Source: Nitrospirota bacterium (GTDB lineage: Bacteria > Nitrospirota > Thermodesulfovibrionia > Thermodesulfovibrionales > UBA6898). From it: DNA of 64,000 nucleotides. The stretch spans positions 124,001-188,000 of the forward strand of contig JAJZPM010000001.1 in assembly GCA_021811105.1 (NCBI GenBank), read 5' to 3'. Below are positions 1 to 64,000 of the stretch, piece after piece. A model generated the notes under the pieces. It was not told where the DNA came from. It did no database searches and saw only the letters and a list, made by a program, of their open reading frames with translations. Position numbers and translations under genes: made by a program. Numbering within the stretch: the first letter of the stretch is position 1; every line of letters starts with the position of its first letter.

Positions 1-3000
1 AGGCTTTACAGAAACATCGGGGGCTCGCTTGTCCTTCAGGAATTGCCCGCGACAACGGCGAAGCGGATCGAGAAGATGGTGCGGTTGCGCGACACCGCCA
101 GGCAGCTCCTCCATGACGAGATGACGACGGAGGATGACGCGGGCATCGATTTCGTGAGAATCCAGCTGAATTCGGCCTACGACCGGTTCGTAAAGGAGTT
201 CGGTTATATCAATTCCAGAAGCAACAAGTCGGCCTTTTCAGAGGACCCTGACTATCCCCTGCTGCTGTCCCTTGAGCTCTACGATGAAGAATCGAAGAAG
301 GCCGAGAAGGCGGAGGTATTCTCGCGCAGGGTGATCCACCCGGTCAGGAAGGTGGAGAGTGTGGAGACCGTGGAGGAGGCCTTCCTCGTAACGCTGAACG
401 AGCTGGGCAGGGTCGATTTCGACAGGATGTCCGCTCTGACGGGGAAAAGCGAACCCGAAATCCGGGACGAGCTCGAAGGGTTGATATTCAGGAACCCCGA
501 GGACGGATGGGAACCGGCAGATCAGTACCTGAGCGGAAACGTGCGGAAGAAGCTGGATACAGCCGAACTCGCGGCCGCGACAGACCCCGATTTCCGAAAG
601 AACGTAGAGGCGCTCAGGGCGGTCCAGCCGAAGGAGATCGATTTCACGGAGATTCGCGCGAATCTTGGTGCGTCGTGGATACCGGCGAAGGACGTCGAGG
701 TCTTCATCAACGAGCTGATCGACGTGAAGGACGCCTGCGAGGTGGCCTACTCGCCCGTCATAGGCACCTGGACCGTCGAAGTCGATTCGTATAAGAGATG
801 GGAGGTCAACGACAGCGTCAATAACACCACCAAGTGGGGGACCGCCCGGTGTAACGCAGTCACCCTTATCAGAGATGCCCTTAACAACCGGATGTCCACG
901 GTCAGAGATTACGAGGACGAAAAGCCCGTGATCAACGAAAAGGAGACGGAGGCGGCGAGGGAGAAGCAGCTGCTCGTGAGGGAACACTTCAAGGAGTGGC
1001 TGTGGAAAGACCCGGAAAGGAGGGAGCGCCTCGCCAGAGTCTATAACGCCACTTTCAACTGTCTGCGGGCCCGCACGTTCGACGGCTTGCATCTGAACCT
1101 CCCGGGGATGTCGACCCATCTGACCTTGATGAAGCACCAGAAGGACGCGACCTGGAGAATCATCCAGACAGGGACCACGCTCATCGACCATATTGTGGGA
1201 GCCGGCAAGTCGTTTGTGATGATAGCGTCGGCCATGGAGATGAGACGGCTCGGTCTGGTCTCGAAGGCGATGATAACAGTGCCGAACCATCTCCTTGAGC
1301 AGTGGGGGGCGATGTTCCTGAGGCTATACCCCATGGCTAACGTCCTGATCGCGGGCCATGACGATTTCACTCCCGCAAAGCGGAAGGCCTTCTTGGGTAA
1401 GATCGCTCTCAACCACTGGGACGCGGTGATCATAGCCCACAGCAGTTTCGAGAAGATCCCGCTGTCCGCGGCCGTTATCGCGTCGCACATGGAAGGGCGG
1501 ATAAGGGAACTCGAAGAAGCGATCCTTTCGGTGAGGGAGGAGAATTCGGGCAGCAGGATCGTGAAGGAGCTCGAGAAGGCGAAGAAGAGGCTCGCTGAAA
1601 AATTACAGGAGCGCCTGAACGAGGCTGCGAAGGACGACGGTCTGACGTTTGAGGAGCTCGGTGTGGACATGCTGTTTGTTGACGAGGCCGACCTCTTCAA
1701 GAACCTCTTCATCGTGACGAAGATGTCCAGAATCGCGGGACTCCCCAACGCTGACAGCAAAAGGGCCTTCGACCTCAGCATGAAGAGCCAGTGGCTTCTG
1801 AGACGGAGAAAGCCCGTCGTCTTCGCAACCGGCACCCCTGTCTCGAATACCATCGCCGAGATGTACACCATGCAGCGCTACCAACAGCCGGAGATGCTCG
1901 TGGAGCATAACATCAGCCACTTCGATTCCTGGGCCGCGACCTTCGGGGAAGTAGTCACTTCGCTTGAGATAGCACCCGATGGCGCCGGCTACAGGATGAG
2001 GAGCAGATTCGCCCGGTTCGTGAACGTCCCCGAGCTTCTCCAGATGTACTGGCAGGTGGCCGATGTCCAGACCGACTCGACGATCCAGCTCGAAAAACCC
2101 CAGCTTGCCGGAGGCAAGCCCATTGTGGTAGTTGCTCCGGGAAGCGACGGGCAAAAGAAGTACATAAAGTCGCTCGTGAAAAGGGCGGAAGCCTTGAGAA
2201 GAGACCGTATCGATCCGAGAGTGGACAACATGCTCAAGATCACCACCGACGGACGAAAGGCGGCGCTCGATATGCGTCTCGTGGATTCTACGGCCGAAGA
2301 CTTCGACATGAGCAAGGTCAACGCTTGTGTTCAGAAGATCTACGAGGAATGGGTGGACATGGAGGAGATCAAAGGGACGCAGCTGGTCTTCTGTGATCTT
2401 TCCACGCCGAGGGGAGACGGGTTCAGCGTCTACGAGGACATGAGGGAGAAGCTGGCCGGTAAGGGCATACCCAGGGAGGAGATCGCCTTCATTCACGAGG
2501 CCGACACCGACCAAAAGAAAAAGACCCTCTTTGTCAGGGTGAACTTCGGCAGGGTGCGCGTCCTTATCGGCAGCACCGAGAAGATGGGGGCCGGCACGAA
2601 CGTTCAGAGGCTCCTCGGGGCCGAGCACCATCTGGATGTCCCCTGGAGACCCCGGGACGTGGAGCAGAGAGAAGGGCGGATACTGAGGCAGGGCAACACG
2701 AACAAGACCGTCAGGATCTACAGATATGTCACCGAGGGCAGCTTCGACGCCTACATGTGGCAGGCCGTCGAGGCGAAGGGACGTTTCATCGCCCAGTTAA
2801 GAAGCAACCAGGTTTCTTCCAGGGTTGTCGAAGACGTGGAGGGCGTCGTGTTGAGCTACGCCGAGGTGAAGGCCCTCGCAAGCGGCAATCCCCTCGTCAT
2901 GGAGAAATTCAAGGTCGACCTGGAAGTGCAGAGGCTCGAAACCCTCCGTTCCCAGCACTCATCCGAGCGTTACAGGCTCGAGTACGAAGTCAGCGCATTG

Positions 3001-3558
3001 CCGGCCAGAATCGAGAATTACAGGCAGACGATCGAGAAGCGCAAACACGACCTCGCCGCTCGCAGGATGCCCGATCCCTTCAGGATGGAGATCGACGGGA
3101 CCCTTTACACGGAAAGAAAACATGCCGGCGACAGGATCATCAGTCTTGCGAACCTGAACAAGGGGACCGACTCGTATGAGAAGATCGGCAGCTACGCCGG
3201 GTTTGACCTCTATATCCGGACGCATGTCCATGGGTATTCGCAGCCGCTTGTCATCGCAAGAGGGTTGGCCGAGCACAAGGGCAATGTCTCTGACAGTGAC
3301 ATAGGGACGGTAAGCAGTCTTGAAATCGCCCTGCGGAACATGGAGACGACGATCGCCAAGTACGCATCGGAACTCGCCGAGATGGAAAAGCGCCTCGCGG
3401 GACTTACCGGGGAGTTGGAGAAACCCTTCCCGCACGAGGAAAGGCTTAGGGGGCTTCTCAAGAAGCAGTACGAGATAAACAAGAAACTGGACATCGACAA
3501 TAGGGAAAGCGCCGAGGAGCAGGCCGGGCCGTCGACGGCCCTGGAGAACGCGGCCTGA
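1..3558 (+). CDS. SNF2-family helicase of the large plasmid/ICE type (5'-truncated by window start)
   Basis: Frame is open back to base 1 (RLYRNIGGSLVLQELPATTAKRIEK...), so the TTG at 43 is probably not the real start. Walker A-like VGAGKSF, FVDEADLFKN, and motif VI-like WRPRDVEQREGRILRQGN. Confidence 0.85.
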   Translation, partial: RLYRNIGGSLVLQELPATTAKRIEKMVRLRDTARQLLHDEMTTEDDAGIDFVRIQLNSAYDRFVKEFGYINSRSNKSAFSEDPDYPLLLSLELYDEESKKAEKAEVFSRRVIHPVRKVESVETVEEAFLVTLNELGRVDFDRMSALTGKSEPEIRDELEGLIFRNPEDGWEPADQYLSGNVRKKLDTAELAAATDPDFRKNVEALRAVQPKEIDFTEIRANLGASWIPAKDVEVFINELIDVKDACEVAYSPVIGTWTVEVDSYKRWEVNDSVNNTTKWGTARCNAVTLIRDALNNRMSTVRDYEDEKPVINEKETEAAREKQLLVREHFKEWLWKDPERRERLARVYNATFNCLRARTFDGLHLNLPGMSTHLTLMKHQKDATWRIIQTGTTLIDHIVGAGKSFVMIASAMEMRRLGLVSKAMITVPNHLLEQWGAMFLRLYPMANVLIAGHDDFTPAKRKAFLGKIALNHWDAVIIAHSSFEKIPLSAAVIASHMEGRIRELEEAILSVREENSGSRIVKELEKAKKRLAEKLQERLNEAAKDDGLTFEELGVDMLFVDEADLFKNLFIVTKMSRIAGLPNADSKRAFDLSMKSQWLLRRRKPVVFATGTPVSNTIAEMYTMQRYQQPEMLVEHNISHFDSWAATFGEVVTSLEIAPDGAGYRMRSRFARFVNVPELLQMYWQVADVQTDSTIQLEKPQLAGGKPIVVVAPGSDGQKKYIKSLVKRAEALRRDRIDPRVDNMLKITTDGRKAALDMRLVDSTAEDFDMSKVNACVQKIYEEWVDMEEIKGTQLVFCDLSTPRGDGFSVYEDMREKLAGKGIPREEIAFIHEADTDQKKKTLFVRVNFGRVRVLIGSTEKMGAGTNVQRLLGAEHHLDVPWRPRDVEQREGRILRQGNTNKTVRIYRYVTEGSFDAYMWQAVEAKGRFIAQLRSNQVSSRVVEDVEGVVLSYAEVKALASGNPLVMEKFKVDLEVQRLETLRSQHSSERYRLEYEVSALPARIENYRQTIEKRKHDLAARRMPDPFRMEIDGTLYTERKHAGDRIISLANLNKGTDSYEKIGSYAGFDLYIRTHVHGYSQPLVIARGLAEHKGNVSDSDIGTVSSLEIALRNMETTIAKYASELAEMEKRLAGLTGELEKPFPHEERLRGLLKKQYEINKKLDIDNRESAEEQAGPSTALENAA

Positions 3559-3574
3559 CAGGTCGATGCCGATG

Positions 3575-3608
3575 CTGGAGGGGAGCCATTATTTCAGCTC
3601 CCCTCCAG
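3575..3608 (+). other. Strong intergenic hairpin (12-bp perfect stem, 10-nt loop) directly upstream of parB RBS
   Basis: CTGGAGGGGAGC cattatttca GCTCCCCTCCAG followed by AAAGGAG; no U-tract. Confidence 0.75.
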
Positions 3609-3625
3609 AAAGGAGATAAAAAGAG

Positions 3626-4432
3626 ATGACAGAGACCTCGGAGACCATGGAACAGCTCGATTTCAAGATCCCTCAGACATGGGAACGAAAGGAAGTCGAG
3701 ATCGAGAAGATCATCATCGATGAAGAACTGCAATCAGGAGTGGTAGCGCCGACTTACAAGTCTGTCTCCCACCTAGGCATGCTCTTTCAGGAGGTTGTCC
3801 TTGTCGGTCAGGAGGACATGTACAAGATCGTGGCGGGCAGACGGAGGGTTCAGGCCGCAAGACAGGCGGGACTCAGCACGGTGCCGGCATTGGTCCTTCA
3901 GGCGGGCACTCCGGATGCAGTTCTTGCGACGATAACAGTCGTGGAGAACATGAACAGGCGGCCGAACCCGGCAGTTGAGGCGGAGGCGTTAAGCATCATG
4001 ATGGCTGCCTACAAATGGAGCCGGCAGGACATTGCCGATCATCTGGGAATCCCCATTTCGCACATCAAATCCTCGCTGAAGCTCTTCAAACTCATACCGG
4101 AGTTCTTCGATCAGCTCAAGGATGGAAGGATCACCCTTGCTGTAGCGAAGGCGCTCCGTGAGCTGCCGGCTGAAAAACAGAGGGAACTCCTCGGCGAAGA
4201 GAAATTGACCCTATCGACAGTTTTGGGCGCTCTGCGGACAAAAAAGCTTGAGCATTTTGTCCCGGCCGAGCTCTTTCGACTTCCCGAACAGACAGGGGAA
4301 GATGAGGTGGACGGCCTTATAAAAGAAGCGCTCGCCAAGCTCGAACGGGCAGCGTCCATAACGAGGAACGGAAAGAAAGAGAGCCTGGAGGAGGCCATCA
4401 AGGCCCTGAGAAGGGAGGAAGCCCATGTCTGA
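3626..4432 (+). CDS. parB: PRTRC system ParB family protein
   Basis: ParB/Spo0J signature (YKIVAGRRRVQAARQAG, ITVVENMNRRPNPAVEAEAL, HTH DIADHLGIPISHIKSSLKL); sits upstream of other PRTRC genes. Confidence 0.88.
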   Translation: MTETSETMEQLDFKIPQTWERKEVEIEKIIIDEELQSGVVAPTYKSVSHLGMLFQEVVLVGQEDMYKIVAGRRRVQAARQAGLSTVPALVLQAGTPDAVLATITVVENMNRRPNPAVEAEALSIMMAAYKWSRQDIADHLGIPISHIKSSLKLFKLIPEFFDQLKDGRITLAVAKALRELPAEKQRELLGEEKLTLSTVLGALRTKKLEHFVPAELFRLPEQTGEDEVDGLIKEALAKLERAASITRNGKKESLEEAIKALRREEAHV

Positions 4433-5090
4433 AAAGAGCATTACCGGGATCATACGCGGATGCGGCAAAAGGGTGCCGGGCGGCCTCTACGTCTGCAGCG
4501 GGCAGAGCCCTTACGGCAGTCCCATAGAGGATTTCATCATCGATCCTCCGCTGCCCTACGAGACCGGACCTTTCAGGGCGCCCGTCGTATTCGAGAAGGA
4601 GGGGAAGAACCATCTTATCCTCTGGGTGGGCTCGGAGTACTATCCTTACTGCTCAGACTTCGTGGAAGAGGTACGGCATTACGGAGTGTCGAAGAGAATC
4701 CCGAATAATTTCCCGGTCGAGAAGCTGGAGAGGGGGTCGATGTTGTTTCTCGTGCACCCAATGGCGATTATCAGGGAGCACTCCTACATGCCTCTTCCCG
4801 AATACTGTCCGAAACTGAAGCCCGAGCACCTGGAGACCATTGACGAGTACTGCCTCGGCCATTCCTATACGATCGCCGAACCGAACGCAGGCATCAACCA
4901 GAGGAAACTCGGGGATACGACATATACGGTGTTCCCTCAGACGATGGCAGAGGTCTCCTACGACTTTCAGCCAGGCATCTTCCTGCGTGTCCCTGTCACC
5001 CACTTCGATCATGTCATGGACAAAGGCAGGGTGAATCCGGATATCGCCGGGAAGAAAGCGAAGCTGCCGATCAACTTCGAAGATGATTAG
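4425..5090 (+). CDS. Hypothetical protein in PRTRC cluster
   Basis: 221-aa ORF overlapping the parB stop; no recognisable motif. Confidence 0.7.
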   Translation: MSEKSITGIIRGCGKRVPGGLYVCSGQSPYGSPIEDFIIDPPLPYETGPFRAPVVFEKEGKNHLILWVGSEYYPYCSDFVEEVRHYGVSKRIPNNFPVEKLERGSMLFLVHPMAIIREHSYMPLPEYCPKLKPEHLETIDEYCLGHSYTIAEPNAGINQRKLGDTTYTVFPQTMAEVSYDFQPGIFLRVPVTHFDHVMDKGRVNPDIAGKKAKLPINFEDD

Positions 5091-5166
5091 GGAGATGCCC
5101 CGGCCGGCAATCGGATTCGGTCCGGCAAGCCGACGTTACAAAGAATAAAAGGAGGAGACAGTCATA

Positions 5167-6384
5167 ATGAACAACCAATGGGAGGATGTCGAGAGGCTTT
5201 ACGGCATACACTACCCGACCCACAGGGGCAAGATCGCGGACATGTACCTCAGGGAGACGAAGGATGTGGCCGTGAAGTTCAAGGGCATGAAAACGGAATC
5301 CCCGGCAGTGGTCTTCAAGGTGGTCAACAAGAGCCCCTCCTCCAGCGGGCCGACCCTGCACAATGTCGTGATAGGCAAACACCCGTCCACGGGTCTGTTT
5401 ACCATGTGGTGCGGGGACTCGAGCATCGTGAAGGCCGATGGCGAGAGGGAAGACAAGTGCGAGTTCTGGAAGAAACGCGCCCAGCTCGATCCCGACGGGT
5501 ATATGTGCAAGCACATCGTTTACGCATACGAGAACCTCGACAGCTCCAAGAAGGCCGAAATAGAAGAGAGGCTCGCAGACACGTGGGCGGCTTCGGACAA
5601 CGGCGAGCGGCTTTCACTGGGACTCAAGATGTGGAAAAACATCTTTCTCTTCGGACCGACCGGATCGGGAAAGACACACGAGCTACGCCGGCTTCTGCAG
5701 GAATACAGCGGGTATGAAGTCTGCAAAATACATGTCAGCGACGGCCTGGAGGACGTGGATGTCCTGCAGAAGCTCCTTCCCGACGCGGACAAGGGAGGCT
5801 GGCAGCGGCGCAAGGGAGAACTGAGGGTCGCCTTCGATCTGGCCCGGGAGAAAAAGACGATCGTCCAGATCGAGGAACTGACCAGAAGCACCAGGTCTCT
5901 GCGCAATCTCCTGATCAAGGCCCTCGACAGGGAGGACGGCTTCTATACCCTTCACGACATCACCACCGGCGAGAGGGTCGCGGTGAAGGCCGAGAACATC
6001 CTCTTTATGGCAACCGCGAACCTGGGGTATTCCGACACGAGCGAAATAGACCCTGCGCTGGCAAGACGCTTCCCCATCTTTATCTTTCACGACTACAACG
6101 TCCAGAAGGAGCGCGAGATTCTCGAAGAGAGGGTGGGGGCGGAGATAGCGAAGAAGCTCTGCAGGATAGCGAAGGAGATCAGGGCCCAGTACCGGACGGG
6201 ACGGCTCAATTGTCCTCTGGACACGGGGTCCCTTATCGAATGGGCAGATGCGGTGGCAAATGGAGTTGACATTCCGGAGGCGGCCTCGCTGACATGGCTC
6301 TTCAGGGTAGTGGAAAGAGACAACATGGGGTACCCGGAGGCTGGTCAGCTCTCGGCGATAAACGACCTGCTTAGCAGATTATGA
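5167..6384 (+). CDS. AAA+ ATPase (MoxR/CbbQ-like) with N-terminal SWIM-like Cys/His motif
   Basis: FGPTGSGKTHEL Walker A, IVQIEELTRS Walker B, FMATANLGYSDTSEIDPALARRFP sensor; N-terminal WCGDSS...DKCEFW...YMCKHIVYAYENL. Confidence 0.85.
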   Translation: MNNQWEDVERLYGIHYPTHRGKIADMYLRETKDVAVKFKGMKTESPAVVFKVVNKSPSSSGPTLHNVVIGKHPSTGLFTMWCGDSSIVKADGEREDKCEFWKKRAQLDPDGYMCKHIVYAYENLDSSKKAEIEERLADTWAASDNGERLSLGLKMWKNIFLFGPTGSGKTHELRRLLQEYSGYEVCKIHVSDGLEDVDVLQKLLPDADKGGWQRRKGELRVAFDLAREKKTIVQIEELTRSTRSLRNLLIKALDREDGFYTLHDITTGERVAVKAENILFMATANLGYSDTSEIDPALARRFPIFIFHDYNVQKEREILEERVGAEIAKKLCRIAKEIRAQYRTGRLNCPLDTGSLIEWADAVANGVDIPEAASLTWLFRVVERDNMGYPEAGQLSAINDLLSRL

Positions 6385-7805
6385 CGGCCCCGGCAGTTGC
6401 CGCTCGCATTACACTCGATTCCCTCCGGAAAAGGCTCGAACTCTTGGCCGGGTTTCACACGGGCGAGGAGAAGTTCGCCCTCAGGATTAATCAAAAGAGT
6501 GGTGAGTCCTCTTGGGACTTCAAGAGACTCGTCATTCAGATAGGGTTAAAAAGGATTGAGGGCAGGGACGTGGATGTCCTCGCCGAGCTCCTGATGGAGC
6601 ATGAAGTGGGGCATGTCATACATACGAGCAGGAACATCGACCTCAAGGCCCTGCCTTACCCTTTCGACCTCCTGAACATCCTCGAAGACGCCAGGATCGA
6701 GCCCAAAAGGGAAAGGGACTTCCATCCGCTTCACGCTCATTCCTACCGGAAGATCTACCTGGAAAAAGAAGGGGAGGAGAACCCCTTTGCCAATCCCTTC
6801 AACATAGGGATTCTTCTGAGATGGCAAAGATGGGGAGTGGCGACGAAGACAGAAAAACCCCCTGAGCTCGACGACGATCAGTATGCGGAGTTCATCGAGG
6901 ACTGGAACCGGTTCCTGGACCTGAGCATCGAGGCCCGCTCGACAGAACACACGGGAGGACATGCGCAGGACCTGTACGAGAAATGGAAGTTCCTTTTCGA
7001 CCGGTACGATTCCGATACTCCGGCGCTGGGCTTAATCGAAGGGTCGGCCGATGCCATGGCCGGAAAAGGGCCGAAGTCCCCTGATGAGGGCGCGGGCGGT
7101 AGAGACGATCACGGCGATGACGGGGAGTTGTCGCCGGATTTCTTCGGTGACCCATGGTTCGAATGGGACATGCCCTTCATCCAGGAGCAGGCCAGAATAC
7201 TAAGGCAGCTCCTTGCGGTAAGGTCCCGGACCGAAAACGTCTATACCCTTACCGGGAGACGATTTGACGCAAGGCGCATAGAGAATCCGCCCCTTGCGCC
7301 TTTCAAAGGAGTCGCCGAGACCCTGTCCATAATTGTCCTGAAGAGGCTCCTTTGCGCCCTGGACGGAAGCGGCTCGATGCAGTACGGACCGTTCCTGGCC
7401 GGGTGCTTCCTCGCGCACATACTCTCGTTCGTGTTTCCGGTCGACATCTGCGTTACAACGAACAAGAGTAAGACCCCTATCCGTGTCCCCCTGAAACATA
7501 TCGATGCCCTGCGAGGATTCATGGCATGGGGAGGCTCCGAGAATTACAGGTCTCTCGGTTCGGACCCGACTCGCTATTCGTTCACCCTTTTTCTCACTGA
7601 CGCCTGTGTGGAAGAGGAAGACAAGAGATACGCGAGAGGGCTGAACAAGATCGCCAAGGTCGGCGCCGGCTATGTCGGAAACCCCAACCACAGATTGGAG
7701 GACGTCTTCATGCGGAACTTCTATGCCGAGGACCTCAGCCAGAACGTAGGCAGGATGGTGGCGCTCTTCCTCAGGAGGCACTTTACCAGACATCCGGCCT
7801 TTTAA
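6381..7805 (+). CDS. VWA-domain protein with HExxH motif (CobT/CoxE-like partner of MoxR-type ATPase)
   Basis: ATGA overlap with AAA+ gene; MEHEVGHVIH (HExxH); CALDGSGSMQYG (MIDAS DxSxS); LFLTDACVEEED. Confidence 0.82.
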   Translation: MTAPAVAARITLDSLRKRLELLAGFHTGEEKFALRINQKSGESSWDFKRLVIQIGLKRIEGRDVDVLAELLMEHEVGHVIHTSRNIDLKALPYPFDLLNILEDARIEPKRERDFHPLHAHSYRKIYLEKEGEENPFANPFNIGILLRWQRWGVATKTEKPPELDDDQYAEFIEDWNRFLDLSIEARSTEHTGGHAQDLYEKWKFLFDRYDSDTPALGLIEGSADAMAGKGPKSPDEGAGGRDDHGDDGELSPDFFGDPWFEWDMPFIQEQARILRQLLAVRSRTENVYTLTGRRFDARRIENPPLAPFKGVAETLSIIVLKRLLCALDGSGSMQYGPFLAGCFLAHILSFVFPVDICVTTNKSKTPIRVPLKHIDALRGFMAWGGSENYRSLGSDPTRYSFTLFLTDACVEEEDKRYARGLNKIAKVGAGYVGNPNHRLEDVFMRNFYAEDLSQNVGRMVALFLRRHFTRHPAF

Positions 7806-7847
7806 CGTCGGTCACCGCAATCGAATTACGCAAAACAATCGAAATGG

Positions 7848-7884
7848 GCCACAGGATCCCTCATCGGAGGCCTGTGGCTTTTCT
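7848..7884 (+). terminator. Intrinsic terminator-like hairpin
   Basis: GCCACAGG ... CCTGTGGC followed by TTTTCTC just after the VWA gene. Confidence 0.65.
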
Positions 7885-7903
7885 CATTCCATGAGGAGGA
7901 GCA

Positions 7904-8374
7904 ATGTCGAAAAAATTGGAAAAGGGATCGCTCACCCCGCTGAGCGAGAGCTTGAGGAGTTTCTTCGCCTCTCTTGTGGGGCTGGCCCAGCTCGGCGAAA
8001 GCCGCAAGGGGGCAGGCAGCCGGGAAGAGTATTCTCCCAGCGCGGAGCTCATTATGAAGCTGGCGGAGACCATCAAGGGATGGGATTCATGCACCTTCCG
8101 CCTCTTCAAAAAGGATGGCTACTCAGCAGAGATATGGACCGACAAGAATACTTTCCGGCAGGTAATAGTCGCCTTCCGTGGCGACGAAAAAAGCATCTGG
8201 CCTGTCGCCTTCGAGGTCCTCGACGAGGATACGGCGCTGACCGGGGTTTTCGGCTGCATTTCACGGGAACTCTTAGCGGAGCGCAGGGCCGCCGCTTTAA
8301 GATCCCTGGAAAGGCAGACGCCGGTGGCTGCAAGCTGTGCGCCGCCGTTTGAGAGCAGGAAACAGGTGGCTTAG
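7904..8374 (+). CDS. Hypothetical protein
   Basis: 156-aa ORF with upstream RBS gaggaggagca; no recognised domain. Confidence 0.6.
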   Translation: MSKKLEKGSLTPLSESLRSFFASLVGLAQLGESRKGAGSREEYSPSAELIMKLAETIKGWDSCTFRLFKKDGYSAEIWTDKNTFRQVIVAFRGDEKSIWPVAFEVLDEDTALTGVFGCISRELLAERRAAALRSLERQTPVAASCAPPFESRKQVA

Positions 8375-8538
8375 GAAAAACATCCGGGAGGAATCCATGA
8401 AGTTATCGCAGTTTCTATCGAGGGAAGTGAAGACAGCTCTCCGCGACTTTGTCCTGGATTGTGAGGCGGGACGATATGCGCACAGGGTGAAACGGGTGCG
8501 GAGAGAGAGAAACCATCACAGAGACAAGGAGAAGAAAC

Positions 8539-8874
8539 ATGGAAGGCAAATTAAACCGTCTCTATTTCACCGCAAATCTCAGGGAAGGTGATCTGGAGTG
8601 TCTTATCGTTTCCCTGAACAGGCTTCGGCAGGCGGAGATACTGGCTGAGAAGCGGGGCATCAGGACCGAAAGAGAACTCGAAGACTACGAGAGAATTATC
8701 ACACTCTTCGTGCCCACGGCCGACCTCGCCCCCCTCACTTCCGAGCTTAAGACGATGAGCATCGAGCCGGGGACCCTCGACGTGTACGATCCTGCCGCTC
8801 TTTCCGTCGCAAAAGACCTCGGATTCGTAGTCGAGGACATGACCCCGGAGAATCAGTCCTCCAGGGGCGACTGA
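8539..8874 (+). CDS. Hypothetical protein
   Basis: 111-aa ORF with RBS acaaggagaag; no recognised domain. Confidence 0.55.
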   Translation: MEGKLNRLYFTANLREGDLECLIVSLNRLRQAEILAEKRGIRTERELEDYERIITLFVPTADLAPLTSELKTMSIEPGTLDVYDPAALSVAKDLGFVVEDMTPENQSSRGD

Positions 8875-8887
8875 TATCCATGAGGAC

Positions 8888-8926
8888 CCCACGCCCTGCA
8901 TGATCCGACCTGTGTCAGGGCGTGGG
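8888..8926 (+). other. Strong intergenic hairpin (11-bp perfect stem, 17-nt loop) upstream of radC-like gene
   Basis: CCCACGCCCTG catgatccgacctgtgt CAGGGCGTGGG; no U-tract follows. Confidence 0.7.
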
Positions 8927-8965
8927 TTGCACGAAGCGGAAGTCAGAAAACAAGGAGATTCAGCT

Positions 8966-9385
8966 ATGGAAGTAAGAACAAGTCACAAGGGAAAGAAGGT
9001 GTCGGACCCAAACAAGCTGGCAGAGGTCATGTCCTCGATCCTTCGGGGAGAGGACGACATAGACAGGGACAAGGAGCATTTCTGGGTCATAGGTATGTCT
9101 GTGAAGTTGTCGATCCTGTACATCGAGCTTGTAAGCCTGGGCACGCTCACATCCGCGCTCATTCACCCGCGCGAAACCTTCCGCAGGGCGATCGCCAAAG
9201 GAGCGGCGTCCATCGCCTGTGTCCACAATCATCCTTCAGGGGACCTCGAACCGTCCAGTGATGACCTGAAGGTTACCGAAAAGCTTCGCGATGCCGGCGA
9301 GATCGTCGGGATCAAGCTGATCGACCATATCATCATCGCCAATGACGGAGGGTTCATGTCGATAAAAGAAAGGGGGATCTTGTGA
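8966..9385 (+). CDS. radC: RadC-like JAB/JAMM protein
   Basis: CVHNHPSGDLEPSSDD = HxHx7Sx2D JAMM motif; start ATG 8966 preferred over 8900 (RBS aaggaga). Confidence 0.9.
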   Translation: MEVRTSHKGKKVSDPNKLAEVMSSILRGEDDIDRDKEHFWVIGMSVKLSILYIELVSLGTLTSALIHPRETFRRAIAKGAASIACVHNHPSGDLEPSSDDLKVTEKLRDAGEIVGIKLIDHIIIANDGGFMSIKERGIL

Positions 9386-9428
9386 TTCACAAAAGGTTAG
9401 ACAGATTACCAGAAAGGAAGAGACGCCG

Positions 9429-10220
9429 ATGATCAGACTGAGCCTCCAATACTATCCGGAGGACCTTCAGAAGGCGGAAAACCGGGATTTCAAAAAGATG
9501 CGCCTCCGTGAGATATCTTCGTCAGTCGGTATCCTCAGGAGACAGATCGGGGCCGTGGAAGAGAAAATCATTCGCGAGGCTCAAATACCGCCCGCCGGGT
9601 TTACCGACACGAAATGGCTGAGCGCGGATGAGAAGAGAAAGATCCTGAGACAGTGGACCTCTTTCGTGAAGAACGGTTTCGCTGAAACTCTCTTCACGGG
9701 CTCTATCTACGAACACCTCCATCTGCACTGCGGGTATATCGCTCATTACAACAAGCACGGCTACTATGGCGAGTACTGGGGCGCCTATGCCCGCGATCTT
9801 CACCGTCACGCCAAGGAGGACAACTTTTCTGTCCGCTCTGTTCCCGCAGCCTTCGACAACTGGAAGAGCTTTATCCGGCAGTTCAGCATATGGGGAGACT
9901 ACAGGGACATCGGCGCGGCCATGATGATGGTTCTCAAGACGGAGCTGGAATGCCTTGAAGTGGACCTCCTTAAAGAAGTCCGCGGTCATTTCGATGCCGA
10001 CGCGATCAACTCATATCAGCTCTATCTCGCAGAGAGGCAGAACATTCAGGCGCGCATCGAGAGTCTTCGGAAAGAAGCTGAGGAGCTTGAGAATGGGCTG
10101 GCGGTTTTGAGCGAAGAGGACCACCGGCGATCTCTGGATGCCAAGTATGTCGAGCTCTTTGGAGAAAACTTTTCGGTCGACTCGGTCAAGCCTGCCGTAT
10201 CTCAGTTGTTCCTCATCTGA
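9429..10220 (+). CDS. Hypothetical protein (DUF4942-like size; family not recognised)
   Basis: 263-aa ORF, RBS aaaggaagag; helical C-terminus; no recognised domain. Confidence 0.6.
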   Translation: MIRLSLQYYPEDLQKAENRDFKKMRLREISSSVGILRRQIGAVEEKIIREAQIPPAGFTDTKWLSADEKRKILRQWTSFVKNGFAETLFTGSIYEHLHLHCGYIAHYNKHGYYGEYWGAYARDLHRHAKEDNFSVRSVPAAFDNWKSFIRQFSIWGDYRDIGAAMMMVLKTELECLEVDLLKEVRGHFDADAINSYQLYLAERQNIQARIESLRKEAEELENGLAVLSEEDHRRSLDAKYVELFGENFSVDSVKPAVSQLFLI

Positions 10221-10328
10221 CGGAACTCAGCCTGATCTCAAGATATCAGTACCTTTCCGCATAAGCCCATATATATTCAAACCTTTGGACCAGGCTTTAA
10301 ATCGAGGCCAAAACATCTCTCATGCCCG

Positions 10329-10354
10329 GCCGGTTCTGCCCTTGGCAGGCCGGC
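10329..10354 (+). other. Intergenic hairpin upstream of PRTRC E
   Basis: GCCGG tt CTGCC ctt GGCAG g CCGGC nested stem. Confidence 0.55.
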
Positions 10355-10386
10355 GCAGGGCCACATCACTCTTTCAGGAGGACGTT

Positions 10387-11031
10387 ATGTTGATAGATTT
10401 CAAGGAACTTTCGAAGTTGATTCCGGAGACAGGCAGCCTTTCTCTGAGCTTAAAGAAGGGAAAAGGCGAGAAGCTCGATGTTCTTTTCAGAGTGAAGCAC
10501 GACCTTGCTCAAATGAAGAACACCTCCGCAAGGACATCCGAGGAGGGGAAACAGATCGAAGCGGCGACAAAGCTTCTAGATCAACCCTATGCCTTCTCGG
10601 CGACCGCGGAAGATCTCAATGCAAGCTTCGAGGAGAAGATACTCCAGCCGGTCGACTCCACGAGGTCTCTCGTAGAGTTGATCACCGACAGGACAAAGGC
10701 CCTCGATGAAGCCGCAAAGTCCATCAGGACGTCAGCGGCAAAGACAAAGACAACAGAGAAGGCAAAAGTCGGCGGGACGGCGGACACGTCCCCGAAGGCA
10801 GCGGAGAAGACCGCGAAGAGCGAGCCTTCGATAGGCAGCCTCTTCGGCTCTGTTGGGGCCGACACGGGAAAGACCGAGGCAGGAGATAAGTCGGAAGATA
10901 AGAGCGAGAGCGCGACTCCTGGAGCCACAGGCTCTACGGTGCAGGAGCAAGGGAATGCCGAGGATGAAGAGGCTGAAGGAGAGGGAGAGACCGACGAAGA
11001 GCACGCGGAAGAAGAGAAGGAGGCAGCGTAA
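10387..11031 (+). CDS. PRTRC system protein E
   Basis: MLIDFKELSKLIPETGSLSLSLKKGKGEKLDVLFRV N-terminus resembles PRTRC E; acidic low-complexity C-terminus; gene order E-C-F-B-A-ThiF. Confidence 0.85.
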   Translation: MLIDFKELSKLIPETGSLSLSLKKGKGEKLDVLFRVKHDLAQMKNTSARTSEEGKQIEAATKLLDQPYAFSATAEDLNASFEEKILQPVDSTRSLVELITDRTKALDEAAKSIRTSAAKTKTTEKAKVGGTADTSPKAAEKTAKSEPSIGSLFGSVGADTGKTEAGDKSEDKSESATPGATGSTVQEQGNAEDEEAEGEGETDEEHAEEEKEAA

Positions 11032-11360
11032 TGGAAAAGGCAGAAGCCCTGACCCAGCTACCGAGAAAGTTCGTCTATAACAACATGACGCTCGACGACA
11101 TCTCCGGCACGCCCGACGAGGCCCTGGCCTTCTATGCCGACTTCTATACCGATCTCTCAAACGGCGTTGTCGAGGGGCCCGAAATCAAAGACGGGTTCAT
11201 GGTTTACACCTTCCGGAAGGCCGTCGACACAAAGGGCAATACAAGGGGGGACTCGCAGTTCGAGCTCATGGCCGCGGTTGCCGGCGCCCTAGATGACGTG
11301 AGAGGGTGGGAGCCGGACGAGGCAACGGAGATTCCGATCGGGGAACTCGGGGTTATCTGA
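11031..11360 (+). CDS. PRTRC system protein C (prokaryotic ubiquitin-like fold family)
   Basis: LPRKFVYNNMTLDDI...ALAFYADFYTDLSNGVVEGPEIKDGFMVYTFRKAVDTKG core typical of PRTRC C; 1-base overlap with E. Confidence 0.87.
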   Translation: MEKAEALTQLPRKFVYNNMTLDDISGTPDEALAFYADFYTDLSNGVVEGPEIKDGFMVYTFRKAVDTKGNTRGDSQFELMAAVAGALDDVRGWEPDEATEIPIGELGVI

Positions 11361-11361
11361 T

Positions 11362-12324
11362 ATGGAACTGCCGAAATTCGACCGGGTTCCAATGTCGATC
11401 CCGTTGTGGACGATATTCGCCGGGGAGCACGCGGCGGCCCTGTCATCGGCGAAGGATCTCTATCTTGCACTCGGAGGGCGCAAATCCTCCGAGTGCGTAG
11501 GTGAGAACTCTTCTCTGGCCGCTCGCGCGGGTGCAATCGAGGAACTGCTTTCCCGGAAAATTAAGAGGAGAGAGATAACACGCCTGACATCGGAAACCTC
11601 GCCCATGGATCCGCCGTTTCCCCTGGTTTCCTGCAACATCTTCAAAGGAGAAGCGCTGGAGGCCGTTCTCAATGTCGACTTCCACATCTTTTACGTCTTC
11701 TATCTGGATTTTCTCGATAGACTCAAGAAGAGAAGGCCCGCTGTTTACAAACTGCTTCGTCTCATCGTAGGAGGGATCCACTCCTACATGCCATGCGAGA
11801 CGGCCGCAAGTATTTCCGAAAGACGGTTCGATATGTACTCCGACGAGCTTGACGAGCTTGCAGCCGCAGGTGAGCACGGGGCCGTAAAGGAGATAAAGCT
11901 GGAGCAGAGAGATTTTCGCAGACATGTGAAATGGATCAAAATCCCCCCGGCGGTCTTCAACCTGAAACTGAAGAAGATGTACAGGAAAGTTTCGATATCG
12001 CTAAGGCCGCGTGAGCAAAGGTGGGTCAAAACCGCGATCGAGATGTTCGAGCATGCCCTTGCGGCCGGGGATATGGAGTACCGTTTCGACGACACCGAGG
12101 ACGGGGAGCGTATCGACCTCAACTGCTGCTTTAATCTCCTCTGGAAGGAAGGGAGCTATATATCCGACTCGACTATTCATGAATACGAATGTTGTGAGGT
12201 CATGGGTCCCATGGTGAGAGTGGTTGTCAGGTCGAAGGCGGATGTCTGGAAGTTCGTCCGACTTTTGAGGATGTACCGCCTTTTCGCGAAACTGCTGAGC
12301 ACAGGAGGTCGCACATGGCGTTGA
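11362..12324 (+). CDS. PRTRC system protein F
   Basis: Position between C and B; 320 aa; LCCFNLLWKEGSY/Cys-rich C-terminal region; assignment mainly by synteny. Confidence 0.75.
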   Translation: MELPKFDRVPMSIPLWTIFAGEHAAALSSAKDLYLALGGRKSSECVGENSSLAARAGAIEELLSRKIKRREITRLTSETSPMDPPFPLVSCNIFKGEALEAVLNVDFHIFYVFYLDFLDRLKKRRPAVYKLLRLIVGGIHSYMPCETAASISERRFDMYSDELDELAAAGEHGAVKEIKLEQRDFRRHVKWIKIPPAVFNLKLKKMYRKVSISLRPREQRWVKTAIEMFEHALAAGDMEYRFDDTEDGERIDLNCCFNLLWKEGSYISDSTIHEYECCEVMGPMVRVVVRSKADVWKFVRLLRMYRLFAKLLSTGGRTWR

Positions 12325-13025
12325 TACCAGTCAAAACCCTCGACGAATGGCGCTACGACGCTGTCAATGCCTTGATACTCTATTCCCTGAGACGTGGAGA
12401 TGTGAACTATCTGTCTCACGAGGAGCAAGGCCTGCAGAATTACGTCACCCTTCATCGCATAGATGGTGGGACGGTGCGCGAGGGCAGACCGATCACGAAG
12501 AAGCAGCTTCTTCGACTCTGCCGGACTGTGATGCCCAAGCTCAAAGCCAAGCCGATTTATCTGCCGGCCGAGGTGTTGTCATATAACACCATGGACGGCT
12601 CGGTCATGGTCTGGTGGAGGCCTGCGGGGGTTCAGACGCTCTTTTTCTCGAAAGAGATGAAGATCAGAAGCGGGAAGGCGCCACTGCCGCCCCTCGTATT
12701 CATCTTCAACCAGGGCTCCATCAGGACCGTGGCCCTGAAGGAAGACAGAAGGCCGGACCCCGAGACAGAGGTATATTTTACCCCCTTCTATAACGACGGC
12801 TGCATGGGAAACGCCAGGGTCCCGGTCTCGGTCACCCCGAAGGAGACCAGAGACCTTGAAGAGCTCTTCTTTCAAGGGGCATTTACGGCCCACGGGACCC
12901 CCACTCTGGAAGGCACGGACGGTCAGAGGTTGTGGAGCGGCCTGACGAGAAGCGGCCTCACGGCCTTCCCGTATGAGTGCCTGAAGAGGCGGGGCAAACT
13001 GAAAGACATAATCCAGGAGGAATGA
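12315..13025 (+). CDS. PRTRC system protein B (prokaryotic E2-like family)
   Basis: ITKKQLLRLCRTVMP...LPAEVLSYNTMDGSVMVWWRPAG...; PFYNDGCMGNARVP contains candidate catalytic Cys. Confidence 0.85.
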   Translation: MALIPVKTLDEWRYDAVNALILYSLRRGDVNYLSHEEQGLQNYVTLHRIDGGTVREGRPITKKQLLRLCRTVMPKLKAKPIYLPAEVLSYNTMDGSVMVWWRPAGVQTLFFSKEMKIRSGKAPLPPLVFIFNQGSIRTVALKEDRRPDPETEVYFTPFYNDGCMGNARVPVSVTPKETRDLEELFFQGAFTAHGTPTLEGTDGQRLWSGLTRSGLTAFPYECLKRRGKLKDIIQEE

Positions 13026-13694
13026 ATGACAAAGGACGAAATAATCAGGAAGCGGTTCCCGACGCTTATGGCGCCGAGGGAAGATCCGCTGCCAGAGTGC
13101 CCTGTGGGTGAGACGAGGTTCCTGATGGCCGCCGACGGGCTGTATCTGGAGACGAAGCAGCCTTGGGGGAGGCTTATCAGACGGCTCTGGAACCCCTCCC
13201 GGATCCGGCCGCTACCCTACGGGACAGTGGAGGAAGTCGATGAGTTCCTGACCATCTTGCAAAACCACATCATGCCCGTAATATCGGATTGCATGATCAA
13301 GGAGGCTGCTATATACGCCCGTGACAATGAAGAGTGGGCCGGGCTTGTGATCTGGGATGGAGGAGGGTGTTATTACCTGCCGGTCCCTTTCAAGGCTACC
13401 TGTATTCGCGCGGAGGACATCCAGATGCCGAGATTGCCCGAAGGCCACTACATCGTAGGCGATGTCCACAGCCACCACAGGATGGCCCCCTCGTTCTCTC
13501 CAATCGACGACAACAGCGATAGCATGGGGGCCAGGATTTCCGTTGTCCTTGGAAATTTCAGGGAAGGCGAGGAAGGTCCGAGATTTGACTGGAAGGCCCG
13601 CTACTGCGTCCAGGGCTTTATTTTCTCCGACGATATTACTTGCTGTCAGGAGGCACATGAAAATGATCCAAAACTTATCGACATCGTCTTTTAG
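13026..13694 (+). CDS. PRTRC system protein A (JAMM/JAB peptidase-like)
   Basis: VGDVHSHHRMAPSFSPIDD = HxHx7Sx2D JAMM motif. Confidence 0.87.
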   Translation: MTKDEIIRKRFPTLMAPREDPLPECPVGETRFLMAADGLYLETKQPWGRLIRRLWNPSRIRPLPYGTVEEVDEFLTILQNHIMPVISDCMIKEAAIYARDNEEWAGLVIWDGGGCYYLPVPFKATCIRAEDIQMPRLPEGHYIVGDVHSHHRMAPSFSPIDDNSDSMGARISVVLGNFREGEEGPRFDWKARYCVQGFIFSDDITCCQEAHENDPKLIDIVF

Positions 13695-14535
13695 GCATTA
13701 CCTCGACGCGTCCCTCACTGCGCCCCATGCGCCGGTCGGAGTGGCGCTGATCGGCACCGGTGGGAACGGAGGCCCTGTCCTGACGGAGCTTGCGCGGATG
13801 CATGTCGCGCTTCGCGCCCTCGGCCATGCGGGCCTGCATGTTTACGCCTTCGATGACGACAGGGTCGAAGAGCCGAACATAGGGAGACAATTGTTCTCAC
13901 GCGCCGAGAAGGGCAGAAACAAGGCTGAGGCTCTTGTGACGAGGGTCAACTGTTTCTTCGACCTCAGGTGGGAGGCGTACCCCTGGAGGGTGGACAAAGA
14001 GAACATCGGCGAGCTGGCTGAGCTCTGCAGGCGGAGGAACCTTCAAATCGTCATAACCGCGGTGGACAACGCCGAGACGAGACTGCTGATCTGGAGCAGT
14101 CTAAGACATGTCGGTCCATTCTATTTCCTGGATATTGGCAACTCCAGGGAGACCGGCCAGTGCATCCTCGGGGTACTGGGCGGCGTGATCAAGCAGCCGA
14201 GGCGCGCAGGCTGCATAGGTTATCTTCCTACTACCGTGGATTTGTACCCGGACATCGGAACACAGGACAAGGAGGAGAGGCAGGGGCCTTCCTGCAGCAT
14301 CAAGGAGGCCCTTGAAAAGCAGGACCTTTTCATAAACCGCATCGTAGCCGAGTTCGCGGTCGAACTCCTGTGGAAGGGGTTCAGGGAAGGGTACATAACG
14401 GTGCATGGCGTCTATGTGAATCTGAAAACGATGCACGTCCGGCCGCTTCCAGTCGATCCTGCCACATGGGAGCGTATGGGCTGGGTCTACAGGAAGAGAA
14501 AGGCTGTCACAGGGAGAGTACTGAAAGCGGCTTAG
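13657..14535 (+). CDS. PRTRC system ThiF family protein (E1-like adenylating enzyme)
   Basis: VALIGTGGNGGPVLTEL nucleotide loop; YAFDDDRVEEPNIGRQLFS; GPSCSIKEALEKQDLFIN. Start ATG 13657 with RBS caggagg overlaps protein A by 38 nt. Confidence 0.88.
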   Translation: MKMIQNLSTSSFRHYLDASLTAPHAPVGVALIGTGGNGGPVLTELARMHVALRALGHAGLHVYAFDDDRVEEPNIGRQLFSRAEKGRNKAEALVTRVNCFFDLRWEAYPWRVDKENIGELAELCRRRNLQIVITAVDNAETRLLIWSSLRHVGPFYFLDIGNSRETGQCILGVLGGVIKQPRRAGCIGYLPTTVDLYPDIGTQDKEERQGPSCSIKEALEKQDLFINRIVAEFAVELLWKGFREGYITVHGVYVNLKTMHVRPLPVDPATWERMGWVYRKRKAVTGRVLKAA

Positions 14536-14585
14536 AACCTTATGCACCGTTAACATTCATCATTAGAAGAAGGGAGAAAACATCG

Positions 14586-14978
14586 ATGAAGATCAGGTTT
14601 GATTCATTTGAGGTCCATCCGGTCAAGAAAGTGGACGGGGGTGACTCGCCCTACGAATGCTTTGAACAGTGTGAAGAGGATGATGCCGGGCTCCACGCCT
14701 GGGCTGTTTACGGCCATGTCCCCGAAAAAGGGCTTGAGTGTCTCGCGGATTGTCCGTCGAAGGAGAAAGCTGAACTGATCAAGAATTCTTTGGAGATCGC
14801 CTGTCTTAAACACGGGGCTTTGGTTGCTGCGGCAAAGACGGTGGTAAACAGATGGGAAAGAGGCGACCTGGCCGACGCAGTGAGAAAGCTGGATGCCGCT
14901 ATCGAGGTGTATATGGACTCCAGCGACGATTCATCGCTTTTCGATAACGGTGGAACGATTTCAGGAGGCGGGAAATGA
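14586..14978 (+). CDS. Hypothetical protein
   Basis: MKIRFDSFEVHPVKKV...; start ATG 14586 with RBS gaagggag. Confidence 0.6.
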   Translation: MKIRFDSFEVHPVKKVDGGDSPYECFEQCEEDDAGLHAWAVYGHVPEKGLECLADCPSKEKAELIKNSLEIACLKHGALVAAAKTVVNRWERGDLADAVRKLDAAIEVYMDSSDDSSLFDNGGTISGGGK

Positions 14979-15187
14979 ATAAAGTGCCTATTGCCTTTGT
15001 CGCCAAGATGCTCAACACCACGATATCCAAGGCGCAGAGAAAATTCGGCGGTAAGGGACATATCGAACTGGAGGACCTCATCGAATGGGTCGAAAGACAT
15101 TCCGCTAACGTCAACTATCGGCACTGGATCGAGATGATCGAGAAGCTCGAAAAGAATCTCTCAAAGGAGATGCCGGGGAAAGCATGA
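14975..15187 (+). CDS. Small hypothetical protein
   Basis: ATGA overlap with upstream ORF; 70 aa. Confidence 0.5.
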   Translation: MNKVPIAFVAKMLNTTISKAQRKFGGKGHIELEDLIEWVERHSANVNYRHWIEMIEKLEKNLSKEMPGKA

Positions 15188-15246
15188 CCACGGAGAAAGA
15201 ATCATCAGCGTAATATTCTTTAGATTGACAAGAAAGGAGGTGTAGA

Positions 15247-16632
15247 GTGGATAAGGACCGGATTTTAGAGCATCTGTCGCCCCAGGACGTCTACGGAGCT
15301 GCCCTCAAGAAGAATTCGAAGGGGTTTGTCATGCTTTGCCCTTTCCACCAGGACACGGCTCCTTCTTTTCAGGTGTACGAGGACAATAAGTCCTTCAGGT
15401 GCTTCGGGTGCGGTTCGGCCGGTTCGGCCTACGACTTCATCATGAAGAGAGACGGCCTGGATTTCCTCGGCGCCCTGAAGCACCTTGCGGAGAAGGCCGG
15501 GGTTGCTTTCAGCGAAGCAAACCATCCCTCTGAGAGGCTCTTCGAGCTCAACAACGTCGCGCAGAGGATCTATACGGACAATCTTCTCACCGGCAACCCG
15601 AAAGCCCTTAAGTATCTGACTGAAGAAAGATGCCTCAACATGGAGATGATAGAGAGGTTCAGGCTGGGCAGCGCCAACGGGGTATCCGTCATACCTGTTC
15701 TAAAGAGCCAAGGGTTCACAGATGAGGAGATCGTCACCGCCGGTCTTGTCTATAGGAAGGATGGGGATATCAGGGACCTCTTCAGAGGCAGGATCATCTT
15801 CCCTATCATCAAGAGTGGCAAGGTCCTGGGATTCGGAGGAAGAATATTCGGCGCAACCGAGGGGCCGAAATACATCAACTCGCCGGCGACTCCAGTATTC
15901 CAGAAGAAAAGGGTGCTCTACGGCCTCGACTCGGGTTCCATTCAGGCGAAGGGCTATGCGCTGCTCGTGGAAGGGTATCTGGATGTGATCACCTGTCATC
16001 AGCACGGCTTCAGGAACGCGGCTTCGCCGCTTGGAACCGCCCTCTCTGAGGAACATGCGCTGCTCATGAGGAAACATACCGAGACGGTGGTTCCGCTCTT
16101 TGACGGCGATAGGGCCGGCAAGATCGCAGCCGAAAGAACCGTTAAACTCCTTTTTGATCAGAAGATGAAGGGATCGGTCGTCACCCTGCCTGAAGAGGAA
16201 GATCCAGATTCTTTTATGAGAAAGGGAGGCTCACTTGATGAGCTGATAGGCACATCTGAGCCTTTCGGCTGCTTTCTCGCAAAAAGGTTCCCTGCCACGC
16301 GCAAGATCGTTTTCAGCTCTCTCATGCTCAGGTCGTCCATCGAGACGGCCGAGTTCATCTCCTATATGGGGACGGGTGAAGAGGCAAAGGCATATATGGA
16401 GTTGAACGCGCGGACGATGATCGAGTCTCTTCTTGAAAAAGCTCCGATCATCTCCCGACAGAGGGACGTAGAGGTCAGGAAATACAAGGACTACCTCGCG
16501 CTCCTTTCGGAGAAGCGATTTGTTCTGTGGCGGAAGATCGGCGGAGACCACAAAAGGCAGGCCGAGGAGATGGTTTCACAGTTCCAGGCTCTAAGGAAGA
16601 ATCGAACCATCGGAGGCGATAAAAAACTGTAA
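15247..16632 (+). CDS. dnaG: DnaG-type primase (CHC2 zinc finger + TOPRIM)
   Basis: CPFHQDTAPSFQVYEDNKSFRCFGCGSAGSAYDFIM zinc finger; LVEGYLDVITCHQHG and VPLFDGDRAGKIAAERT TOPRIM; GTG start with RBS aaaggaggt. Confidence 0.92.
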   Translation: MDKDRILEHLSPQDVYGAALKKNSKGFVMLCPFHQDTAPSFQVYEDNKSFRCFGCGSAGSAYDFIMKRDGLDFLGALKHLAEKAGVAFSEANHPSERLFELNNVAQRIYTDNLLTGNPKALKYLTEERCLNMEMIERFRLGSANGVSVIPVLKSQGFTDEEIVTAGLVYRKDGDIRDLFRGRIIFPIIKSGKVLGFGGRIFGATEGPKYINSPATPVFQKKRVLYGLDSGSIQAKGYALLVEGYLDVITCHQHGFRNAASPLGTALSEEHALLMRKHTETVVPLFDGDRAGKIAAERTVKLLFDQKMKGSVVTLPEEEDPDSFMRKGGSLDELIGTSEPFGCFLAKRFPATRKIVFSSLMLRSSIETAEFISYMGTGEEAKAYMELNARTMIESLLEKAPIISRQRDVEVRKYKDYLALLSEKRFVLWRKIGGDHKRQAEEMVSQFQALRKNRTIGGDKKL

Positions 16633-16638
16633 AGGGAT

Positions 16639-16682
16639 GAGCCGAGAGCCTGCCCGTTGTTCGGGCGCTCTCGGCTCTCTTT
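16639..16682 (+). terminator. Intrinsic terminator after primase gene
   Basis: GAGCCGAGAGC ct GCCCG ttgtt CGGGC GCTCTCGGCTC tcttt; 11-bp outer stem plus 5-bp inner stem. Confidence 0.75.
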
Positions 16683-16798
16683 GAGAAGGCAAGACTTTTC
16701 GGGTTGGCAATGCGAATGCAGTATCGTTTAAAATCACTTGAGAGAACCCTCAAGATGGCGGCAGGAAAGAAATAACACCAGGAGAGGAAGCTTAAGCT

Positions 16799-17134
16799 TT
16801 GGAATCAAACAGTAAGCGCGTGAGAATTGTAAGTAAATCCCTCTATCCCTATGCGAAGAGGGCCCTCGACCTCGTGAGACGGGAGCATGGAGACAACATG
16901 TCTATCATGCTTTACGGGGCCGAGGTCAGTGTCGGCGTCGATAGCGATGGGGACATAGCTATATTCTCTGTTTCAAGGGATTACTTCAACATCGATGCCG
17001 TTGAAAAAGCCCTTCGGGTATTTGTCGGGGATTTGAAGGACGAGGGAATGTCTTCGCCTGTGGTAATTATCGAAAAGAGCGAGAGCGTATCTCAGAAGGA
17101 TCAAGAAGACCTGAAACATGCAGTGAAAGACTGA
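16799..17134 (+). CDS. Hypothetical protein
   Basis: 111-aa ORF, TTG start with RBS aggagagg; no recognised domain. Confidence 0.5.
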   Translation: MESNSKRVRIVSKSLYPYAKRALDLVRREHGDNMSIMLYGAEVSVGVDSDGDIAIFSVSRDYFNIDAVEKALRVFVGDLKDEGMSSPVVIIEKSESVSQKDQEDLKHAVKD

Positions 17135-17703
17135 GGCTTGCTCAACCTGTCTGCTTGTCGCTTCCAGCAGCATTCCACAGTCGGCGAAACGAATCCTTAA
17201 GATTAGGGGTCACTGGGCAATGGAGCAATTTGAGGCACTTCACCAGACTTGGCCCTTTTTTTTGCCTTTTGCCAGCAGTACTCGATATGCAACTTCTTAC
17301 AGAAAGGGACAGCGGCGTGCCATTTCAGCGGCGTACACCGTCCTTCCTGAAATCGAGCTTTTCTCAAGCTTGCTATCGGCTGTAACTTATCATCGGAATC
17401 AACGCTTTTCCTCTAAGCTTACTAAGCATTTCGTTTTCTTGACTGACGGACCTCACACAAGGTATAAAAAGTGTGCTTACTATGGGGAGCCTGTTATGTT
17501 AGACAGAAAACTCGATAGCATCACAAAAGTAATGCTGGCGAAACCTAATTGCACGCTAAATCAAGCAGTTACGCCGAAAGTGATGTCTATGGCGGACTGT
17601 GGCCAATGGAAATGTATGGAGATATCAAGAAACTATCGATTATAAGTGAGACAACGCTGACAAAATGAAAGAATGGCTATCAGCAGTCGTAAGGGAGGAA
17701 TAG

Positions 17704-20052
17704 GTGGAACCCGTATTCATTGACCTTCATATTCACACATCAGATAATCCAGAAAGCCCGACTGATTCTTATGATCTGGATCTTTTGAAAGAAAAGATAG
17801 GAGAGACTGCAGAGGGCTCGGCTTACCTGATATCATTTACGGACCACAATACAATCAATAAAAACGTCTATTTAAAAGCTGTCGAGAAATTTAAGAATCT
17901 GCTGCTAGGGGTAGAGTTGCATGTGCGCAATTACGATCATCAAAAACCCTATCATTGCCATATCTATTTCAACCTAAAACAGATAGATGCCTTATCAATA
18001 GACGCGATCAATTCTATACTGGACGAGCTCTACCCCAAAAAAGTCATTTCACCTGATGACAAAGCTATTCCCACTTTGGAACAAATAACGAAGCACCTCG
18101 ATTCTTATGAATTTGTGCTATTGCCTCACGGAGGACAGAACCATTCAACCTTTGATAAGTCTATCCCTCGTAATGTTCGATTCGACAATACTTTAGAGCG
18201 AAGCATTTACTACAATCATTTTGACGGGTTTACGGCAAGAAGCAATATCGGTCTCGACAAAACACTGGAATACTTTGATCGACTGGGGATAAAAGAATTC
18301 ATTAACCTCGTCACCTCGTCAGACAATTATTCACCACAAAAGTATCCCGGCGCCAAAGCTGACGATGCAGCTCCATTTGTACGGACATGGATGCTGGCTA
18401 GCCCGACTTTCAACGGCTTGCGCCTGTCGCTGTCTGAATCATCAAGACTGAGGTATGGAGATAAACCTGATTCATGGGCCGAGTGCATTCAAAATGTGTG
18501 GCTAAAAAATGACCAAATTGACATTGATGCTACTTTGACCCCCGGACTGAATGTCGTTATTGGCGGTTCATCCAGCGGAAAAACGCTTTTCGTTGACTCG
18601 CTCTATAGGAAGATTACTGGCGAACTTGATCAGAGTGACTACCTTAAGACACCGTATGGGATTCAAGACATTCAGGTAAAGAACCCGGCAGGCCAAACTC
18701 CCCACTATCTTCCGCAAAACTATATCATTAAGGTATGTGACCAGAAAGATAAGGAAAACACCATCGATGATATATCAATTTTAAAGAGAGTATTTCCCGC
18801 CGACAAAGAAGAACGCCAAGAAATCGAAAATGGTCTTCTCGAACTGAGTTCCCGGCTAAGCATACTGGTCCAATCAGTTAAGGAGATTGGATTACTACAA
18901 GATCGCTTATTGAGAATACCAAAGTTGTCTCATCTTATCGTCACAGACGTTATTCAAGGCAATCCGCTCAAACGTATATTGCCCGATGACAAGACCGTTG
19001 AATCAATTGCATATGGCAAGGCAAGGTATAATCGCGAAACTAAGTACCTTGATGATATTGAGACCTTCTTGTCTCGGAATCCTTTGATCAACCACGATGG
19101 TACCCTTGTGGAAAGACTGAAAGACGAGCTCAAGATAGCCCTTGATTATTCAGAGATCGAGTCGGTCATTCGCCAGATAATCACTACTCATGAAAAAGAA
19201 ATTGATAGCGCCCAAGAAACTGAGAACCGAGAAATTGCGACCAAGAGACAACAGTTTGAAAGCTTGCTGGAATGCATCAGACGATATTTCACCTTCCACA
19301 AGGAGTTTTACGAAGCATTAGAAGCAATTTCCAAGTTTTCTATCAAGATTACAACAAAAGAGATTAAGTCTATGGGGCACAAACTATTTATTGACAACGA
19401 ATTTGAGCTATCCAAAGAAAAATTTCTTGAAGCAGTGAATAGTATGCTTAAGCCGGAGTATGCAATTAAGACTTTTGGTGATATCAGACCTGAGACTTTG
19501 TTTGAGGGAAAGTTTCGAAAACGTGATCCAAAGGTGGCTGACTACGATGATTTCAAGAATCGGATAAACGGGCGATTTAGGAGCATGAACAAGAAGAAGT
19601 ATCGGATAATTACAAAGGAAGGAAAGGACTTCGAGAAGTTGAGTGCTGGATGGAAAACTTCAGTTATTCTCGATCTGATACTCGGCGGGGACACCGACAA
19701 CGCTCCCCTGATTATTGATCAGCCTGAGGACAATCTGGCAACGGGCTACATAAACTCCGGATTGCTTCGGGCAATAAAAAAATGCAAGACCAAAAAGCAG
19801 ATTATTCTTGTGTCGCATAATGCCACAATACCTATGTTAGGCGATGCCCAGAATATTGTTATGTGCAGAAATGATGACAAGAAGATCACTATCAAATCAA
19901 ACCCACTGGAAGGCGCAATCGATGGCAGAGATGTTGTTGACTTAATAGCGGAAACTACGGATGGCGGAAAAATTTCGGTGAAGAAACGAGTCAAAAAGTA
20001 CAACCTGAAGAATTTTAGGGGGACTGATGAAACTAATATTCAAGAAAGATGA
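17704..20052 (+). CDS. PHP-domain phosphoesterase fused to SMC/RecF-like ATPase (TrlF-like family)
   Basis: FIDLHIHTSDNPESPTDSYDLD (HxH PHP motif), LLPHGGQNH; VIGGSSSGKTLFVDSL Walker A; PLIIDQPEDNLATGYINSGLLRAIKKCKTKKQIILVSHN Walker B region. Confidence 0.85.
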   Translation: MEPVFIDLHIHTSDNPESPTDSYDLDLLKEKIGETAEGSAYLISFTDHNTINKNVYLKAVEKFKNLLLGVELHVRNYDHQKPYHCHIYFNLKQIDALSIDAINSILDELYPKKVISPDDKAIPTLEQITKHLDSYEFVLLPHGGQNHSTFDKSIPRNVRFDNTLERSIYYNHFDGFTARSNIGLDKTLEYFDRLGIKEFINLVTSSDNYSPQKYPGAKADDAAPFVRTWMLASPTFNGLRLSLSESSRLRYGDKPDSWAECIQNVWLKNDQIDIDATLTPGLNVVIGGSSSGKTLFVDSLYRKITGELDQSDYLKTPYGIQDIQVKNPAGQTPHYLPQNYIIKVCDQKDKENTIDDISILKRVFPADKEERQEIENGLLELSSRLSILVQSVKEIGLLQDRLLRIPKLSHLIVTDVIQGNPLKRILPDDKTVESIAYGKARYNRETKYLDDIETFLSRNPLINHDGTLVERLKDELKIALDYSEIESVIRQIITTHEKEIDSAQETENREIATKRQQFESLLECIRRYFTFHKEFYEALEAISKFSIKITTKEIKSMGHKLFIDNEFELSKEKFLEAVNSMLKPEYAIKTFGDIRPETLFEGKFRKRDPKVADYDDFKNRINGRFRSMNKKKYRIITKEGKDFEKLSAGWKTSVILDLILGGDTDNAPLIIDQPEDNLATGYINSGLLRAIKKCKTKKQIILVSHNATIPMLGDAQNIVMCRNDDKKITIKSNPLEGAIDGRDVVDLIAETTDGGKISVKKRVKKYNLKNFRGTDETNIQER

Positions 20053-20266
20053 GGAAAGCCAAATCAGCGTATTTCAGGTCATTCACGGACAAGAAAGAGA
20101 ATTTTCCTATGTGGATATGATCAAAGGCCTCATAAAGTCAAAGCAAATGGAACCGCCTGAGATATCGGCCGGATTTACTGATGCGGAAGTCAAAAGTATC
20201 AATTCAATGGTCGCATTCATCAACAAGGAAATCTCTGCAACAGAATCAGCAGAATCCAAGATGTGA
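20027..20266 (+). CDS. Small hypothetical protein overlapping the PHP-ATPase gene
   Basis: 79-aa ORF with 26-nt overlap; same strand. Confidence 0.55.
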   Translation: MKLIFKKDEESQISVFQVIHGQEREFSYVDMIKGLIKSKQMEPPEISAGFTDAEVKSINSMVAFINKEISATESAESKM

Positions 20267-20350
20267 ACTTGTCAAGACTTGTGAAAACTTATAACCAATC
20301 GTTCCCGGGGAGCCCGCCCGCTGAACTCATTGCTGTTCTCTTAATAAAAG

Positions 20351-21223
20351 ATGAGTTACAGATACTACAGTAAAGAAAAACTGTCCAAGGCCGCTGATGA
20401 TATGCTCTCCTTTGGGATTTGCAATAATCTCTTGGACAGCGCTTTCAATATTTTGCAGCACCCCTTTGAACTACTTAGAAATGAGAGGAAAGGTTATGGA
20501 AGAAGGCAAAACATAGAAGAATTTGAATTGCTCGCCTCTTTCCTAAGCACAGTGACGGCAATTGAATTACTCCTGAAATCGATGATTGCCGTAAAAAGCT
20601 GGAAGCTTATTTTTAGCAATCACAAGAAGGTTTCGCGTGATGCCTTAATCAAGGGTGATTTCAGAAGCATAAATCTAGAGAACTGCATAGATATTATAGA
20701 ATCTCATCACGATGTAAGTATTGATACCCGAATTAAGAATAGAGTAGAAGAAATTAGGGTGCTTAGGAATAAGCTTACCCATTACTACTCAGATTTTACA
20801 GAAGACGAAATACTGAATTACATTGCTTTGGGACTCGACATATTCATAGAGGTCTATAGGTCGTATCTCAAGAAAGAAGTCTATGATGAGAATGATAGGA
20901 CGGAAGGCTTTGAAGAGGATCTTTCTGATATTCATCAGTTTGTATTGGCCCGTCTTGAATCTGCCAAGCGGAGAGAAGGCAATGTTTATCAGCTAGACAA
21001 CGACCTAAACCGTGAATGTCAGAAATGTTGGACAGAAAACGTGGTCTTAACAAAGTCCAATGAAATAAAATGCCTCTATTGCGGCCATGAAATAGACGTA
21101 GAAGAATTTGCAGCATACCACGCCGCCGATAATACAGAAATCAGCACATGCAAGAATTGCCAAAAGAAAACAGTTATTGTTAGAAGGTCTCATAAACCTA
21201 AATGCATTCTTTGTGGGCGGTGA
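20351..21223 (+). CDS. HEPN-motif protein with C-terminal zinc ribbons
   Basis: EIRVLRNKLTHYYSD (Rx4H); CQKCWTENVVLTKSNEIKCLYCGHE and CKNCQKKTVIVRRSHKPKCILCGR zinc ribbons. Confidence 0.65.
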   Translation: MSYRYYSKEKLSKAADDMLSFGICNNLLDSAFNILQHPFELLRNERKGYGRRQNIEEFELLASFLSTVTAIELLLKSMIAVKSWKLIFSNHKKVSRDALIKGDFRSINLENCIDIIESHHDVSIDTRIKNRVEEIRVLRNKLTHYYSDFTEDEILNYIALGLDIFIEVYRSYLKKEVYDENDRTEGFEEDLSDIHQFVLARLESAKRREGNVYQLDNDLNRECQKCWTENVVLTKSNEIKCLYCGHEIDVEEFAAYHAADNTEISTCKNCQKKTVIVRRSHKPKCILCGR

Positions 21224-21468
21224 GTAAATTTGTAATGACGAACGGCAAGGGGCCGTCTTCGCATTGACCAAAAAGGAATGCTGAATAGCAGGTTTTAACT
21301 AACTGCAAATAAAATAAAAAGCAGGTTATGTTACGTATATGTCGGTGAAGTCCGTGAAATTCCGGAGCATCGCGATAGTGTCGAGTATCAGGCGTTCATC
21401 GCAATGGGGAGCACCTCCTACGCCGTCGTGAGCGTGAACATCCTATGGGCACGTGAACAACAATTCGT

Positions 21469-24400
21469 TCACAGATAGTGCAATCTTAGAAGCTCGGACG
21501 GCAGCGCCTTCTCGGCCAGGCCGAGAAGGTGCCGATGGTGAGTGAAGAAGATAATTTGGGTTTTCCTTGAGATCTCGGCCAGAACCTTCAAGGTCGCCTC
21601 AGATCTGTCGTCATCGAAGTTGACGAGGATGTCGTCAATGATGAAGGGCATGGGCTCATTTTGCTCCATATATCTCTCAATGCTTGCGAGTCGGAGGGAG
21701 AGGTACAGCTGGTCGCATGTCCCGTCGCTCATGCCCTCAACCCTGACCTCTGATTCATCCGGCCCCTGACGGACGCCGACAAGGATCGGCGCATCGCTTT
21801 CATCAAACGCCGTCTTAAGCCTTGAGAAAGACCCCATAGTCAGTGAGGAGAGAATCTCGCTCGCCCTCGCAAGGACTGGCCCCTGGTTCCGGGCGCGATA
21901 GCGCTCGATTTCACTGCGGAGAATGGCAGACGCAAGCCGCATTCTGACATATCTTTCGGAGTTATCGATGATCTGAGCGAGTGCAGCCTGCGCTCTTTCA
22001 GCCGCTTCGGCCGCAAGAGAGGTCCCATCCATCTTCCTCAGGTCAGCCTGTTCACTTCCTATCGTCATGTCCAGGACGGAAAGTTCCTCTTCCATACCTC
22101 TTATGTTGTTTTCGGCTGACTTTATTTCAAGCGGAAGGGAATCGGCGTTCAATGCCTCAGCCTCGGCAATAAACTCCTCTATTGTTCCGCCTGCGGCATG
22201 GGCAAGCAGTTGTTTGCCGAATTGCTTTAGATCTGCATCCAAGGTTTGGGCCAGGGCTGAGCGCCTCTCTATCTCATCGATTTCTTCGGGATTTGCACAC
22301 CCCGCCTGCCCGAGAAGTATTTTGAGCCGGTTTTCCATCCTGCTGATAGTATCCGCAGCTTCTTCAAAATCTTTCTGATGGCTTTCGCGCTCCTGTTTCA
22401 GACTGCTGAGGGTCGCGAAGTCCTCGCGGGCCTTCGAGAGGCGGGCATGAAGTTCGGCCGCCGTCTGCTCGGCTGGGAGTCCGGCAAGGTCTTGCGCCAC
22501 CCGCGTCGCCAAATCGCCCACTTCTGAAGCAAATTTTTCTCCTTCCTTTTCGATTCCCAGAATCCGCTTCTCCAGGCTAAGGGACCTGTCCAACTTCTCG
22601 AACAGGTCCTGGCTCCTATTGATGAATTCAACAGCGGCTGAAGGGGCTATGGAAGTCTCGATGCCTGACTCGCCAATCGCGATTTCCCATTCGCTATTCC
22701 AAAGATCGAGGTCTTTTGAGGCATCCTCACCGGCCTTCTTTGCGTCTGCAAGCTGTGTTGAGATCTCCCTTATGGAGTGCTGAAGCACCGCACGTCTCTG
22801 CTTGATATCCTTGTTGATATCGACTATGGAAAGGCTCCTGTCAATGAGGCCGCGAAGAGTCTCTGACCCCGTTGCCTTTTCTGATCCGACCCGGGATAAA
22901 CATTCTGTCAGGGCAAGGCAGTGCCCCGACAATTTCTCCTCGATGCGGCGCGCTTTTTCCTGAAGCGCACGATTCCTTTCGGCAGCTTTCACCAGATTCT
23001 GCTGTTTCTGAATCCAGCCGCGCATCTCTACAGGGGGGAGTGGGGCAACGCCCAGAGGGTTCCAGATCTGATTCCATCCCTCCTGAAGCTTATCTTTACC
23101 GGCGAGGACTGCTTCCTTGTCCGCCTCTAATTGCGCAATATCATTCAAAAGCTGGCTCCTGGAAGCCAGCCACAGGGCTTTTTGTGTAACGCGCTCTGCC
23201 TCCCGGCGCAGACGGTCGGCAATTTCGTCAGCGTCACCGACGCTCTTTTCGTATGCTTGATCGAGCGGCAACTCCGGATGGAAAGCCTTGATCTCAACGT
23301 CATCCGTCTTATGTTCAAGCCACGAAGCTTTCACGAGATGCCAACCGGCATCGCGCCGCTTTCGGGATTCGAGCAGAATTGCCTCTGTTGGAACTGCCCC
23401 CGAGATATCGAGAGACTCAAGACTCCGCTCGATCTCCGAAATATCCCGCCGTTTGTCCTTTATCGGGGATTCGAGATTGATTATCTTCTTCTCCATCTCG
23501 GCGAAATCCCGTTCAAACCTCTCCAGTGTCTCCATCTGAGGGATGGCCAGGGCCTCAAGCTCCTCAAGTGTGCCTTTCCACATCGGAAGCTTCCATAGTT
23601 CTATTTGCGTCAACTCCTCTGCCTGCTTTTGCTCGGTTCGAGCATCGGCTGCCTGGTCCTCGATCTCCCCGTCCTTCTGCACATGCGCGACCACTCTTTG
23701 TAACTCTGCGACATCGACCGGTTCTCCGATATCCCGGAGTTCGTCCTCTGCTGCTAATCTACGCGCATCAAGGGAATGAAGCTGTTCGCCGGCATTGCCA
23801 AGCCTTTCCGTCAGAGCTTGATGCCCGGAAGCCAGCGAGAGAATGCGCTGCCGTTTCGTCACACTCAGGCGGAAGGATTCGGCGGCCCCAAGTGCCGTTC
23901 CAGGCCGGAGATCTTTGAGGATATTTTCTGCTTCTCTGTGCAGAGCGTTCATGTCGCTCCTCAACTGCGGCAGATCGCCCATGGCTTTCAAGTGACTTCC
24001 GAGCTTTTTGTGGATCTCCGTGATGACTGTCTCCTGATTGAGTAACTCTTCAGGCACCTTCAGGGAATTGATCTTCGTTGTCGTCCGATCGAGGTGGTCG
24101 GATGCCTTTTTCTTCTCCTCTTGAGCGAGTAGCAGGGTGTTCATAACCTCAAGGCGTTCTTTGGAAAAAGATTCCGGTAGGATCAGGACCTCTCCGAGTT
24201 TCTCCCTCCGGGCGATTATCTCCTTCCTCTCACCGATCAATGGTAGCGCCCTCTGTATTCGTTCGAGTCGGTTCAATTCCGTCCTGAGATCCCTCAGTCT
24301 TCCCGATACCTCCTCTTTCTTACGAACCGCCGCATTGAGGCGATGCTCATGCTCCTCCCATTCTCTTGGCGGAAGCGAAGCAGACTGGACCTCTTTTTTT

Positions 24401-24975
24401 GACTCCTTGAACTTGCTGATTGCGGCATTGATCGAGGCGGTCTGGCTGCGGGGCCTGAATAATCCGTCCGCTTCCTCTTCAAGGCCCGAAAGTACCTTTT
24501 GGAGGCCGCTTACGCCTGCACCGGCAGCGAAGAGGCTTTGGCCGAGATCTCCCTTGCCGGCGACGATTTCTCTCCCTCCTCGAACAAGGTCTTCGTGGCC
24601 TAAACCGAACATCAGGCTGAAAGCTGCCTCGTCGATGCTGCCGAGGAATTTTGCGAGTTCAGATTCGCTGATCTCGACTTCATCCTCACTGAGGAGCGTC
24701 TTGGATCGCCCTTTGCGCCTTTGGAAGGAAAGGGCCGTGCCGTCAGAGTGACAGATCCGGGCGCCTATACGCAGCTTTCGGCCTTCATGCACGAAGACGT
24801 CTGAAGTCCTCTCGGGAATTCCGAAGAGAAGGGCCTTAAGCGCCCGCAGAGCTGCCGTTTTGCCCACCTCGTTAGCCCCATAAACTATGTGAAAGCCTTC
24901 CTGCCCTCCGGAGAAGTCAAGGCACTTACCCGTGAAAGGGCCGAATGCCTTGATATTCAAAGAGAGTAACTTCAT
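21469..24975 (-). CDS. YhaN-like SMC/SbcC-type ATPase
   Basis: MKLLSLNIKAFGPFTGKCLDFSGGQEGFHIVYGANEVGKTAALRALKALLFG; long coiled coil; PFIIDDILVNFDDDRSEATLKVLAEISRKTQIIFFTHH. Confidence 0.88.
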   Translation of the reverse strand: MKLLSLNIKAFGPFTGKCLDFSGGQEGFHIVYGANEVGKTAALRALKALLFGIPERTSDVFVHEGRKLRIGARICHSDGTALSFQRRKGRSKTLLSEDEVEISESELAKFLGSIDEAAFSLMFGLGHEDLVRGGREIVAGKGDLGQSLFAAGAGVSGLQKVLSGLEEEADGLFRPRSQTASINAAISKFKESKKEVQSASLPPREWEEHEHRLNAAVRKKEEVSGRLRDLRTELNRLERIQRALPLIGERKEIIARREKLGEVLILPESFSKERLEVMNTLLLAQEEKKKASDHLDRTTTKINSLKVPEELLNQETVITEIHKKLGSHLKAMGDLPQLRSDMNALHREAENILKDLRPGTALGAAESFRLSVTKRQRILSLASGHQALTERLGNAGEQLHSLDARRLAAEDELRDIGEPVDVAELQRVVAHVQKDGEIEDQAADARTEQKQAEELTQIELWKLPMWKGTLEELEALAIPQMETLERFERDFAEMEKKIINLESPIKDKRRDISEIERSLESLDISGAVPTEAILLESRKRRDAGWHLVKASWLEHKTDDVEIKAFHPELPLDQAYEKSVGDADEIADRLRREAERVTQKALWLASRSQLLNDIAQLEADKEAVLAGKDKLQEGWNQIWNPLGVAPLPPVEMRGWIQKQQNLVKAAERNRALQEKARRIEEKLSGHCLALTECLSRVGSEKATGSETLRGLIDRSLSIVDINKDIKQRRAVLQHSIREISTQLADAKKAGEDASKDLDLWNSEWEIAIGESGIETSIAPSAAVEFINRSQDLFEKLDRSLSLEKRILGIEKEGEKFASEVGDLATRVAQDLAGLPAEQTAAELHARLSKAREDFATLSSLKQERESHQKDFEEAADTISRMENRLKILLGQAGCANPEEIDEIERRSALAQTLDADLKQFGKQLLAHAAGGTIEEFIAEAEALNADSLPLEIKSAENNIRGMEEELSVLDMTIGSEQADLRKMDGTSLAAEAAERAQAALAQIIDNSERYVRMRLASAILRSEIERYRARNQGPVLARASEILSSLTMGSFSRLKTAFDESDAPILVGVRQGPDESEVRVEGMSDGTCDQLYLSLRLASIERYMEQNEPMPFIIDDILVNFDDDRSEATLKVLAEISRKTQIIFFTHHRHLLGLAEKALPSELLRLHYL

Positions 24976-26240
24976 TTTTCGATCCCCGTGGAAATCAAAC
25001 GCGAGATGAGGACATGCTTAACGTCTTTCAGGATTTCACGGACTCTTTCCGGAGATTCAAGATTGATTCTGTCCTTGCCGCCTTCAGAGGGCAGCTTTGC
25101 CTTGAGGTCTGCAAGGTCGTCAGCGACAAGTCTCGTTAACTCCTGAGTGTCGGCTGATTCAAGGGTCTCGATATAGCGAAGCAGATCGCCGAGAGAGTCA
25201 TTACGCTTGATCATCTGCTCAAGGTCAACCTCGGTGGAGGTGCCTATTTTTATCTTTTCGAGCCAGACCGAGCCTCCGCATGCGTCCGTAACGGCGGATC
25301 GGATTTCATTTATCCACTTTTCAGGGTTCTCAGAAAGGGCGCCATGCGCCTTGCAGGGGCCCGCTATGTGGATCCGGGCGGCAAGGAACCCCCCGCTCTC
25401 CTTGGTGAATTCTTCTTCCACGGTGACACGTACCCTGTCTACTACGTCCTCAGGATGAGTTGATCCTGATACGTCGACTTCGCAGCGGGCCCAGCGAATG
25501 ACGTGGAGGTCGCGGTGTTCCACGGACCTGCAGATACCGTCCTCGACGCTCACTATGGTGCAGCCCTTTGGGCCGGTCTCTCTGACGTAACGGCCCTGGA
25601 TATTGCCGGGGAAAACGACCCACGGATTCTCGTGAAGAACCTCGCGCTTATGCACGTGACCGAGGGCCCAGTAGTCATAGCTCTTTGAAAGGAGGGTCTC
25701 AAGAGAGCAGGGCGCGTAGTTCTCGTGGCCCTCTCGCCCGGTGATGCTCGTATGCAGCAGACCTATGTTGAAGAACCCTTTGGCGGCGTCAGGATAAGTA
25801 GAAGCAAGGTCCTTGGTCACCGCTCCAACCGGGAAGCCCTGGCCATGGACGGCCGCGCCTATGTCTTCAAGTATGACTGTCTCAGGAGTGGTGGTAGAAA
25901 GTATCTTGACATTCTCGGGCATTCTCAAGCTGCGCGAGATCCTGCTTTCCGCATCATGATTTCCTGCCACAATGAAAACCCGAATCCCTGCCGCCCGGAG
26001 CTCTGAAAGCTGCTTTGACAGGAAAAGACCCGTATTGTAGTCTTTCCAGTCCCCGTCATAGAGGTCCCCTGAGATGAGAACGAACGAAACATTCTCATCT
26101 ATGGCAAGACGGACAAGGTTCGTGAAGGCCTCTCGGGTTGCCACGCGGATCTCCGCTGCAGGAGCCCCCTCGTACCGGTCGAGCCCGCAGAGAGGGCTGT
26201 CAAGATGGATGTCTGCGCTATGGATGAATTTGAATGTCAT
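24972..26240 (-). CDS. YhaO/SbcD-like metallophosphoesterase (exonuclease subunit)
   Basis: FIHSADIHLDSPLCGLDRYEG, LISGDLYDGDWKDY, IVAGNHDAES, WALGHVHKREV; 4-nt overlap with YhaN-like gene. Confidence 0.9.
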   Translation of the reverse strand: MTFKFIHSADIHLDSPLCGLDRYEGAPAAEIRVATREAFTNLVRLAIDENVSFVLISGDLYDGDWKDYNTGLFLSKQLSELRAAGIRVFIVAGNHDAESRISRSLRMPENVKILSTTTPETVILEDIGAAVHGQGFPVGAVTKDLASTYPDAAKGFFNIGLLHTSITGREGHENYAPCSLETLLSKSYDYWALGHVHKREVLHENPWVVFPGNIQGRYVRETGPKGCTIVSVEDGICRSVEHRDLHVIRWARCEVDVSGSTHPEDVVDRVRVTVEEEFTKESGGFLAARIHIAGPCKAHGALSENPEKWINEIRSAVTDACGGSVWLEKIKIGTSTEVDLEQMIKRNDSLGDLLRYIETLESADTQELTRLVADDLADLKAKLPSEGGKDRINLESPERVREILKDVKHVLISRLISTGIEK

Positions 26241-26321
26241 TTGTCCCGATAGTCAGCATTATTAAACCATTTTTCGATTATAAAGGAAAAGAAGAGGTCG
26301 CCGCTGGCGATTCGCCCTGCG

Positions 26322-26346
26322 GCCCATACTTACTGCAAGTATGGGC
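26322..26346. repeat. Perfect inverted repeat/hairpin (10-bp stem, 5-nt loop)
   Basis: GCCCATACTT actgc AAGTATGGGC. Confidence 0.7.
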
Positions 26347-26382
26347 TAATGGACGAAGATACGGAATTTAAAAATCGAGTGA

Positions 26383-26411
26383 GCAATAAAACTTTCAGAT
26401 TACTTCTGAAA
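26383..26411 (-). terminator. Candidate intrinsic terminator of the HU gene (minus strand)
   Basis: Minus-strand TTTCAGA agtaa TCTGAAA gt TTTATTG, ~70 nt downstream of the HU stop codon. Confidence 0.55.
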
Positions 26412-26481
26412 ACAAATAACATAATGAGGGTACGATATTCCATATTCCCTCTTGCCACCCACCACTGGAACTGAAACTACT

Positions 26482-26751
26482 CTAAAGTGCGTCTTTAAAT
26501 GCCTTGCCTGCCTTGAATTTGGGAGACTTGGAAGCCTTGATCTTAATGGTTTCACCTGTCTGCGGATTTCTGCCCTTCCTTGCAGCGCGTTTCGACACCG
26601 AGAATGTTCCGAAACCCACTAACGTTACCTTGTTGCCTTTCTTTAGTGCTTTTTTGATTCCATCCATCAATGAGTCCATAGCCTTCTGGGCCGCTGCCTT
26701 TGAGATGTTGGCATCCGAAGCCATTTTGTCGATAAGCTCTACCTTTGTCAT
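26482..26751 (-). CDS. hup: HU-family DNA-binding protein
   Basis: MTKVELIDKMASDANISKAAAQKAMDSLMDGIKKALKKGNKVTLVGFGTFSVSKRAARKGRNPQTGETIKI; start at internal Met rather than 26802. Confidence 0.95.
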   Translation of the reverse strand: MTKVELIDKMASDANISKAAAQKAMDSLMDGIKKALKKGNKVTLVGFGTFSVSKRAARKGRNPQTGETIKIKASKSPKFKAGKAFKDAL

Positions 26752-26824
26752 GTTTCCTCCCGTAAAGATTATTTTGTAACCGAAATTATACACCGGCTGC
26801 ATATATATAAGTCCATCAAGAATC

Positions 26825-26853
26825 GCTTTTGGTATGTCATTGATCGAACCTCT
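26825..26853. repeat. 29-bp direct repeat, left copy (candidate att-like boundary)
   Basis: gcttttggtatgtcattgatcgaacctct, identical to 49298-49326. Confidence 0.85.
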
Positions 26854-26896
26854 CTTTTCTCACGTCACCGCCGTCGACATACCAACTGCAAACAAG

Positions 26897-26925
26897 TTGA
26901 CTATAACTATCACTAACTGTAAATT
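26897..26925 (+). promoter_or_regulatory. Candidate sigma70 promoter of the BREX-like operon
   Basis: TTGACT - 17 nt - TAAATT, 36 nt upstream of the HTH ORF start. Confidence 0.4.
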
Positions 26926-26960
26926 ATAAGGCATCTGTATGGTATTCAAGAATAACAAAT

Positions 26961-27194
26961 ATGCAGTCGATGGGAGATACGAAACTGATGGATGAAAAAT
27001 CGATTGATGTTCTAACCATCGATGAGTTGTCAACCTATCTGAAGATACCAAAATCGACGCTTTACAAGCTTGTTCGGGAGGGGAAAGTCCCTTGTCAGAA
27101 AGTTGGCCGTCACTGGCGCTTCCGGAAAACAGCTATCGACAGGTGGCTGGAGGAAGTGAAACCAGAGGGGACTCTATTGGGAGAGGATCGGTAA
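26961..27194 (+). CDS. Excisionase-type helix-turn-helix DNA-binding protein (operon regulator)
   Basis: IDELSTYLKIPKSTLYKLVREGKVPCQKVGRHWRFRKTAIDRWLEE; true start may be ATG 26988. Confidence 0.85.
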   Translation: MQSMGDTKLMDEKSIDVLTIDELSTYLKIPKSTLYKLVREGKVPCQKVGRHWRFRKTAIDRWLEEVKPEGTLLGEDR

Positions 27195-27670
27195 TGGCAG
27201 AACCACTTGCTGATAGAGTTATAGAAGGCATTGACCAGGCTGCTGAGCTTTACCACCGCCTCGTCGTGCTGGTGGCCCCTGCCGGTACGGGCAAGACCGC
27301 TACACTACAGGATGTTCACGAGCGCACATCAGCTCCGCTGGTCAATGTCAACCTCGAACTGTCACGGCGAATGCTCGACCTGACCGAGCGTCAGCGGGCA
27401 TTGCAGTTGCCCCGCCTTCTCTCGGAGATCGTGGGCGGATTCTCAGTAGATGTGGTTTTGCTGGACAACGTCGAGGTCCTCTTTGACGTCTCGCTCAAAC
27501 AAGACCCGCTGCGGCTTCTGCAGGGACTCTCGCGGAACAAGACAGTAGTCGCAGCGTGGAGCGGCTTCGTCGACGGCGAGAACATGGTCTACGCAGCACC
27601 GGATCATCCCGAATACAGACGATATCCTGTACGAGATTTCTTGGTAGTGCACTCGGAGGCCATTGCATGA
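27194..27670 (+). CDS. brxF: BREX-3 system P-loop protein BrxF
   Basis: [41 protein letters not shown]...[11 protein letters not shown]; first gene of BREX-3-like order. Confidence 0.85.
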
Positions 27671-27704
27671 AAAAAAGGACCGAAAGCGTAAGGGGGCAGA
27701 CGTA

Positions 27705-30700
27705 ATGAAATACGGAGATCTGATCCAATTTGAACCTATTGAATCCGTGGTCCAGTTGCGGGCCGCCGACGAGGCTGCTGCCGCCCGCCAACTTGTCCAG
27801 ACCTATGTCATCTCCGCAGAGATGGCCGAGAAGCTCGTCAGCTTGGTTGTTCCTCAGCTTCAGTTCGACCAGCCCATGGATAACAAGGGGCTACTGGTCG
27901 TTGGCAATTACGGCACCGGTAAGTCTCACCTCATGTCCGTAATCTCCGCTTTGGCCGAGAACGGCGATCTGGCCGCCAGCCTAAACGACAAGAATGTGGC
28001 GAAAGCGGCGGACAAGATCAGTGGGCGCTTCAAGGTGGTTCGGACTGAGATCGGCGCGACGACCATGTCTCTGCGCGACATCCTCGTTGCCGAGCTGGAG
28101 GAGCATCTGGCCGCGATTGGCGTGTCCTATTCCTTCCCGCCGTCGGACAAGGTCCCCAATAACAAGCGCGCCTTCGAAGAAATGATGACCGCTTTTCACC
28201 AGGAGTACCCCGATCATGGGCTGCTCCTCGTGGTGGACGAGCTGCTCGACTATCTGCGCACCCGCAAGGACCAGGAGCTGATCCTCGACCTCAATTTCCT
28301 GCGTGAGATCGGCGAGGTCTGCAAGGACCTGCGGTTCCGCTTTATAGCTGGTGTCCAGGAAGCCATCTTCGACAGTCCGCGCTTTTCATTCGTGGCCGAC
28401 AGCATCCGCCGGGTGAAGGACCGCTTTGAGCAAATCCTCATCGCCCGCAAGGACGTCAAGTTCGTTGTGGCCGAGCGTCTGCTCAAGAAAACCGCCGACC
28501 AGCAGGTAAAAATCCGGGAGTATCTGACTCCCTTTGCCAAGTTCTACGGCCGCATGAACGAGCGCATGGACGAGTTCGTGCGCCTATTCCCCGTACATCC
28601 GGACTATATCGATACCTTCGAGCGGGTCACCGCAGTGGAAAAACGCGAGGTGCTCAAGACTCTGTCGCTGGCCATGAAAAAGCTGATGGGCCAGGATGTG
28701 CCCGCCGACCGGCCGGGTGTCATCGCTTATGACGGCTACTGGACGACCCTGCGAGAGAACCCGTCTTTCCGCGCCGTCCCGGATATCAAGGCGGTCATCG
28801 ACTGTAGCCAGGTGCTCGAATCCAGAATCCAGCAGGCTTTCACCCGCCCGGCATACAAACCTATGGCCCTGCAACTCATCCATGCATTGTCGGTCCATCG
28901 CCTCACGACCGGCGACATTTACGCCACCCTGGGTGCGACAGCAGAGGAATTGCGTGACGGCCTGTGTCTCTTCCAGCCGGGCATCGAAGAACTGGGCGGC
29001 GATCCGGCCGACGACCTGCTCTCCCAGGTGGAAACCGTCTTGCGGGAAATCCACAAGACGGTAAGCGGTCAGTTCATCTCCTCCAATCCGGACAACCGTC
29101 AGTTTTACCTGGATCTCAAGAAGACCGACGACTTCGACGCCCTGATTGAGAAACGAGCTGAGAGCCTCGATTCCACGCAACTCGACCGCTACTACTACGA
29201 AGCGCTCCGTCGGGTCATGGAGTGTACCGACCAGACCTACGTGACGGGCTACAAGATCTGGCAGCACGAGCTCGAATGGCTGGAGCGCAAGGCCGCGCGC
29301 CAGGGTTACCTCTTCTTCGGTGCGCCCAACGAGCGCTCCACGGCAGTGCCGCCGCGGGACTTCTACATCTACTTCATCCAGCCCTTCGACGTACCGCACT
29401 TTAAGGATGAAAAGAAACCCGACGAGCTGTTTCTGCGCCTGGCAAACACGGACGAAGAATTCCGCACCGCGCTCCGAAATTACGCTGCGGCCCTTGATCT
29501 CGCCTCCACTGCATCGGGCCACGCCAAGGCCACTTACGAATCTAAGGCATCGAACTTTTTGCGCGATCTCGTGCAGTGGCTCCAGAAGAACATGACCACT
29601 GCTTTTGAGGTCACCTACCAGGGGCGTGCCAAGTCTCTCAACGAGTGGGCCAAGGGTAAGTCCATTCGTGAGCTTTCGGGTATCAGCACTCACGAGCGAA
29701 TCAATTTCCGGGACCTGGTTAACACCATCACGGGCATCTGTCTCGGGACGAAATTTCAGGACCAGGCACCCGAATATCCATTTTTTTCGGTACTCATCAC
29801 CGGAGCAAACCGGGCTCAGGCCGCGCAGGACGCCCTTCGCGCTATTGCTGGACAGAACCGCACAAAGCAGGCTGCCGCAGTACTGGACGCTCTGGAGCTG
29901 CTCGATGGTGAGCGGCTCGATCCCTATCGGTCGAAGTATGCCAAGCACGTCCTCGGCATCACCAAGAAAAAGGGCCAAGGTCAGGTCGTCAACCGCTCAG
30001 AGCTGATTCAGGATGTCCTCGGCGTGGAGTACCTCGCGCCGCAGTCGCTCAGGCTTGAACCCGAATGGTCCGTGGTGGTGTTGGCCGGTTTGGTCTATGC
30101 TGGAGAAGTTGTCCTCGCCATCCCGGGCAAGAAATTTGACGCTACCTCTTTGCCGCAACTGGCCGGAACCGGCATCGATGAGTTGATCCAGTTCAAACAT
30201 ATCGAGAGCCCCAAGGATTGGAACCTCCCAGCACTAAAGGCGCTTTTCGAGCTGCTCGGGCTCACACCGGGTTTGGCCCAACTGGTCACGCAAGGCAAGG
30301 ACGAGCCGGTTCAGGAGCTTCAGAAGGCCGTAATAACTGCTGTAGAGCGCTTGGTGCTCATACATCAGAGCCTTCAAACTGGACTGTTTTTTTGGGGTCG
30401 CAGCCTCATGGCTGAGGACGAAGCCCAGAAGCTTCGCGCAAAACTGGATGGGACCAAGGCATTCCTTGAATCCCTGCAAGCGTACTCTACGACTGGAAAG
30501 CTCAAGAATTTCCGCTACGACGCATCGGAAGTGACCTCCCATCGGGAAGGCCTCAGCTCCCTTGCTGTGATCAAATCGCTTGAAGAACTGGTGGTCGACA
30601 TCGGGTCAACGGCATCTTATCTATCCACCGCCGAGGCGATCCTGCCTACCGGACACGAGTGGATCGATAAGATGAAAGCGGCACGGGACGAGGTCTTGGC

Positions 30701-31442
30701 CCAGATCGGCGACCCAGCCAAGCGGAGCACGGCCACCTTTCGCCAGCAAACCCAGCGGAAACTCGGCGACCTCAAGAAGACTTATCTACTGGCCTACATT
30801 TCCATGCATGCTAAAGCGCGCCTTGGGGTAAACGAGGACAAGCGCAAAGCCCAGCTTATGGGCGACGAGCGACTCAAGGATCTGCAAAAGCTTTCCACCA
30901 TCGACCTTATGCCGCGTCAGCACCTTGCAGACTTCCAGAACCGGCTTGCGGGCTTGAAGAGCTGCTTCGCCCTCACCGAACAGGAGCTGGAAGCATCACC
31001 GGTATGTCCGCACTGCAACTTTAAACCTGGCGCGGAATCACGAGAAATCGGGACTCCGGCAGCGACGATGCTTGATGCACTGGACGGCGAACTCGATAAA
31101 CTGGTCGATAACTGGACCAAGACGCTGCTTACCGACCTCGAAGACCCGACTACCAAGGGCAATCTGAGCCTGCTCAAGCCTGGGCCGCGTAAGCTTGTGG
31201 ACGGTTTTATAAAGAAGCGGACCCTGCCGGACGAGTTGGACCAGGACTTCATACACGCCTTGCAAGAGGTGCTCTCCGGGCTCACCAAGGTCTCGGTCAA
31301 GATCGGGGACCTTCGCAATGCCCTGCTCGCGGGTGGCTCACCGGCCACCCCGGCGGAGATGAGGAAGCGGTTCGAGGAATACCTTGACGGCCTTACCAAG
31401 GGTAAGGAACCGGGTAAGGTAAGGATTGTATTGGAGTATTAA
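27705..31442 (+). CDS. brxC: BrxC-like large P-loop ATPase (DUF6079-like)
   Basis: [22 protein letters not shown] Walker [16 protein letters not shown] Walker B; start ATG 27705 with RBS aaggggg. Confidence 0.85.
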
Positions 31443-32227
31443 TGCCATTGAGAAGAGATTTCAAAGAATATCACAAATCCATTGCTGAGGAATTGCGCTC
31501 AACCAAGGATAGAATACGAAATTTGATTGGTGCAGCCCATTGGCAGTCAGATGGCGAGCATAAAGAGGCAGTGCTGAGGAAGACTTTGCGGCTACACCTT
31601 CCAGAGACACTTCATGTTGGAAAAGGCTTTGTCTGTTGTCATGACAGAACTTCTTCTCAAACAGATATTCTCGTCACTGACCGAAATAAGCCAACACTCT
31701 TCAAAGATGGTGAACTTGTCTTGGTAACGCCGGACTCTGTCGATGCCGTCATCGAAGTGAAGACGTCTTTAGACGGTAACGCAATTGAGGATGTAATTAC
31801 AAAACTCGCTGATAATGTGGAAATGATCCGCTCAGAAGGTAATGATCATTGTAAGGCCGGTTTATTTGTTTACGAAAAAAGAGGAGGGCATGACATCCAT
31901 AAAAGGGTGCTTGAACATCTTCAGTTAAAGTCCCATGGAGACCTCAAGAGGACCATAAACTGGCTTTCATTCGGGCCGGATATTTTCTTCCGCTTTTGGG
32001 AAAAGGGAGAGGATGTCCATAGTCCGCACGGGGGACCAGTATGGCATTCCTATGAATTGAATGATTTAGGTCACGCATATTTTGTTAGTAATGTCGTGTG
32101 GGATGTCAGCCGAGGAAATTCCCTGAATATGCAATTTGCATGGTTCCCTATAGAAGGGGGAAAAGAGCGTAATCGGAAATGGTATGTTCCATTGTCAAAT
32201 GGTGCACCAACAGAATTCAATCATTGA
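31442..32227 (+). CDS. DUF6602-like protein with PD-(D/E)XK nuclease-like core
   Basis: SSQTDILVTDRNKPTLFKD...PDSVDAVIEVKTSLD (D...ExK pattern); 1-base overlap with brxC stop. Confidence 0.65.
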   Translation: MPLRRDFKEYHKSIAEELRSTKDRIRNLIGAAHWQSDGEHKEAVLRKTLRLHLPETLHVGKGFVCCHDRTSSQTDILVTDRNKPTLFKDGELVLVTPDSVDAVIEVKTSLDGNAIEDVITKLADNVEMIRSEGNDHCKAGLFVYEKRGGHDIHKRVLEHLQLKSHGDLKRTINWLSFGPDIFFRFWEKGEDVHSPHGGPVWHSYELNDLGHAYFVSNVVWDVSRGNSLNMQFAWFPIEGGKERNRKWYVPLSNGAPTEFNH

Positions 32228-32236
32228 AAGCGAACT

Positions 32237-35029
32237 ATGGCGAAAAAGAAAAAGTCAGCGCCAGCTATAAGACCTATATTTTCTTCTGAGCAAAGCGAGA
32301 TGTTCGAGAAGTCCTATGAGCAGGAGGTTGAGGAGAAGCGTTCTCGGAAGATTGAATGTCTTGGAATTTCCTTTGACAACGAAGAGGCCCGAAGAGATTA
32401 TTTCCTTGAGAAACTGCGCGAGAAGCTGAAGGACACCGAGTTTCGGAAAATCGAGGGATTCCCCATCGGCTCTGACGAGGATATTTTGGCTCTTTCTGAT
32501 CCGCCATACTACACGGCCTGTCCGAATCCTTTTATCGGGGACTTTATTAAGCACTATGGAAAGCCCTACGACCCGAGCAAACCATACAGTCGCGAGCCGT
32601 TTGCCGCGGACGTAAGTGAAGGCAAGAATGACCCGATCTATAACGCCCACTCATATCACACCAAAGTGCCGCATAAGGCCATTATGCGGTACATCTTGCA
32701 TTACACCGAGCCGGGAGAGGTGGTCTTCGATGGATTCTGCGGGACAGGAATGACGGGAGTGGCAGCAAGAGAATGCGGTCAGCCAGATTCAGAGGTAAGG
32801 GCACAAATATCAGCAGACATGCCAGATATCAAGTGGGGGGAAAGGTATGCAGTCCAAAACGAGTTAAGTCCGGCAGCAACTTTTATTGCGCAAGGATATA
32901 ATCTTCCAATTCTGACAAAGCAGTTTCGTGTTGAATGCAAAGAAATTCTCAACAAGACTGAGGCTGCATGCGCCTGGATGTACAAGACGCGCCACCCAGG
33001 AGCAGATACATTTGGTGAAATTAATTATGTCATTTGGAGTGATGTATTTGTTTGTAGTGCCTGTGAAGGGGAACTTGTTTTTTGGGAAGTCGCTATCGAC
33101 CACAAGGACGGACGTGCTTTAGATAGCTTTGAGTGTCCTCATTGTAGAGCGTCGCTTTCAAAACGAGAATTGGAGCGTGCATGGTCATCTTCAATGGACC
33201 GAGTCAAGGGTCGAATTGACAGAACACCCAAAAAAGTTCCCGTTGAGATCAATTATACAATTGGTAATAAGAGCTTTAAAAAACCCCTTGATGAGCATGA
33301 CTTGTCCATTCTTAGAAAAGTTGACGAAACAGATATTGAATATTGGTTCCCAGATTCTGAAATTCCATCAGGGTCTAAAACAGATGAACCGCGTGGGCTT
33401 GGAATTACCCATCAGGATTTGTTTTTCACTCGCCGCAACCTAATTTGCGCGAGTACCTTATGGGCTTATTGTGGCAGCAATAAAAGCAAATATGTATTTA
33501 CGAGCCTTGTCACGCGCCTTTCAAAGCTCAGCAACCTACATATTTCAAACTACTTCACTGGTGGTGGCGGAGCTGCTTCTGGAAATATGAAAGGGATGCT
33601 TCATCCGCCAACCATATCTCTCGAACAAAATCCTTTGAAATATTGGCCAATACGAGTGGAGGCAATCGCGCGAATACTGCGCAGCATCGGCACGACTATT
33701 ATAGGAACCGGATCATCAACGACCATGCCTATGCCTGATAATTCCATTGATTACATGTTCATTGATCCGCCGTTTGGCTCCAATTTAGCATACTCCGACC
33801 TTAATACTATTTGGGAGTCATGGCTTCGGGTTTCAACAAATATCGAGGAAGAAGCAATTGTTAACAATAGGCAAGGGAAAGCACTTCTAGAGTACCAATC
33901 ACTTATTACCAGATGCTTTCGTGAATTCTATAGAATACTAAAACCTGGAAGATGGATTACGGTAGAGTTTTCGAATACCAAAGCATCCGTGTGGGCCTCT
34001 TTACAGCAGGCCATTGAACAAGCAGGTTTCATCGTTGCTAATGTAGCCATTTTAGATAAGAAACAGGGTGGCTACAATGCGAATGTTTACGCTGGTGCAG
34101 TTAAGCAAGATCTTGCAATTTCAGCATATAAGCCAAATGGCGGGTTGGAAGAACGTTTTAAACTCGAAGCTGGGACTGAAGATGGAGTCTGGGATTTTGT
34201 CCGCACTCACCTTAAGCAACTCCCGGTATTCGTTTCCAAGGATAATCAGGCCAAGATTATTGCTGAACGTCAGAATTATCTACTCTTCGACCGCATGGTG
34301 GCCTTTCATGTTCAGCATGGCGTAACGGTACCACTGTCCGCAACAGAGTTTCATTCCGGCCTTGCCCAACGCTTCCCCGATCGGGATGGTATGTATTTTC
34401 TGTCGGAACAGGTAGCCGAATACGATAAGAAGCGCATGACGGTCCGGGAAATACTGCAGTTCAAGCTTTTTGTCACCGACGAATCCTCGGCTATCCAATG
34501 GCTCAAACAGCAGCTCATCAACAAACCTCAAACCTTCCAGGAACTTCACCCACAGTTCATAAAGGAGATCGGAGGCTGGCAAAAACACGAGAAGCCGCTG
34601 GAGTTGTCAGAACTGCTTGAACAGAACTTCCTGCGCTACGACGGCAAAGGGGAGGTGCCGAACCAGATCCACAGTTACTTGTCTACCAACTTTAAGGAGC
34701 TGCGCAAGCTCCCGAAGGACGATGAGAGCCTGCGCGCCAAGGGCAAGGACCGCTGGTATGTGCCCGACCCCAACAAGGCAGGCGACCTTGAGAAGCTGCG
34801 CGACAGGTCTTTGCTCAAGGAGTTCGAGGACTACCGGACGTCCAGCCAAAAGCGCCTGAAGGTATTCCGCCTTGAGGCGGTGCGCGCTGGCTTTAAGAAA
34901 GCCTGGCAGGAAAGAGACTACGCCACCATTATCGCTGTTGCCCGTAAGATTCCCGAGAACGTTTTGCAGGAAGACCCGAAGCTCCTCATGTGGTACGACC
35001 AGGCTCTCACTCGCTCAGGGGAGGAATGA
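32237..35029 (+). CDS. pglX: DNA methyltransferase (PglX-like position in BREX-3)
   Basis: VVFDGFCGTGMTGVAARE (SAM-binding) and YMFIDPPFGSNLAYSDLN (DPPF catalytic) motifs; internal zinc ribbon CSACEG...CPHC. Confidence 0.82.
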   Translation: MAKKKKSAPAIRPIFSSEQSEMFEKSYEQEVEEKRSRKIECLGISFDNEEARRDYFLEKLREKLKDTEFRKIEGFPIGSDEDILALSDPPYYTACPNPFIGDFIKHYGKPYDPSKPYSREPFAADVSEGKNDPIYNAHSYHTKVPHKAIMRYILHYTEPGEVVFDGFCGTGMTGVAARECGQPDSEVRAQISADMPDIKWGERYAVQNELSPAATFIAQGYNLPILTKQFRVECKEILNKTEAACAWMYKTRHPGADTFGEINYVIWSDVFVCSACEGELVFWEVAIDHKDGRALDSFECPHCRASLSKRELERAWSSSMDRVKGRIDRTPKKVPVEINYTIGNKSFKKPLDEHDLSILRKVDETDIEYWFPDSEIPSGSKTDEPRGLGITHQDLFFTRRNLICASTLWAYCGSNKSKYVFTSLVTRLSKLSNLHISNYFTGGGGAASGNMKGMLHPPTISLEQNPLKYWPIRVEAIARILRSIGTTIIGTGSSTTMPMPDNSIDYMFIDPPFGSNLAYSDLNTIWESWLRVSTNIEEEAIVNNRQGKALLEYQSLITRCFREFYRILKPGRWITVEFSNTKASVWASLQQAIEQAGFIVANVAILDKKQGGYNANVYAGAVKQDLAISAYKPNGGLEERFKLEAGTEDGVWDFVRTHLKQLPVFVSKDNQAKIIAERQNYLLFDRMVAFHVQHGVTVPLSATEFHSGLAQRFPDRDGMYFLSEQVAEYDKKRMTVREILQFKLFVTDESSAIQWLKQQLINKPQTFQELHPQFIKEIGGWQKHEKPLELSELLEQNFLRYDGKGEVPNQIHSYLSTNFKELRKLPKDDESLRAKGKDRWYVPDPNKAGDLEKLRDRSLLKEFEDYRTSSQKRLKVFRLEAVRAGFKKAWQERDYATIIAVARKIPENVLQEDPKLLMWYDQALTRSGEE

Positions 35030-35032
35030 TCG

Positions 35033-35728
35033 GTGCCGGATAAATGGATAGAACGGGATCTGGACCTCAAGGTTAAAGACATCCTTTCGCAAGCAGATAT
35101 CTTTCATGAGAAATATTATTCATCGGAGACGTTTAGCGGTCCATCCTTGCATTTCCACCATCGCGCTATCGCTCTGGAATGTACAAATTGGACGGAAAAA
35201 GTAGAGATAGTCTATGCCGTATTGGCATCTTGGGGTATGCACCGCATGGGGACTAACGGATCAAAGATGCAGTCGTTCTCGTCTTTTGAAAAGAGTATTT
35301 CTTCTGTTAGACCGGAAATAGAAAAGCTTAGAAAAGCTGTTCCACGCAATCTTTTGCTTTCTGATTGGCAAACACTTGAGAGAGTGTTTAAGAGAATAAA
35401 GGTGATGGCAAGTGGCACCACCATCGTCGGAAATTCTAAGGTGTTAGCCCACTTCATACCTAACTTGATTGCTCCGATAGACAGAGAATATACCCTCAAT
35501 TATCTTTTTGGAAGTAAGATGTTCCAAAACGGGTTAGATCGGGAGTGGCTTTTGATGTGCAAAATACATAGAGAGTTTTACTATTCTATCTCTGATAACA
35601 AAGACTTCCAGAACAAGACTGAGAGTTGGATGTCTAATAGCAGATTATATCCATGGGACACCTCTGTGCTAAAGATAATTGATAACTTGGTAATCGGTGC
35701 GATGCGAAAGAAAAATGACTCAGATTGA
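35033..35728 (+). CDS. Uncharacterised protein within BREX-like operon
   Basis: 231-aa ORF, GTG start 3 nt after MTase stop, overlaps start of helicase gene; no recognised domain. Confidence 0.7.
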   Translation: MPDKWIERDLDLKVKDILSQADIFHEKYYSSETFSGPSLHFHHRAIALECTNWTEKVEIVYAVLASWGMHRMGTNGSKMQSFSSFEKSISSVRPEIEKLRKAVPRNLLLSDWQTLERVFKRIKVMASGTTIVGNSKVLAHFIPNLIAPIDREYTLNYLFGSKMFQNGLDREWLLMCKIHREFYYSISDNKDFQNKTESWMSNSRLYPWDTSVLKIIDNLVIGAMRKKNDSD

Positions 35729-38564
35729 TTCAAAGAGCTGGTACTACAGCCCAGACCACGGGCAGCTTTGTCAGGTCATCGAAGCCCAGTCGCTCTGGGG
35801 AGAGACGACCTGCCGCGTCTGGTTGCCCGGGCGCGATTCCGTGGTCCGTGTCTCGGCATCCAGGCTCAAGCCCCTGGAGAGCGCCGGTATCTGCTCGCCG
35901 GACAATATCGCTTACGTCGCTGCTGCCGCACGCGTGGCCGACGCCCTAACTCAGGACGTCCTCCTCGCACCAATTGAGTCCTCCGTTATTCCTCTTCCGC
36001 ACCAGATAAGGGCACTGTCTCGCGCCATCGCTAACGACCGAGTGCGCTATCTCCTGGCGGACGAAGTCGGCTTGGGCAAGACCATCGAGGCAGGTCTTAT
36101 CATGAGGGAGCTTAAGCTGCGCGGGTTGATTAAGCGGGTTCTGGTTATCGCCCCGAAGGGACTGGTGAGCCAGTGGGTCAGCGAGATGCGCTTTCACTTC
36201 GGGGAGACCTTCCAGCTCGTTCTTCCTGAAGACATCAAGACATTGAAACGGATCGCCCCGACAGCCGCTCCGGAAAACGGGGACAATTGGAATCACGACT
36301 TTGAGTCTTTGCCCGCCAACGCCTGGCAGATGTTCTCGCAGGTGGTTGTGCCTATGGACTCGGTCAAACCTCTTGACAAGCGACGTGGGTGGAGCGCCGC
36401 TCAGGTGGGCGAGTACAACCGAGAGCGATTCGAGGACCTGATCTCCGCCGGCTGGGATTTGGTGATAGTGGACGAAGCTCACCGCCTCGGCGGCAGCACC
36501 GACCAAGTGGCCCGCTTCAAGCTGGGGCAGGGGCTTGCCGAGGCCGCACCATATTTTCTGCTGCTCTCGGCCACTCCTCACCAGGGGAAGACCGATGCTT
36601 TCCACCGGCTGGTGTCTTTGATCGACGCCCAGGAGTTTCCGGACATCAGCAGCGTTACCCGCGAGCGGATCCAGCCGCATGTGATCCGCACCGAGAAACG
36701 CCGCGCCATCGACGCTGAGGGGAACCCCCTGTTCAAGCCCCGGCGCACACAGCTTGCTCCGGTCTCTTGGGAGGAGCGTCACCGAAATCAACAGCTCCTT
36801 TACGAGGCTGTCACCGAATATGTCCGTGAGGGTTACAACCAGGCCATGCGTGAGAAACGTAGCTACATCGGCTTCCTGATGATCCTGATGCAGCGACTGG
36901 TGGTCTCCAGCACGAGCGCTATCCGCACCACTCTCGAAAGAAGGTTGGAGGCGCTATCCGCACCCCAGGAGCAATTGTCTCTTTTCCCACTGTCCGAGGA
37001 AGAATGGGCCGACCTTGATGGGCAAGAGCAGATCGACGTGTTACTTCACACCCGCCTCAAGGCGCTTAAAAACGAGCGCGCTGAGGTCAAACTACTCTTA
37101 GATTCCGCAGCCCGCTGCGAGCAGATCGGCCCGGATGCAAAGGCCGAAGCATTGCTCGACTGGCTCTACCGCCTCCAGTCCGAGGAGGGTGATCCAGAAC
37201 TCAAGGCTTTGGTGTTTACCGAATTCGTTCCTACCCAGGAGATGTTGCATCGGTTCTTGGCGGAACGCGGCTTCTCGGTTGTCTGCCTAAACGGCTCCAT
37301 GGACATGGAAGAACGCAAGCGGGTCCAAGAGGCTTTCAGCAATGAATCCCGGATCCTTATTTCTACCGACGCAGGCGGGGAGGGTTTGAACCTCCAGTTC
37401 TGCCACGTGGTGATCAACTACGACATCCCCTGGAACCCGATGCGACTGGAGCAGCGGATCGGCCGGGTGGATCGTATCGGACAATCTCACATCGTCCGCG
37501 CAGTCAATTTCGTCTTTGAGGGATCGGTCGAGCACCGAGTCCGGGAGGTGCTGGAACAGAAACTCGCCATCATCTTTGAGGAGTTCGGCATCGACAAAAC
37601 CGGCGACGTCCTCGACTCTGCTCAAGCGGGACATATGTTTGACGAGATGTATGTCGAGGCGATTCTCAACCCCGAAAAGGTGGAGGACTCAGTCGAGAGC
37701 GTAGTTGCCCGTTTACAGGAGCAGGCGCACGAGGCGCGGACCACAGCATCCGTGCTCGGCGCAACCGAGGACCTGGAACCCGGCGAAGCCCAACGATTAC
37801 TGACCCACCCCTTGCCCCATTGGGTCGAGCGTATGACCGTGAGCTATCTCAAGGCGCATGGCGGCCAGGCCGAGAGAAAAAGCCAAAGCTGGAACCTCGC
37901 CTGGCCGGACGGCGAAACATACGAGAATGTGGTCTTCACGGGCAAAGAAGCCGAAAGGCTTCCAGCCGCCCGGCACCTCACCCTGGAAGAGCCGAAGGTC
38001 CGCGGTCTGGCCATGCGGCTTCCCCGTTTCGCCCCAGGCCAGCCGGTCCCTGTGGTATCAATTCCCGGCATCTCCAATGAAGTCCAAGGCATCTGGTCCC
38101 TATGGCGGATAGCCATTGCTACCATGGAGTGGAACCGTCGGAAGATTATGCCTCTTTTCCTGGCTGACAACGGCGTGGTCTACATGCCGACGGCCAGGTA
38201 TGTGTGGGATCAACTCCTCGCAACAAGCACGCAGGTCAGGTCTGTTCTGGAAGCCTCTGTTTCCGAAGCCGCCTTCGAAAAGCTACAGAGCGCCGCGGAG
38301 GAACATGGAAAGCCCATCTACGAAGCGCTTGTTCAGGAGCACCAGTCCCGCATCATTCGCGAACGCGAGAAGGCTGGCTACGCCTTCGACGCCCGCCGCA
38401 GAAACATTAAGAGAATTGGGCTGCCCCAGGTCCGCACCTATCGATTGAGCCTACTGGCCCAGGAGGAGCGAAGCTTTCAAGAACAGCTTGACCATAAGTC
38501 CTTTGCTTATCCGGAGATGGTGCCGCTGCTTGTAATTCGGGTGGATGGCGGTGGCCATGAGTAA
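35715..38564 (+). CDS. brxHII: SNF2/DEAD-like helicase (BrxHII/DrmD-like)
   Basis: LLADEVGLGKTIEAGLIMREL, VIVDEAHRLGG, LLLSATPHQGKTD, ISTDAGGEGLNLQFCHVVINYDIPWNPMRLEQRIGRVDRIGQ. Confidence 0.85.
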   Translation: MTQIDSKSWYYSPDHGQLCQVIEAQSLWGETTCRVWLPGRDSVVRVSASRLKPLESAGICSPDNIAYVAAAARVADALTQDVLLAPIESSVIPLPHQIRALSRAIANDRVRYLLADEVGLGKTIEAGLIMRELKLRGLIKRVLVIAPKGLVSQWVSEMRFHFGETFQLVLPEDIKTLKRIAPTAAPENGDNWNHDFESLPANAWQMFSQVVVPMDSVKPLDKRRGWSAAQVGEYNRERFEDLISAGWDLVIVDEAHRLGGSTDQVARFKLGQGLAEAAPYFLLLSATPHQGKTDAFHRLVSLIDAQEFPDISSVTRERIQPHVIRTEKRRAIDAEGNPLFKPRRTQLAPVSWEERHRNQQLLYEAVTEYVREGYNQAMREKRSYIGFLMILMQRLVVSSTSAIRTTLERRLEALSAPQEQLSLFPLSEEEWADLDGQEQIDVLLHTRLKALKNERAEVKLLLDSAARCEQIGPDAKAEALLDWLYRLQSEEGDPELKALVFTEFVPTQEMLHRFLAERGFSVVCLNGSMDMEERKRVQEAFSNESRILISTDAGGEGLNLQFCHVVINYDIPWNPMRLEQRIGRVDRIGQSHIVRAVNFVFEGSVEHRVREVLEQKLAIIFEEFGIDKTGDVLDSAQAGHMFDEMYVEAILNPEKVEDSVESVVARLQEQAHEARTTASVLGATEDLEPGEAQRLLTHPLPHWVERMTVSYLKAHGGQAERKSQSWNLAWPDGETYENVVFTGKEAERLPAARHLTLEEPKVRGLAMRLPRFAPGQPVPVVSIPGISNEVQGIWSLWRIAIATMEWNRRKIMPLFLADNGVVYMPTARYVWDQLLATSTQVRSVLEASVSEAAFEKLQSAAEEHGKPIYEALVQEHQSRIIREREKAGYAFDARRRNIKRIGLPQVRTYRLSLLAQEERSFQEQLDHKSFAYPEMVPLLVIRVDGGGHE

Positions 38565-40563
38565 CTGGCGCCATCAAATTCTAAAGGAATTCACTCCGAA
38601 GGTCGCTCGACTTACTTTGGTGGCCGACCCTGACGGACTCCTCCTCGAAGAAGGGATTCTCGAAGGCGTCCGTGAACGGGGTTTTGAGCTGATCCCGTTC
38701 GAAGACCACATCGCGTTTCGCTATGCCTATGAATCTAAATTCCGATCCCGCTGGGACCGGGGCGAACACACGGATCTTGTAGTCGTATTGCGCTCCCAAG
38801 CCAGCGACCTCGGGGGGTTACCCTACGATCTGCTTCAGGCCGGTCGCAGGCTTTCGTTCAGCCTCGGCGACATTTTCCCGAACCTCAGCTACCCGGTAGT
38901 GACCGCTTTGGACCGTGGGGATCTCGATGCTTTGTTCGAGGCCCAAAAAAGACATGCTCCCGGCCAATTGGGCGAGAACGCTACCAAAGAGTTCGTCCTC
39001 CGGCACGTATTTGAAATCGCGCCCGAGCTGATAAAAAAGCCGTCTGACCTCTTACGGGTGCTGTTACGCCGTCACTACCGGGGGCAGCGCATCCCGATGG
39101 TGCTGGATGAACGGTTCATCCAACTATTGCGCCAGAGCGCGCATTTCGACGACTGGCCGCTTGAGACGCTGGTTACGGACCGGGAGGCATTCTTTGCGTT
39201 CCTCCAGGAGCGATGGCCGATCTTCCTCGATCGCGAAGCAGCCAAAGAGGTATCTACAGCCCGAGAGGAAGAGACGCCCTATGGTATGGCCATTAAGGGT
39301 CCTGTTGATCTGCCCTTTGATCACCATGACATCCGGGTCTACATCGACAACCTGTTCGTCGAGGGGGTGCTGCACCCGGTGCCGCATGATCATGCAGACG
39401 CCCTGTCTAAGACTTGGGTGGGTATTGGCATTCGAACTGTTCCAGTCGAGGATAGGTCCCGCCGCCTGAGCAGGCTCGTCGACAGTCTGCAGGCATCTGT
39501 CCCGGCCGATGACGCAAAACACACGGAGTGGTTTCACTTTGCCCGTGGGTGGGCGGAGCTGGTTCTGCTCATGAATGAGCAATGCGATGCCGTCATCGGG
39601 GAAGAGAGCGGGAACGCGAAGAGCTTGCAGTCACGGGTGGACGCTGGTTTTACCAAATGGCTCTTCAAGCGATATGCCGGGCTGGTCAACCTGCCGCCAG
39701 TACCGCCGGTGATGTTGCATCACCTGCCGCGGTTTCTTGCCCGTCAAATGGACGAAGACCATAATAGTAAGATTGCACTGATTGTGGTAGATGGCCTATC
39801 CTTTGACCAGTGGCTGGTGGTCCGTAGCTCGCTCGCCGCTCGGCAGCCCGGTTTCTGTTTCAGGGAACATGCTGTCTTCGCATGGATTCCGTCTCTCACG
39901 TCAGTTTCACGCCAAGCTGCCTTTGCCGGTAGGGCTCCAATCTTCTTCCCTAACAGCATCTATTCAACAGACAAAGAATCTGCCCTTTGGGCGCAGTTCT
40001 GGGCGGATCATGGCATCACTTCAAACGAGGTCGTGTACATCAAGGGGCTGGGCGATGGTGGGCTGGAGACTGTTTCCGAAGCGCTTTCCCATCCCAAGGC
40101 AAGGGTTGCTGGGCTCGTCGTGGACAAGATCGACAAAATCATGCACGGGATGGAATTGGGCATCGCCGGGATGCACAACCAGGTCGGCCAGTGGTCCAAA
40201 CAGCCTTATATGAATAACCTACTTGATCTGCTTCTGGATGGGGGCTTCCGGGTCTATCTGACTTCTGATCATGGAAACATCGAGGCAGAGGGTTGCGGCC
40301 GTCCAGCAGAAGGTGCTGTGGCGGATCTTCGCGGCGAACGGGTCCGAATCTATCCCGATGCTGCTCTTCGTGGCAGGGTGAAGAAACACTTCCAGGATGC
40401 GCTGGAATGGGGCACTGTTGGTCTTCCAGAGGATTACCTTGCTCTCATTGCCCCCGATAGGCAGGCCTTTGTTCAGGAGAAGCAATATACAGTCTGTCAC
40501 GGCGGCATCTCAATCGAGGAGCTGATTGTCCCTCTGGTTCAGATCGAGAGGAGATGCGAATGA
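38557..40563 (+). CDS. pglZ: BREX-3 type PglZ alkaline-phosphatase-superfamily protein
   Basis: KIALIVVDGLSFDQW and YLTSDHGNIEAEG metal-site motifs; overlaps helicase stop. Confidence 0.85.
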   Translation: MSNWRHQILKEFTPKVARLTLVADPDGLLLEEGILEGVRERGFELIPFEDHIAFRYAYESKFRSRWDRGEHTDLVVVLRSQASDLGGLPYDLLQAGRRLSFSLGDIFPNLSYPVVTALDRGDLDALFEAQKRHAPGQLGENATKEFVLRHVFEIAPELIKKPSDLLRVLLRRHYRGQRIPMVLDERFIQLLRQSAHFDDWPLETLVTDREAFFAFLQERWPIFLDREAAKEVSTAREEETPYGMAIKGPVDLPFDHHDIRVYIDNLFVEGVLHPVPHDHADALSKTWVGIGIRTVPVEDRSRRLSRLVDSLQASVPADDAKHTEWFHFARGWAELVLLMNEQCDAVIGEESGNAKSLQSRVDAGFTKWLFKRYAGLVNLPPVPPVMLHHLPRFLARQMDEDHNSKIALIVVDGLSFDQWLVVRSSLAARQPGFCFREHAVFAWIPSLTSVSRQAAFAGRAPIFFPNSIYSTDKESALWAQFWADHGITSNEVVYIKGLGDGGLETVSEALSHPKARVAGLVVDKIDKIMHGMELGIAGMHNQVGQWSKQPYMNNLLDLLLDGGFRVYLTSDHGNIEAEGCGRPAEGAVADLRGERVRIYPDAALRGRVKKHFQDALEWGTVGLPEDYLALIAPDRQAFVQEKQYTVCHGGISIEELIVPLVQIERRCE

Positions 40564-41333
40564 CCAGGCGGACAGACCAGATTGGATTTAGCCAGCGGAT
40601 ACGCCTGGAGTGGCTTGAACGGACAGCTGACCTGGTGCTGTCCGGGAGGGACAGGGCAACGGTTAACGATGCCTTGCAGGAACTTCTTAAGGACAAGGTG
40701 TCAGTAGGGGGCCAAGCCGAGCGCGGCAATCGCGAGAAGATCATCAGTATTCTATTGAAGACATGGCTGATTGTGCCGAAAGATCTCGATGAGCTGCGCG
40801 TCGATGGTCTGGAACTGCTCAAACATAGACCTCGATCCGATCACCTGGCTATACATTGGGGCATGGTAACAGCTGTCTATCCGTTCTGGTCGGGTGTGGC
40901 AACGCAAGTGGGTCGGCTCTTGAGGCTGCAAGGTTCTGCAGCCGCGGCACATGTCCAGCGTCGGGTGCGTGAGCAATATGGTGAACGGGAGACGGTTTCC
41001 CGCGCAGCCCGCCGAGTGCTGCGTTCGTATCTGGATTGGGGCGTGCTTAAGGAAACCGGGAAAAAGGGCATCTACACCTCTGGACTGACGCTGGAGATTG
41101 ACGATTTCCGATTGACCTCATGGCTGATTGAAGCAGTCCTCCATGCTCGTGCCAACGGCGCAGCACCCTTGAGAGATCTGACTGATAGCCCAGGCTTCTT
41201 TCCGTTCCGTATAAGACAGGTTCACGCCGATAGACTTGCTGCGGTGTCATCCAGACTGGACATTCTCCGTCACGGGTTGGACGACGACCTTGTCATGCTG
41301 CGGAAGCAAACGACGAAAGGGGGCGCACCATGA
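40560..41333 (+). CDS. brxA: BrxA-like protein (position-based)
   Basis: ~258-aa helical protein immediately after pglZ (ATGA overlap); no diagnostic motif. Confidence 0.55.
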   Translation: MTRRTDQIGFSQRIRLEWLERTADLVLSGRDRATVNDALQELLKDKVSVGGQAERGNREKIISILLKTWLIVPKDLDELRVDGLELLKHRPRSDHLAIHWGMVTAVYPFWSGVATQVGRLLRLQGSAAAAHVQRRVREQYGERETVSRAARRVLRSYLDWGVLKETGKKGIYTSGLTLEIDDFRLTSWLIEAVLHARANGAAPLRDLTDSPGFFPFRIRQVHADRLAAVSSRLDILRHGLDDDLVMLRKQTTKGGAP

Positions 41334-43516
41334 CCCTGGCCCAGCGCGCCTCCCAGATCAATCCGTTTTCTGGCGAACCCGGTCAGCAAACGACTTTCAC
41401 TGCCTTTCCTGAAGGCACTCTGCTTGAATCGGGCAAGGTCCCCATTGCCGAGCTCGCCGAGCTCGCTCTTCGTGAAGGTCAATGCACCAATCCGACCTAC
41501 CGGGTCCATCGCTGGTTCGCACGGCGTCTTGGCTCACAGTTCCGGGCCATCCTGACCGGCTTATCTCTAAAACCCGAGGAAGCCGACCGGTTCTGGGACC
41601 TGTATCTCGGGGACCTATCACTTGACGGTGCGGTCGTGCTCGATCCCTTCGTGGGCGGAGGTACCAGCCTTGTCGAGGCCTGGCGCTGTGGTGCGCGCGT
41701 GATTGGGTACGACATCGATCCTGTTGCCACATTCATCACGCGATTTGAACTTGAAACAGCATCTTACGATTCTTTGTCACCGGAGATTGCCGCTCTCTGC
41801 GCAACGGTGTCCGAAAAGATCGGCACCTTTCACCGGACAACCGTCCCAGGTGTCGGTGAACGCGTAGTCCTACACCACTTCTGGGTTGAATGTCGAACCT
41901 GCGAAGTCTGCGGGACGACCTTCGAAATTCATCCCCATTACCAGTTGGCGCACAGCAAGGAAAAGGCTCTCCAGTGGGTGTTCTGCAAGACCTGCTATGA
42001 GGTCTCTGAGATTCCTATTGCCCGCAAGGAAATCCGATGCGGATGCGGAACGCGTACCAGGATCGCACAAGGAACCCTTGACCAGGGAAAGGTCAGATGC
42101 CCAGGCTGCGGTGACGTGTCGGGACTCGGCGAGCGTGGGGATGCGCCAACGCGGCCTGAATGGCGGCTCTTCGCACAGGAGTATCTTGAAGAGACTCCAA
42201 CCGGCGTAACACGCCACTTCAAAACGGCGAGCAAAGGCGACCGTATTCGCTACGGTCGGGCGCGCAGTCTTCTAGAGGATGTTGAAAAGGCTGGCGGTAG
42301 ATTCGCACCCAGCCGGGCCATTCCGACAGACGGTCGGTCCGACGCGCGGCCACTGATCCACGGCTTCGCCCGATACCGCGATCTCTTCAACGACCGTCAA
42401 CTGCTCCACCTGACACTGTTGGGCCAAGCCATCACCAGAGTCGACGATCCGAGGTTGCGCAGGCTTCTGGCCATTGCCTTCAGCGAACACCTTACAACGA
42501 ACTGCATGTATACGGCCTATGCGTTCGGGTATCGGCGGATCAGCCCGATGTTTTCAATCCACGGGTACCGGCACATCACCAGGCCGGTGGAGATCAACCC
42601 ATGGCTCGACGGCATCGGACGCGGCACTTTCCCGAATGTCCTCGGCAAGATTGCCAAGGCGGTGGCGTTCGTTGCAGCGCCCACCAATCTTGACCCAAGG
42701 GGTGGGCGAAAACCAGCGACGATCTATCGCCAAACCGCCGTAAAGGATGTCTCAACGCACCCATGGAGAGTGCTGGGAGGATCATCCCGGGCTTCGATAT
42801 CCACCAAGACGTCGGAGAACCTCGAAGGGATTCCAGATGGTAGTATCGACCTCATCCTCACTGATCCGCCGTATTTCGACAATCTGAGCTACTCAGAACT
42901 TTCCGACTTCTACCTGGCCTGGCACCAGTCCCTCGGCGTGGCTGAACCTCCTTACGACAATCCGGCCCTTGCAGCGCCGATTAAGGAGAACCTCGCTCTG
43001 ACAGATCGCGGCGACCAGTCTATCGAAGTCTACCGGAACAGCTTGCACCGAATTTTCTGCGAGTGCCGGCGCGTGCTCAAAATGGACGGCATTATGGTCT
43101 TTACCTATCACCACAAGTCGCCCGTGGCTTGGGGTGCTCTCGGGGATGCGCTTGTTTGTTCCGGGCTGAAGTGTGCGACCGTTTTGCCCCTGCGCGGCGA
43201 AGGTCAGGGTGGACTGCATTCCTACGATGGCACCATCAAATGGGATGCTGTGTTTATCTGTCGTAAGGGCGCTCAGGTGCCGTCAGCGACTTCGGATAAA
43301 GCGGTGGTTCCGCGTATCGCTATAAAACGGGCCAAACAGCAGGCATCCGCATACGCTGAAGATTTGGCTAAGACCCGACAGATCGGTTTCCGCGACCCGG
43401 ATCGACTGAACCTCGAACGCGCCATGATCGTGGCATCGGCTGTCATCGCTCCAACCCATCCCGATCTTATGCCACTCTCGGACGCCTTGAAAACGAACTC
43501 AACTGGAGGACGCTGA
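41330..43516 (+). CDS. DNA methylase with multiple zinc ribbons (DUF1156-like)
   Basis: VVLDPFVGGGTSLVEAWRCGARVIGYDIDPVA SAM-binding; LILTDPPYFDNLSYSELSDFYLAWH catalytic; CRTCEVCG, CKTC, CGCG, CPGCG ribbons; ATGA overlap with upstream gene. Confidence 0.82.
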   Translation: MTLAQRASQINPFSGEPGQQTTFTAFPEGTLLESGKVPIAELAELALREGQCTNPTYRVHRWFARRLGSQFRAILTGLSLKPEEADRFWDLYLGDLSLDGAVVLDPFVGGGTSLVEAWRCGARVIGYDIDPVATFITRFELETASYDSLSPEIAALCATVSEKIGTFHRTTVPGVGERVVLHHFWVECRTCEVCGTTFEIHPHYQLAHSKEKALQWVFCKTCYEVSEIPIARKEIRCGCGTRTRIAQGTLDQGKVRCPGCGDVSGLGERGDAPTRPEWRLFAQEYLEETPTGVTRHFKTASKGDRIRYGRARSLLEDVEKAGGRFAPSRAIPTDGRSDARPLIHGFARYRDLFNDRQLLHLTLLGQAITRVDDPRLRRLLAIAFSEHLTTNCMYTAYAFGYRRISPMFSIHGYRHITRPVEINPWLDGIGRGTFPNVLGKIAKAVAFVAAPTNLDPRGGRKPATIYRQTAVKDVSTHPWRVLGGSSRASISTKTSENLEGIPDGSIDLILTDPPYFDNLSYSELSDFYLAWHQSLGVAEPPYDNPALAAPIKENLALTDRGDQSIEVYRNSLHRIFCECRRVLKMDGIMVFTYHHKSPVAWGALGDALVCSGLKCATVLPLRGEGQGGLHSYDGTIKWDAVFICRKGAQVPSATSDKAVVPRIAIKRAKQQASAYAEDLAKTRQIGFRDPDRLNLERAMIVASAVIAPTHPDLMPLSDALKTNSTGGR

Positions 43517-43519
43517 CAC

Positions 43520-46500
43520 ATGCCACAGGTTGGAAAAGAAGCCCTTTCGCAATTCATCAGAACCGAATGCCTTCGTCTGCTCAGGCTCAACCTGAGTCCT
43601 GACGCCCAGGCTTTCCAGCAGGAAAGAACGGCCGCTGGCATGCCACCCGTACAGCCCCCCCGTCCTGGTCTTGAATACCTGGCTCAAGCTGGCGAGGAGT
43701 GGCAAGCAGAGAAAATCGCGGACCTCTCGGATACCTTCGGCACCGCCGTTGTCATCGGTGACCGCTACACGAATCAGGCAGGCCAGGAACGATTCCGGGA
43801 GATCGAACTTGTCAACTACCTGACCACCGCTCCGCAGGGCTCCTTCCTTGTTGAATCCCAGTTTGACGTGGGCCCTGCTTTCGAGGGCGCACTGGGGATC
43901 GCGGGTTATAGACAGAGCTATGGACTGAATTACTCCCGATTGCGGCCCGATCTCATCGAAGTGTTACCTCACACTTCGAACATCGACCGGTATGTCACCC
44001 CGCCCGGCGCAGTTCTGTGGCTGGCTACCGACGACCATCGGATCAAACTTCGGGTCATCGACATCAAACTCACGGCTGAGCCATCTCCTTCATATTTCGC
44101 AGAAGTCACTTATTACTCCATGGCCTTGGCTGGATGGCTCGTTGACCGAGGTTTGGACAATCGTTACGTGGTCGTTCCAGACGCAGCGATCTGGCCGGGT
44201 TCGCACGACGCCTCATGCCTGGTGCGAACCTGCCGGGAGATCGAAGATCAAGGAGGCACTCCCTCATATGTCCAGATGTGGGATGCGATGCAGGAAGACC
44301 TCGAGGCAGTTCCCTTCGAGGTGTTCGTCGGCAGGGTCAAGCACTTCTTCATGGCCGATCTTCCCCGGGCTTTTGCATGTCCCTGGCAGCAACACCCCTG
44401 GCACGTGGACAACCGGTGCAAGGGATGTGATTACCTTGGCTACCCGTGGGTTGATCGAAACGGCCAGCCGACTGCTGCTCCTCTTCACTGCATGCCGACT
44501 GCTGCTCAGACCGACCATCTCAGCAGAGTCGCGTTCATTTCTCGTGGGGCTTCTGCCGCCCTGAGTGACCAAGGGATATCGGATGTTTCGGCGTTGGCGC
44601 AGCTTCAACCGAACTCCACCGTTTTCAATGCACACTACTCGCTCAGAGCGACACGCAATGTAGTAGCGGGCAGAGCGACATCTCTTCAAGCCCAGCAATC
44701 GGCGATTCCACCACAGAGCGGCACCTCCGGGGTCATGCCCAAATACGCAGACCTACATGTTTACCTTTCGGTCGATTTTGACCTCGGCAGTGCCATCACG
44801 TTCTCCTTGGGTGTGAAGGGCTTTTGGGTCGAGCCCCAGCCGTTTGGATATGTTGGCCAGAGAGCCAACCATGCCTATGGACCTCACACCCACGTGATCG
44901 ACCAGAAGGACCTGCCCGTTGAGCGCCGGGAACTCCTGGCGTTCCTGAACAACATCAACGCGATTTTGACGGATGCCAGAAACCGCAACGCGGGCACGAC
45001 GGTCCAGTTCTACATCTGGGATTCAGTCCAGTACAAGCATCTCACGCGGATTATCGGCCGCCATTTGCAGGCTATCCTCGCGGACCAAACCATCCAGCAC
45101 CTCGCTTGGCTGTTTCCGCCGGAGGAGCTGCTGCCCAACGCTGCCATGGAAACACGACGATCACCAATTACCATTGTTCGAGAGGTCGTGCGGACCTTGC
45201 TCGCCGCCCCGATTCCGCATTATTACACTCTCTTCCATACGGCTCGTGTTTACCACCAGGCTTCTCTGCCCCAGCAGGTGGCGGCGTTCTCGGTACACCC
45301 GCTGTTTGAAGACACGCTGAGCGACCAGATTCCGAGTGAACGGGCCCATGAAATCTGGGCGCGGGTGACAAGGCCAAGATCATGGTCTGACCAACTTGTG
45401 ACCCTGCGTGAAACCGTGACAAAGCAACTCGGCGCTCTCGAGGCGATCACCAGGCGGCTCGAAGAGGATCTCCGGCCTACGCTCCAGCAGATCGCACCAG
45501 AAATCCGCATAGAGCCGCCACAACGACAATCGGGAATCAGTTTTAATGGGCAGTTGTGGTATGGATTCGCGCGGCTCAACGCCGCCCTTGGCGAACTGGA
45601 GGTGCACCAAATCAGGGCCATGCCGCCAGAGGAGCGTGAGGCCAGGTATTGCAGCGCACGACTGACACGTCGTCTTGCCGGCGCTGCAGAGACGGCAGCG
45701 CTGGCCCAGTTGGGGATTGTGCAACGGCCGAGGATTCGGGTCTACGAGATGAGGCCGGAGTCAAGAGAAGTGAAGGCGCGCGAGGGGGATTTCAGCTTTG
45801 CCCTGGCCCCCGAAAACATGCCCGGCTTTCTCGACAGGTCGCTTCAAGTGGTAACACAAGGAACTCCATTGGAACCGCCCAATGGGTCCGGATGGCGAAC
45901 TTACATGGAGACCGCAACAGGGGTCCGAATCGTTGGTATCGACCGCGACGCTGGCCTGATCGCTGTCCTTCCCAACAACCGCTATCCAACGATGCTTGAC
46001 GATCTGGAGCAACAGGGACTGGCGGATTTCAGTCAAGACGTTGTTCTCGATCCTATGTGGGTCGACACCTTCACGAAGAAATTGCGAGAGACATTGCATG
46101 CCATCGGCAATCCTCCGAATGCTCGGAACAACGCCCTTGTGCGTAGAGCGGTGGGACTGACCACAAGGCGTAGTGGCCGGCAGACTGCTGGAAGTCCTGC
46201 AGCAGACCTATTGTGGTCCGGCAACACTCTGGCGAACACGGCTGTTGCCAGAAACCTGCCAGGGATCAGGCAGCAACTCGAGCAAAATGGAATATCCCTC
46301 AATCAGTCTCAGTGGGCAGCATGGGAGGCATCGCTTAGCCACCGTCTTCAAAGCGTTTGGGGTCCTCCTGGAACAGGGAAGAGCCGGACAGTCCGAGCGG
46401 TGGTGGTCGGCGCGGTTGTTGACGCGGTGCAGCGCAATATCCCTTTGCGCCTTCTGGTCTGTGCTCCCACGTACAACGCTCTCGACAACGTCCTATTGGA

Positions 46501-47809
46501 GTCGGTGGCGGACATCAGTCAGGTAGTCCAACATCCCGATTTACGGTGTGTGCGCCTCCGCTCCAGTTACCGGCCAATCGACCAGAACATTCCTGCCGGT
46601 CTCGATCTGGAACTGAACAAATGGAATCCCTCTAATGCGGTACAGCAGCTACGGCAGCGCTTGCAGAACAGCACGGGCATTACGGTGGTGGGTGCTACCC
46701 CGGAGCAGACTCACAACCTTCTGGTGACTGGAAACTCCGCCGCCCGTCAGGAATTCTTCGACTGCATCATTCTCGATGAAGCATCGCAGGTGGATGTCGG
46801 TCACTCAATCCTGCCGTTCGCCTCCCTGGCTGCAGACGGCATCGTGGTTGTCGCTGGCGATCCGAAGCAGTTGCCGCCAATCCATCAAGCAAAAGCACCA
46901 GTCGGGCTCGAGGGCATGGTCGGCTCTATCTATGTCTTCTTTGAACAGCTCCATCAAGTTCAACCAGCCATTCTGGAAGAGAATTACCGGTCCAGTCGCG
47001 TAATCGTTGAACTCGCCCATGAGGCCGGTTACAACAGGGCTCTGACAAGTTTCTCGCCAGACATGCGAATCGATATAGTCACGCCATTCCCGACTGTGGC
47101 GACACCCGCTGGATGGCCGCAGTCTCTATTCTGGACACCGGAGTGGTCATCTCTGCTTGATCCGGATGCTCCGGTCAGTTGTTTTGTGTATCCCGAGGGC
47201 AGAAGCAGCCAATGGAATCCATTTGAAGCTGGTTCGGTGGCAGCCCTGGCCTTGCTGCTGTATGGCCGCCTCGGCAACCAGCTCCTAAATGAAAGAGACA
47301 CAGCATCCGGTGCCGTGATAGCCGCTTCGCACACCCCATACACGATGGATGAGTTCTGGCGCAGTGGGATTGGCATCGTCACTCCACATCGGGCTCAACA
47401 GGCATTGATCGTCGCGAGGCTCCAGCAGGTATTCGGGCCATTAGGCGCATCGAATCAACTTATCCGGGACGCTGTGGACACGGTCGAGCGGTTTCAAGGG
47501 CAGCAGCGTGATGTGATCATCGCCTCCTTTGCCCTGGGTGACCAGGATGCCATTCAGGACGAGGACGAATTCCTGATGAGCCTTAATCGGTTCAATGTGA
47601 TGACATCACGCGCCAGGGCAAAGCTGATCACCCTGGTGACGCAGGAGGTGGTCAACCATCTTTCTGGAGAACTGGATATCCTCCGCCAGAGCCGCCTGCT
47701 GAAGGTGTTTGTCGAGTCTTTCTGCAACAACTCGCGGCCAATGACCCTAGGCCATGTTTCGACGAATGCCGTCCTCCAGGTGGATGGGATGTACAAGTGG
47801 AGGCAGTAA
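43520..47809 (+). CDS. RecB/Cas4-like nuclease fused to SF1 (Upf1/Dna2-like) helicase
   Basis: N-terminal RPDLIEVLPH...IKLRVIDIKLTAEPSPSYFAEVTYYSM nuclease-like core and CPWQQHPWHVDNRCKGCDYLGYPW Cys cluster; C-terminal VWGPPGTGKSRTVRAVV, IILDEASQVDVG, VVAGDPKQLPPI, DTVERFQGQQRDVIIASF. Confidence 0.85.
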   Translation: MPQVGKEALSQFIRTECLRLLRLNLSPDAQAFQQERTAAGMPPVQPPRPGLEYLAQAGEEWQAEKIADLSDTFGTAVVIGDRYTNQAGQERFREIELVNYLTTAPQGSFLVESQFDVGPAFEGALGIAGYRQSYGLNYSRLRPDLIEVLPHTSNIDRYVTPPGAVLWLATDDHRIKLRVIDIKLTAEPSPSYFAEVTYYSMALAGWLVDRGLDNRYVVVPDAAIWPGSHDASCLVRTCREIEDQGGTPSYVQMWDAMQEDLEAVPFEVFVGRVKHFFMADLPRAFACPWQQHPWHVDNRCKGCDYLGYPWVDRNGQPTAAPLHCMPTAAQTDHLSRVAFISRGASAALSDQGISDVSALAQLQPNSTVFNAHYSLRATRNVVAGRATSLQAQQSAIPPQSGTSGVMPKYADLHVYLSVDFDLGSAITFSLGVKGFWVEPQPFGYVGQRANHAYGPHTHVIDQKDLPVERRELLAFLNNINAILTDARNRNAGTTVQFYIWDSVQYKHLTRIIGRHLQAILADQTIQHLAWLFPPEELLPNAAMETRRSPITIVREVVRTLLAAPIPHYYTLFHTARVYHQASLPQQVAAFSVHPLFEDTLSDQIPSERAHEIWARVTRPRSWSDQLVTLRETVTKQLGALEAITRRLEEDLRPTLQQIAPEIRIEPPQRQSGISFNGQLWYGFARLNAALGELEVHQIRAMPPEEREARYCSARLTRRLAGAAETAALAQLGIVQRPRIRVYEMRPESREVKAREGDFSFALAPENMPGFLDRSLQVVTQGTPLEPPNGSGWRTYMETATGVRIVGIDRDAGLIAVLPNNRYPTMLDDLEQQGLADFSQDVVLDPMWVDTFTKKLRETLHAIGNPPNARNNALVRRAVGLTTRRSGRQTAGSPAADLLWSGNTLANTAVARNLPGIRQQLEQNGISLNQSQWAAWEASLSHRLQSVWGPPGTGKSRTVRAVVVGAVVDAVQRNIPLRLLVCAPTYNALDNVLLESVADISQVVQHPDLRCVRLRSSYRPIDQNIPAGLDLELNKWNPSNAVQQLRQRLQNSTGITVVGATPEQTHNLLVTGNSAARQEFFDCIILDEASQVDVGHSILPFASLAADGIVVVAGDPKQLPPIHQAKAPVGLEGMVGSIYVFFEQLHQVQPAILEENYRSSRVIVELAHEAGYNRALTSFSPDMRIDIVTPFPTVATPAGWPQSLFWTPEWSSLLDPDAPVSCFVYPEGRSSQWNPFEAGSVAALALLLYGRLGNQLLNERDTASGAVIAASHTPYTMDEFWRSGIGIVTPHRAQQALIVARLQQVFGPLGASNQLIRDAVDTVERFQGQQRDVIIASFALGDQDAIQDEDEFLMSLNRFNVMTSRARAKLITLVTQEVVNHLSGELDILRQSRLLKVFVESFCNNSRPMTLGHVSTNAVLQVDGMYKWRQ

Positions 47810-47933
47810 GAACGGTGCCTTCAAGGTTCCTCGAGTCTGACAATACCCGTAAGCCAGGGCAGGGTCAAATTTCCCTGTCATCTGCGGCATCCTGGTCCGG
47901 AGTGCAAGAGCCGATGGATTTTCGGAGGTGGCA

Positions 47934-48800
47934 ATGAGCTTCTCAAAAGAAGTCGTTGATATGGCACTTGTCGCCTCGGGACGCTGCTGTTGCATATGTC
48001 ATAAGTTCTGTGGTGTCAGGATCGAGACACACCACATTCGTTTTGTTTCCAAAGGGGGAGAGGACTGCTTTGAGAACTGTATACCTCTGTGCTTTGATTG
48101 CCACGCGGAGGTTGAACACTACAACGATCAGCATCCAAGAGGACGTAAGTTTTCCGAGAGCGAACTCCGGAAGCATCGTGACACATGGTTCTCGAAAGTC
48201 GAAGAGATGAATACGCTCACGCCGCTTCCCCACGATGCACCCCAGGTCATTCAGACGGTTTCAGGAAAGGGCAACATGGTTGCCGGACGGGACTTGAACA
48301 TTCGCACCGAACGGGTGGTTCGCAAGGCGATTGTCCAGACCGATCCGGGCGGCAAGCACATTTCAAACGCGGTGGCTCGCAAAATCCAGGAACTGGTGAA
48401 GGATTATATCGATATCCACACGATGGCGGGCAAAGACACACAGCGAGCCGCGCAACGGATTTGGAGCAGCTTGAAAAACGAATTCAACGTGACCAGTTAC
48501 AAGGAGATTCCCGCCCAGGATTCCGACCGCGCGATTCAATGGCTTCAGGCTCAGGTCGCGATGACAAGACCCAAAATCCGCAGGAAAGCCGCTGATAAAT
48601 GGAAGGAGAGTCTATACAAGCCGATCTACGCACGCGCGGGCGAGCTTGGGATTTCCAAAGACGATCTCTATTTGCTGGCGCAAGAGCGATTGGCGCTCAA
48701 GAAACCGATCCGATCCCTGAAGGAACTGACGCAGCGCGATCTTCAGCGGCTTCACCATGTTATGATCTATGAAGTCAGGAAGTCCGAGAAGAAACTATAG
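47934..48800 (+). CDS. HNH endonuclease with C-terminal ORF6C-like domain
   Basis: CCCICHKFCGVRIETHHIRFVSKGGEDCFENCIPLCFDCHAEVE (HNH); GKGNMVAGRDLNI; AQRIWSSLKNEFNVTSYKEIPAQDSDRAIQWLQAQV (ORF6C-like). Confidence 0.78.
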   Translation: MSFSKEVVDMALVASGRCCCICHKFCGVRIETHHIRFVSKGGEDCFENCIPLCFDCHAEVEHYNDQHPRGRKFSESELRKHRDTWFSKVEEMNTLTPLPHDAPQVIQTVSGKGNMVAGRDLNIRTERVVRKAIVQTDPGGKHISNAVARKIQELVKDYIDIHTMAGKDTQRAAQRIWSSLKNEFNVTSYKEIPAQDSDRAIQWLQAQVAMTRPKIRRKAADKWKESLYKPIYARAGELGISKDDLYLLAQERLALKKPIRSLKELTQRDLQRLHHVMIYEVRKSEKKL

Positions 48801-48951
48801 AAATTTGTTTGCTGTCCCCACAGAATAACCCGGCGCCCAGACAATAGCTGCCCTACCTGGGCTTGCAAAGGTGGAATCTTATCTTTCATGCTTCTACGAC
48901 ACCTTTTATATGCCAATAAGATGGAGATTTTAAGGGCTTTTCTTTTTTCCA

Positions 48952-49313
48952 CTACTCTTTTTCCCTTGGCGCGATTTTGGCGCAATTTATATCAAGTTTC
49001 TCTACTGTGGCTCTCAGATGATCGTCGATACTGTGGGTATATCTTGTTGTAGTTTCAAGGCTCCTGTGACCGGCAAGTTAGCGCACGGCTTCAGCGTCAG
49101 CACCGGCCATAAACAGATGAGTGATGAACGTATGCCTCAACATATTTGGTGTTACATTCTTCTCAATCCCCGCATTTGTGGCTGCAGCCTTTAAAGATTT
49201 TCAAATGCTCTTAACCGGTGTTGCGCCAGGCGCGAAAACCCATGGTCCTTTCCGGATAGCATAAAGCTCTGTGACGATCTGCATTGCCTGATCATTTGCT
49301 TTTGGTATGTCAT
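48952..49313 (-). pseudogene. Degenerate tyrosine recombinase (C-terminal half)
   Basis: Minus-strand translation SINDIPKANDQAMQIVTELYAIRKGPWVFAPGATPVKSI*KSLKAAATNAGIEKNVTPNMLRHTFITHLFMAGADAEAVR*LAGHRSLETTTRYTHSIDDHLRATVEKLDINCAKIAPREKE*; two internal stops, 5' half absent. Confidence 0.85.
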
Positions 49314-49326
49314 TGATCGAACCTCT
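49298..49326. repeat. 29-bp direct repeat, right copy
   Basis: gcttttggtatgtcattgatcgaacctct, identical to 26825-26853; overlaps 5' edge of integrase remnant. Confidence 0.85.
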
Positions 49327-49628
49327 TCAGAGATGAAATATAACAATATAGTTTTTGTGGGAACAATTGTTGTGAGCAACTGCTCCTTAATCAATGATCA
49401 CGGGGTGGAAGTTGCATTTGCAGCATGCCGTGAGGGACAACGCGCGACTTGACACCCTGCTGAATAAGAGAGATGATTCTTTTGAAATACCTTCGAAATA
49501 CCATGTGAAAGATTTCTGTCTCCTTAACAAGACAGAGGCAAAGGAGGTGACAGTCGCTATCTCTTCAGAAGAAAGGGCCGCGGACCCAATATTCACTGAT
49601 GAATAACAAAGCAACGAGGAGGTTCGAT

Positions 49629-50036
49629 ATGAAAAAGGCATTCTTGATAGGTTGTATCACCTTTCTGATACTGTCGGCTGGTTACGGCTTCGCCGAGATG
49701 GACAGCGGCATGATGGAGGGACAGAAGTCGGGAATGGAGCACGGGCAGATGATGCAGGGTAAGGGCATGATAGAGCACGGCCAGATGATGGGCGACATGA
49801 TGGGGATGATGAGTCAGATGTCGGACATGATGGGGAAGATGTCGGCAAGGATGAAGGATATGCCCACCGACAAGATGAAGCAGATGTCGGGGATGATGAA
49901 GGATATGTCCGGACAGATGATGGAGATGTCGAAGATGATGTCGAAGGGCAAGGCGTCGCAAAAGGAGATGAAAAAGCTGCAGGGCAAGATGATGAAGATG
50001 CAGAAGAGCCTCGATGGGATGGGAATGAGTCAGTAG
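49629..50036 (+). CDS. Secreted methionine-rich protein (candidate copper-binding)
   Basis: Signal peptide MKKAFLIGCITFLILSAGYGFA then Met/Gln/Lys-rich repeats (MMGDMMGMMSQMSDMMGKM). Confidence 0.75.
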   Translation: MKKAFLIGCITFLILSAGYGFAEMDSGMMEGQKSGMEHGQMMQGKGMIEHGQMMGDMMGMMSQMSDMMGKMSARMKDMPTDKMKQMSGMMKDMSGQMMEMSKMMSKGKASQKEMKKLQGKMMKMQKSLDGMGMSQ

Positions 50037-50098
50037 CTAACCAAGGCTTGCCCTCTTGGAAATAGACTCGCTTGTATTGAGTGCATTACAAGGAGTTT

Positions 50099-50623
50099 AT
50101 GGATATAGGGCAAGCCACAACATTTTTGACTATCCGACTGATGATTATCGACCGGGTAAGACTTGGGAATGCCTTGCTGGCGCTATCAACCGTATTCATC
50201 TTCGCCTATCTCATGAACTACGTTTGGGAATCCTTCCATGCAGTCTTTCTTTATCAGGATCACGACTTCAAGGCAGAAAAGTATGTTCTGATGCTGAATT
50301 ATGTAGCGGCCATGGACGGCTTATTGATAGTTGGAATGTACGTTTTCGTCGCGATTTTATGGAAGGAGGCGCTATGGCTGAAAGAAATGAATATAAAGCA
50401 GACCTCCACAACTGTCGCGTTGGGACTGCTAATTGCCGCTTTGATCGAACACAGAAAGGTTGTTGTTCTGAAGACGTGGGCGTACCTGCCTGCGATGCCT
50501 ACAATTTTCGGCATTGGCATATCCCCCCTACTTCAGTTGAGCGCGAGCGGTCTGTTATCAATTTGGCTGGCCCGTCGGGTGTGGTTCAGTAGGGAAAAAG
50601 ACGATTTCCGCAGAAATACATAA
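50099..50623 (+). CDS. Integral membrane protein
   Basis: Several hydrophobic segments (LGNALLALSTVFIFAYLMNYVW, AAMDGLLIVGMYVFVAILW); start uncertain (50081 or 50099). Confidence 0.6.
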   Translation: MDIGQATTFLTIRLMIIDRVRLGNALLALSTVFIFAYLMNYVWESFHAVFLYQDHDFKAEKYVLMLNYVAAMDGLLIVGMYVFVAILWKEALWLKEMNIKQTSTTVALGLLIAALIEHRKVVVLKTWAYLPAMPTIFGIGISPLLQLSASGLLSIWLARRVWFSREKDDFRRNT

Positions 50624-50742
50624 AGAAATGGACTTTTGTTGCCGAAAGGCGCTGAAAAAGGAATGGCCTATAACGTCTCAATGTCAAGACATAACGGTGA
50701 CGAACTTCAGGTCTTCCAGGGGACAGTGGGGAGAAGCATAAC

Positions 50743-51315
50743 ATGAAAAGTTCAGTGTTTTTATCGGACGGATCGTTTGTTCGTAACTCCTTTATTGCCA
50801 TAGGGGTTTCTTTGATCCTTGCCTTTGTTCCAGCATGTAAGAAAGAAAAAACGACTACCGGGAAGGAAGTTTCGCTTCCGGCAGTTGGAAACAGGGCTCC
50901 TATATTCACGCTCAAGGACCTGAACGGGAATAATGTGAGTTTGTCGGGTTTTAAAGGCAAGATTGTGGTTATGGATTTCTGGGCAACGTGGTGCTCGTGG
51001 TGCAAGAAGACCACACAGGAACTGGAGAAAATTCACAAAGATTATGAGAGCAAGGGTGTTGTGGTCCTCGGCATCAGTATGGATTCAGGGGGCGACGCCG
51101 AACATAAGGTCAAGGAATTTGCCAAGCAGTACAATCTCAGCTACCTGATGCTTATGGACGACGACAGTATAAGCAAGTTTTACGGGGTCAATAAGATCCC
51201 GACCTCTTTTATTTTGAACAAAGAGCATATGATCACCCGTATATATCCAGGGTATCTGCCCGGCCTCAGAGAGAGAATTGTCGAAGCAATCGAAGAAAGC
51301 TTGCCAAAATCCTGA
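50743..51315 (+). CDS. TlpA/ResA-like thioredoxin-fold lipoprotein
   Basis: Lipobox LAFVPAC; VVMDFWATWCSWCKKTTQEL; KIPTSFILNKE. Confidence 0.9.
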   Translation: MKSSVFLSDGSFVRNSFIAIGVSLILAFVPACKKEKTTTGKEVSLPAVGNRAPIFTLKDLNGNNVSLSGFKGKIVVMDFWATWCSWCKKTTQELEKIHKDYESKGVVVLGISMDSGGDAEHKVKEFAKQYNLSYLMLMDDDSISKFYGVNKIPTSFILNKEHMITRIYPGYLPGLRERIVEAIEESLPKS

Positions 51316-51502
51316 GGATTCCTGCCGGCCGGCTGAAAGCTTGTTTGCAAAGACAGGAGACCATGGTATCATGACAATATGTCCGTGCATTTAACCGATT
51401 GAGACCACGATCAGAAGGCAAGTCGGTGAATGAGATGACAATGGCAAGGTTGGTATAGGGGGCTTATTTGTCTTTAATTCAGTTACTTATGGAGGTGTTG
51501 AA

Positions 51503-51910
51503 ATGAACAAAATCATTGCTTGGGTGTTCGCTGTTTCAATTGTCTTAACACTGGCATCTTCTCACAGCTTCGCACAGATGGACGGCAAGGAGAAGGAAGG
51601 CATGGGCTCTTCGCAAATGAAGGGCGGCCAGATGATGAGCCGGGACATGATGACAAGTATGACGGGGATGATGAAGCAGATGAACGAGATGATGGAGAGA
51701 CTTTCTCATCCCATGCACCACATGACTGTCACGGACCATACACAGATGTACGAGTTGGGAAAGGTCATGCGCAAAATGGCTGCAGAAATGAACGAGATGG
51801 CTGCGCATATGGAAAAGGGAGAGATGGACGCGGCGACATCCAAAAAAATGCAGGAAAGGATGAAGGCCATCAACGGGGAGATCGAAGCCCTGCGGAAGAA
51901 AAACAACTGA
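51503..51910 (+). CDS. Secreted methionine-rich protein
   Basis: Signal peptide then MDGKEKEGMGSSQMKGGQMMSRDMMTSMTGMMKQMNEMMERL. Confidence 0.75.
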   Translation: MNKIIAWVFAVSIVLTLASSHSFAQMDGKEKEGMGSSQMKGGQMMSRDMMTSMTGMMKQMNEMMERLSHPMHHMTVTDHTQMYELGKVMRKMAAEMNEMAAHMEKGEMDAATSKKMQERMKAINGEIEALRKKNN

Positions 51911-51941
51911 GGTTGGTCAATAAAGGGGGGAGATAGGCGTC

Positions 51942-54221
51942 GTGCAGCCTTCGGGTATTATCGTCCTGTCGGTCCTGATATTCTGTCTCCCTTGCGTCAG
52001 CGGAGCGGAAACGGTAGAATACGATCTTACCATCGCCCTGCAAGAGGTCGATATAACGGGAACCCGGGTTCGCGGCATGACCATCAATGGAGGCATACCC
52101 GGTCCGGTCTTGCGGTTCACCGAGGGCGACGTTGCGCACATCCGTGTCCATAACACGATGGGCGTCGACACATCGGTCCACTGGCACGGCGTCCTCGTGC
52201 CGAACGCCATGGACGGCGTGCCTTATGTCACATTCCCTCCCGTCAAGGCGGGCACGACCTTCACGTATGACTTCCCGATACGGCAGAGCGGAACCTACTG
52301 GTATCACTCGCATACGGACCTTCAGGAACAGAGCGGCGTATACGGAGCCATAGTGATCGAGCCGACCGGGAAACCCCCAGACCCTGAGAACGAATTCGTT
52401 GTTCTCTTTTCGGACTGGACCGATGAGGACCCCCATGAGGTCCTTCGCACCCTTAAACGAGGAAGCGAATGGTACTCATTAAGGAAAGGCAGCGCCCAGA
52501 GCATCATGGGGGCGGCTAGACTCAGCATGCTAGGCGAATATTTTTCCCGGGAGTTGCAGCGCATGCCTCCCATGGATATTTCGGATGTGGCCTATGATCG
52601 GTTCCTTGCCAATGGAAAACCCGAAATAGAGCTTCACGCACAGCCCGGGGAGACCGTCCGGCTGCGCGTCATAGATGGATCATCGACTACCAACTTCCAT
52701 CTCGAATTTGCGGGCGGTCCTGTGACGGTCATTGCAGCCGACGGGCTGGATGTGGAACCTTTCGAAGAAGGGCGTTTTCTCATCGCCGTGGCCGAGACCT
52801 ATGATGTGTTGCTCCAGGTCCCAGTTGGAGGGTCTTACGAATTTCGGGCGACTGCCCACGACGGATCGGGCCACGCCTCGGTCTGGATCGGTTCCGGCGA
52901 GCGCCATCCCGCCCCTGATGTTCCCAAACCTAATCTGTATAAGGGAATGGGACATATCGGCCTGAAAAATATCTTCTCTCTTACGCCTGCAGGGGCAATG
53001 GGAATGTCCGATCATGATGTTGAAGAGGGCGTTTTCGACGAGCCGGGCATGATGGGAATGGAGATGAGCGGGATGCACAAAATGGAAGAAATGGACCACG
53101 GGGGGATGAAGATGGAGCACGCGAGTCACGGCGGCCATCAGATGGAAATGCCGCGTGGGGAGGCAGCTGCATCCAAAAGGGGCAGTGGCTTTCTCGGACT
53201 TCTCAAGGAGGATATTTCCTCTCATGGGAATATGGCGATAGACGGGATGGACCCGGCCCGTCCGTGGCCTCCCTACGCAAAGCTACGGTCTGTGAAACCT
53301 ACGGCCTTTCCGTCCGACAGACCGGTGCGAGAAATTCGTCTGACGCTTGACGGCGACATGGAGCGATATGTCTGGTTCATCAACAATAAACCGTTATCGG
53401 AGAGCGATTCGATTCTCATCAAAAAGGGCGAGGTCGTGAGACTTATCATGATCAACCGCACGATGATGCATCATCCTATGCATCTGCACGGGCACTTCTT
53501 CAGGGTCATCAGTGATCAGGGCGACTATTCTCCGCTGAAGCATACCGTCGACGTTGCGCCGATGTCCACGACGGTCATAGAGTTCGACGCCAATGAATCC
53601 GGCGACTGGTTTTTTCACTGTCATCTGCTTTACCACATGAAGAGCGGCATGGCGCGTGTGGTCCATTATGACGGTTTTTCGCTTTATCCGGACCTCGCCG
53701 CAGTCCGGCCCGGACTCTACCGCGAGTCCTGGTACTTCTGGGGCTATGCCGACGTATTTAGTAACATGGCCGAGGCCTCTATTACTGCTTCGGATACCCG
53801 CAATATCATATCCGCGTGGGGTGAACTGGGCTGGCAGAACGTGGCGGCGGCCGAATGGGAAACACTGGTCACATGGGGGCGCTATTTCAACCGGTTTTTC
53901 ACTGTTTTTGCAGGCGCCGATCTTCTTGGCGCCGGTGAAAAGCTCGACAAGACCCGCGCCATTGTGGGGTTTTTCTACCTCCTACCGCTCAACTTCCAGT
54001 TGAGGATATGGGCGGATTCCGACGGCGGTGGCCGCGTCAATATTCTTAAAGCGTTCCAGTTTACTCCGCGACTCTCGCTGTATGGTGAGGCTGAATATGA
54101 CACGCATGAGAAATGGGAGAATCGTGCCGGTCTCTCATACACGATAGCCAAAAACGTTTCCGTCGTCGGCCAGTGGCACTCGGACTTCGGATGGGGAGGC
54201 GGTGTGAGGTTACGGTTCTGA
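51942..54221 (+). CDS. copA: CopA-like multicopper oxidase with C-terminal beta-barrel-like (CopB-like) extension
   Basis: SVHWHGVLVP, GTYWYHSHTDLQEQSG, HHPMHLHGHFFRV, GDWFFHCHLLYHMKSGM copper sites; Met/His-rich insert; C-terminus ends ...VVGQWHSDFGWGGGVRLRF. GTG start with RBS ggggggag. Confidence 0.9.
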   Translation: MQPSGIIVLSVLIFCLPCVSGAETVEYDLTIALQEVDITGTRVRGMTINGGIPGPVLRFTEGDVAHIRVHNTMGVDTSVHWHGVLVPNAMDGVPYVTFPPVKAGTTFTYDFPIRQSGTYWYHSHTDLQEQSGVYGAIVIEPTGKPPDPENEFVVLFSDWTDEDPHEVLRTLKRGSEWYSLRKGSAQSIMGAARLSMLGEYFSRELQRMPPMDISDVAYDRFLANGKPEIELHAQPGETVRLRVIDGSSTTNFHLEFAGGPVTVIAADGLDVEPFEEGRFLIAVAETYDVLLQVPVGGSYEFRATAHDGSGHASVWIGSGERHPAPDVPKPNLYKGMGHIGLKNIFSLTPAGAMGMSDHDVEEGVFDEPGMMGMEMSGMHKMEEMDHGGMKMEHASHGGHQMEMPRGEAAASKRGSGFLGLLKEDISSHGNMAIDGMDPARPWPPYAKLRSVKPTAFPSDRPVREIRLTLDGDMERYVWFINNKPLSESDSILIKKGEVVRLIMINRTMMHHPMHLHGHFFRVISDQGDYSPLKHTVDVAPMSTTVIEFDANESGDWFFHCHLLYHMKSGMARVVHYDGFSLYPDLAAVRPGLYRESWYFWGYADVFSNMAEASITASDTRNIISAWGELGWQNVAAAEWETLVTWGRYFNRFFTVFAGADLLGAGEKLDKTRAIVGFFYLLPLNFQLRIWADSDGGGRVNILKAFQFTPRLSLYGEAEYDTHEKWENRAGLSYTIAKNVSVVGQWHSDFGWGGGVRLRF

Positions 54222-54335
54222 GAAACCACCGGCTGAATGGCGAATTAAAACAGTGCAGTGTGGGACTTGGCGCGGGCTTTACGTATTGTGCGTGGAGCCG
54301 GGGGCTTAGTGACTGCCGCACAGGTGTGCGAGGCG

Positions 54336-54863
54336 ATGGTAAGAACAAGTTGCATTGTGATATTGCTGATTACAGCGTTCCTTGTGGTAATGGCTGCTGG
54401 TAAGGCAAACCCCCAAGGGTATTTTATTCTGTCACAGGTCTCTGGGACTGACATGAGGCATCCCGGGATGGAGAAGCACTGGACAGCGCCGCAAGAAGCC
54501 TCCGAACGGCGAAACCCAGTGCCGGCAGACCGCGATTCCCTGCTGCGCGGCAGTGAGCTCTACCAGAAGCACTGTGTGGCCTGTCATGGCGACTTGGGAA
54601 GAGGAGATGGACCGGCAGGAGCCACCCTTGCTCATAAGCCTTCCGACCTTTGGACAATGGGGATGATGCACTCCGCTGGAGATCTGGCGTGGAAGATCGC
54701 AAACGGCCGCGGCCCCATGCCTGCGTGGAAGGAAATCCTGACTGAGTCCCAGATTTGGGACCTGGTAAACTTCATTCAGAATATGGGAACCGAGCAGAAA
54801 GGTGCCGTAATGAAGCCTTATATCTTTGCCCGGTTCGATGACAAGAATGACTGTCCTGAGTAG
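54336..54863 (+). CDS. c-type cytochrome
   Basis: Signal-like N-terminus; YQKHCVACHGDLGRGDGPAG (CxxCH). Confidence 0.82.
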   Translation: MVRTSCIVILLITAFLVVMAAGKANPQGYFILSQVSGTDMRHPGMEKHWTAPQEASERRNPVPADRDSLLRGSELYQKHCVACHGDLGRGDGPAGATLAHKPSDLWTMGMMHSAGDLAWKIANGRGPMPAWKEILTESQIWDLVNFIQNMGTEQKGAVMKPYIFARFDDKNDCPE

Positions 54864-55872
54864 GAAATATGTGTACACTGCATTGGTGATCGTGGCCTTT
54901 GTATCAGTTGTCACCTATTTGCACTACTCAACCATCTCCGCGATTCATGCTCTTCATGACATATATAAGGAACTATATTATATTCCCATACTGGTAGCCG
55001 CCCTCGTTTTTGGCCTGAGAGGCGCCGTAGCAACGTTCTTCCTGATTGGCGTCTTGTATTTTCCGTATATGATTTCAAGCTGGACCGGCGATCCCGCTAC
55101 CGAGGCGAACAAGATTCTTCACCTCCTGCTGCAAGGTCTGTTCGCATTCCTGGCGGGTTTTTTTGTCGACCGCGACAAAAAACATGCTTTGCAGGAGGAA
55201 AAGGACCGTTATCTTGCCGGCATTGGCCAGGCCGCTGCCGCCATAGTGCACGACCTCAGAAACCCTCTTATTACAATTTTGGGTTTTGCGAAACGGCTTG
55301 AAGAAGGAAAGGGCGGAAGAGAAACCTCACTCCAGGCGATAAGGGAATCGGCCTTGACAATGCAAAGCATCGTCCATGACGTCTTGGATTTCTCCAAGCC
55401 CGTCACCCTGAAAATGACAGAGGAAGACTTCAGGGACACGGTCAGACGGGCCTGCGACTCATGTAAGACAAGGGCGCAGGAAGCAGGGGTCTTCTTGACC
55501 ATTGAACTGACACCGGAACCATTGCCGGCCGATGTCGATGGGACGCATCTGGAAAGGGCTATTGTCAATCTCATCAACAATGCTATTGACGCCTCGTCCA
55601 GGGATCAGAATGTCGTAATAAAGGTGACACCCGAGAGACAGCGTCTCACTGTCAGCATAAAGGACAGCGGCGCCGGCATGGACAAGGAAACCCTTGAGAA
55701 CATTTTCATTCCTTTTTACACGAAGAAAAGTTCCGGGACCGGCCTCGGAATGCCGATAGCACGGAAGATCGTTGAAGGTCACAGGGGAAAGATAAACATC
55801 ACAAGCAAGCCCGGACAGGGGACCGAGATAACCATAGAAATACCCTGGCAGCCGAAGAAAGAGCAACCATGA
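54847..55872 (+). CDS. Membrane sensor histidine kinase
   Basis: TM segments; AAAIVHDLRNPLITILGFAKR (H-box); NLINNAIDASSR, DSGAGMDKE, GTGLGMPIARKIVEGHRGKI. Confidence 0.88.
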   Translation: MTVLSRKYVYTALVIVAFVSVVTYLHYSTISAIHALHDIYKELYYIPILVAALVFGLRGAVATFFLIGVLYFPYMISSWTGDPATEANKILHLLLQGLFAFLAGFFVDRDKKHALQEEKDRYLAGIGQAAAAIVHDLRNPLITILGFAKRLEEGKGGRETSLQAIRESALTMQSIVHDVLDFSKPVTLKMTEEDFRDTVRRACDSCKTRAQEAGVFLTIELTPEPLPADVDGTHLERAIVNLINNAIDASSRDQNVVIKVTPERQRLTVSIKDSGAGMDKETLENIFIPFYTKKSSGTGLGMPIARKIVEGHRGKINITSKPGQGTEITIEIPWQPKKEQP

Positions 55873-56399
55873 AATTCCTGTTTGCGATTATTTTCCTTTT
55901 GGTCCCCTCCAGAGCCATGGCGTTCGTGCCGCATTCGTATGCGGAGGTCTACATCCATCAGATGGGGCATCTGTACTTCATCCTCTCATGCATATTCATA
56001 ATGTGGGTTATCTGGCATCATAATCTGCAGGGCAAAAGGGGCTGGCGGTACATATTTCTCTCAGAGATATTCTTCATACTCTGGAACGTCGATACGTTTG
56101 CCGGTCATGTGACCGAATTCTGGATCGAGCCCTCGCAGATAATCGGCGCAAAGGAGGGTTGGGACTACTTTCTTCGGCGGATTTCGATACAGGGCTGGGA
56201 ATCCCTTTATTACGTAACAAGATACGACCATTTACTATGCGTACCCGCAATGTTCTTCTTTGTCCTAGGACTAAGGGAGCTTCTATCAGAAGAGGGGAGA
56301 AGTTCGGTCGTCGCCGCCCTGCTGCCTTTGTTCCCCATTATGGCATTGGACATGGGCGGCGCCCTTAGCTTGAGACGATGGTCGCGGAAAGGACGATGA
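55869..56399 (+). CDS. Membrane protein (possible sensor partner of downstream kinase)
   Basis: 176 aa, hydrophobic segments; overlaps both neighbours. Confidence 0.6.
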   Translation: MKFLFAIIFLLVPSRAMAFVPHSYAEVYIHQMGHLYFILSCIFIMWVIWHHNLQGKRGWRYIFLSEIFFILWNVDTFAGHVTEFWIEPSQIIGAKEGWDYFLRRISIQGWESLYYVTRYDHLLCVPAMFFFVLGLRELLSEEGRSSVVAALLPLFPIMALDMGGALSLRRWSRKGR

Positions 56400-57085
56400 G
56401 CCTCATGGCCTTGACGGTGGCCGACAGGGTTAGAAACCCCGCAGCGGTGATAGGATGGACATGCAAGAAGATTCTTGAAAAGGAAGGGGAACCCGAGAAA
56501 ATCAGGGAAGGCCTGAAAGATGTGCTTGACGAATCCCAGAAGCTGGAGTCCATAGTCAGGGATTTTGAGACGCTGCTGAAGAGCAAACAGTCCATGTACA
56601 GGTATGAGGATCTGAATGAGATTGTAAGCGGGATTGTCCCTGTTGTGGGAAAAGAGACCGAAGAAAGGGGCCTAAGGCTCGATGTAGATCTCTCGGAGCA
56701 GCCGTTGAAGATCAACACCCAAAAGAACTTGCTGAGGGCGGCCATACTGCATCTTATCAGAAACTCAATTGAGGCAACAGGCGAAGCAGGCAGAATCGCG
56801 GTGACGACCATTAGGGATGAAGACAAGGTCATCCTGACGGTGTCGGATACGGGATCGGGCATCCCGACGGAAGACATCGACAAAGTATTCGATCCCTTTT
56901 ACAGTACCAAGCGGCTGAGGTTTGGAATGGGATTGCCTTTGGTGAAACAGATCATATCGGAGCACCTCGGCGAGATAAAAGTTGAGAGCGAACCCGGAAA
57001 GGGGACGACGTTCAAAATGGTCTTTCCGGCAAGATGGATGGAGGCAAAAGTGACGTTGCCAATTCGAACAGTTAAGTGTATGTAA
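56378..57085 (+). CDS. Soluble histidine-kinase-like protein
   Basis: LIRNSIEATGEAG (N box), VSDTGSGIPTED (G1), FGMGLPLVKQIISEHLGEIKV (G2); DHp box reads ADRVRNPAAVIG. Confidence 0.8.
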   Translation: MVAERTMSLMALTVADRVRNPAAVIGWTCKKILEKEGEPEKIREGLKDVLDESQKLESIVRDFETLLKSKQSMYRYEDLNEIVSGIVPVVGKETEERGLRLDVDLSEQPLKINTQKNLLRAAILHLIRNSIEATGEAGRIAVTTIRDEDKVILTVSDTGSGIPTEDIDKVFDPFYSTKRLRFGMGLPLVKQIISEHLGEIKVESEPGKGTTFKMVFPARWMEAKVTLPIRTVKCM

Positions 57086-57126
57086 ACGATAGATCAACAC
57101 CTTCATCTGATAAGCAAGGGAAGAAA

Positions 57127-58314
57127 ATGAATACCTTCAAGATAAAATTCGGCATAGGGCTTATAATCTTGCTTGGCGTATATTTGGTCTCCCAAGGCAT
57201 TTACAGAAGAAATATAGCCGTTCTCCACACTTATACCAACGACTCCATCGACATTGCAGAGCACATGCATACGGCTGAAATATTTCATTCCGCAATGCAT
57301 GAAATGCTTATATCAGCGTCGCGATATCACGACACGCGGGATGAGGCTTTCGAGGAGCAATACAGGAAGCAGGCGGAAAGCGCAGATAACGCATTGCAGA
57401 AGCTCAAGTATCATGGGGGTCATGCGGCAGTCGTGGATAATAATTGGGGATCAGACAGAGACGTAATCAATATAATTACCGAATATTTTGCGCTTTTCCG
57501 GAAGTCCATAGCCGATAATGTATTCAGCAGACCTGACAAAAAGAAAGCTGATTTAACGGAAGCCCACAGCTTGTTTGATGAAATCTTCCAGAATTATTAC
57601 CTTGAATTGCACCGTCACCATAGCGCCAGGCTTGTTGCTCTTCAAGCAAAGGCCCACGATATTGAAGCCAGAATGAATGTTTATTTTGTCGCACAGTTTG
57701 TTTTTGCATTGGTGATCGGCATAGCCGTTCTTTTTTATTTTGACAGGGCGGTCCTGAAACTCTACGCGGTAACCGAACAGTTGTCCATAAAAGACGCGCT
57801 GACATCACTATATAACAGGCGATACCTTGAAAAATATTTTGACGGCGAGGTTGCCCGGTCTCTCAGGTATGGCCACTTACTGTCTGTGGCAATGATCGAT
57901 ATAGACGATTTCAAAAAATACAACGACTCGCACGGACATCAGGCCGGCGACAAGCTGTTAAAGGACGTATCGTTAATACTGGCAGGAAACGCCAGAGGCA
58001 TCGATAGAGTCATTCGCTACGGGGGAGAGGAATTTCTTATTGTTTTTCCGGAAACCGGCAAATCGACCGCTATAACGGCAGCTGAAAGAATCAGACGGGG
58101 CATTGAAGAACATACTTTTATTCTGCCGAACAAAAAGCAGGGGCCTTCGGTGACGGTAAGCATCGGGGTCGCTTCTTTCCCGGACGAGGGAAGCACCGCC
58201 GGCGAAGTTGTCAAAAAAGCGGACGAAATGCTTTACTTGGCGAAGAATGCAGGCAAAAACATTGTAAAGACGGAACAGTTGCAAGATGAGCCGAGAGCGC
58301 ATCGGTTAGTGTAA
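57127..58314 (+). CDS. Diguanylate cyclase with N-terminal membrane sensor
   Basis: DALTSLYNRRYLEKYF, DIDDFKKYNDSHGHQAGDKLL, RYGGEEFLIVFPET (GGEEF active site). Confidence 0.92.
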   Translation: MNTFKIKFGIGLIILLGVYLVSQGIYRRNIAVLHTYTNDSIDIAEHMHTAEIFHSAMHEMLISASRYHDTRDEAFEEQYRKQAESADNALQKLKYHGGHAAVVDNNWGSDRDVINIITEYFALFRKSIADNVFSRPDKKKADLTEAHSLFDEIFQNYYLELHRHHSARLVALQAKAHDIEARMNVYFVAQFVFALVIGIAVLFYFDRAVLKLYAVTEQLSIKDALTSLYNRRYLEKYFDGEVARSLRYGHLLSVAMIDIDDFKKYNDSHGHQAGDKLLKDVSLILAGNARGIDRVIRYGGEEFLIVFPETGKSTAITAAERIRRGIEEHTFILPNKKQGPSVTVSIGVASFPDEGSTAGEVVKKADEMLYLAKNAGKNIVKTEQLQDEPRAHRLV

Positions 58315-58362
58315 GACGGTCAAGATTGTGTTTTCGGTCCGATGGACTTGGGAGAAATTAGA

Positions 58363-59409
58363 TCACGCATTGAATTTAGCTGGACCACATACGGGCCATA
58401 CAAAGAAATGAGGTCCCCGCTTCTGTCCGACTCCCACGGCGCCTTTGGTGAGGTACAAAGCCCATGCCCAATCCGGCTCGAACATGCTGGTTGTTGACGA
58501 CCAATACGATTCCCTGACAGATTCGAAAGGGTGCCCGACCGGTAAGGCAGGACCGTGCGCACTACAGTCCACAAGCGATTCGAGTTCATTGATATTGGGT
58601 AGCCGCCACCCGCCCTTTTCCTTTGCGCTTTGATTAAGACGTGCCACGGCCGCGAGGGCATCATGCCAAGTAACGGCTCCGTTGGTAATGTCAGCATTCC
58701 TTGACCAACAAAGCGACGTCAGGCGGTCAATAACCAAATCGTCCATGAAGTCAAAGCGGGTTTCAGGCCAAGGAAGGCCGAAGCGTAATTCGGCGTCCTG
58801 TCCTGAACCTTCACAGGGAATGACCAGTCCCCTGGAATCATAACACTGAGTCTGTCCCGTGGCGGGTAGCACTCCGCTTGCCTTGCCCCTGACCGGCCAG
58901 AGCAGAAAGAACTGATCCTTCTTCCCGTAAAACGTACGGGCGCCTTCCATATGGACATACCAGGCGTATGCTGTATTGATTGCTGCGGTCGTCGATGTCC
59001 AGTACCAGCCGAGAAAGATATTGTTGAAAGGATGGCCTTCGGGCAATGCCGGTTTTCTTGTCTGGTGACTCACAAGGCTTCGCAGTTCGCGACGGTTGGG
59101 GAGCCGCCAGTCTGAACAACCGAATGCCTTTTCTTTATTCATTCCTGAAATGTAGTCCAGCGCCTCCTGCCAAGTCACAGGGAATTCAGTAAGGTTAGCA
59201 TCTAGTGACCATATCAGGCCTGTGAGACGGTCTAAAACTGTCTCATCTTTTTGTTCGAATCTTGGCACAGGCCAAGGCAAGCCTCTTTTGAATTCCGCAT
59301 CCTGTCCGCTACCCTGGCAGGCGATATCGCGGCCCGATGCGTCATGGCACGTTGTCTGCCCTGTGTGGAGATAGCACCGTTCGGCAAAAGACTGATTATG
59401 ACTCTTCAT
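58363..59409 (-). CDS. Protein with two tandem DUF1566 (Lcl C-terminal-like) domains
   Basis: Two ~150-aa internal repeats, each TGQTxCxDxxGxxIxCxGSGQDAE...RLT.L.WS...WRLPN..EL.SLV...YWSST. Confidence 0.8.
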   Translation of the reverse strand: MKSHNQSFAERCYLHTGQTTCHDASGRDIACQGSGQDAEFKRGLPWPVPRFEQKDETVLDRLTGLIWSLDANLTEFPVTWQEALDYISGMNKEKAFGCSDWRLPNRRELRSLVSHQTRKPALPEGHPFNNIFLGWYWTSTTAAINTAYAWYVHMEGARTFYGKKDQFFLLWPVRGKASGVLPATGQTQCYDSRGLVIPCEGSGQDAELRFGLPWPETRFDFMDDLVIDRLTSLCWSRNADITNGAVTWHDALAAVARLNQSAKEKGGWRLPNINELESLVDCSAHGPALPVGHPFESVRESYWSSTTSMFEPDWAWALYLTKGAVGVGQKRGPHFFVWPVCGPAKFNA

Positions 59410-59693
59410 TTTTCATCTTGCGGAAACATACACTTCGCCTCTCCTAATCCATCTTATCATAGCGACCCGCTTTTTCCCGACAGCGTACGTTTCCCCTTTG
59501 ATTTGAACTGGTTTAGTGCTATCCTTCAAGAAAATGAATGACTCGGGGAAAGTAGCTGTCAGCGTCATATGAAGGAAATGAGAATAAGGAGCAACGTACG
59601 ATGGTTGAAGTATCAGGAGACAATCCCGGTTTTAGAAGTGGAACTCGGATGTTCAACCCGAAACTAGAGAATGAGACAAAAAGGGAGAGTGCA

Positions 59694-60776
59694 ATGAAAA
59701 GAGATCCTGTGTGCAATATGGAGTGCGATGAAAGCAAGGCTATCGCTGCGGAATGTGACGGCATAACGTACTATTTCTGTTCTGAAGGCTGTAGAAAAAA
59801 GTTTTTCGATGAAAGGGCCTGCAAGCGTCAGCGCATTTCCTACGACCTGATCATAGTAGGAGGCGGACCGGCCGGACTGACTGCAGCCACATATGCGTCG
59901 ACCCTGAAGATGGAAGCGTTGCTTATTGCAAAGGACCTAGGCGGCCAGGCGATCGACAGCACCAAGATAGAGAATTATATGGGGTTCGACTTTATCACGG
60001 GACCTGAACTTGTCGAGAAGTTCAGGATGCAACTCGTCGGGTCTCGCTATATCGATCATCTAATGAGCACGGTTGAAAAAATCGAGCCTTCTGAAGAGGG
60101 CTTTCAGGTCATTACGGCGGAGCTTAAGAAGTATTCGGCCAAGGCGCTGATTGTTGCAACGGGCATGACAAGGAGAAAACTCGGCGTGCCCGGTGAAGAG
60201 GAGTTTCAGAGGAGAGGCGTTTTTTATGGGAACATACAAGACCTTTCCTTCGTGCAGGGAAAGGACGTGGCGGTTGTGGGAGGAGGCAATTCGGCACTGC
60301 AGATTGCCGAGAGTCTCGATTCTGTTGCCGGCAATATCCATCTTGTCTCGAACGCTAAGCTGATCGCAGATCCCGTAATAATCGAGAGGGTCCGCAATTC
60401 TCGAAAACTGCGCACTTACGAAGACCATGTCGTAAGTGCAATCACAGGGAAAGGTTCGGTCGAACAGATCATTCTCAGGAAAAGGGCCGAAGAGCAAACG
60501 ATTACAATACCGGTAAGCGGCGTCTTCATAGCGATCGGGCTCCATCCCAATACGGCAACGGTATCTCATATGATTGAATTGAATGAGAAGGGCGAAATAG
60601 TGGTGCAGAGCGATTGTTCCACATCGCTGCCGGGGATCTTTGCCGCAGGCGATGTTACCGATTCTTACGGTAAAAGAATAATAATAGCATGCGGCGAAGG
60701 CGCAAAAGCGGCAATGGCGGCAAGGCAGTACGTGCTAAGTCTCAGGAAAGAGAAAGAAATGACTGCCGAACGTTGA
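59694..60776 (+). CDS. YHS-domain + thioredoxin-reductase-like FAD/NAD(P) oxidoreductase fusion
   Basis: MKRDPVCNMECDESKAIAAECDGITYYFCSEGCRKKFFDE (YHS) then YDLIIVGGGPAGLTAATYAS, VAVVGGGNSALQIAESL, GIFAAGDVTDSYGKRIIIACGEGAKAA. Confidence 0.88.
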   Translation: MKRDPVCNMECDESKAIAAECDGITYYFCSEGCRKKFFDERACKRQRISYDLIIVGGGPAGLTAATYASTLKMEALLIAKDLGGQAIDSTKIENYMGFDFITGPELVEKFRMQLVGSRYIDHLMSTVEKIEPSEEGFQVITAELKKYSAKALIVATGMTRRKLGVPGEEEFQRRGVFYGNIQDLSFVQGKDVAVVGGGNSALQIAESLDSVAGNIHLVSNAKLIADPVIIERVRNSRKLRTYEDHVVSAITGKGSVEQIILRKRAEEQTITIPVSGVFIAIGLHPNTATVSHMIELNEKGEIVVQSDCSTSLPGIFAAGDVTDSYGKRIIIACGEGAKAAMAARQYVLSLRKEKEMTAER

Positions 60777-60961
60777 ATGGCATTCGTCCGCAAATGTCTT
60801 TCGGTCCCCATGTTGCCGGTCTCGGTCGACGACTGGATGACCATACGCCTTTTGGGTTGCTGCCTTCGCCTATGAGGGGGATTAATAGTCATCTTATAGA
60901 GGGAACGGATTCTTTTGAAAATTGTTATAGCAATCCCCGACCCCTTACTTAAATGCCTGTT

Positions 60962-62209
60962 TTAAGACCGTTTTTTAATTCCCGAAATTAAAATTATTGC
61001 GGTTCCGGTAAGCAGCACCGCAGCAAGCAAATACGGCACATGGACGTTCCATACAAATAGAAGTCCCCCGACCACAGGGCCGGCGGTCTGTCCGAGGCTG
61101 ATGGCAGAGCTTTGCATGCCCAGTGCGGTCCCGGAGAGTTCTCCCGCATTTTTGCTTACCAGAGAAGACAGACTCGGATTTATTAATGCCATGCCGACTG
61201 CCAATAAAGATACGTAGAAGAGGATCAGCGCCATGTCATGAGTTGTCATCAACAGAAACAATGCGCCTCCCATCAATACGAAGCCCGGCGACAACAACGG
61301 CTTTTCCCCGACGCGTCCGATAAGGCGGCCTACTACGCCTATTTGAGCCACGGCCATGACCAGTCCGCAGACCATGAATACGGCCCCCATCTGTCGAGGG
61401 CCGAAATTCATCACACTTTTCCCATGAAGAGCAAACGTGCCCTCAAAGAGCGACAGTGCGAAATAGCCCAGAAAAGACAGAATAAGCAATTCCCGGAAAG
61501 TTCTTACTGTCACTAACCGGTTGACTCCAGGCTGGCTGTCATTATATTTTTCAGTCCGTCTTTTACGGAGACCGGTTTCGGATTTTTGAAGCGATTCAGG
61601 GATGAGGTACACGGCGGCAAATAAAGAAATTATTGCGAGAATCGCAGCTGCAAAAAAAGGGGTGGAAAAATCATCGGCACGGAAATGCCCGAAGCCGAAT
61701 TTGAAATGAAGGTCAAGGCGGGACAGAAATCCTCCCAGTGCAGGGCCCGTAACAACGCCGAACCCTATTGCGCTGCTTAACCGGGCCATTCCCTTGCCAC
61801 GGTCTGACTCTGAAGTCGTATCAGCGACATAAGCGCTCGCCACTGGGAGCACGGCCGCACCGAATATGCCTCCCAGAATGCGCGCGACGTAAAGTATTAG
61901 CAGATTGGTGCCAATTCCAAAGAGCAGCATAGAAACGGCATAACCGGCCAGTCCGGTCATAAAAAGAGGTCGTCGGCCCACGCGGTCCGACAATCTGCCC
62001 CAGAGAGGGGCGAAAAAAAACTGCATAAGTGCAAATACTCCTGTCAAAACACCAACATGCAGATACGCCTTCTGAATCGATGAGCCGTTGGCCAAGGCAA
62101 GACGTTCGATGTCAAAAGCCAGAACCGGCAATGTCAGTCCGTACCCAATCATGACTATGAACAGGCAGAAAAGAAGAAAGCCGGGATGTTTATGCCTGAA
62201 AAAGGTCAT
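60962..62209 (-). CDS. MFS efflux transporter
   Basis: WGRLSDRVGRRPLFMTGLAGYAVSML (MFS motif A); ~12 TM segments. Confidence 0.9.
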   Translation of the reverse strand: MTFFRHKHPGFLLFCLFIVMIGYGLTLPVLAFDIERLALANGSSIQKAYLHVGVLTGVFALMQFFFAPLWGRLSDRVGRRPLFMTGLAGYAVSMLLFGIGTNLLILYVARILGGIFGAAVLPVASAYVADTTSESDRGKGMARLSSAIGFGVVTGPALGGFLSRLDLHFKFGFGHFRADDFSTPFFAAAILAIISLFAAVYLIPESLQKSETGLRKRRTEKYNDSQPGVNRLVTVRTFRELLILSFLGYFALSLFEGTFALHGKSVMNFGPRQMGAVFMVCGLVMAVAQIGVVGRLIGRVGEKPLLSPGFVLMGGALFLLMTTHDMALILFYVSLLAVGMALINPSLSSLVSKNAGELSGTALGMQSSAISLGQTAGPVVGGLLFVWNVHVPYLLAAVLLTGTAIILISGIKKRS

Positions 62210-62349
62210 ATTCCGGATTCATTTAATACTGCATCGATAATAAACATTGTATCACGAAAAACAGTGATCAAACGTGCAGGAAACTTGCAAAACTGGGGGG
62301 ATGTGATAGATTTGGGATATATGCATAAGACCATTATAAAAGTGAAGCG

Positions 62350-63108
62350 ATGAACGGAGATACAAGAAGTTTCCTGAGTCTGGCAAGTCTGCCGCTTCCG
62401 GTAAAAGCGCTTTTTTCAGCCTACCTTTTGACAATCGGTATCGGCTACCTAATCGCCGTCCTGTACCTCTTTCTCATCGATGTGGAGCCGCACCGGGAAA
62501 TGGGCATGAGTGTTTTGCAGGGGACTATCCACAAATATTATGGCAGGCGCAGGGATACGCGTCTTGAAGGCATGGTGAGAGGGAGTATGGGGACATACCT
62601 GACCCCTGCTGAAAAAGAACAGATATTCGCATGGGTTGAAAGCGGCGCTACCGCCGAAGATTTCCCCAAGGTGAAGCCTGTCTTCGACAGGGATTGCATA
62701 AAATGCCATAGCCCGACTTCGGGATTAAATCTTATTCCCCTTACAAAATTCGAAGAGGTGAAAAGGGTGACTCGGAAAGACCTCGGAGAATCCGTTAAAA
62801 CTCTGGCCCGCGTTTCTCATGTCCACCTTTTCGGGATCAGCTTGATCTTTTTAACTACGGGACTGATCTTTGTTTTGAGCAGCCTGCGCGGGCTTTTGAA
62901 ATCCATTGTTGTCGTCATACCTTTTGCGGCGATACTGATGGACATCGGGTCGTGGTGGATTACAAAAATTAAACCGGTTTATGCCTACACTGTCATTATC
63001 GGCGGCGCACTCATGGGATTGTCGCTTGCGGTGCAGATATTTTTTTCGCTTTACGACATGTGGCTGAAAAAGCGGGCGCTTGCGGGTCTAAAAGGAAATG
63101 ATACGTGA
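62350..63108 (+). CDS. Membrane protein with a single CxxCH haem-binding motif
   Basis: FDRDCIKCHSPTSG; several TM segments. Confidence 0.7.
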   Translation: MNGDTRSFLSLASLPLPVKALFSAYLLTIGIGYLIAVLYLFLIDVEPHREMGMSVLQGTIHKYYGRRRDTRLEGMVRGSMGTYLTPAEKEQIFAWVESGATAEDFPKVKPVFDRDCIKCHSPTSGLNLIPLTKFEEVKRVTRKDLGESVKTLARVSHVHLFGISLIFLTTGLIFVLSSLRGLLKSIVVVIPFAAILMDIGSWWITKIKPVYAYTVIIGGALMGLSLAVQIFFSLYDMWLKKRALAGLKGNDT

Positions 63109-63365
63109 CGATGAAAATTAAACCTTTTGCGCTTGGTTTGAGCCTCGGCGCCGTATGGGGAGGCGCCCTGTTTATAACAACATGGTTGTCCTATTTCACC
63201 GGATACGGGAAGCTGTTTTTAAATACTCTGGCAGTTTCCATATTTCCAGGGTATTCTATTTCGCCATTGGGAAGTCTCCTCGGGTTATTTTACGGGTTTC
63301 TTGATCTTTTCATTATGGGCATGCTGGCGGCATGGCTTTATAACGGGATTGCCGGTAACAAATAG
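63105..63365 (+). CDS. Small membrane protein
   Basis: 86 aa, two hydrophobic segments; overlaps upstream stop. Confidence 0.65.
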   Translation: MTMKIKPFALGLSLGAVWGGALFITTWLSYFTGYGKLFLNTLAVSIFPGYSISPLGSLLGLFYGFLDLFIMGMLAAWLYNGIAGNK

Positions 63366-63368
63366 ATA

Positions 63369-64000
63369 TGTTCTTTAATGTAAAGAGGCAGACACACCAT
63401 GGAAAGCGGTATCGGGAGATAGCCGGAGCCCTGAGCCGCCACGGCCTCGGCTGGCTTGCGCTGGAGCTTAATTTCGGCATGTTCATCCCATTTCACTGGG
63501 GTTTGCTGGGCCATCCGAAAAGAAAAAAACCCTATACACAGGCCGAGCATATTCGAATGGCCCTTGAGGATATGGGAACAACTTTTATAAAGATGGGCCA
63601 GATTCTGAGCACCCGCCCCGACCTCATGCCCCCGGATTATATAGAACAATTCAGCAAACTCCAGGACAGCGTGCCGCCTTTTCCATACGATCAGGCGGCC
63701 GAGGTCATAGGGCGGGAGTTTGGCGCGCCCCCTGAAGAGATATTCAAGTCGTTCTCCCGAGAGCCGCTCGCCTCGGCGTCGATAGGGCAGGTGCATGCGG
63801 CAGTCCTGCGCGATGATACCCCTGTTGTCGTGAAGGTCCAAAGGCCCGGCGTAGAGGAACTCGTGGAAGAGGACCTCGATATAATTTCCCATGCAGCGCG
63901 CTACGCCGCACTACGTTCGGAATTTGGTTCCCGCTATGACATTGAGGGCTGGGTAGACGAATTTGCATTCACTCTCAGGAGCGAGCTGGATTATACCCGC
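63369..64000 (+). CDS. AarF/ABC1/UbiB family kinase-like protein (3'-truncated by window end)
   Basis: MALEDMGTTFIKMGQILSTRPDLMPPDYIEQFSKLQDSVPPFPYDQA...PLASASIGQVHAAVLRDDTPVVVKVQRPG; not in ORF track because no stop in window. Confidence 0.92.

Follow-up and report, generated by a model that had tools for sequence, protein, structure and literature searches.

The gene cluster at positions 10387-14535 of the window, a stretch of 64,000 nucleotides from a Nitrospirota bacterium, raises the question of whether it encodes a dedicated ubiquitin-like modification pathway, and what the long C-terminal extension of its ubiquitin-like protein represents. The cluster is of the PRTRC type; the name stands for ParB-Related ThiF-Related Cassette (cf. 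PMC7466150) and does not contain RadC, as the original prediction had it. Such cassettes occur on numerous Pseudomonas, Burkholderia and Xanthomonas plasmids as well as in Bacteroidota genomes. In the literature searched we found no paper with an experimental test of PRTRC function and no biochemistry. The headline reading is not new, since a 2006 survey already proposes ubiquitin-like, E1, E2 and JAMM functions for a PRTRC-type set (PMC1779556, Table 1, row 6d). The assignment of C, B, A and ThiF to Ub-like, E2-like, JAB and E1-like families matches type 6d as described there, and the pathway of activation, conjugation and deconjugation that had been predicted for the window is supported both by this earlier proposal and by the conservation of the catalytic residues.

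We compared about 100 related clusters, retrieved with three ThiF sequences, since an alignment spanning the whole ThiF diversity made a poor query; counts for C refer to 101 clusters, and those for ThiF and for neighboring genes to 111 sampled clusters. The PRTRC cluster of the window is real, with all genes collinear on the forward strand in the order E-C-(F)-B-A-ThiF, which is that of annotated PRTRC plasmids. The agreement of these genes with the PRTRC families far exceeds chance. The top NCBIfam matches of A, B and E were the respective PRTRC models, with scores slightly below the cut-offs (89.6/101.8, 113.1/131.45 and 36.5/37.95 bits), and A and B, but not E, exceeded Pfam domain cut-offs. 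The open reading frame of E begins at 10138, and the alignment favors a start at 10387 (MLIDFKEL), giving a gene at 10387-11031 (TIGR03741, 3.6e-9). The gene at 11362-12324, between C and B, resembles the F-position gene of another cluster (L039, 1e-9) and had no match to NCBIfam, including TIGR03742, or to Pfam. The cluster had been called complete, a description that depends on F, which is assigned by its position and this weak similarity.

ThiF (13657-14535) scored 242.6 bits against TIGR03736 (3.6e-72; cut-off 144.75), and it most likely starts at the ATG at 13657, behind AGGAGG, rather than at 13462. The GTGGNG, DDDRVEEPNIGRQ and PSCSIKEALEKQDLF motifs of an E1-like enzyme are all present, as had been noticed earlier. 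In the ThiF alignment the adenylation residues and SCS were invariant, and the cysteine of PSCS (codon 14293-14295) is the candidate catalytic residue. Protein B (12315-13025) matched Prok-E2_D (1.3e-25) and, below cut-off, TIGR03737 (1.2e-32), with Cys163 of the DGCMGN motif (codon 12801-12803) as candidate catalytic residue. This cysteine had been described as the only one, but B has three (in LCRT, DGCMGN and YECL). Variation of the catalytic cysteines across homologs would have weakened the original prediction; the E1 motif SC[S/A/G] was found in 110/111 ThiF proteins and the DGCMGN cysteine in every B inspected. The fold of B was modeled fairly confidently, although Foldseek returned only noise and no significant E2 match, and a profile search of the PDB found no solved relative. 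Its probable E2 status is drawn from the Pfam profile and from the 2006 paper. There, a histidine downstream of the E2-like cysteine is called absolute (PMC1779556); it is shifted by one residue in the window and absent in some relatives. Protein A (13026-13694) combines a DUF2016 N-terminal domain (4.5e-20) with a JAMM/JAB metallopeptidase (Prok-JAB, 2.1e-7). It is an intact JAMM protein, as predicted, with all metal ligands and catalytic residues in place (E103, H148xH150, S158 and D161), and these were invariant in all aligned A proteins. The PDB profile search with A yielded weak JAMM matches only.

These enzymes bear on an alternative in which C is a sulfur carrier and not a protein tag: ThiF would adenylate C, a thiocarboxylate would form on its glycine as in ThiS and MoaD, and B and A would handle the thiolated carrier. 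ThiF and the beta-grasp family are common to ThiS/MoaD systems, and genes of the phosphoadenosine phosphosulfate reductase family lie near PRTRC on several plasmids. However, the set also includes an E2-family protein with an invariant cysteine and a JAMM protease, biosynthetic enzymes were not seen in the cluster, and the JAB gene is absent from thiamine and molybdenum cofactor operons in the 2006 survey (PMC1779556). We regard a sulfur carrier as improbable.

The ParB at 3626-4432 (+ strand), upstream of the cluster, is of the Noc/Spo0J type and not the PRTRC ParB; it scored 54 bits against TIGR03734 (PRTRC_parB; cut-off 278.6); the best score across this genome was 116.5 bits, also below cut-off. 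Several annotated PRTRC clusters likewise lack a PRTRC ParB adjoining E, which is therefore not universal. RadC (8966-9385, + strand; profile match) does carry an intact JAMM motif, HNHPSGDLEPSSDD, but it is a neighbor and not a PRTRC component, and its proposed role as a second deconjugase of the pathway was rejected, as a homolog lies near only 8/111 sampled clusters. A MoxR/CbbQ-type AAA ATPase followed by a protein with a VWA-like DGSGS motif occupies 5167-7805 (+ strand). An ATP-binding and VWA-like pair is annotated near PRTRC on Burkholderia and Cupriavidus plasmids, and homology to the window pair was undetected at 1e-4. The 1171-residue ORF labeled SNF2 helicase had no Pfam match at 1e-3. 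This helicase-like ORF, the primase and the window ParB, which had been cited as evidence for the target, for the most part have conserved counterparts in just a single congeneric species. A BREX-like island is located 13 kb downstream of the cluster.

The original prediction had the pathway modify a replication, partition or DNA target of the mobile element. Along this line the system would serve plasmid housekeeping, with modification of ParB, E or replication proteins affecting copy number or partition. The many plasmid locations fit this idea, as do the ParB gene that usually lies directly upstream of E and the frequent proximity of dnaN, ssb and helicases; the window, in contrast, has no canonical ParB, and most of its neighbors are conserved only within the genus. 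Such a role is compatible with the main explanation and seems to us possible rather than probable. A phage-defense module resembling CBASS Cap2/Cap3 or BIL is less probable still and, in our view, very unlikely. The class of chemistry would be the same and the BREX-like island is nearby, but the PADLOC E1-E2 models matched ThiF weakly (4e-7) and B not at all, no CD-NTase was seen, C has one ubiquitin-like domain where BilA has two, and on many plasmids the genes around the cluster are those that maintain the element itself.

Protein C begins at 11031, and its ubiquitin-like domain (residues 1-69, ending ...AVDTKG69) is encoded at 11031-11237 (+ strand). Its predicted membership in the prokaryotic Ub-like family was borne out by TIGR03738 (2.2e-15; 56.5 bits, cut-off 45.95) and Prok_Ub (9.9e-14), both above cut-off. 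The AF2 model has the expected beta-grasp fold, with pLDDT of 85-90 across residues 10-62; its top matches in a fold search were ubiquitin-like with low significance, and the PDB profile search found no solved relative. The protein continues for 40 residues after Gly69 (residues 70-109 and stop, 11238-11360, + strand). In the model, residues 67-73, which contain the KG, are flexible, and residues 76-90 form a low-confidence helix. Across the 101 clusters the C-terminal glycine of the domain was invariant, and the motif [TADVSN]KG was kept in every sampled cluster, with RG instead in one. C ended at KG or at most 3 residues beyond in 79 clusters (2-3 extra residues in two of them), while 22 clusters, in addition to a divergent cyanobacterial one, had a tail of 40-81 residues after the glycine, counted from the profile-anchored end of C; the window C belongs to the tailed group. 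Residues 76-109 of the window tail showed a dN/dS of 0.05 against the sister species, a value based on small counts.

Tailed C proteins occurred only where A was encoded. This was so in 22 evaluable cases: in 20 the cluster itself includes A, a cyanobacterial case also has A, and one on a broken contig has A elsewhere in its genome. The latter (L147) had appeared to be a counter-example until A was located on another contig. One more tailed C (L038) was left out, as its contig ends inside F and the assembly lacks B. Conversely, none of the 51 clusters without A had a tailed C, and a search of 41 genomes or records of A-less clusters with the A profile gave nothing above cut-off. On the ThiF tree, tail or A state changed about five times and no pair went in the opposite direction; with so few independent events, significance is out of reach. 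Two Bacillus thuringiensis candidates were set aside: L140 is not a clean A-less case, given a second cluster with a JAMM protein on the same plasmid, and in L021 the ORF at 7529-8494, considered as a Ub-like-AKG-JAB fusion, had no profile score for its Ub-like part.

We propose, with a probability of about 0.6, that these genes specify a ubiquitin-like modification pathway of their own, in which C is a precursor cut by A and thereby freed for ThiF and B. C would be made as a 109-residue precursor composed of the beta-grasp domain up to TKG69 and the 40-residue tail, and A would cut it after Gly69. ThiF would then adenylate the freed glycine and take C onto the PSCS cysteine, B would accept C on Cys163 and hand it to a target, and A might also remove it again. 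Cleavage, thioester transfer and conjugation, like the targets and the biological role, are what we infer from the locus. There are precedents for the first step: the JAMM protein BilC was reported to expose the C-terminal glycine of BilA (PMC11354881), and eukaryotic ubiquitin precursors are processed in the same manner (PMC4522658).

The tail might instead never be removed. C would then act as an adaptor at full length, KG would be a remnant of structural or coding origin, and common descent would account for the tail-A link. The small number of independent events leaves room for this, and the KG codons (AAAGGA in 36/79 tail-less clusters) resemble a Shine-Dalgarno sequence for the small ORF described below, which alone could explain their conservation. 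Yet KG was kept in all 22 fused proteins, in which it is not terminal and that ORF has no need for a separate ribosome site; the residues directly after KG differ between two sister species (NTR vs DKE) while the flanks are conserved; and KG lies in the flexible segment of the model. An uncut C thus appears unlikely to us.

A small ORF, termed X, was found downstream of C in 71/79 tail-less clusters, starting 1-6 nt past the C stop codon in 59 of them. Its pN/pS was 0.33 in frame, compared with 0.93 and 1.14 in the other two frames, and X is a genuine coding frame under purifying selection. The free X of one cluster (L015) matched the C tail of another (L066) with E=5e-7, and for Comamonadaceae sequence homology identifies the tail as X. 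The proline of the X motif was present in 15/17 unique fused tails (p=0.002 vs shuffles); it had been used in part to choose the free X ORFs, and the test counts fused tails only. The window tail scored -1.8 bits against X profiles, inside the shuffle range, and did not align with the L038 tail. We infer that it is X, its position and C-terminal motif being the two grounds. Because the tail sits where other clusters have a separate X, the window C gene is most simply read as a C-X fusion, and many relatives appear to encode the tail as a separate, overlooked small gene. Somewhat short of even odds, and thus tentatively, we suggest that X is an overlooked small PRTRC protein, translationally coupled after C, which in several lineages including the window is fused to it through the conjugation glycine of C, so that A must separate them; X might then be a functional partner or the first substrate.

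The observations new here are the invariant glycine of C with tails in some clusters, the tail-A association, the X ORF, and the tail-X homology in Comamonadaceae. The tailed C offers a simple first test of a 20-year-old prediction, with A-less lineages as natural controls. If C is conjugated, trypsin should leave a single glycine on the modified lysine, and its +57.02 Da equals the mass of carbamidomethylation; conjugates could therefore escape ordinary proteomics.

Compared with known systems, the window shares the E, C, B, A and ThiF families and the gene order with PRTRC (NCBIfam TIGR03734-TIGR03742) and differs by the absence of a canonical PRTRC ParB, an F that its model does not recognize, and the tail after TKG. 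It has all five component types of type 6d as given in the 2006 survey, namely Ub-like, JAB, E1-like, E2-like and alpha-helical proteins, along with the added N-terminal domain of the JAB protein and the conserved C-terminal glycine of the Ub-like protein; the E2-like histidine is displaced in the window, and the sections of the survey consulted do not mention a C tail, a small ORF after C or their link to the JAB gene (PMC1779556). In type II CBASS, E1/E2-like conjugation by Cap2 is similarly reversed by a JAMM protease, Cap3, whereas in the window the E1 (ThiF) and E2 (B) are separate rather than fused, the Ub-like protein is the system's own and a CD-NTase was not seen. BIL (BilABCD) likewise unites Ub-like, E1, E2 and JAMM proteins in one operon, with a JAMM protein reported to expose the BilA glycine, but BilA carries a pair of Ub-like domains and the E1, BilD, is in two parts (PMC11354881), while the window has a single Prok_Ub domain in 109 residues and a single ThiF domain. 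The UBA52 and FUBI-S30 precursors also join a Ub-like protein through its terminal glycine to a second small conserved protein. If our reading of X is true, the C-X fusion would be a bacterial counterpart of these ubiquitin-ribosomal protein precursors, in which, unlike in eukaryotes, X is the partner, the cut is proposed to be made by a JAMM protein from the same operon, and the two parts are separate in many lineages.

NCBIfam and Pfam searches of the window (bases 124001-188000 of a 294-kb contig in a 3.94-Mb draft genome) located the ThiF, C, B, A and E genes of a PRTRC set at 10387-14535, bearing out the original prediction of such a cluster. ThiF and C passed the curated cut-offs; A, B and E were best hits yet fell slightly below them, as would be expected of a divergent lineage. 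The gene in the F position (11362-12324), between C and B, resembled only F-position genes of related bacteria. The gene order is that of annotated PRTRC plasmids in Beta-, Gamma- and Alphaproteobacteria, and a sister species of the same genus (locus L044) has kept the entire span from the helicase-like ORF to the primase. With 8 of 396 genomes, the cluster is uncommon in the phylum sample. No tRNA gene was found in the 244 kb scanned of the 294-kb contig C34, which carries two ParB-like genes and is perhaps a plasmid or a large island. The window also holds a BREX-like defence island at 27663-43516 (BrxC/PglY [DUF6079], an NucC/PD-DExK-like DUF6602 protein, PglX, a BrxH-type helicase, PglZ and a second methylase) and, at 17704-21223, a TrlF/Ppl-like AAA ATPase followed by a HEPN/DUF3644-like zinc-ribbon protein, possibly a defence pair.

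Several components of the original prediction had to be revised. The ParB of the window is Noc/Spo0J-like and not a PRTRC ParB, and RadC, proposed as a pathway member, is a sporadic neighbour of the clusters. Protein B, described as having a lone cysteine, has three, the invariant one being that of DGCMGN; it sits in a loop a few residues shorter in the genus of the window, and the downstream His of the window B is offset by one. A structure search did not confirm the E2 fold proposed for B; its model, although fair (mean pLDDT of 83), gave no significant match in the PDB. Among the relatives, several E proteins terminate in LF, and many plasmids (e.g., L018, L020, L021, L022, L023 and L139) carry a gene for the DNA polymerase III beta subunit in the vicinity of PRTRC.

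We compared C in 101 clusters from plasmids and genomes of several phyla. A KG dipeptide, once as RG, closes its beta-grasp domain in all of them. C ends there in 79 clusters, two of which have just 2-3 more residues, whereas it continues for 40 residues in the window and for 40-81 in 21 other clusters and one divergent cyanobacterial cluster. AF2 predicted a confident beta-grasp at residues 10-62 of the window C, a flexible segment holding KG (67-73) and a low-confidence helix beyond. Ubiquitin-like domains led the fold matches, although with weak E-values.

In 71 of the 79 tail-less clusters, a small ORF, X, follows soon after the C stop codon (within 1-6 nt in 59), often in the frame of C with a single stop codon between them. 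Over 11 close pairs, pN/pS was 0.33 in the frame of X and 0.93 and 1.14 in the two alternative frames, so X is coding. X typically has a hydrophobic C terminus, with a Pro several residues earlier. It matched no NCBIfam or Pfam family and is mostly absent from the gene tables of annotated plasmids, being listed as hypothetical in three (L017, L019 and L023). In the annotated F of Aromatoleum, the F profile begins only at residue 32, roughly where X ends, so the annotated start overruns X; annotated F starts cover the X frame in some plasmid records (L014 6433-6642 and similar), where the F model begins near the end of X.

Profiles of X were built without two of the 71 picks (L137 and L095), which were apparent wrong frames. 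The free X of Polaromonas pPNAP01 matched the Hydrogenophaga C tail (E=5e-7), and the free-X profile matched the L065 tail at 1.3e-3, and none of the shuffled tails fell below 0.01. The fused-tail profile found free X ORFs at 1e-4, and none of the antisense controls fell below 0.7. By the first two matches, the C tail is X in Comamonadaceae. KG might be retained solely as a ribosome-binding site for X, since its codons read AAAGGA at the Shine-Dalgarno position in 36 of the 79 tail-less genes (e.g., L073, L074 and L090). However, every fused protein keeps KG, where X needs no such site, which weakens this explanation. One DNA stretch may both encode the protein end and serve the start of X translation.

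The window tail did not score against the X profiles or align with the L038 tail. Its putative assignment to X is based on two features, a position between KG and F and the terminal sequence IPIGELGVI, the latter in keeping with the pattern seen at the C terminus of X. Residues 76-109 differ from the sister species by one non-synonymous and five synonymous changes, and the three residues following the glycine differ. These small counts suggest a constrained tail and a free junction, as expected of a protease site.

Tailed C and the JAMM protease A occur within one cluster in 20 cases, and tailed C with A is also seen in the cyanobacterial plasmid L139 (C identified at 13.8 bits versus 1.3 for the best shuffle). 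In genome G644, A is on another contig, and in L038, the last tailed case, the contig edge ends the locus. Conversely, all 51 clusters that lack A, which come from Bacteroidota, Pseudomonas megaplasmids, Deinococcus and Desulfovibrio, have a C that stops at the glycine. The A profile had no match above cut-off in 41 of the genomes or records with A-less clusters or the L140 cluster; the L140 plasmid gave one weak match. That plasmid bears a second PRTRC-like set, L148 (B. thuringiensis NZ_CP053971, about 181 kb), with E2-like, JAMM and ThiF genes. On B. thuringiensis pBMB299, an ORF (L021 7529-8494) has a JAB domain and, ahead of that domain, a stretch that ends in VGAKG and looks Ub-like, without scoring, possibly a Ub-like-JAB fusion. 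The ThiF tree implies about five changes of the tail and A traits, and independent pairs never ran in the opposite direction, yet they were too few for a significant test; the association is thus one-sided and consistent, short of statistical proof.

We propose that A would cleave the C precursor after Gly69. Judging from invariant residues, ThiF would adenylate Gly69 and then hold C as a thioester on its PSCS cysteine; B would take C over on Cys163 and hand it on. As its family suggests, A would also undo the conjugation. In lineages that lack A, C and X are separate genes and conjugation may be irreversible.

The cluster of the window is a further representative of the known PRTRC system. 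This operon type appears as row 6d in the 2006 description by Iyer, Burroughs and Aravind (PMC1779556), which lists a Ub-like protein whose C-terminal glycine is highly conserved, a JAB protein with an extra N-terminal domain, E1-like and E2-like proteins and an alpha-helical protein, and proposes conjugation plus removal. The ubiquitin-like pathway originally predicted is therefore reasonable, but already published. In the library searched, the terms PRTRC and ubiquitin occur together in a single paper, on an unrelated subject. New here are the fused C precursor, the tie between this fusion and the JAMM gene, and X as a small gene, together a variant of PRTRC that deserves a bench test.
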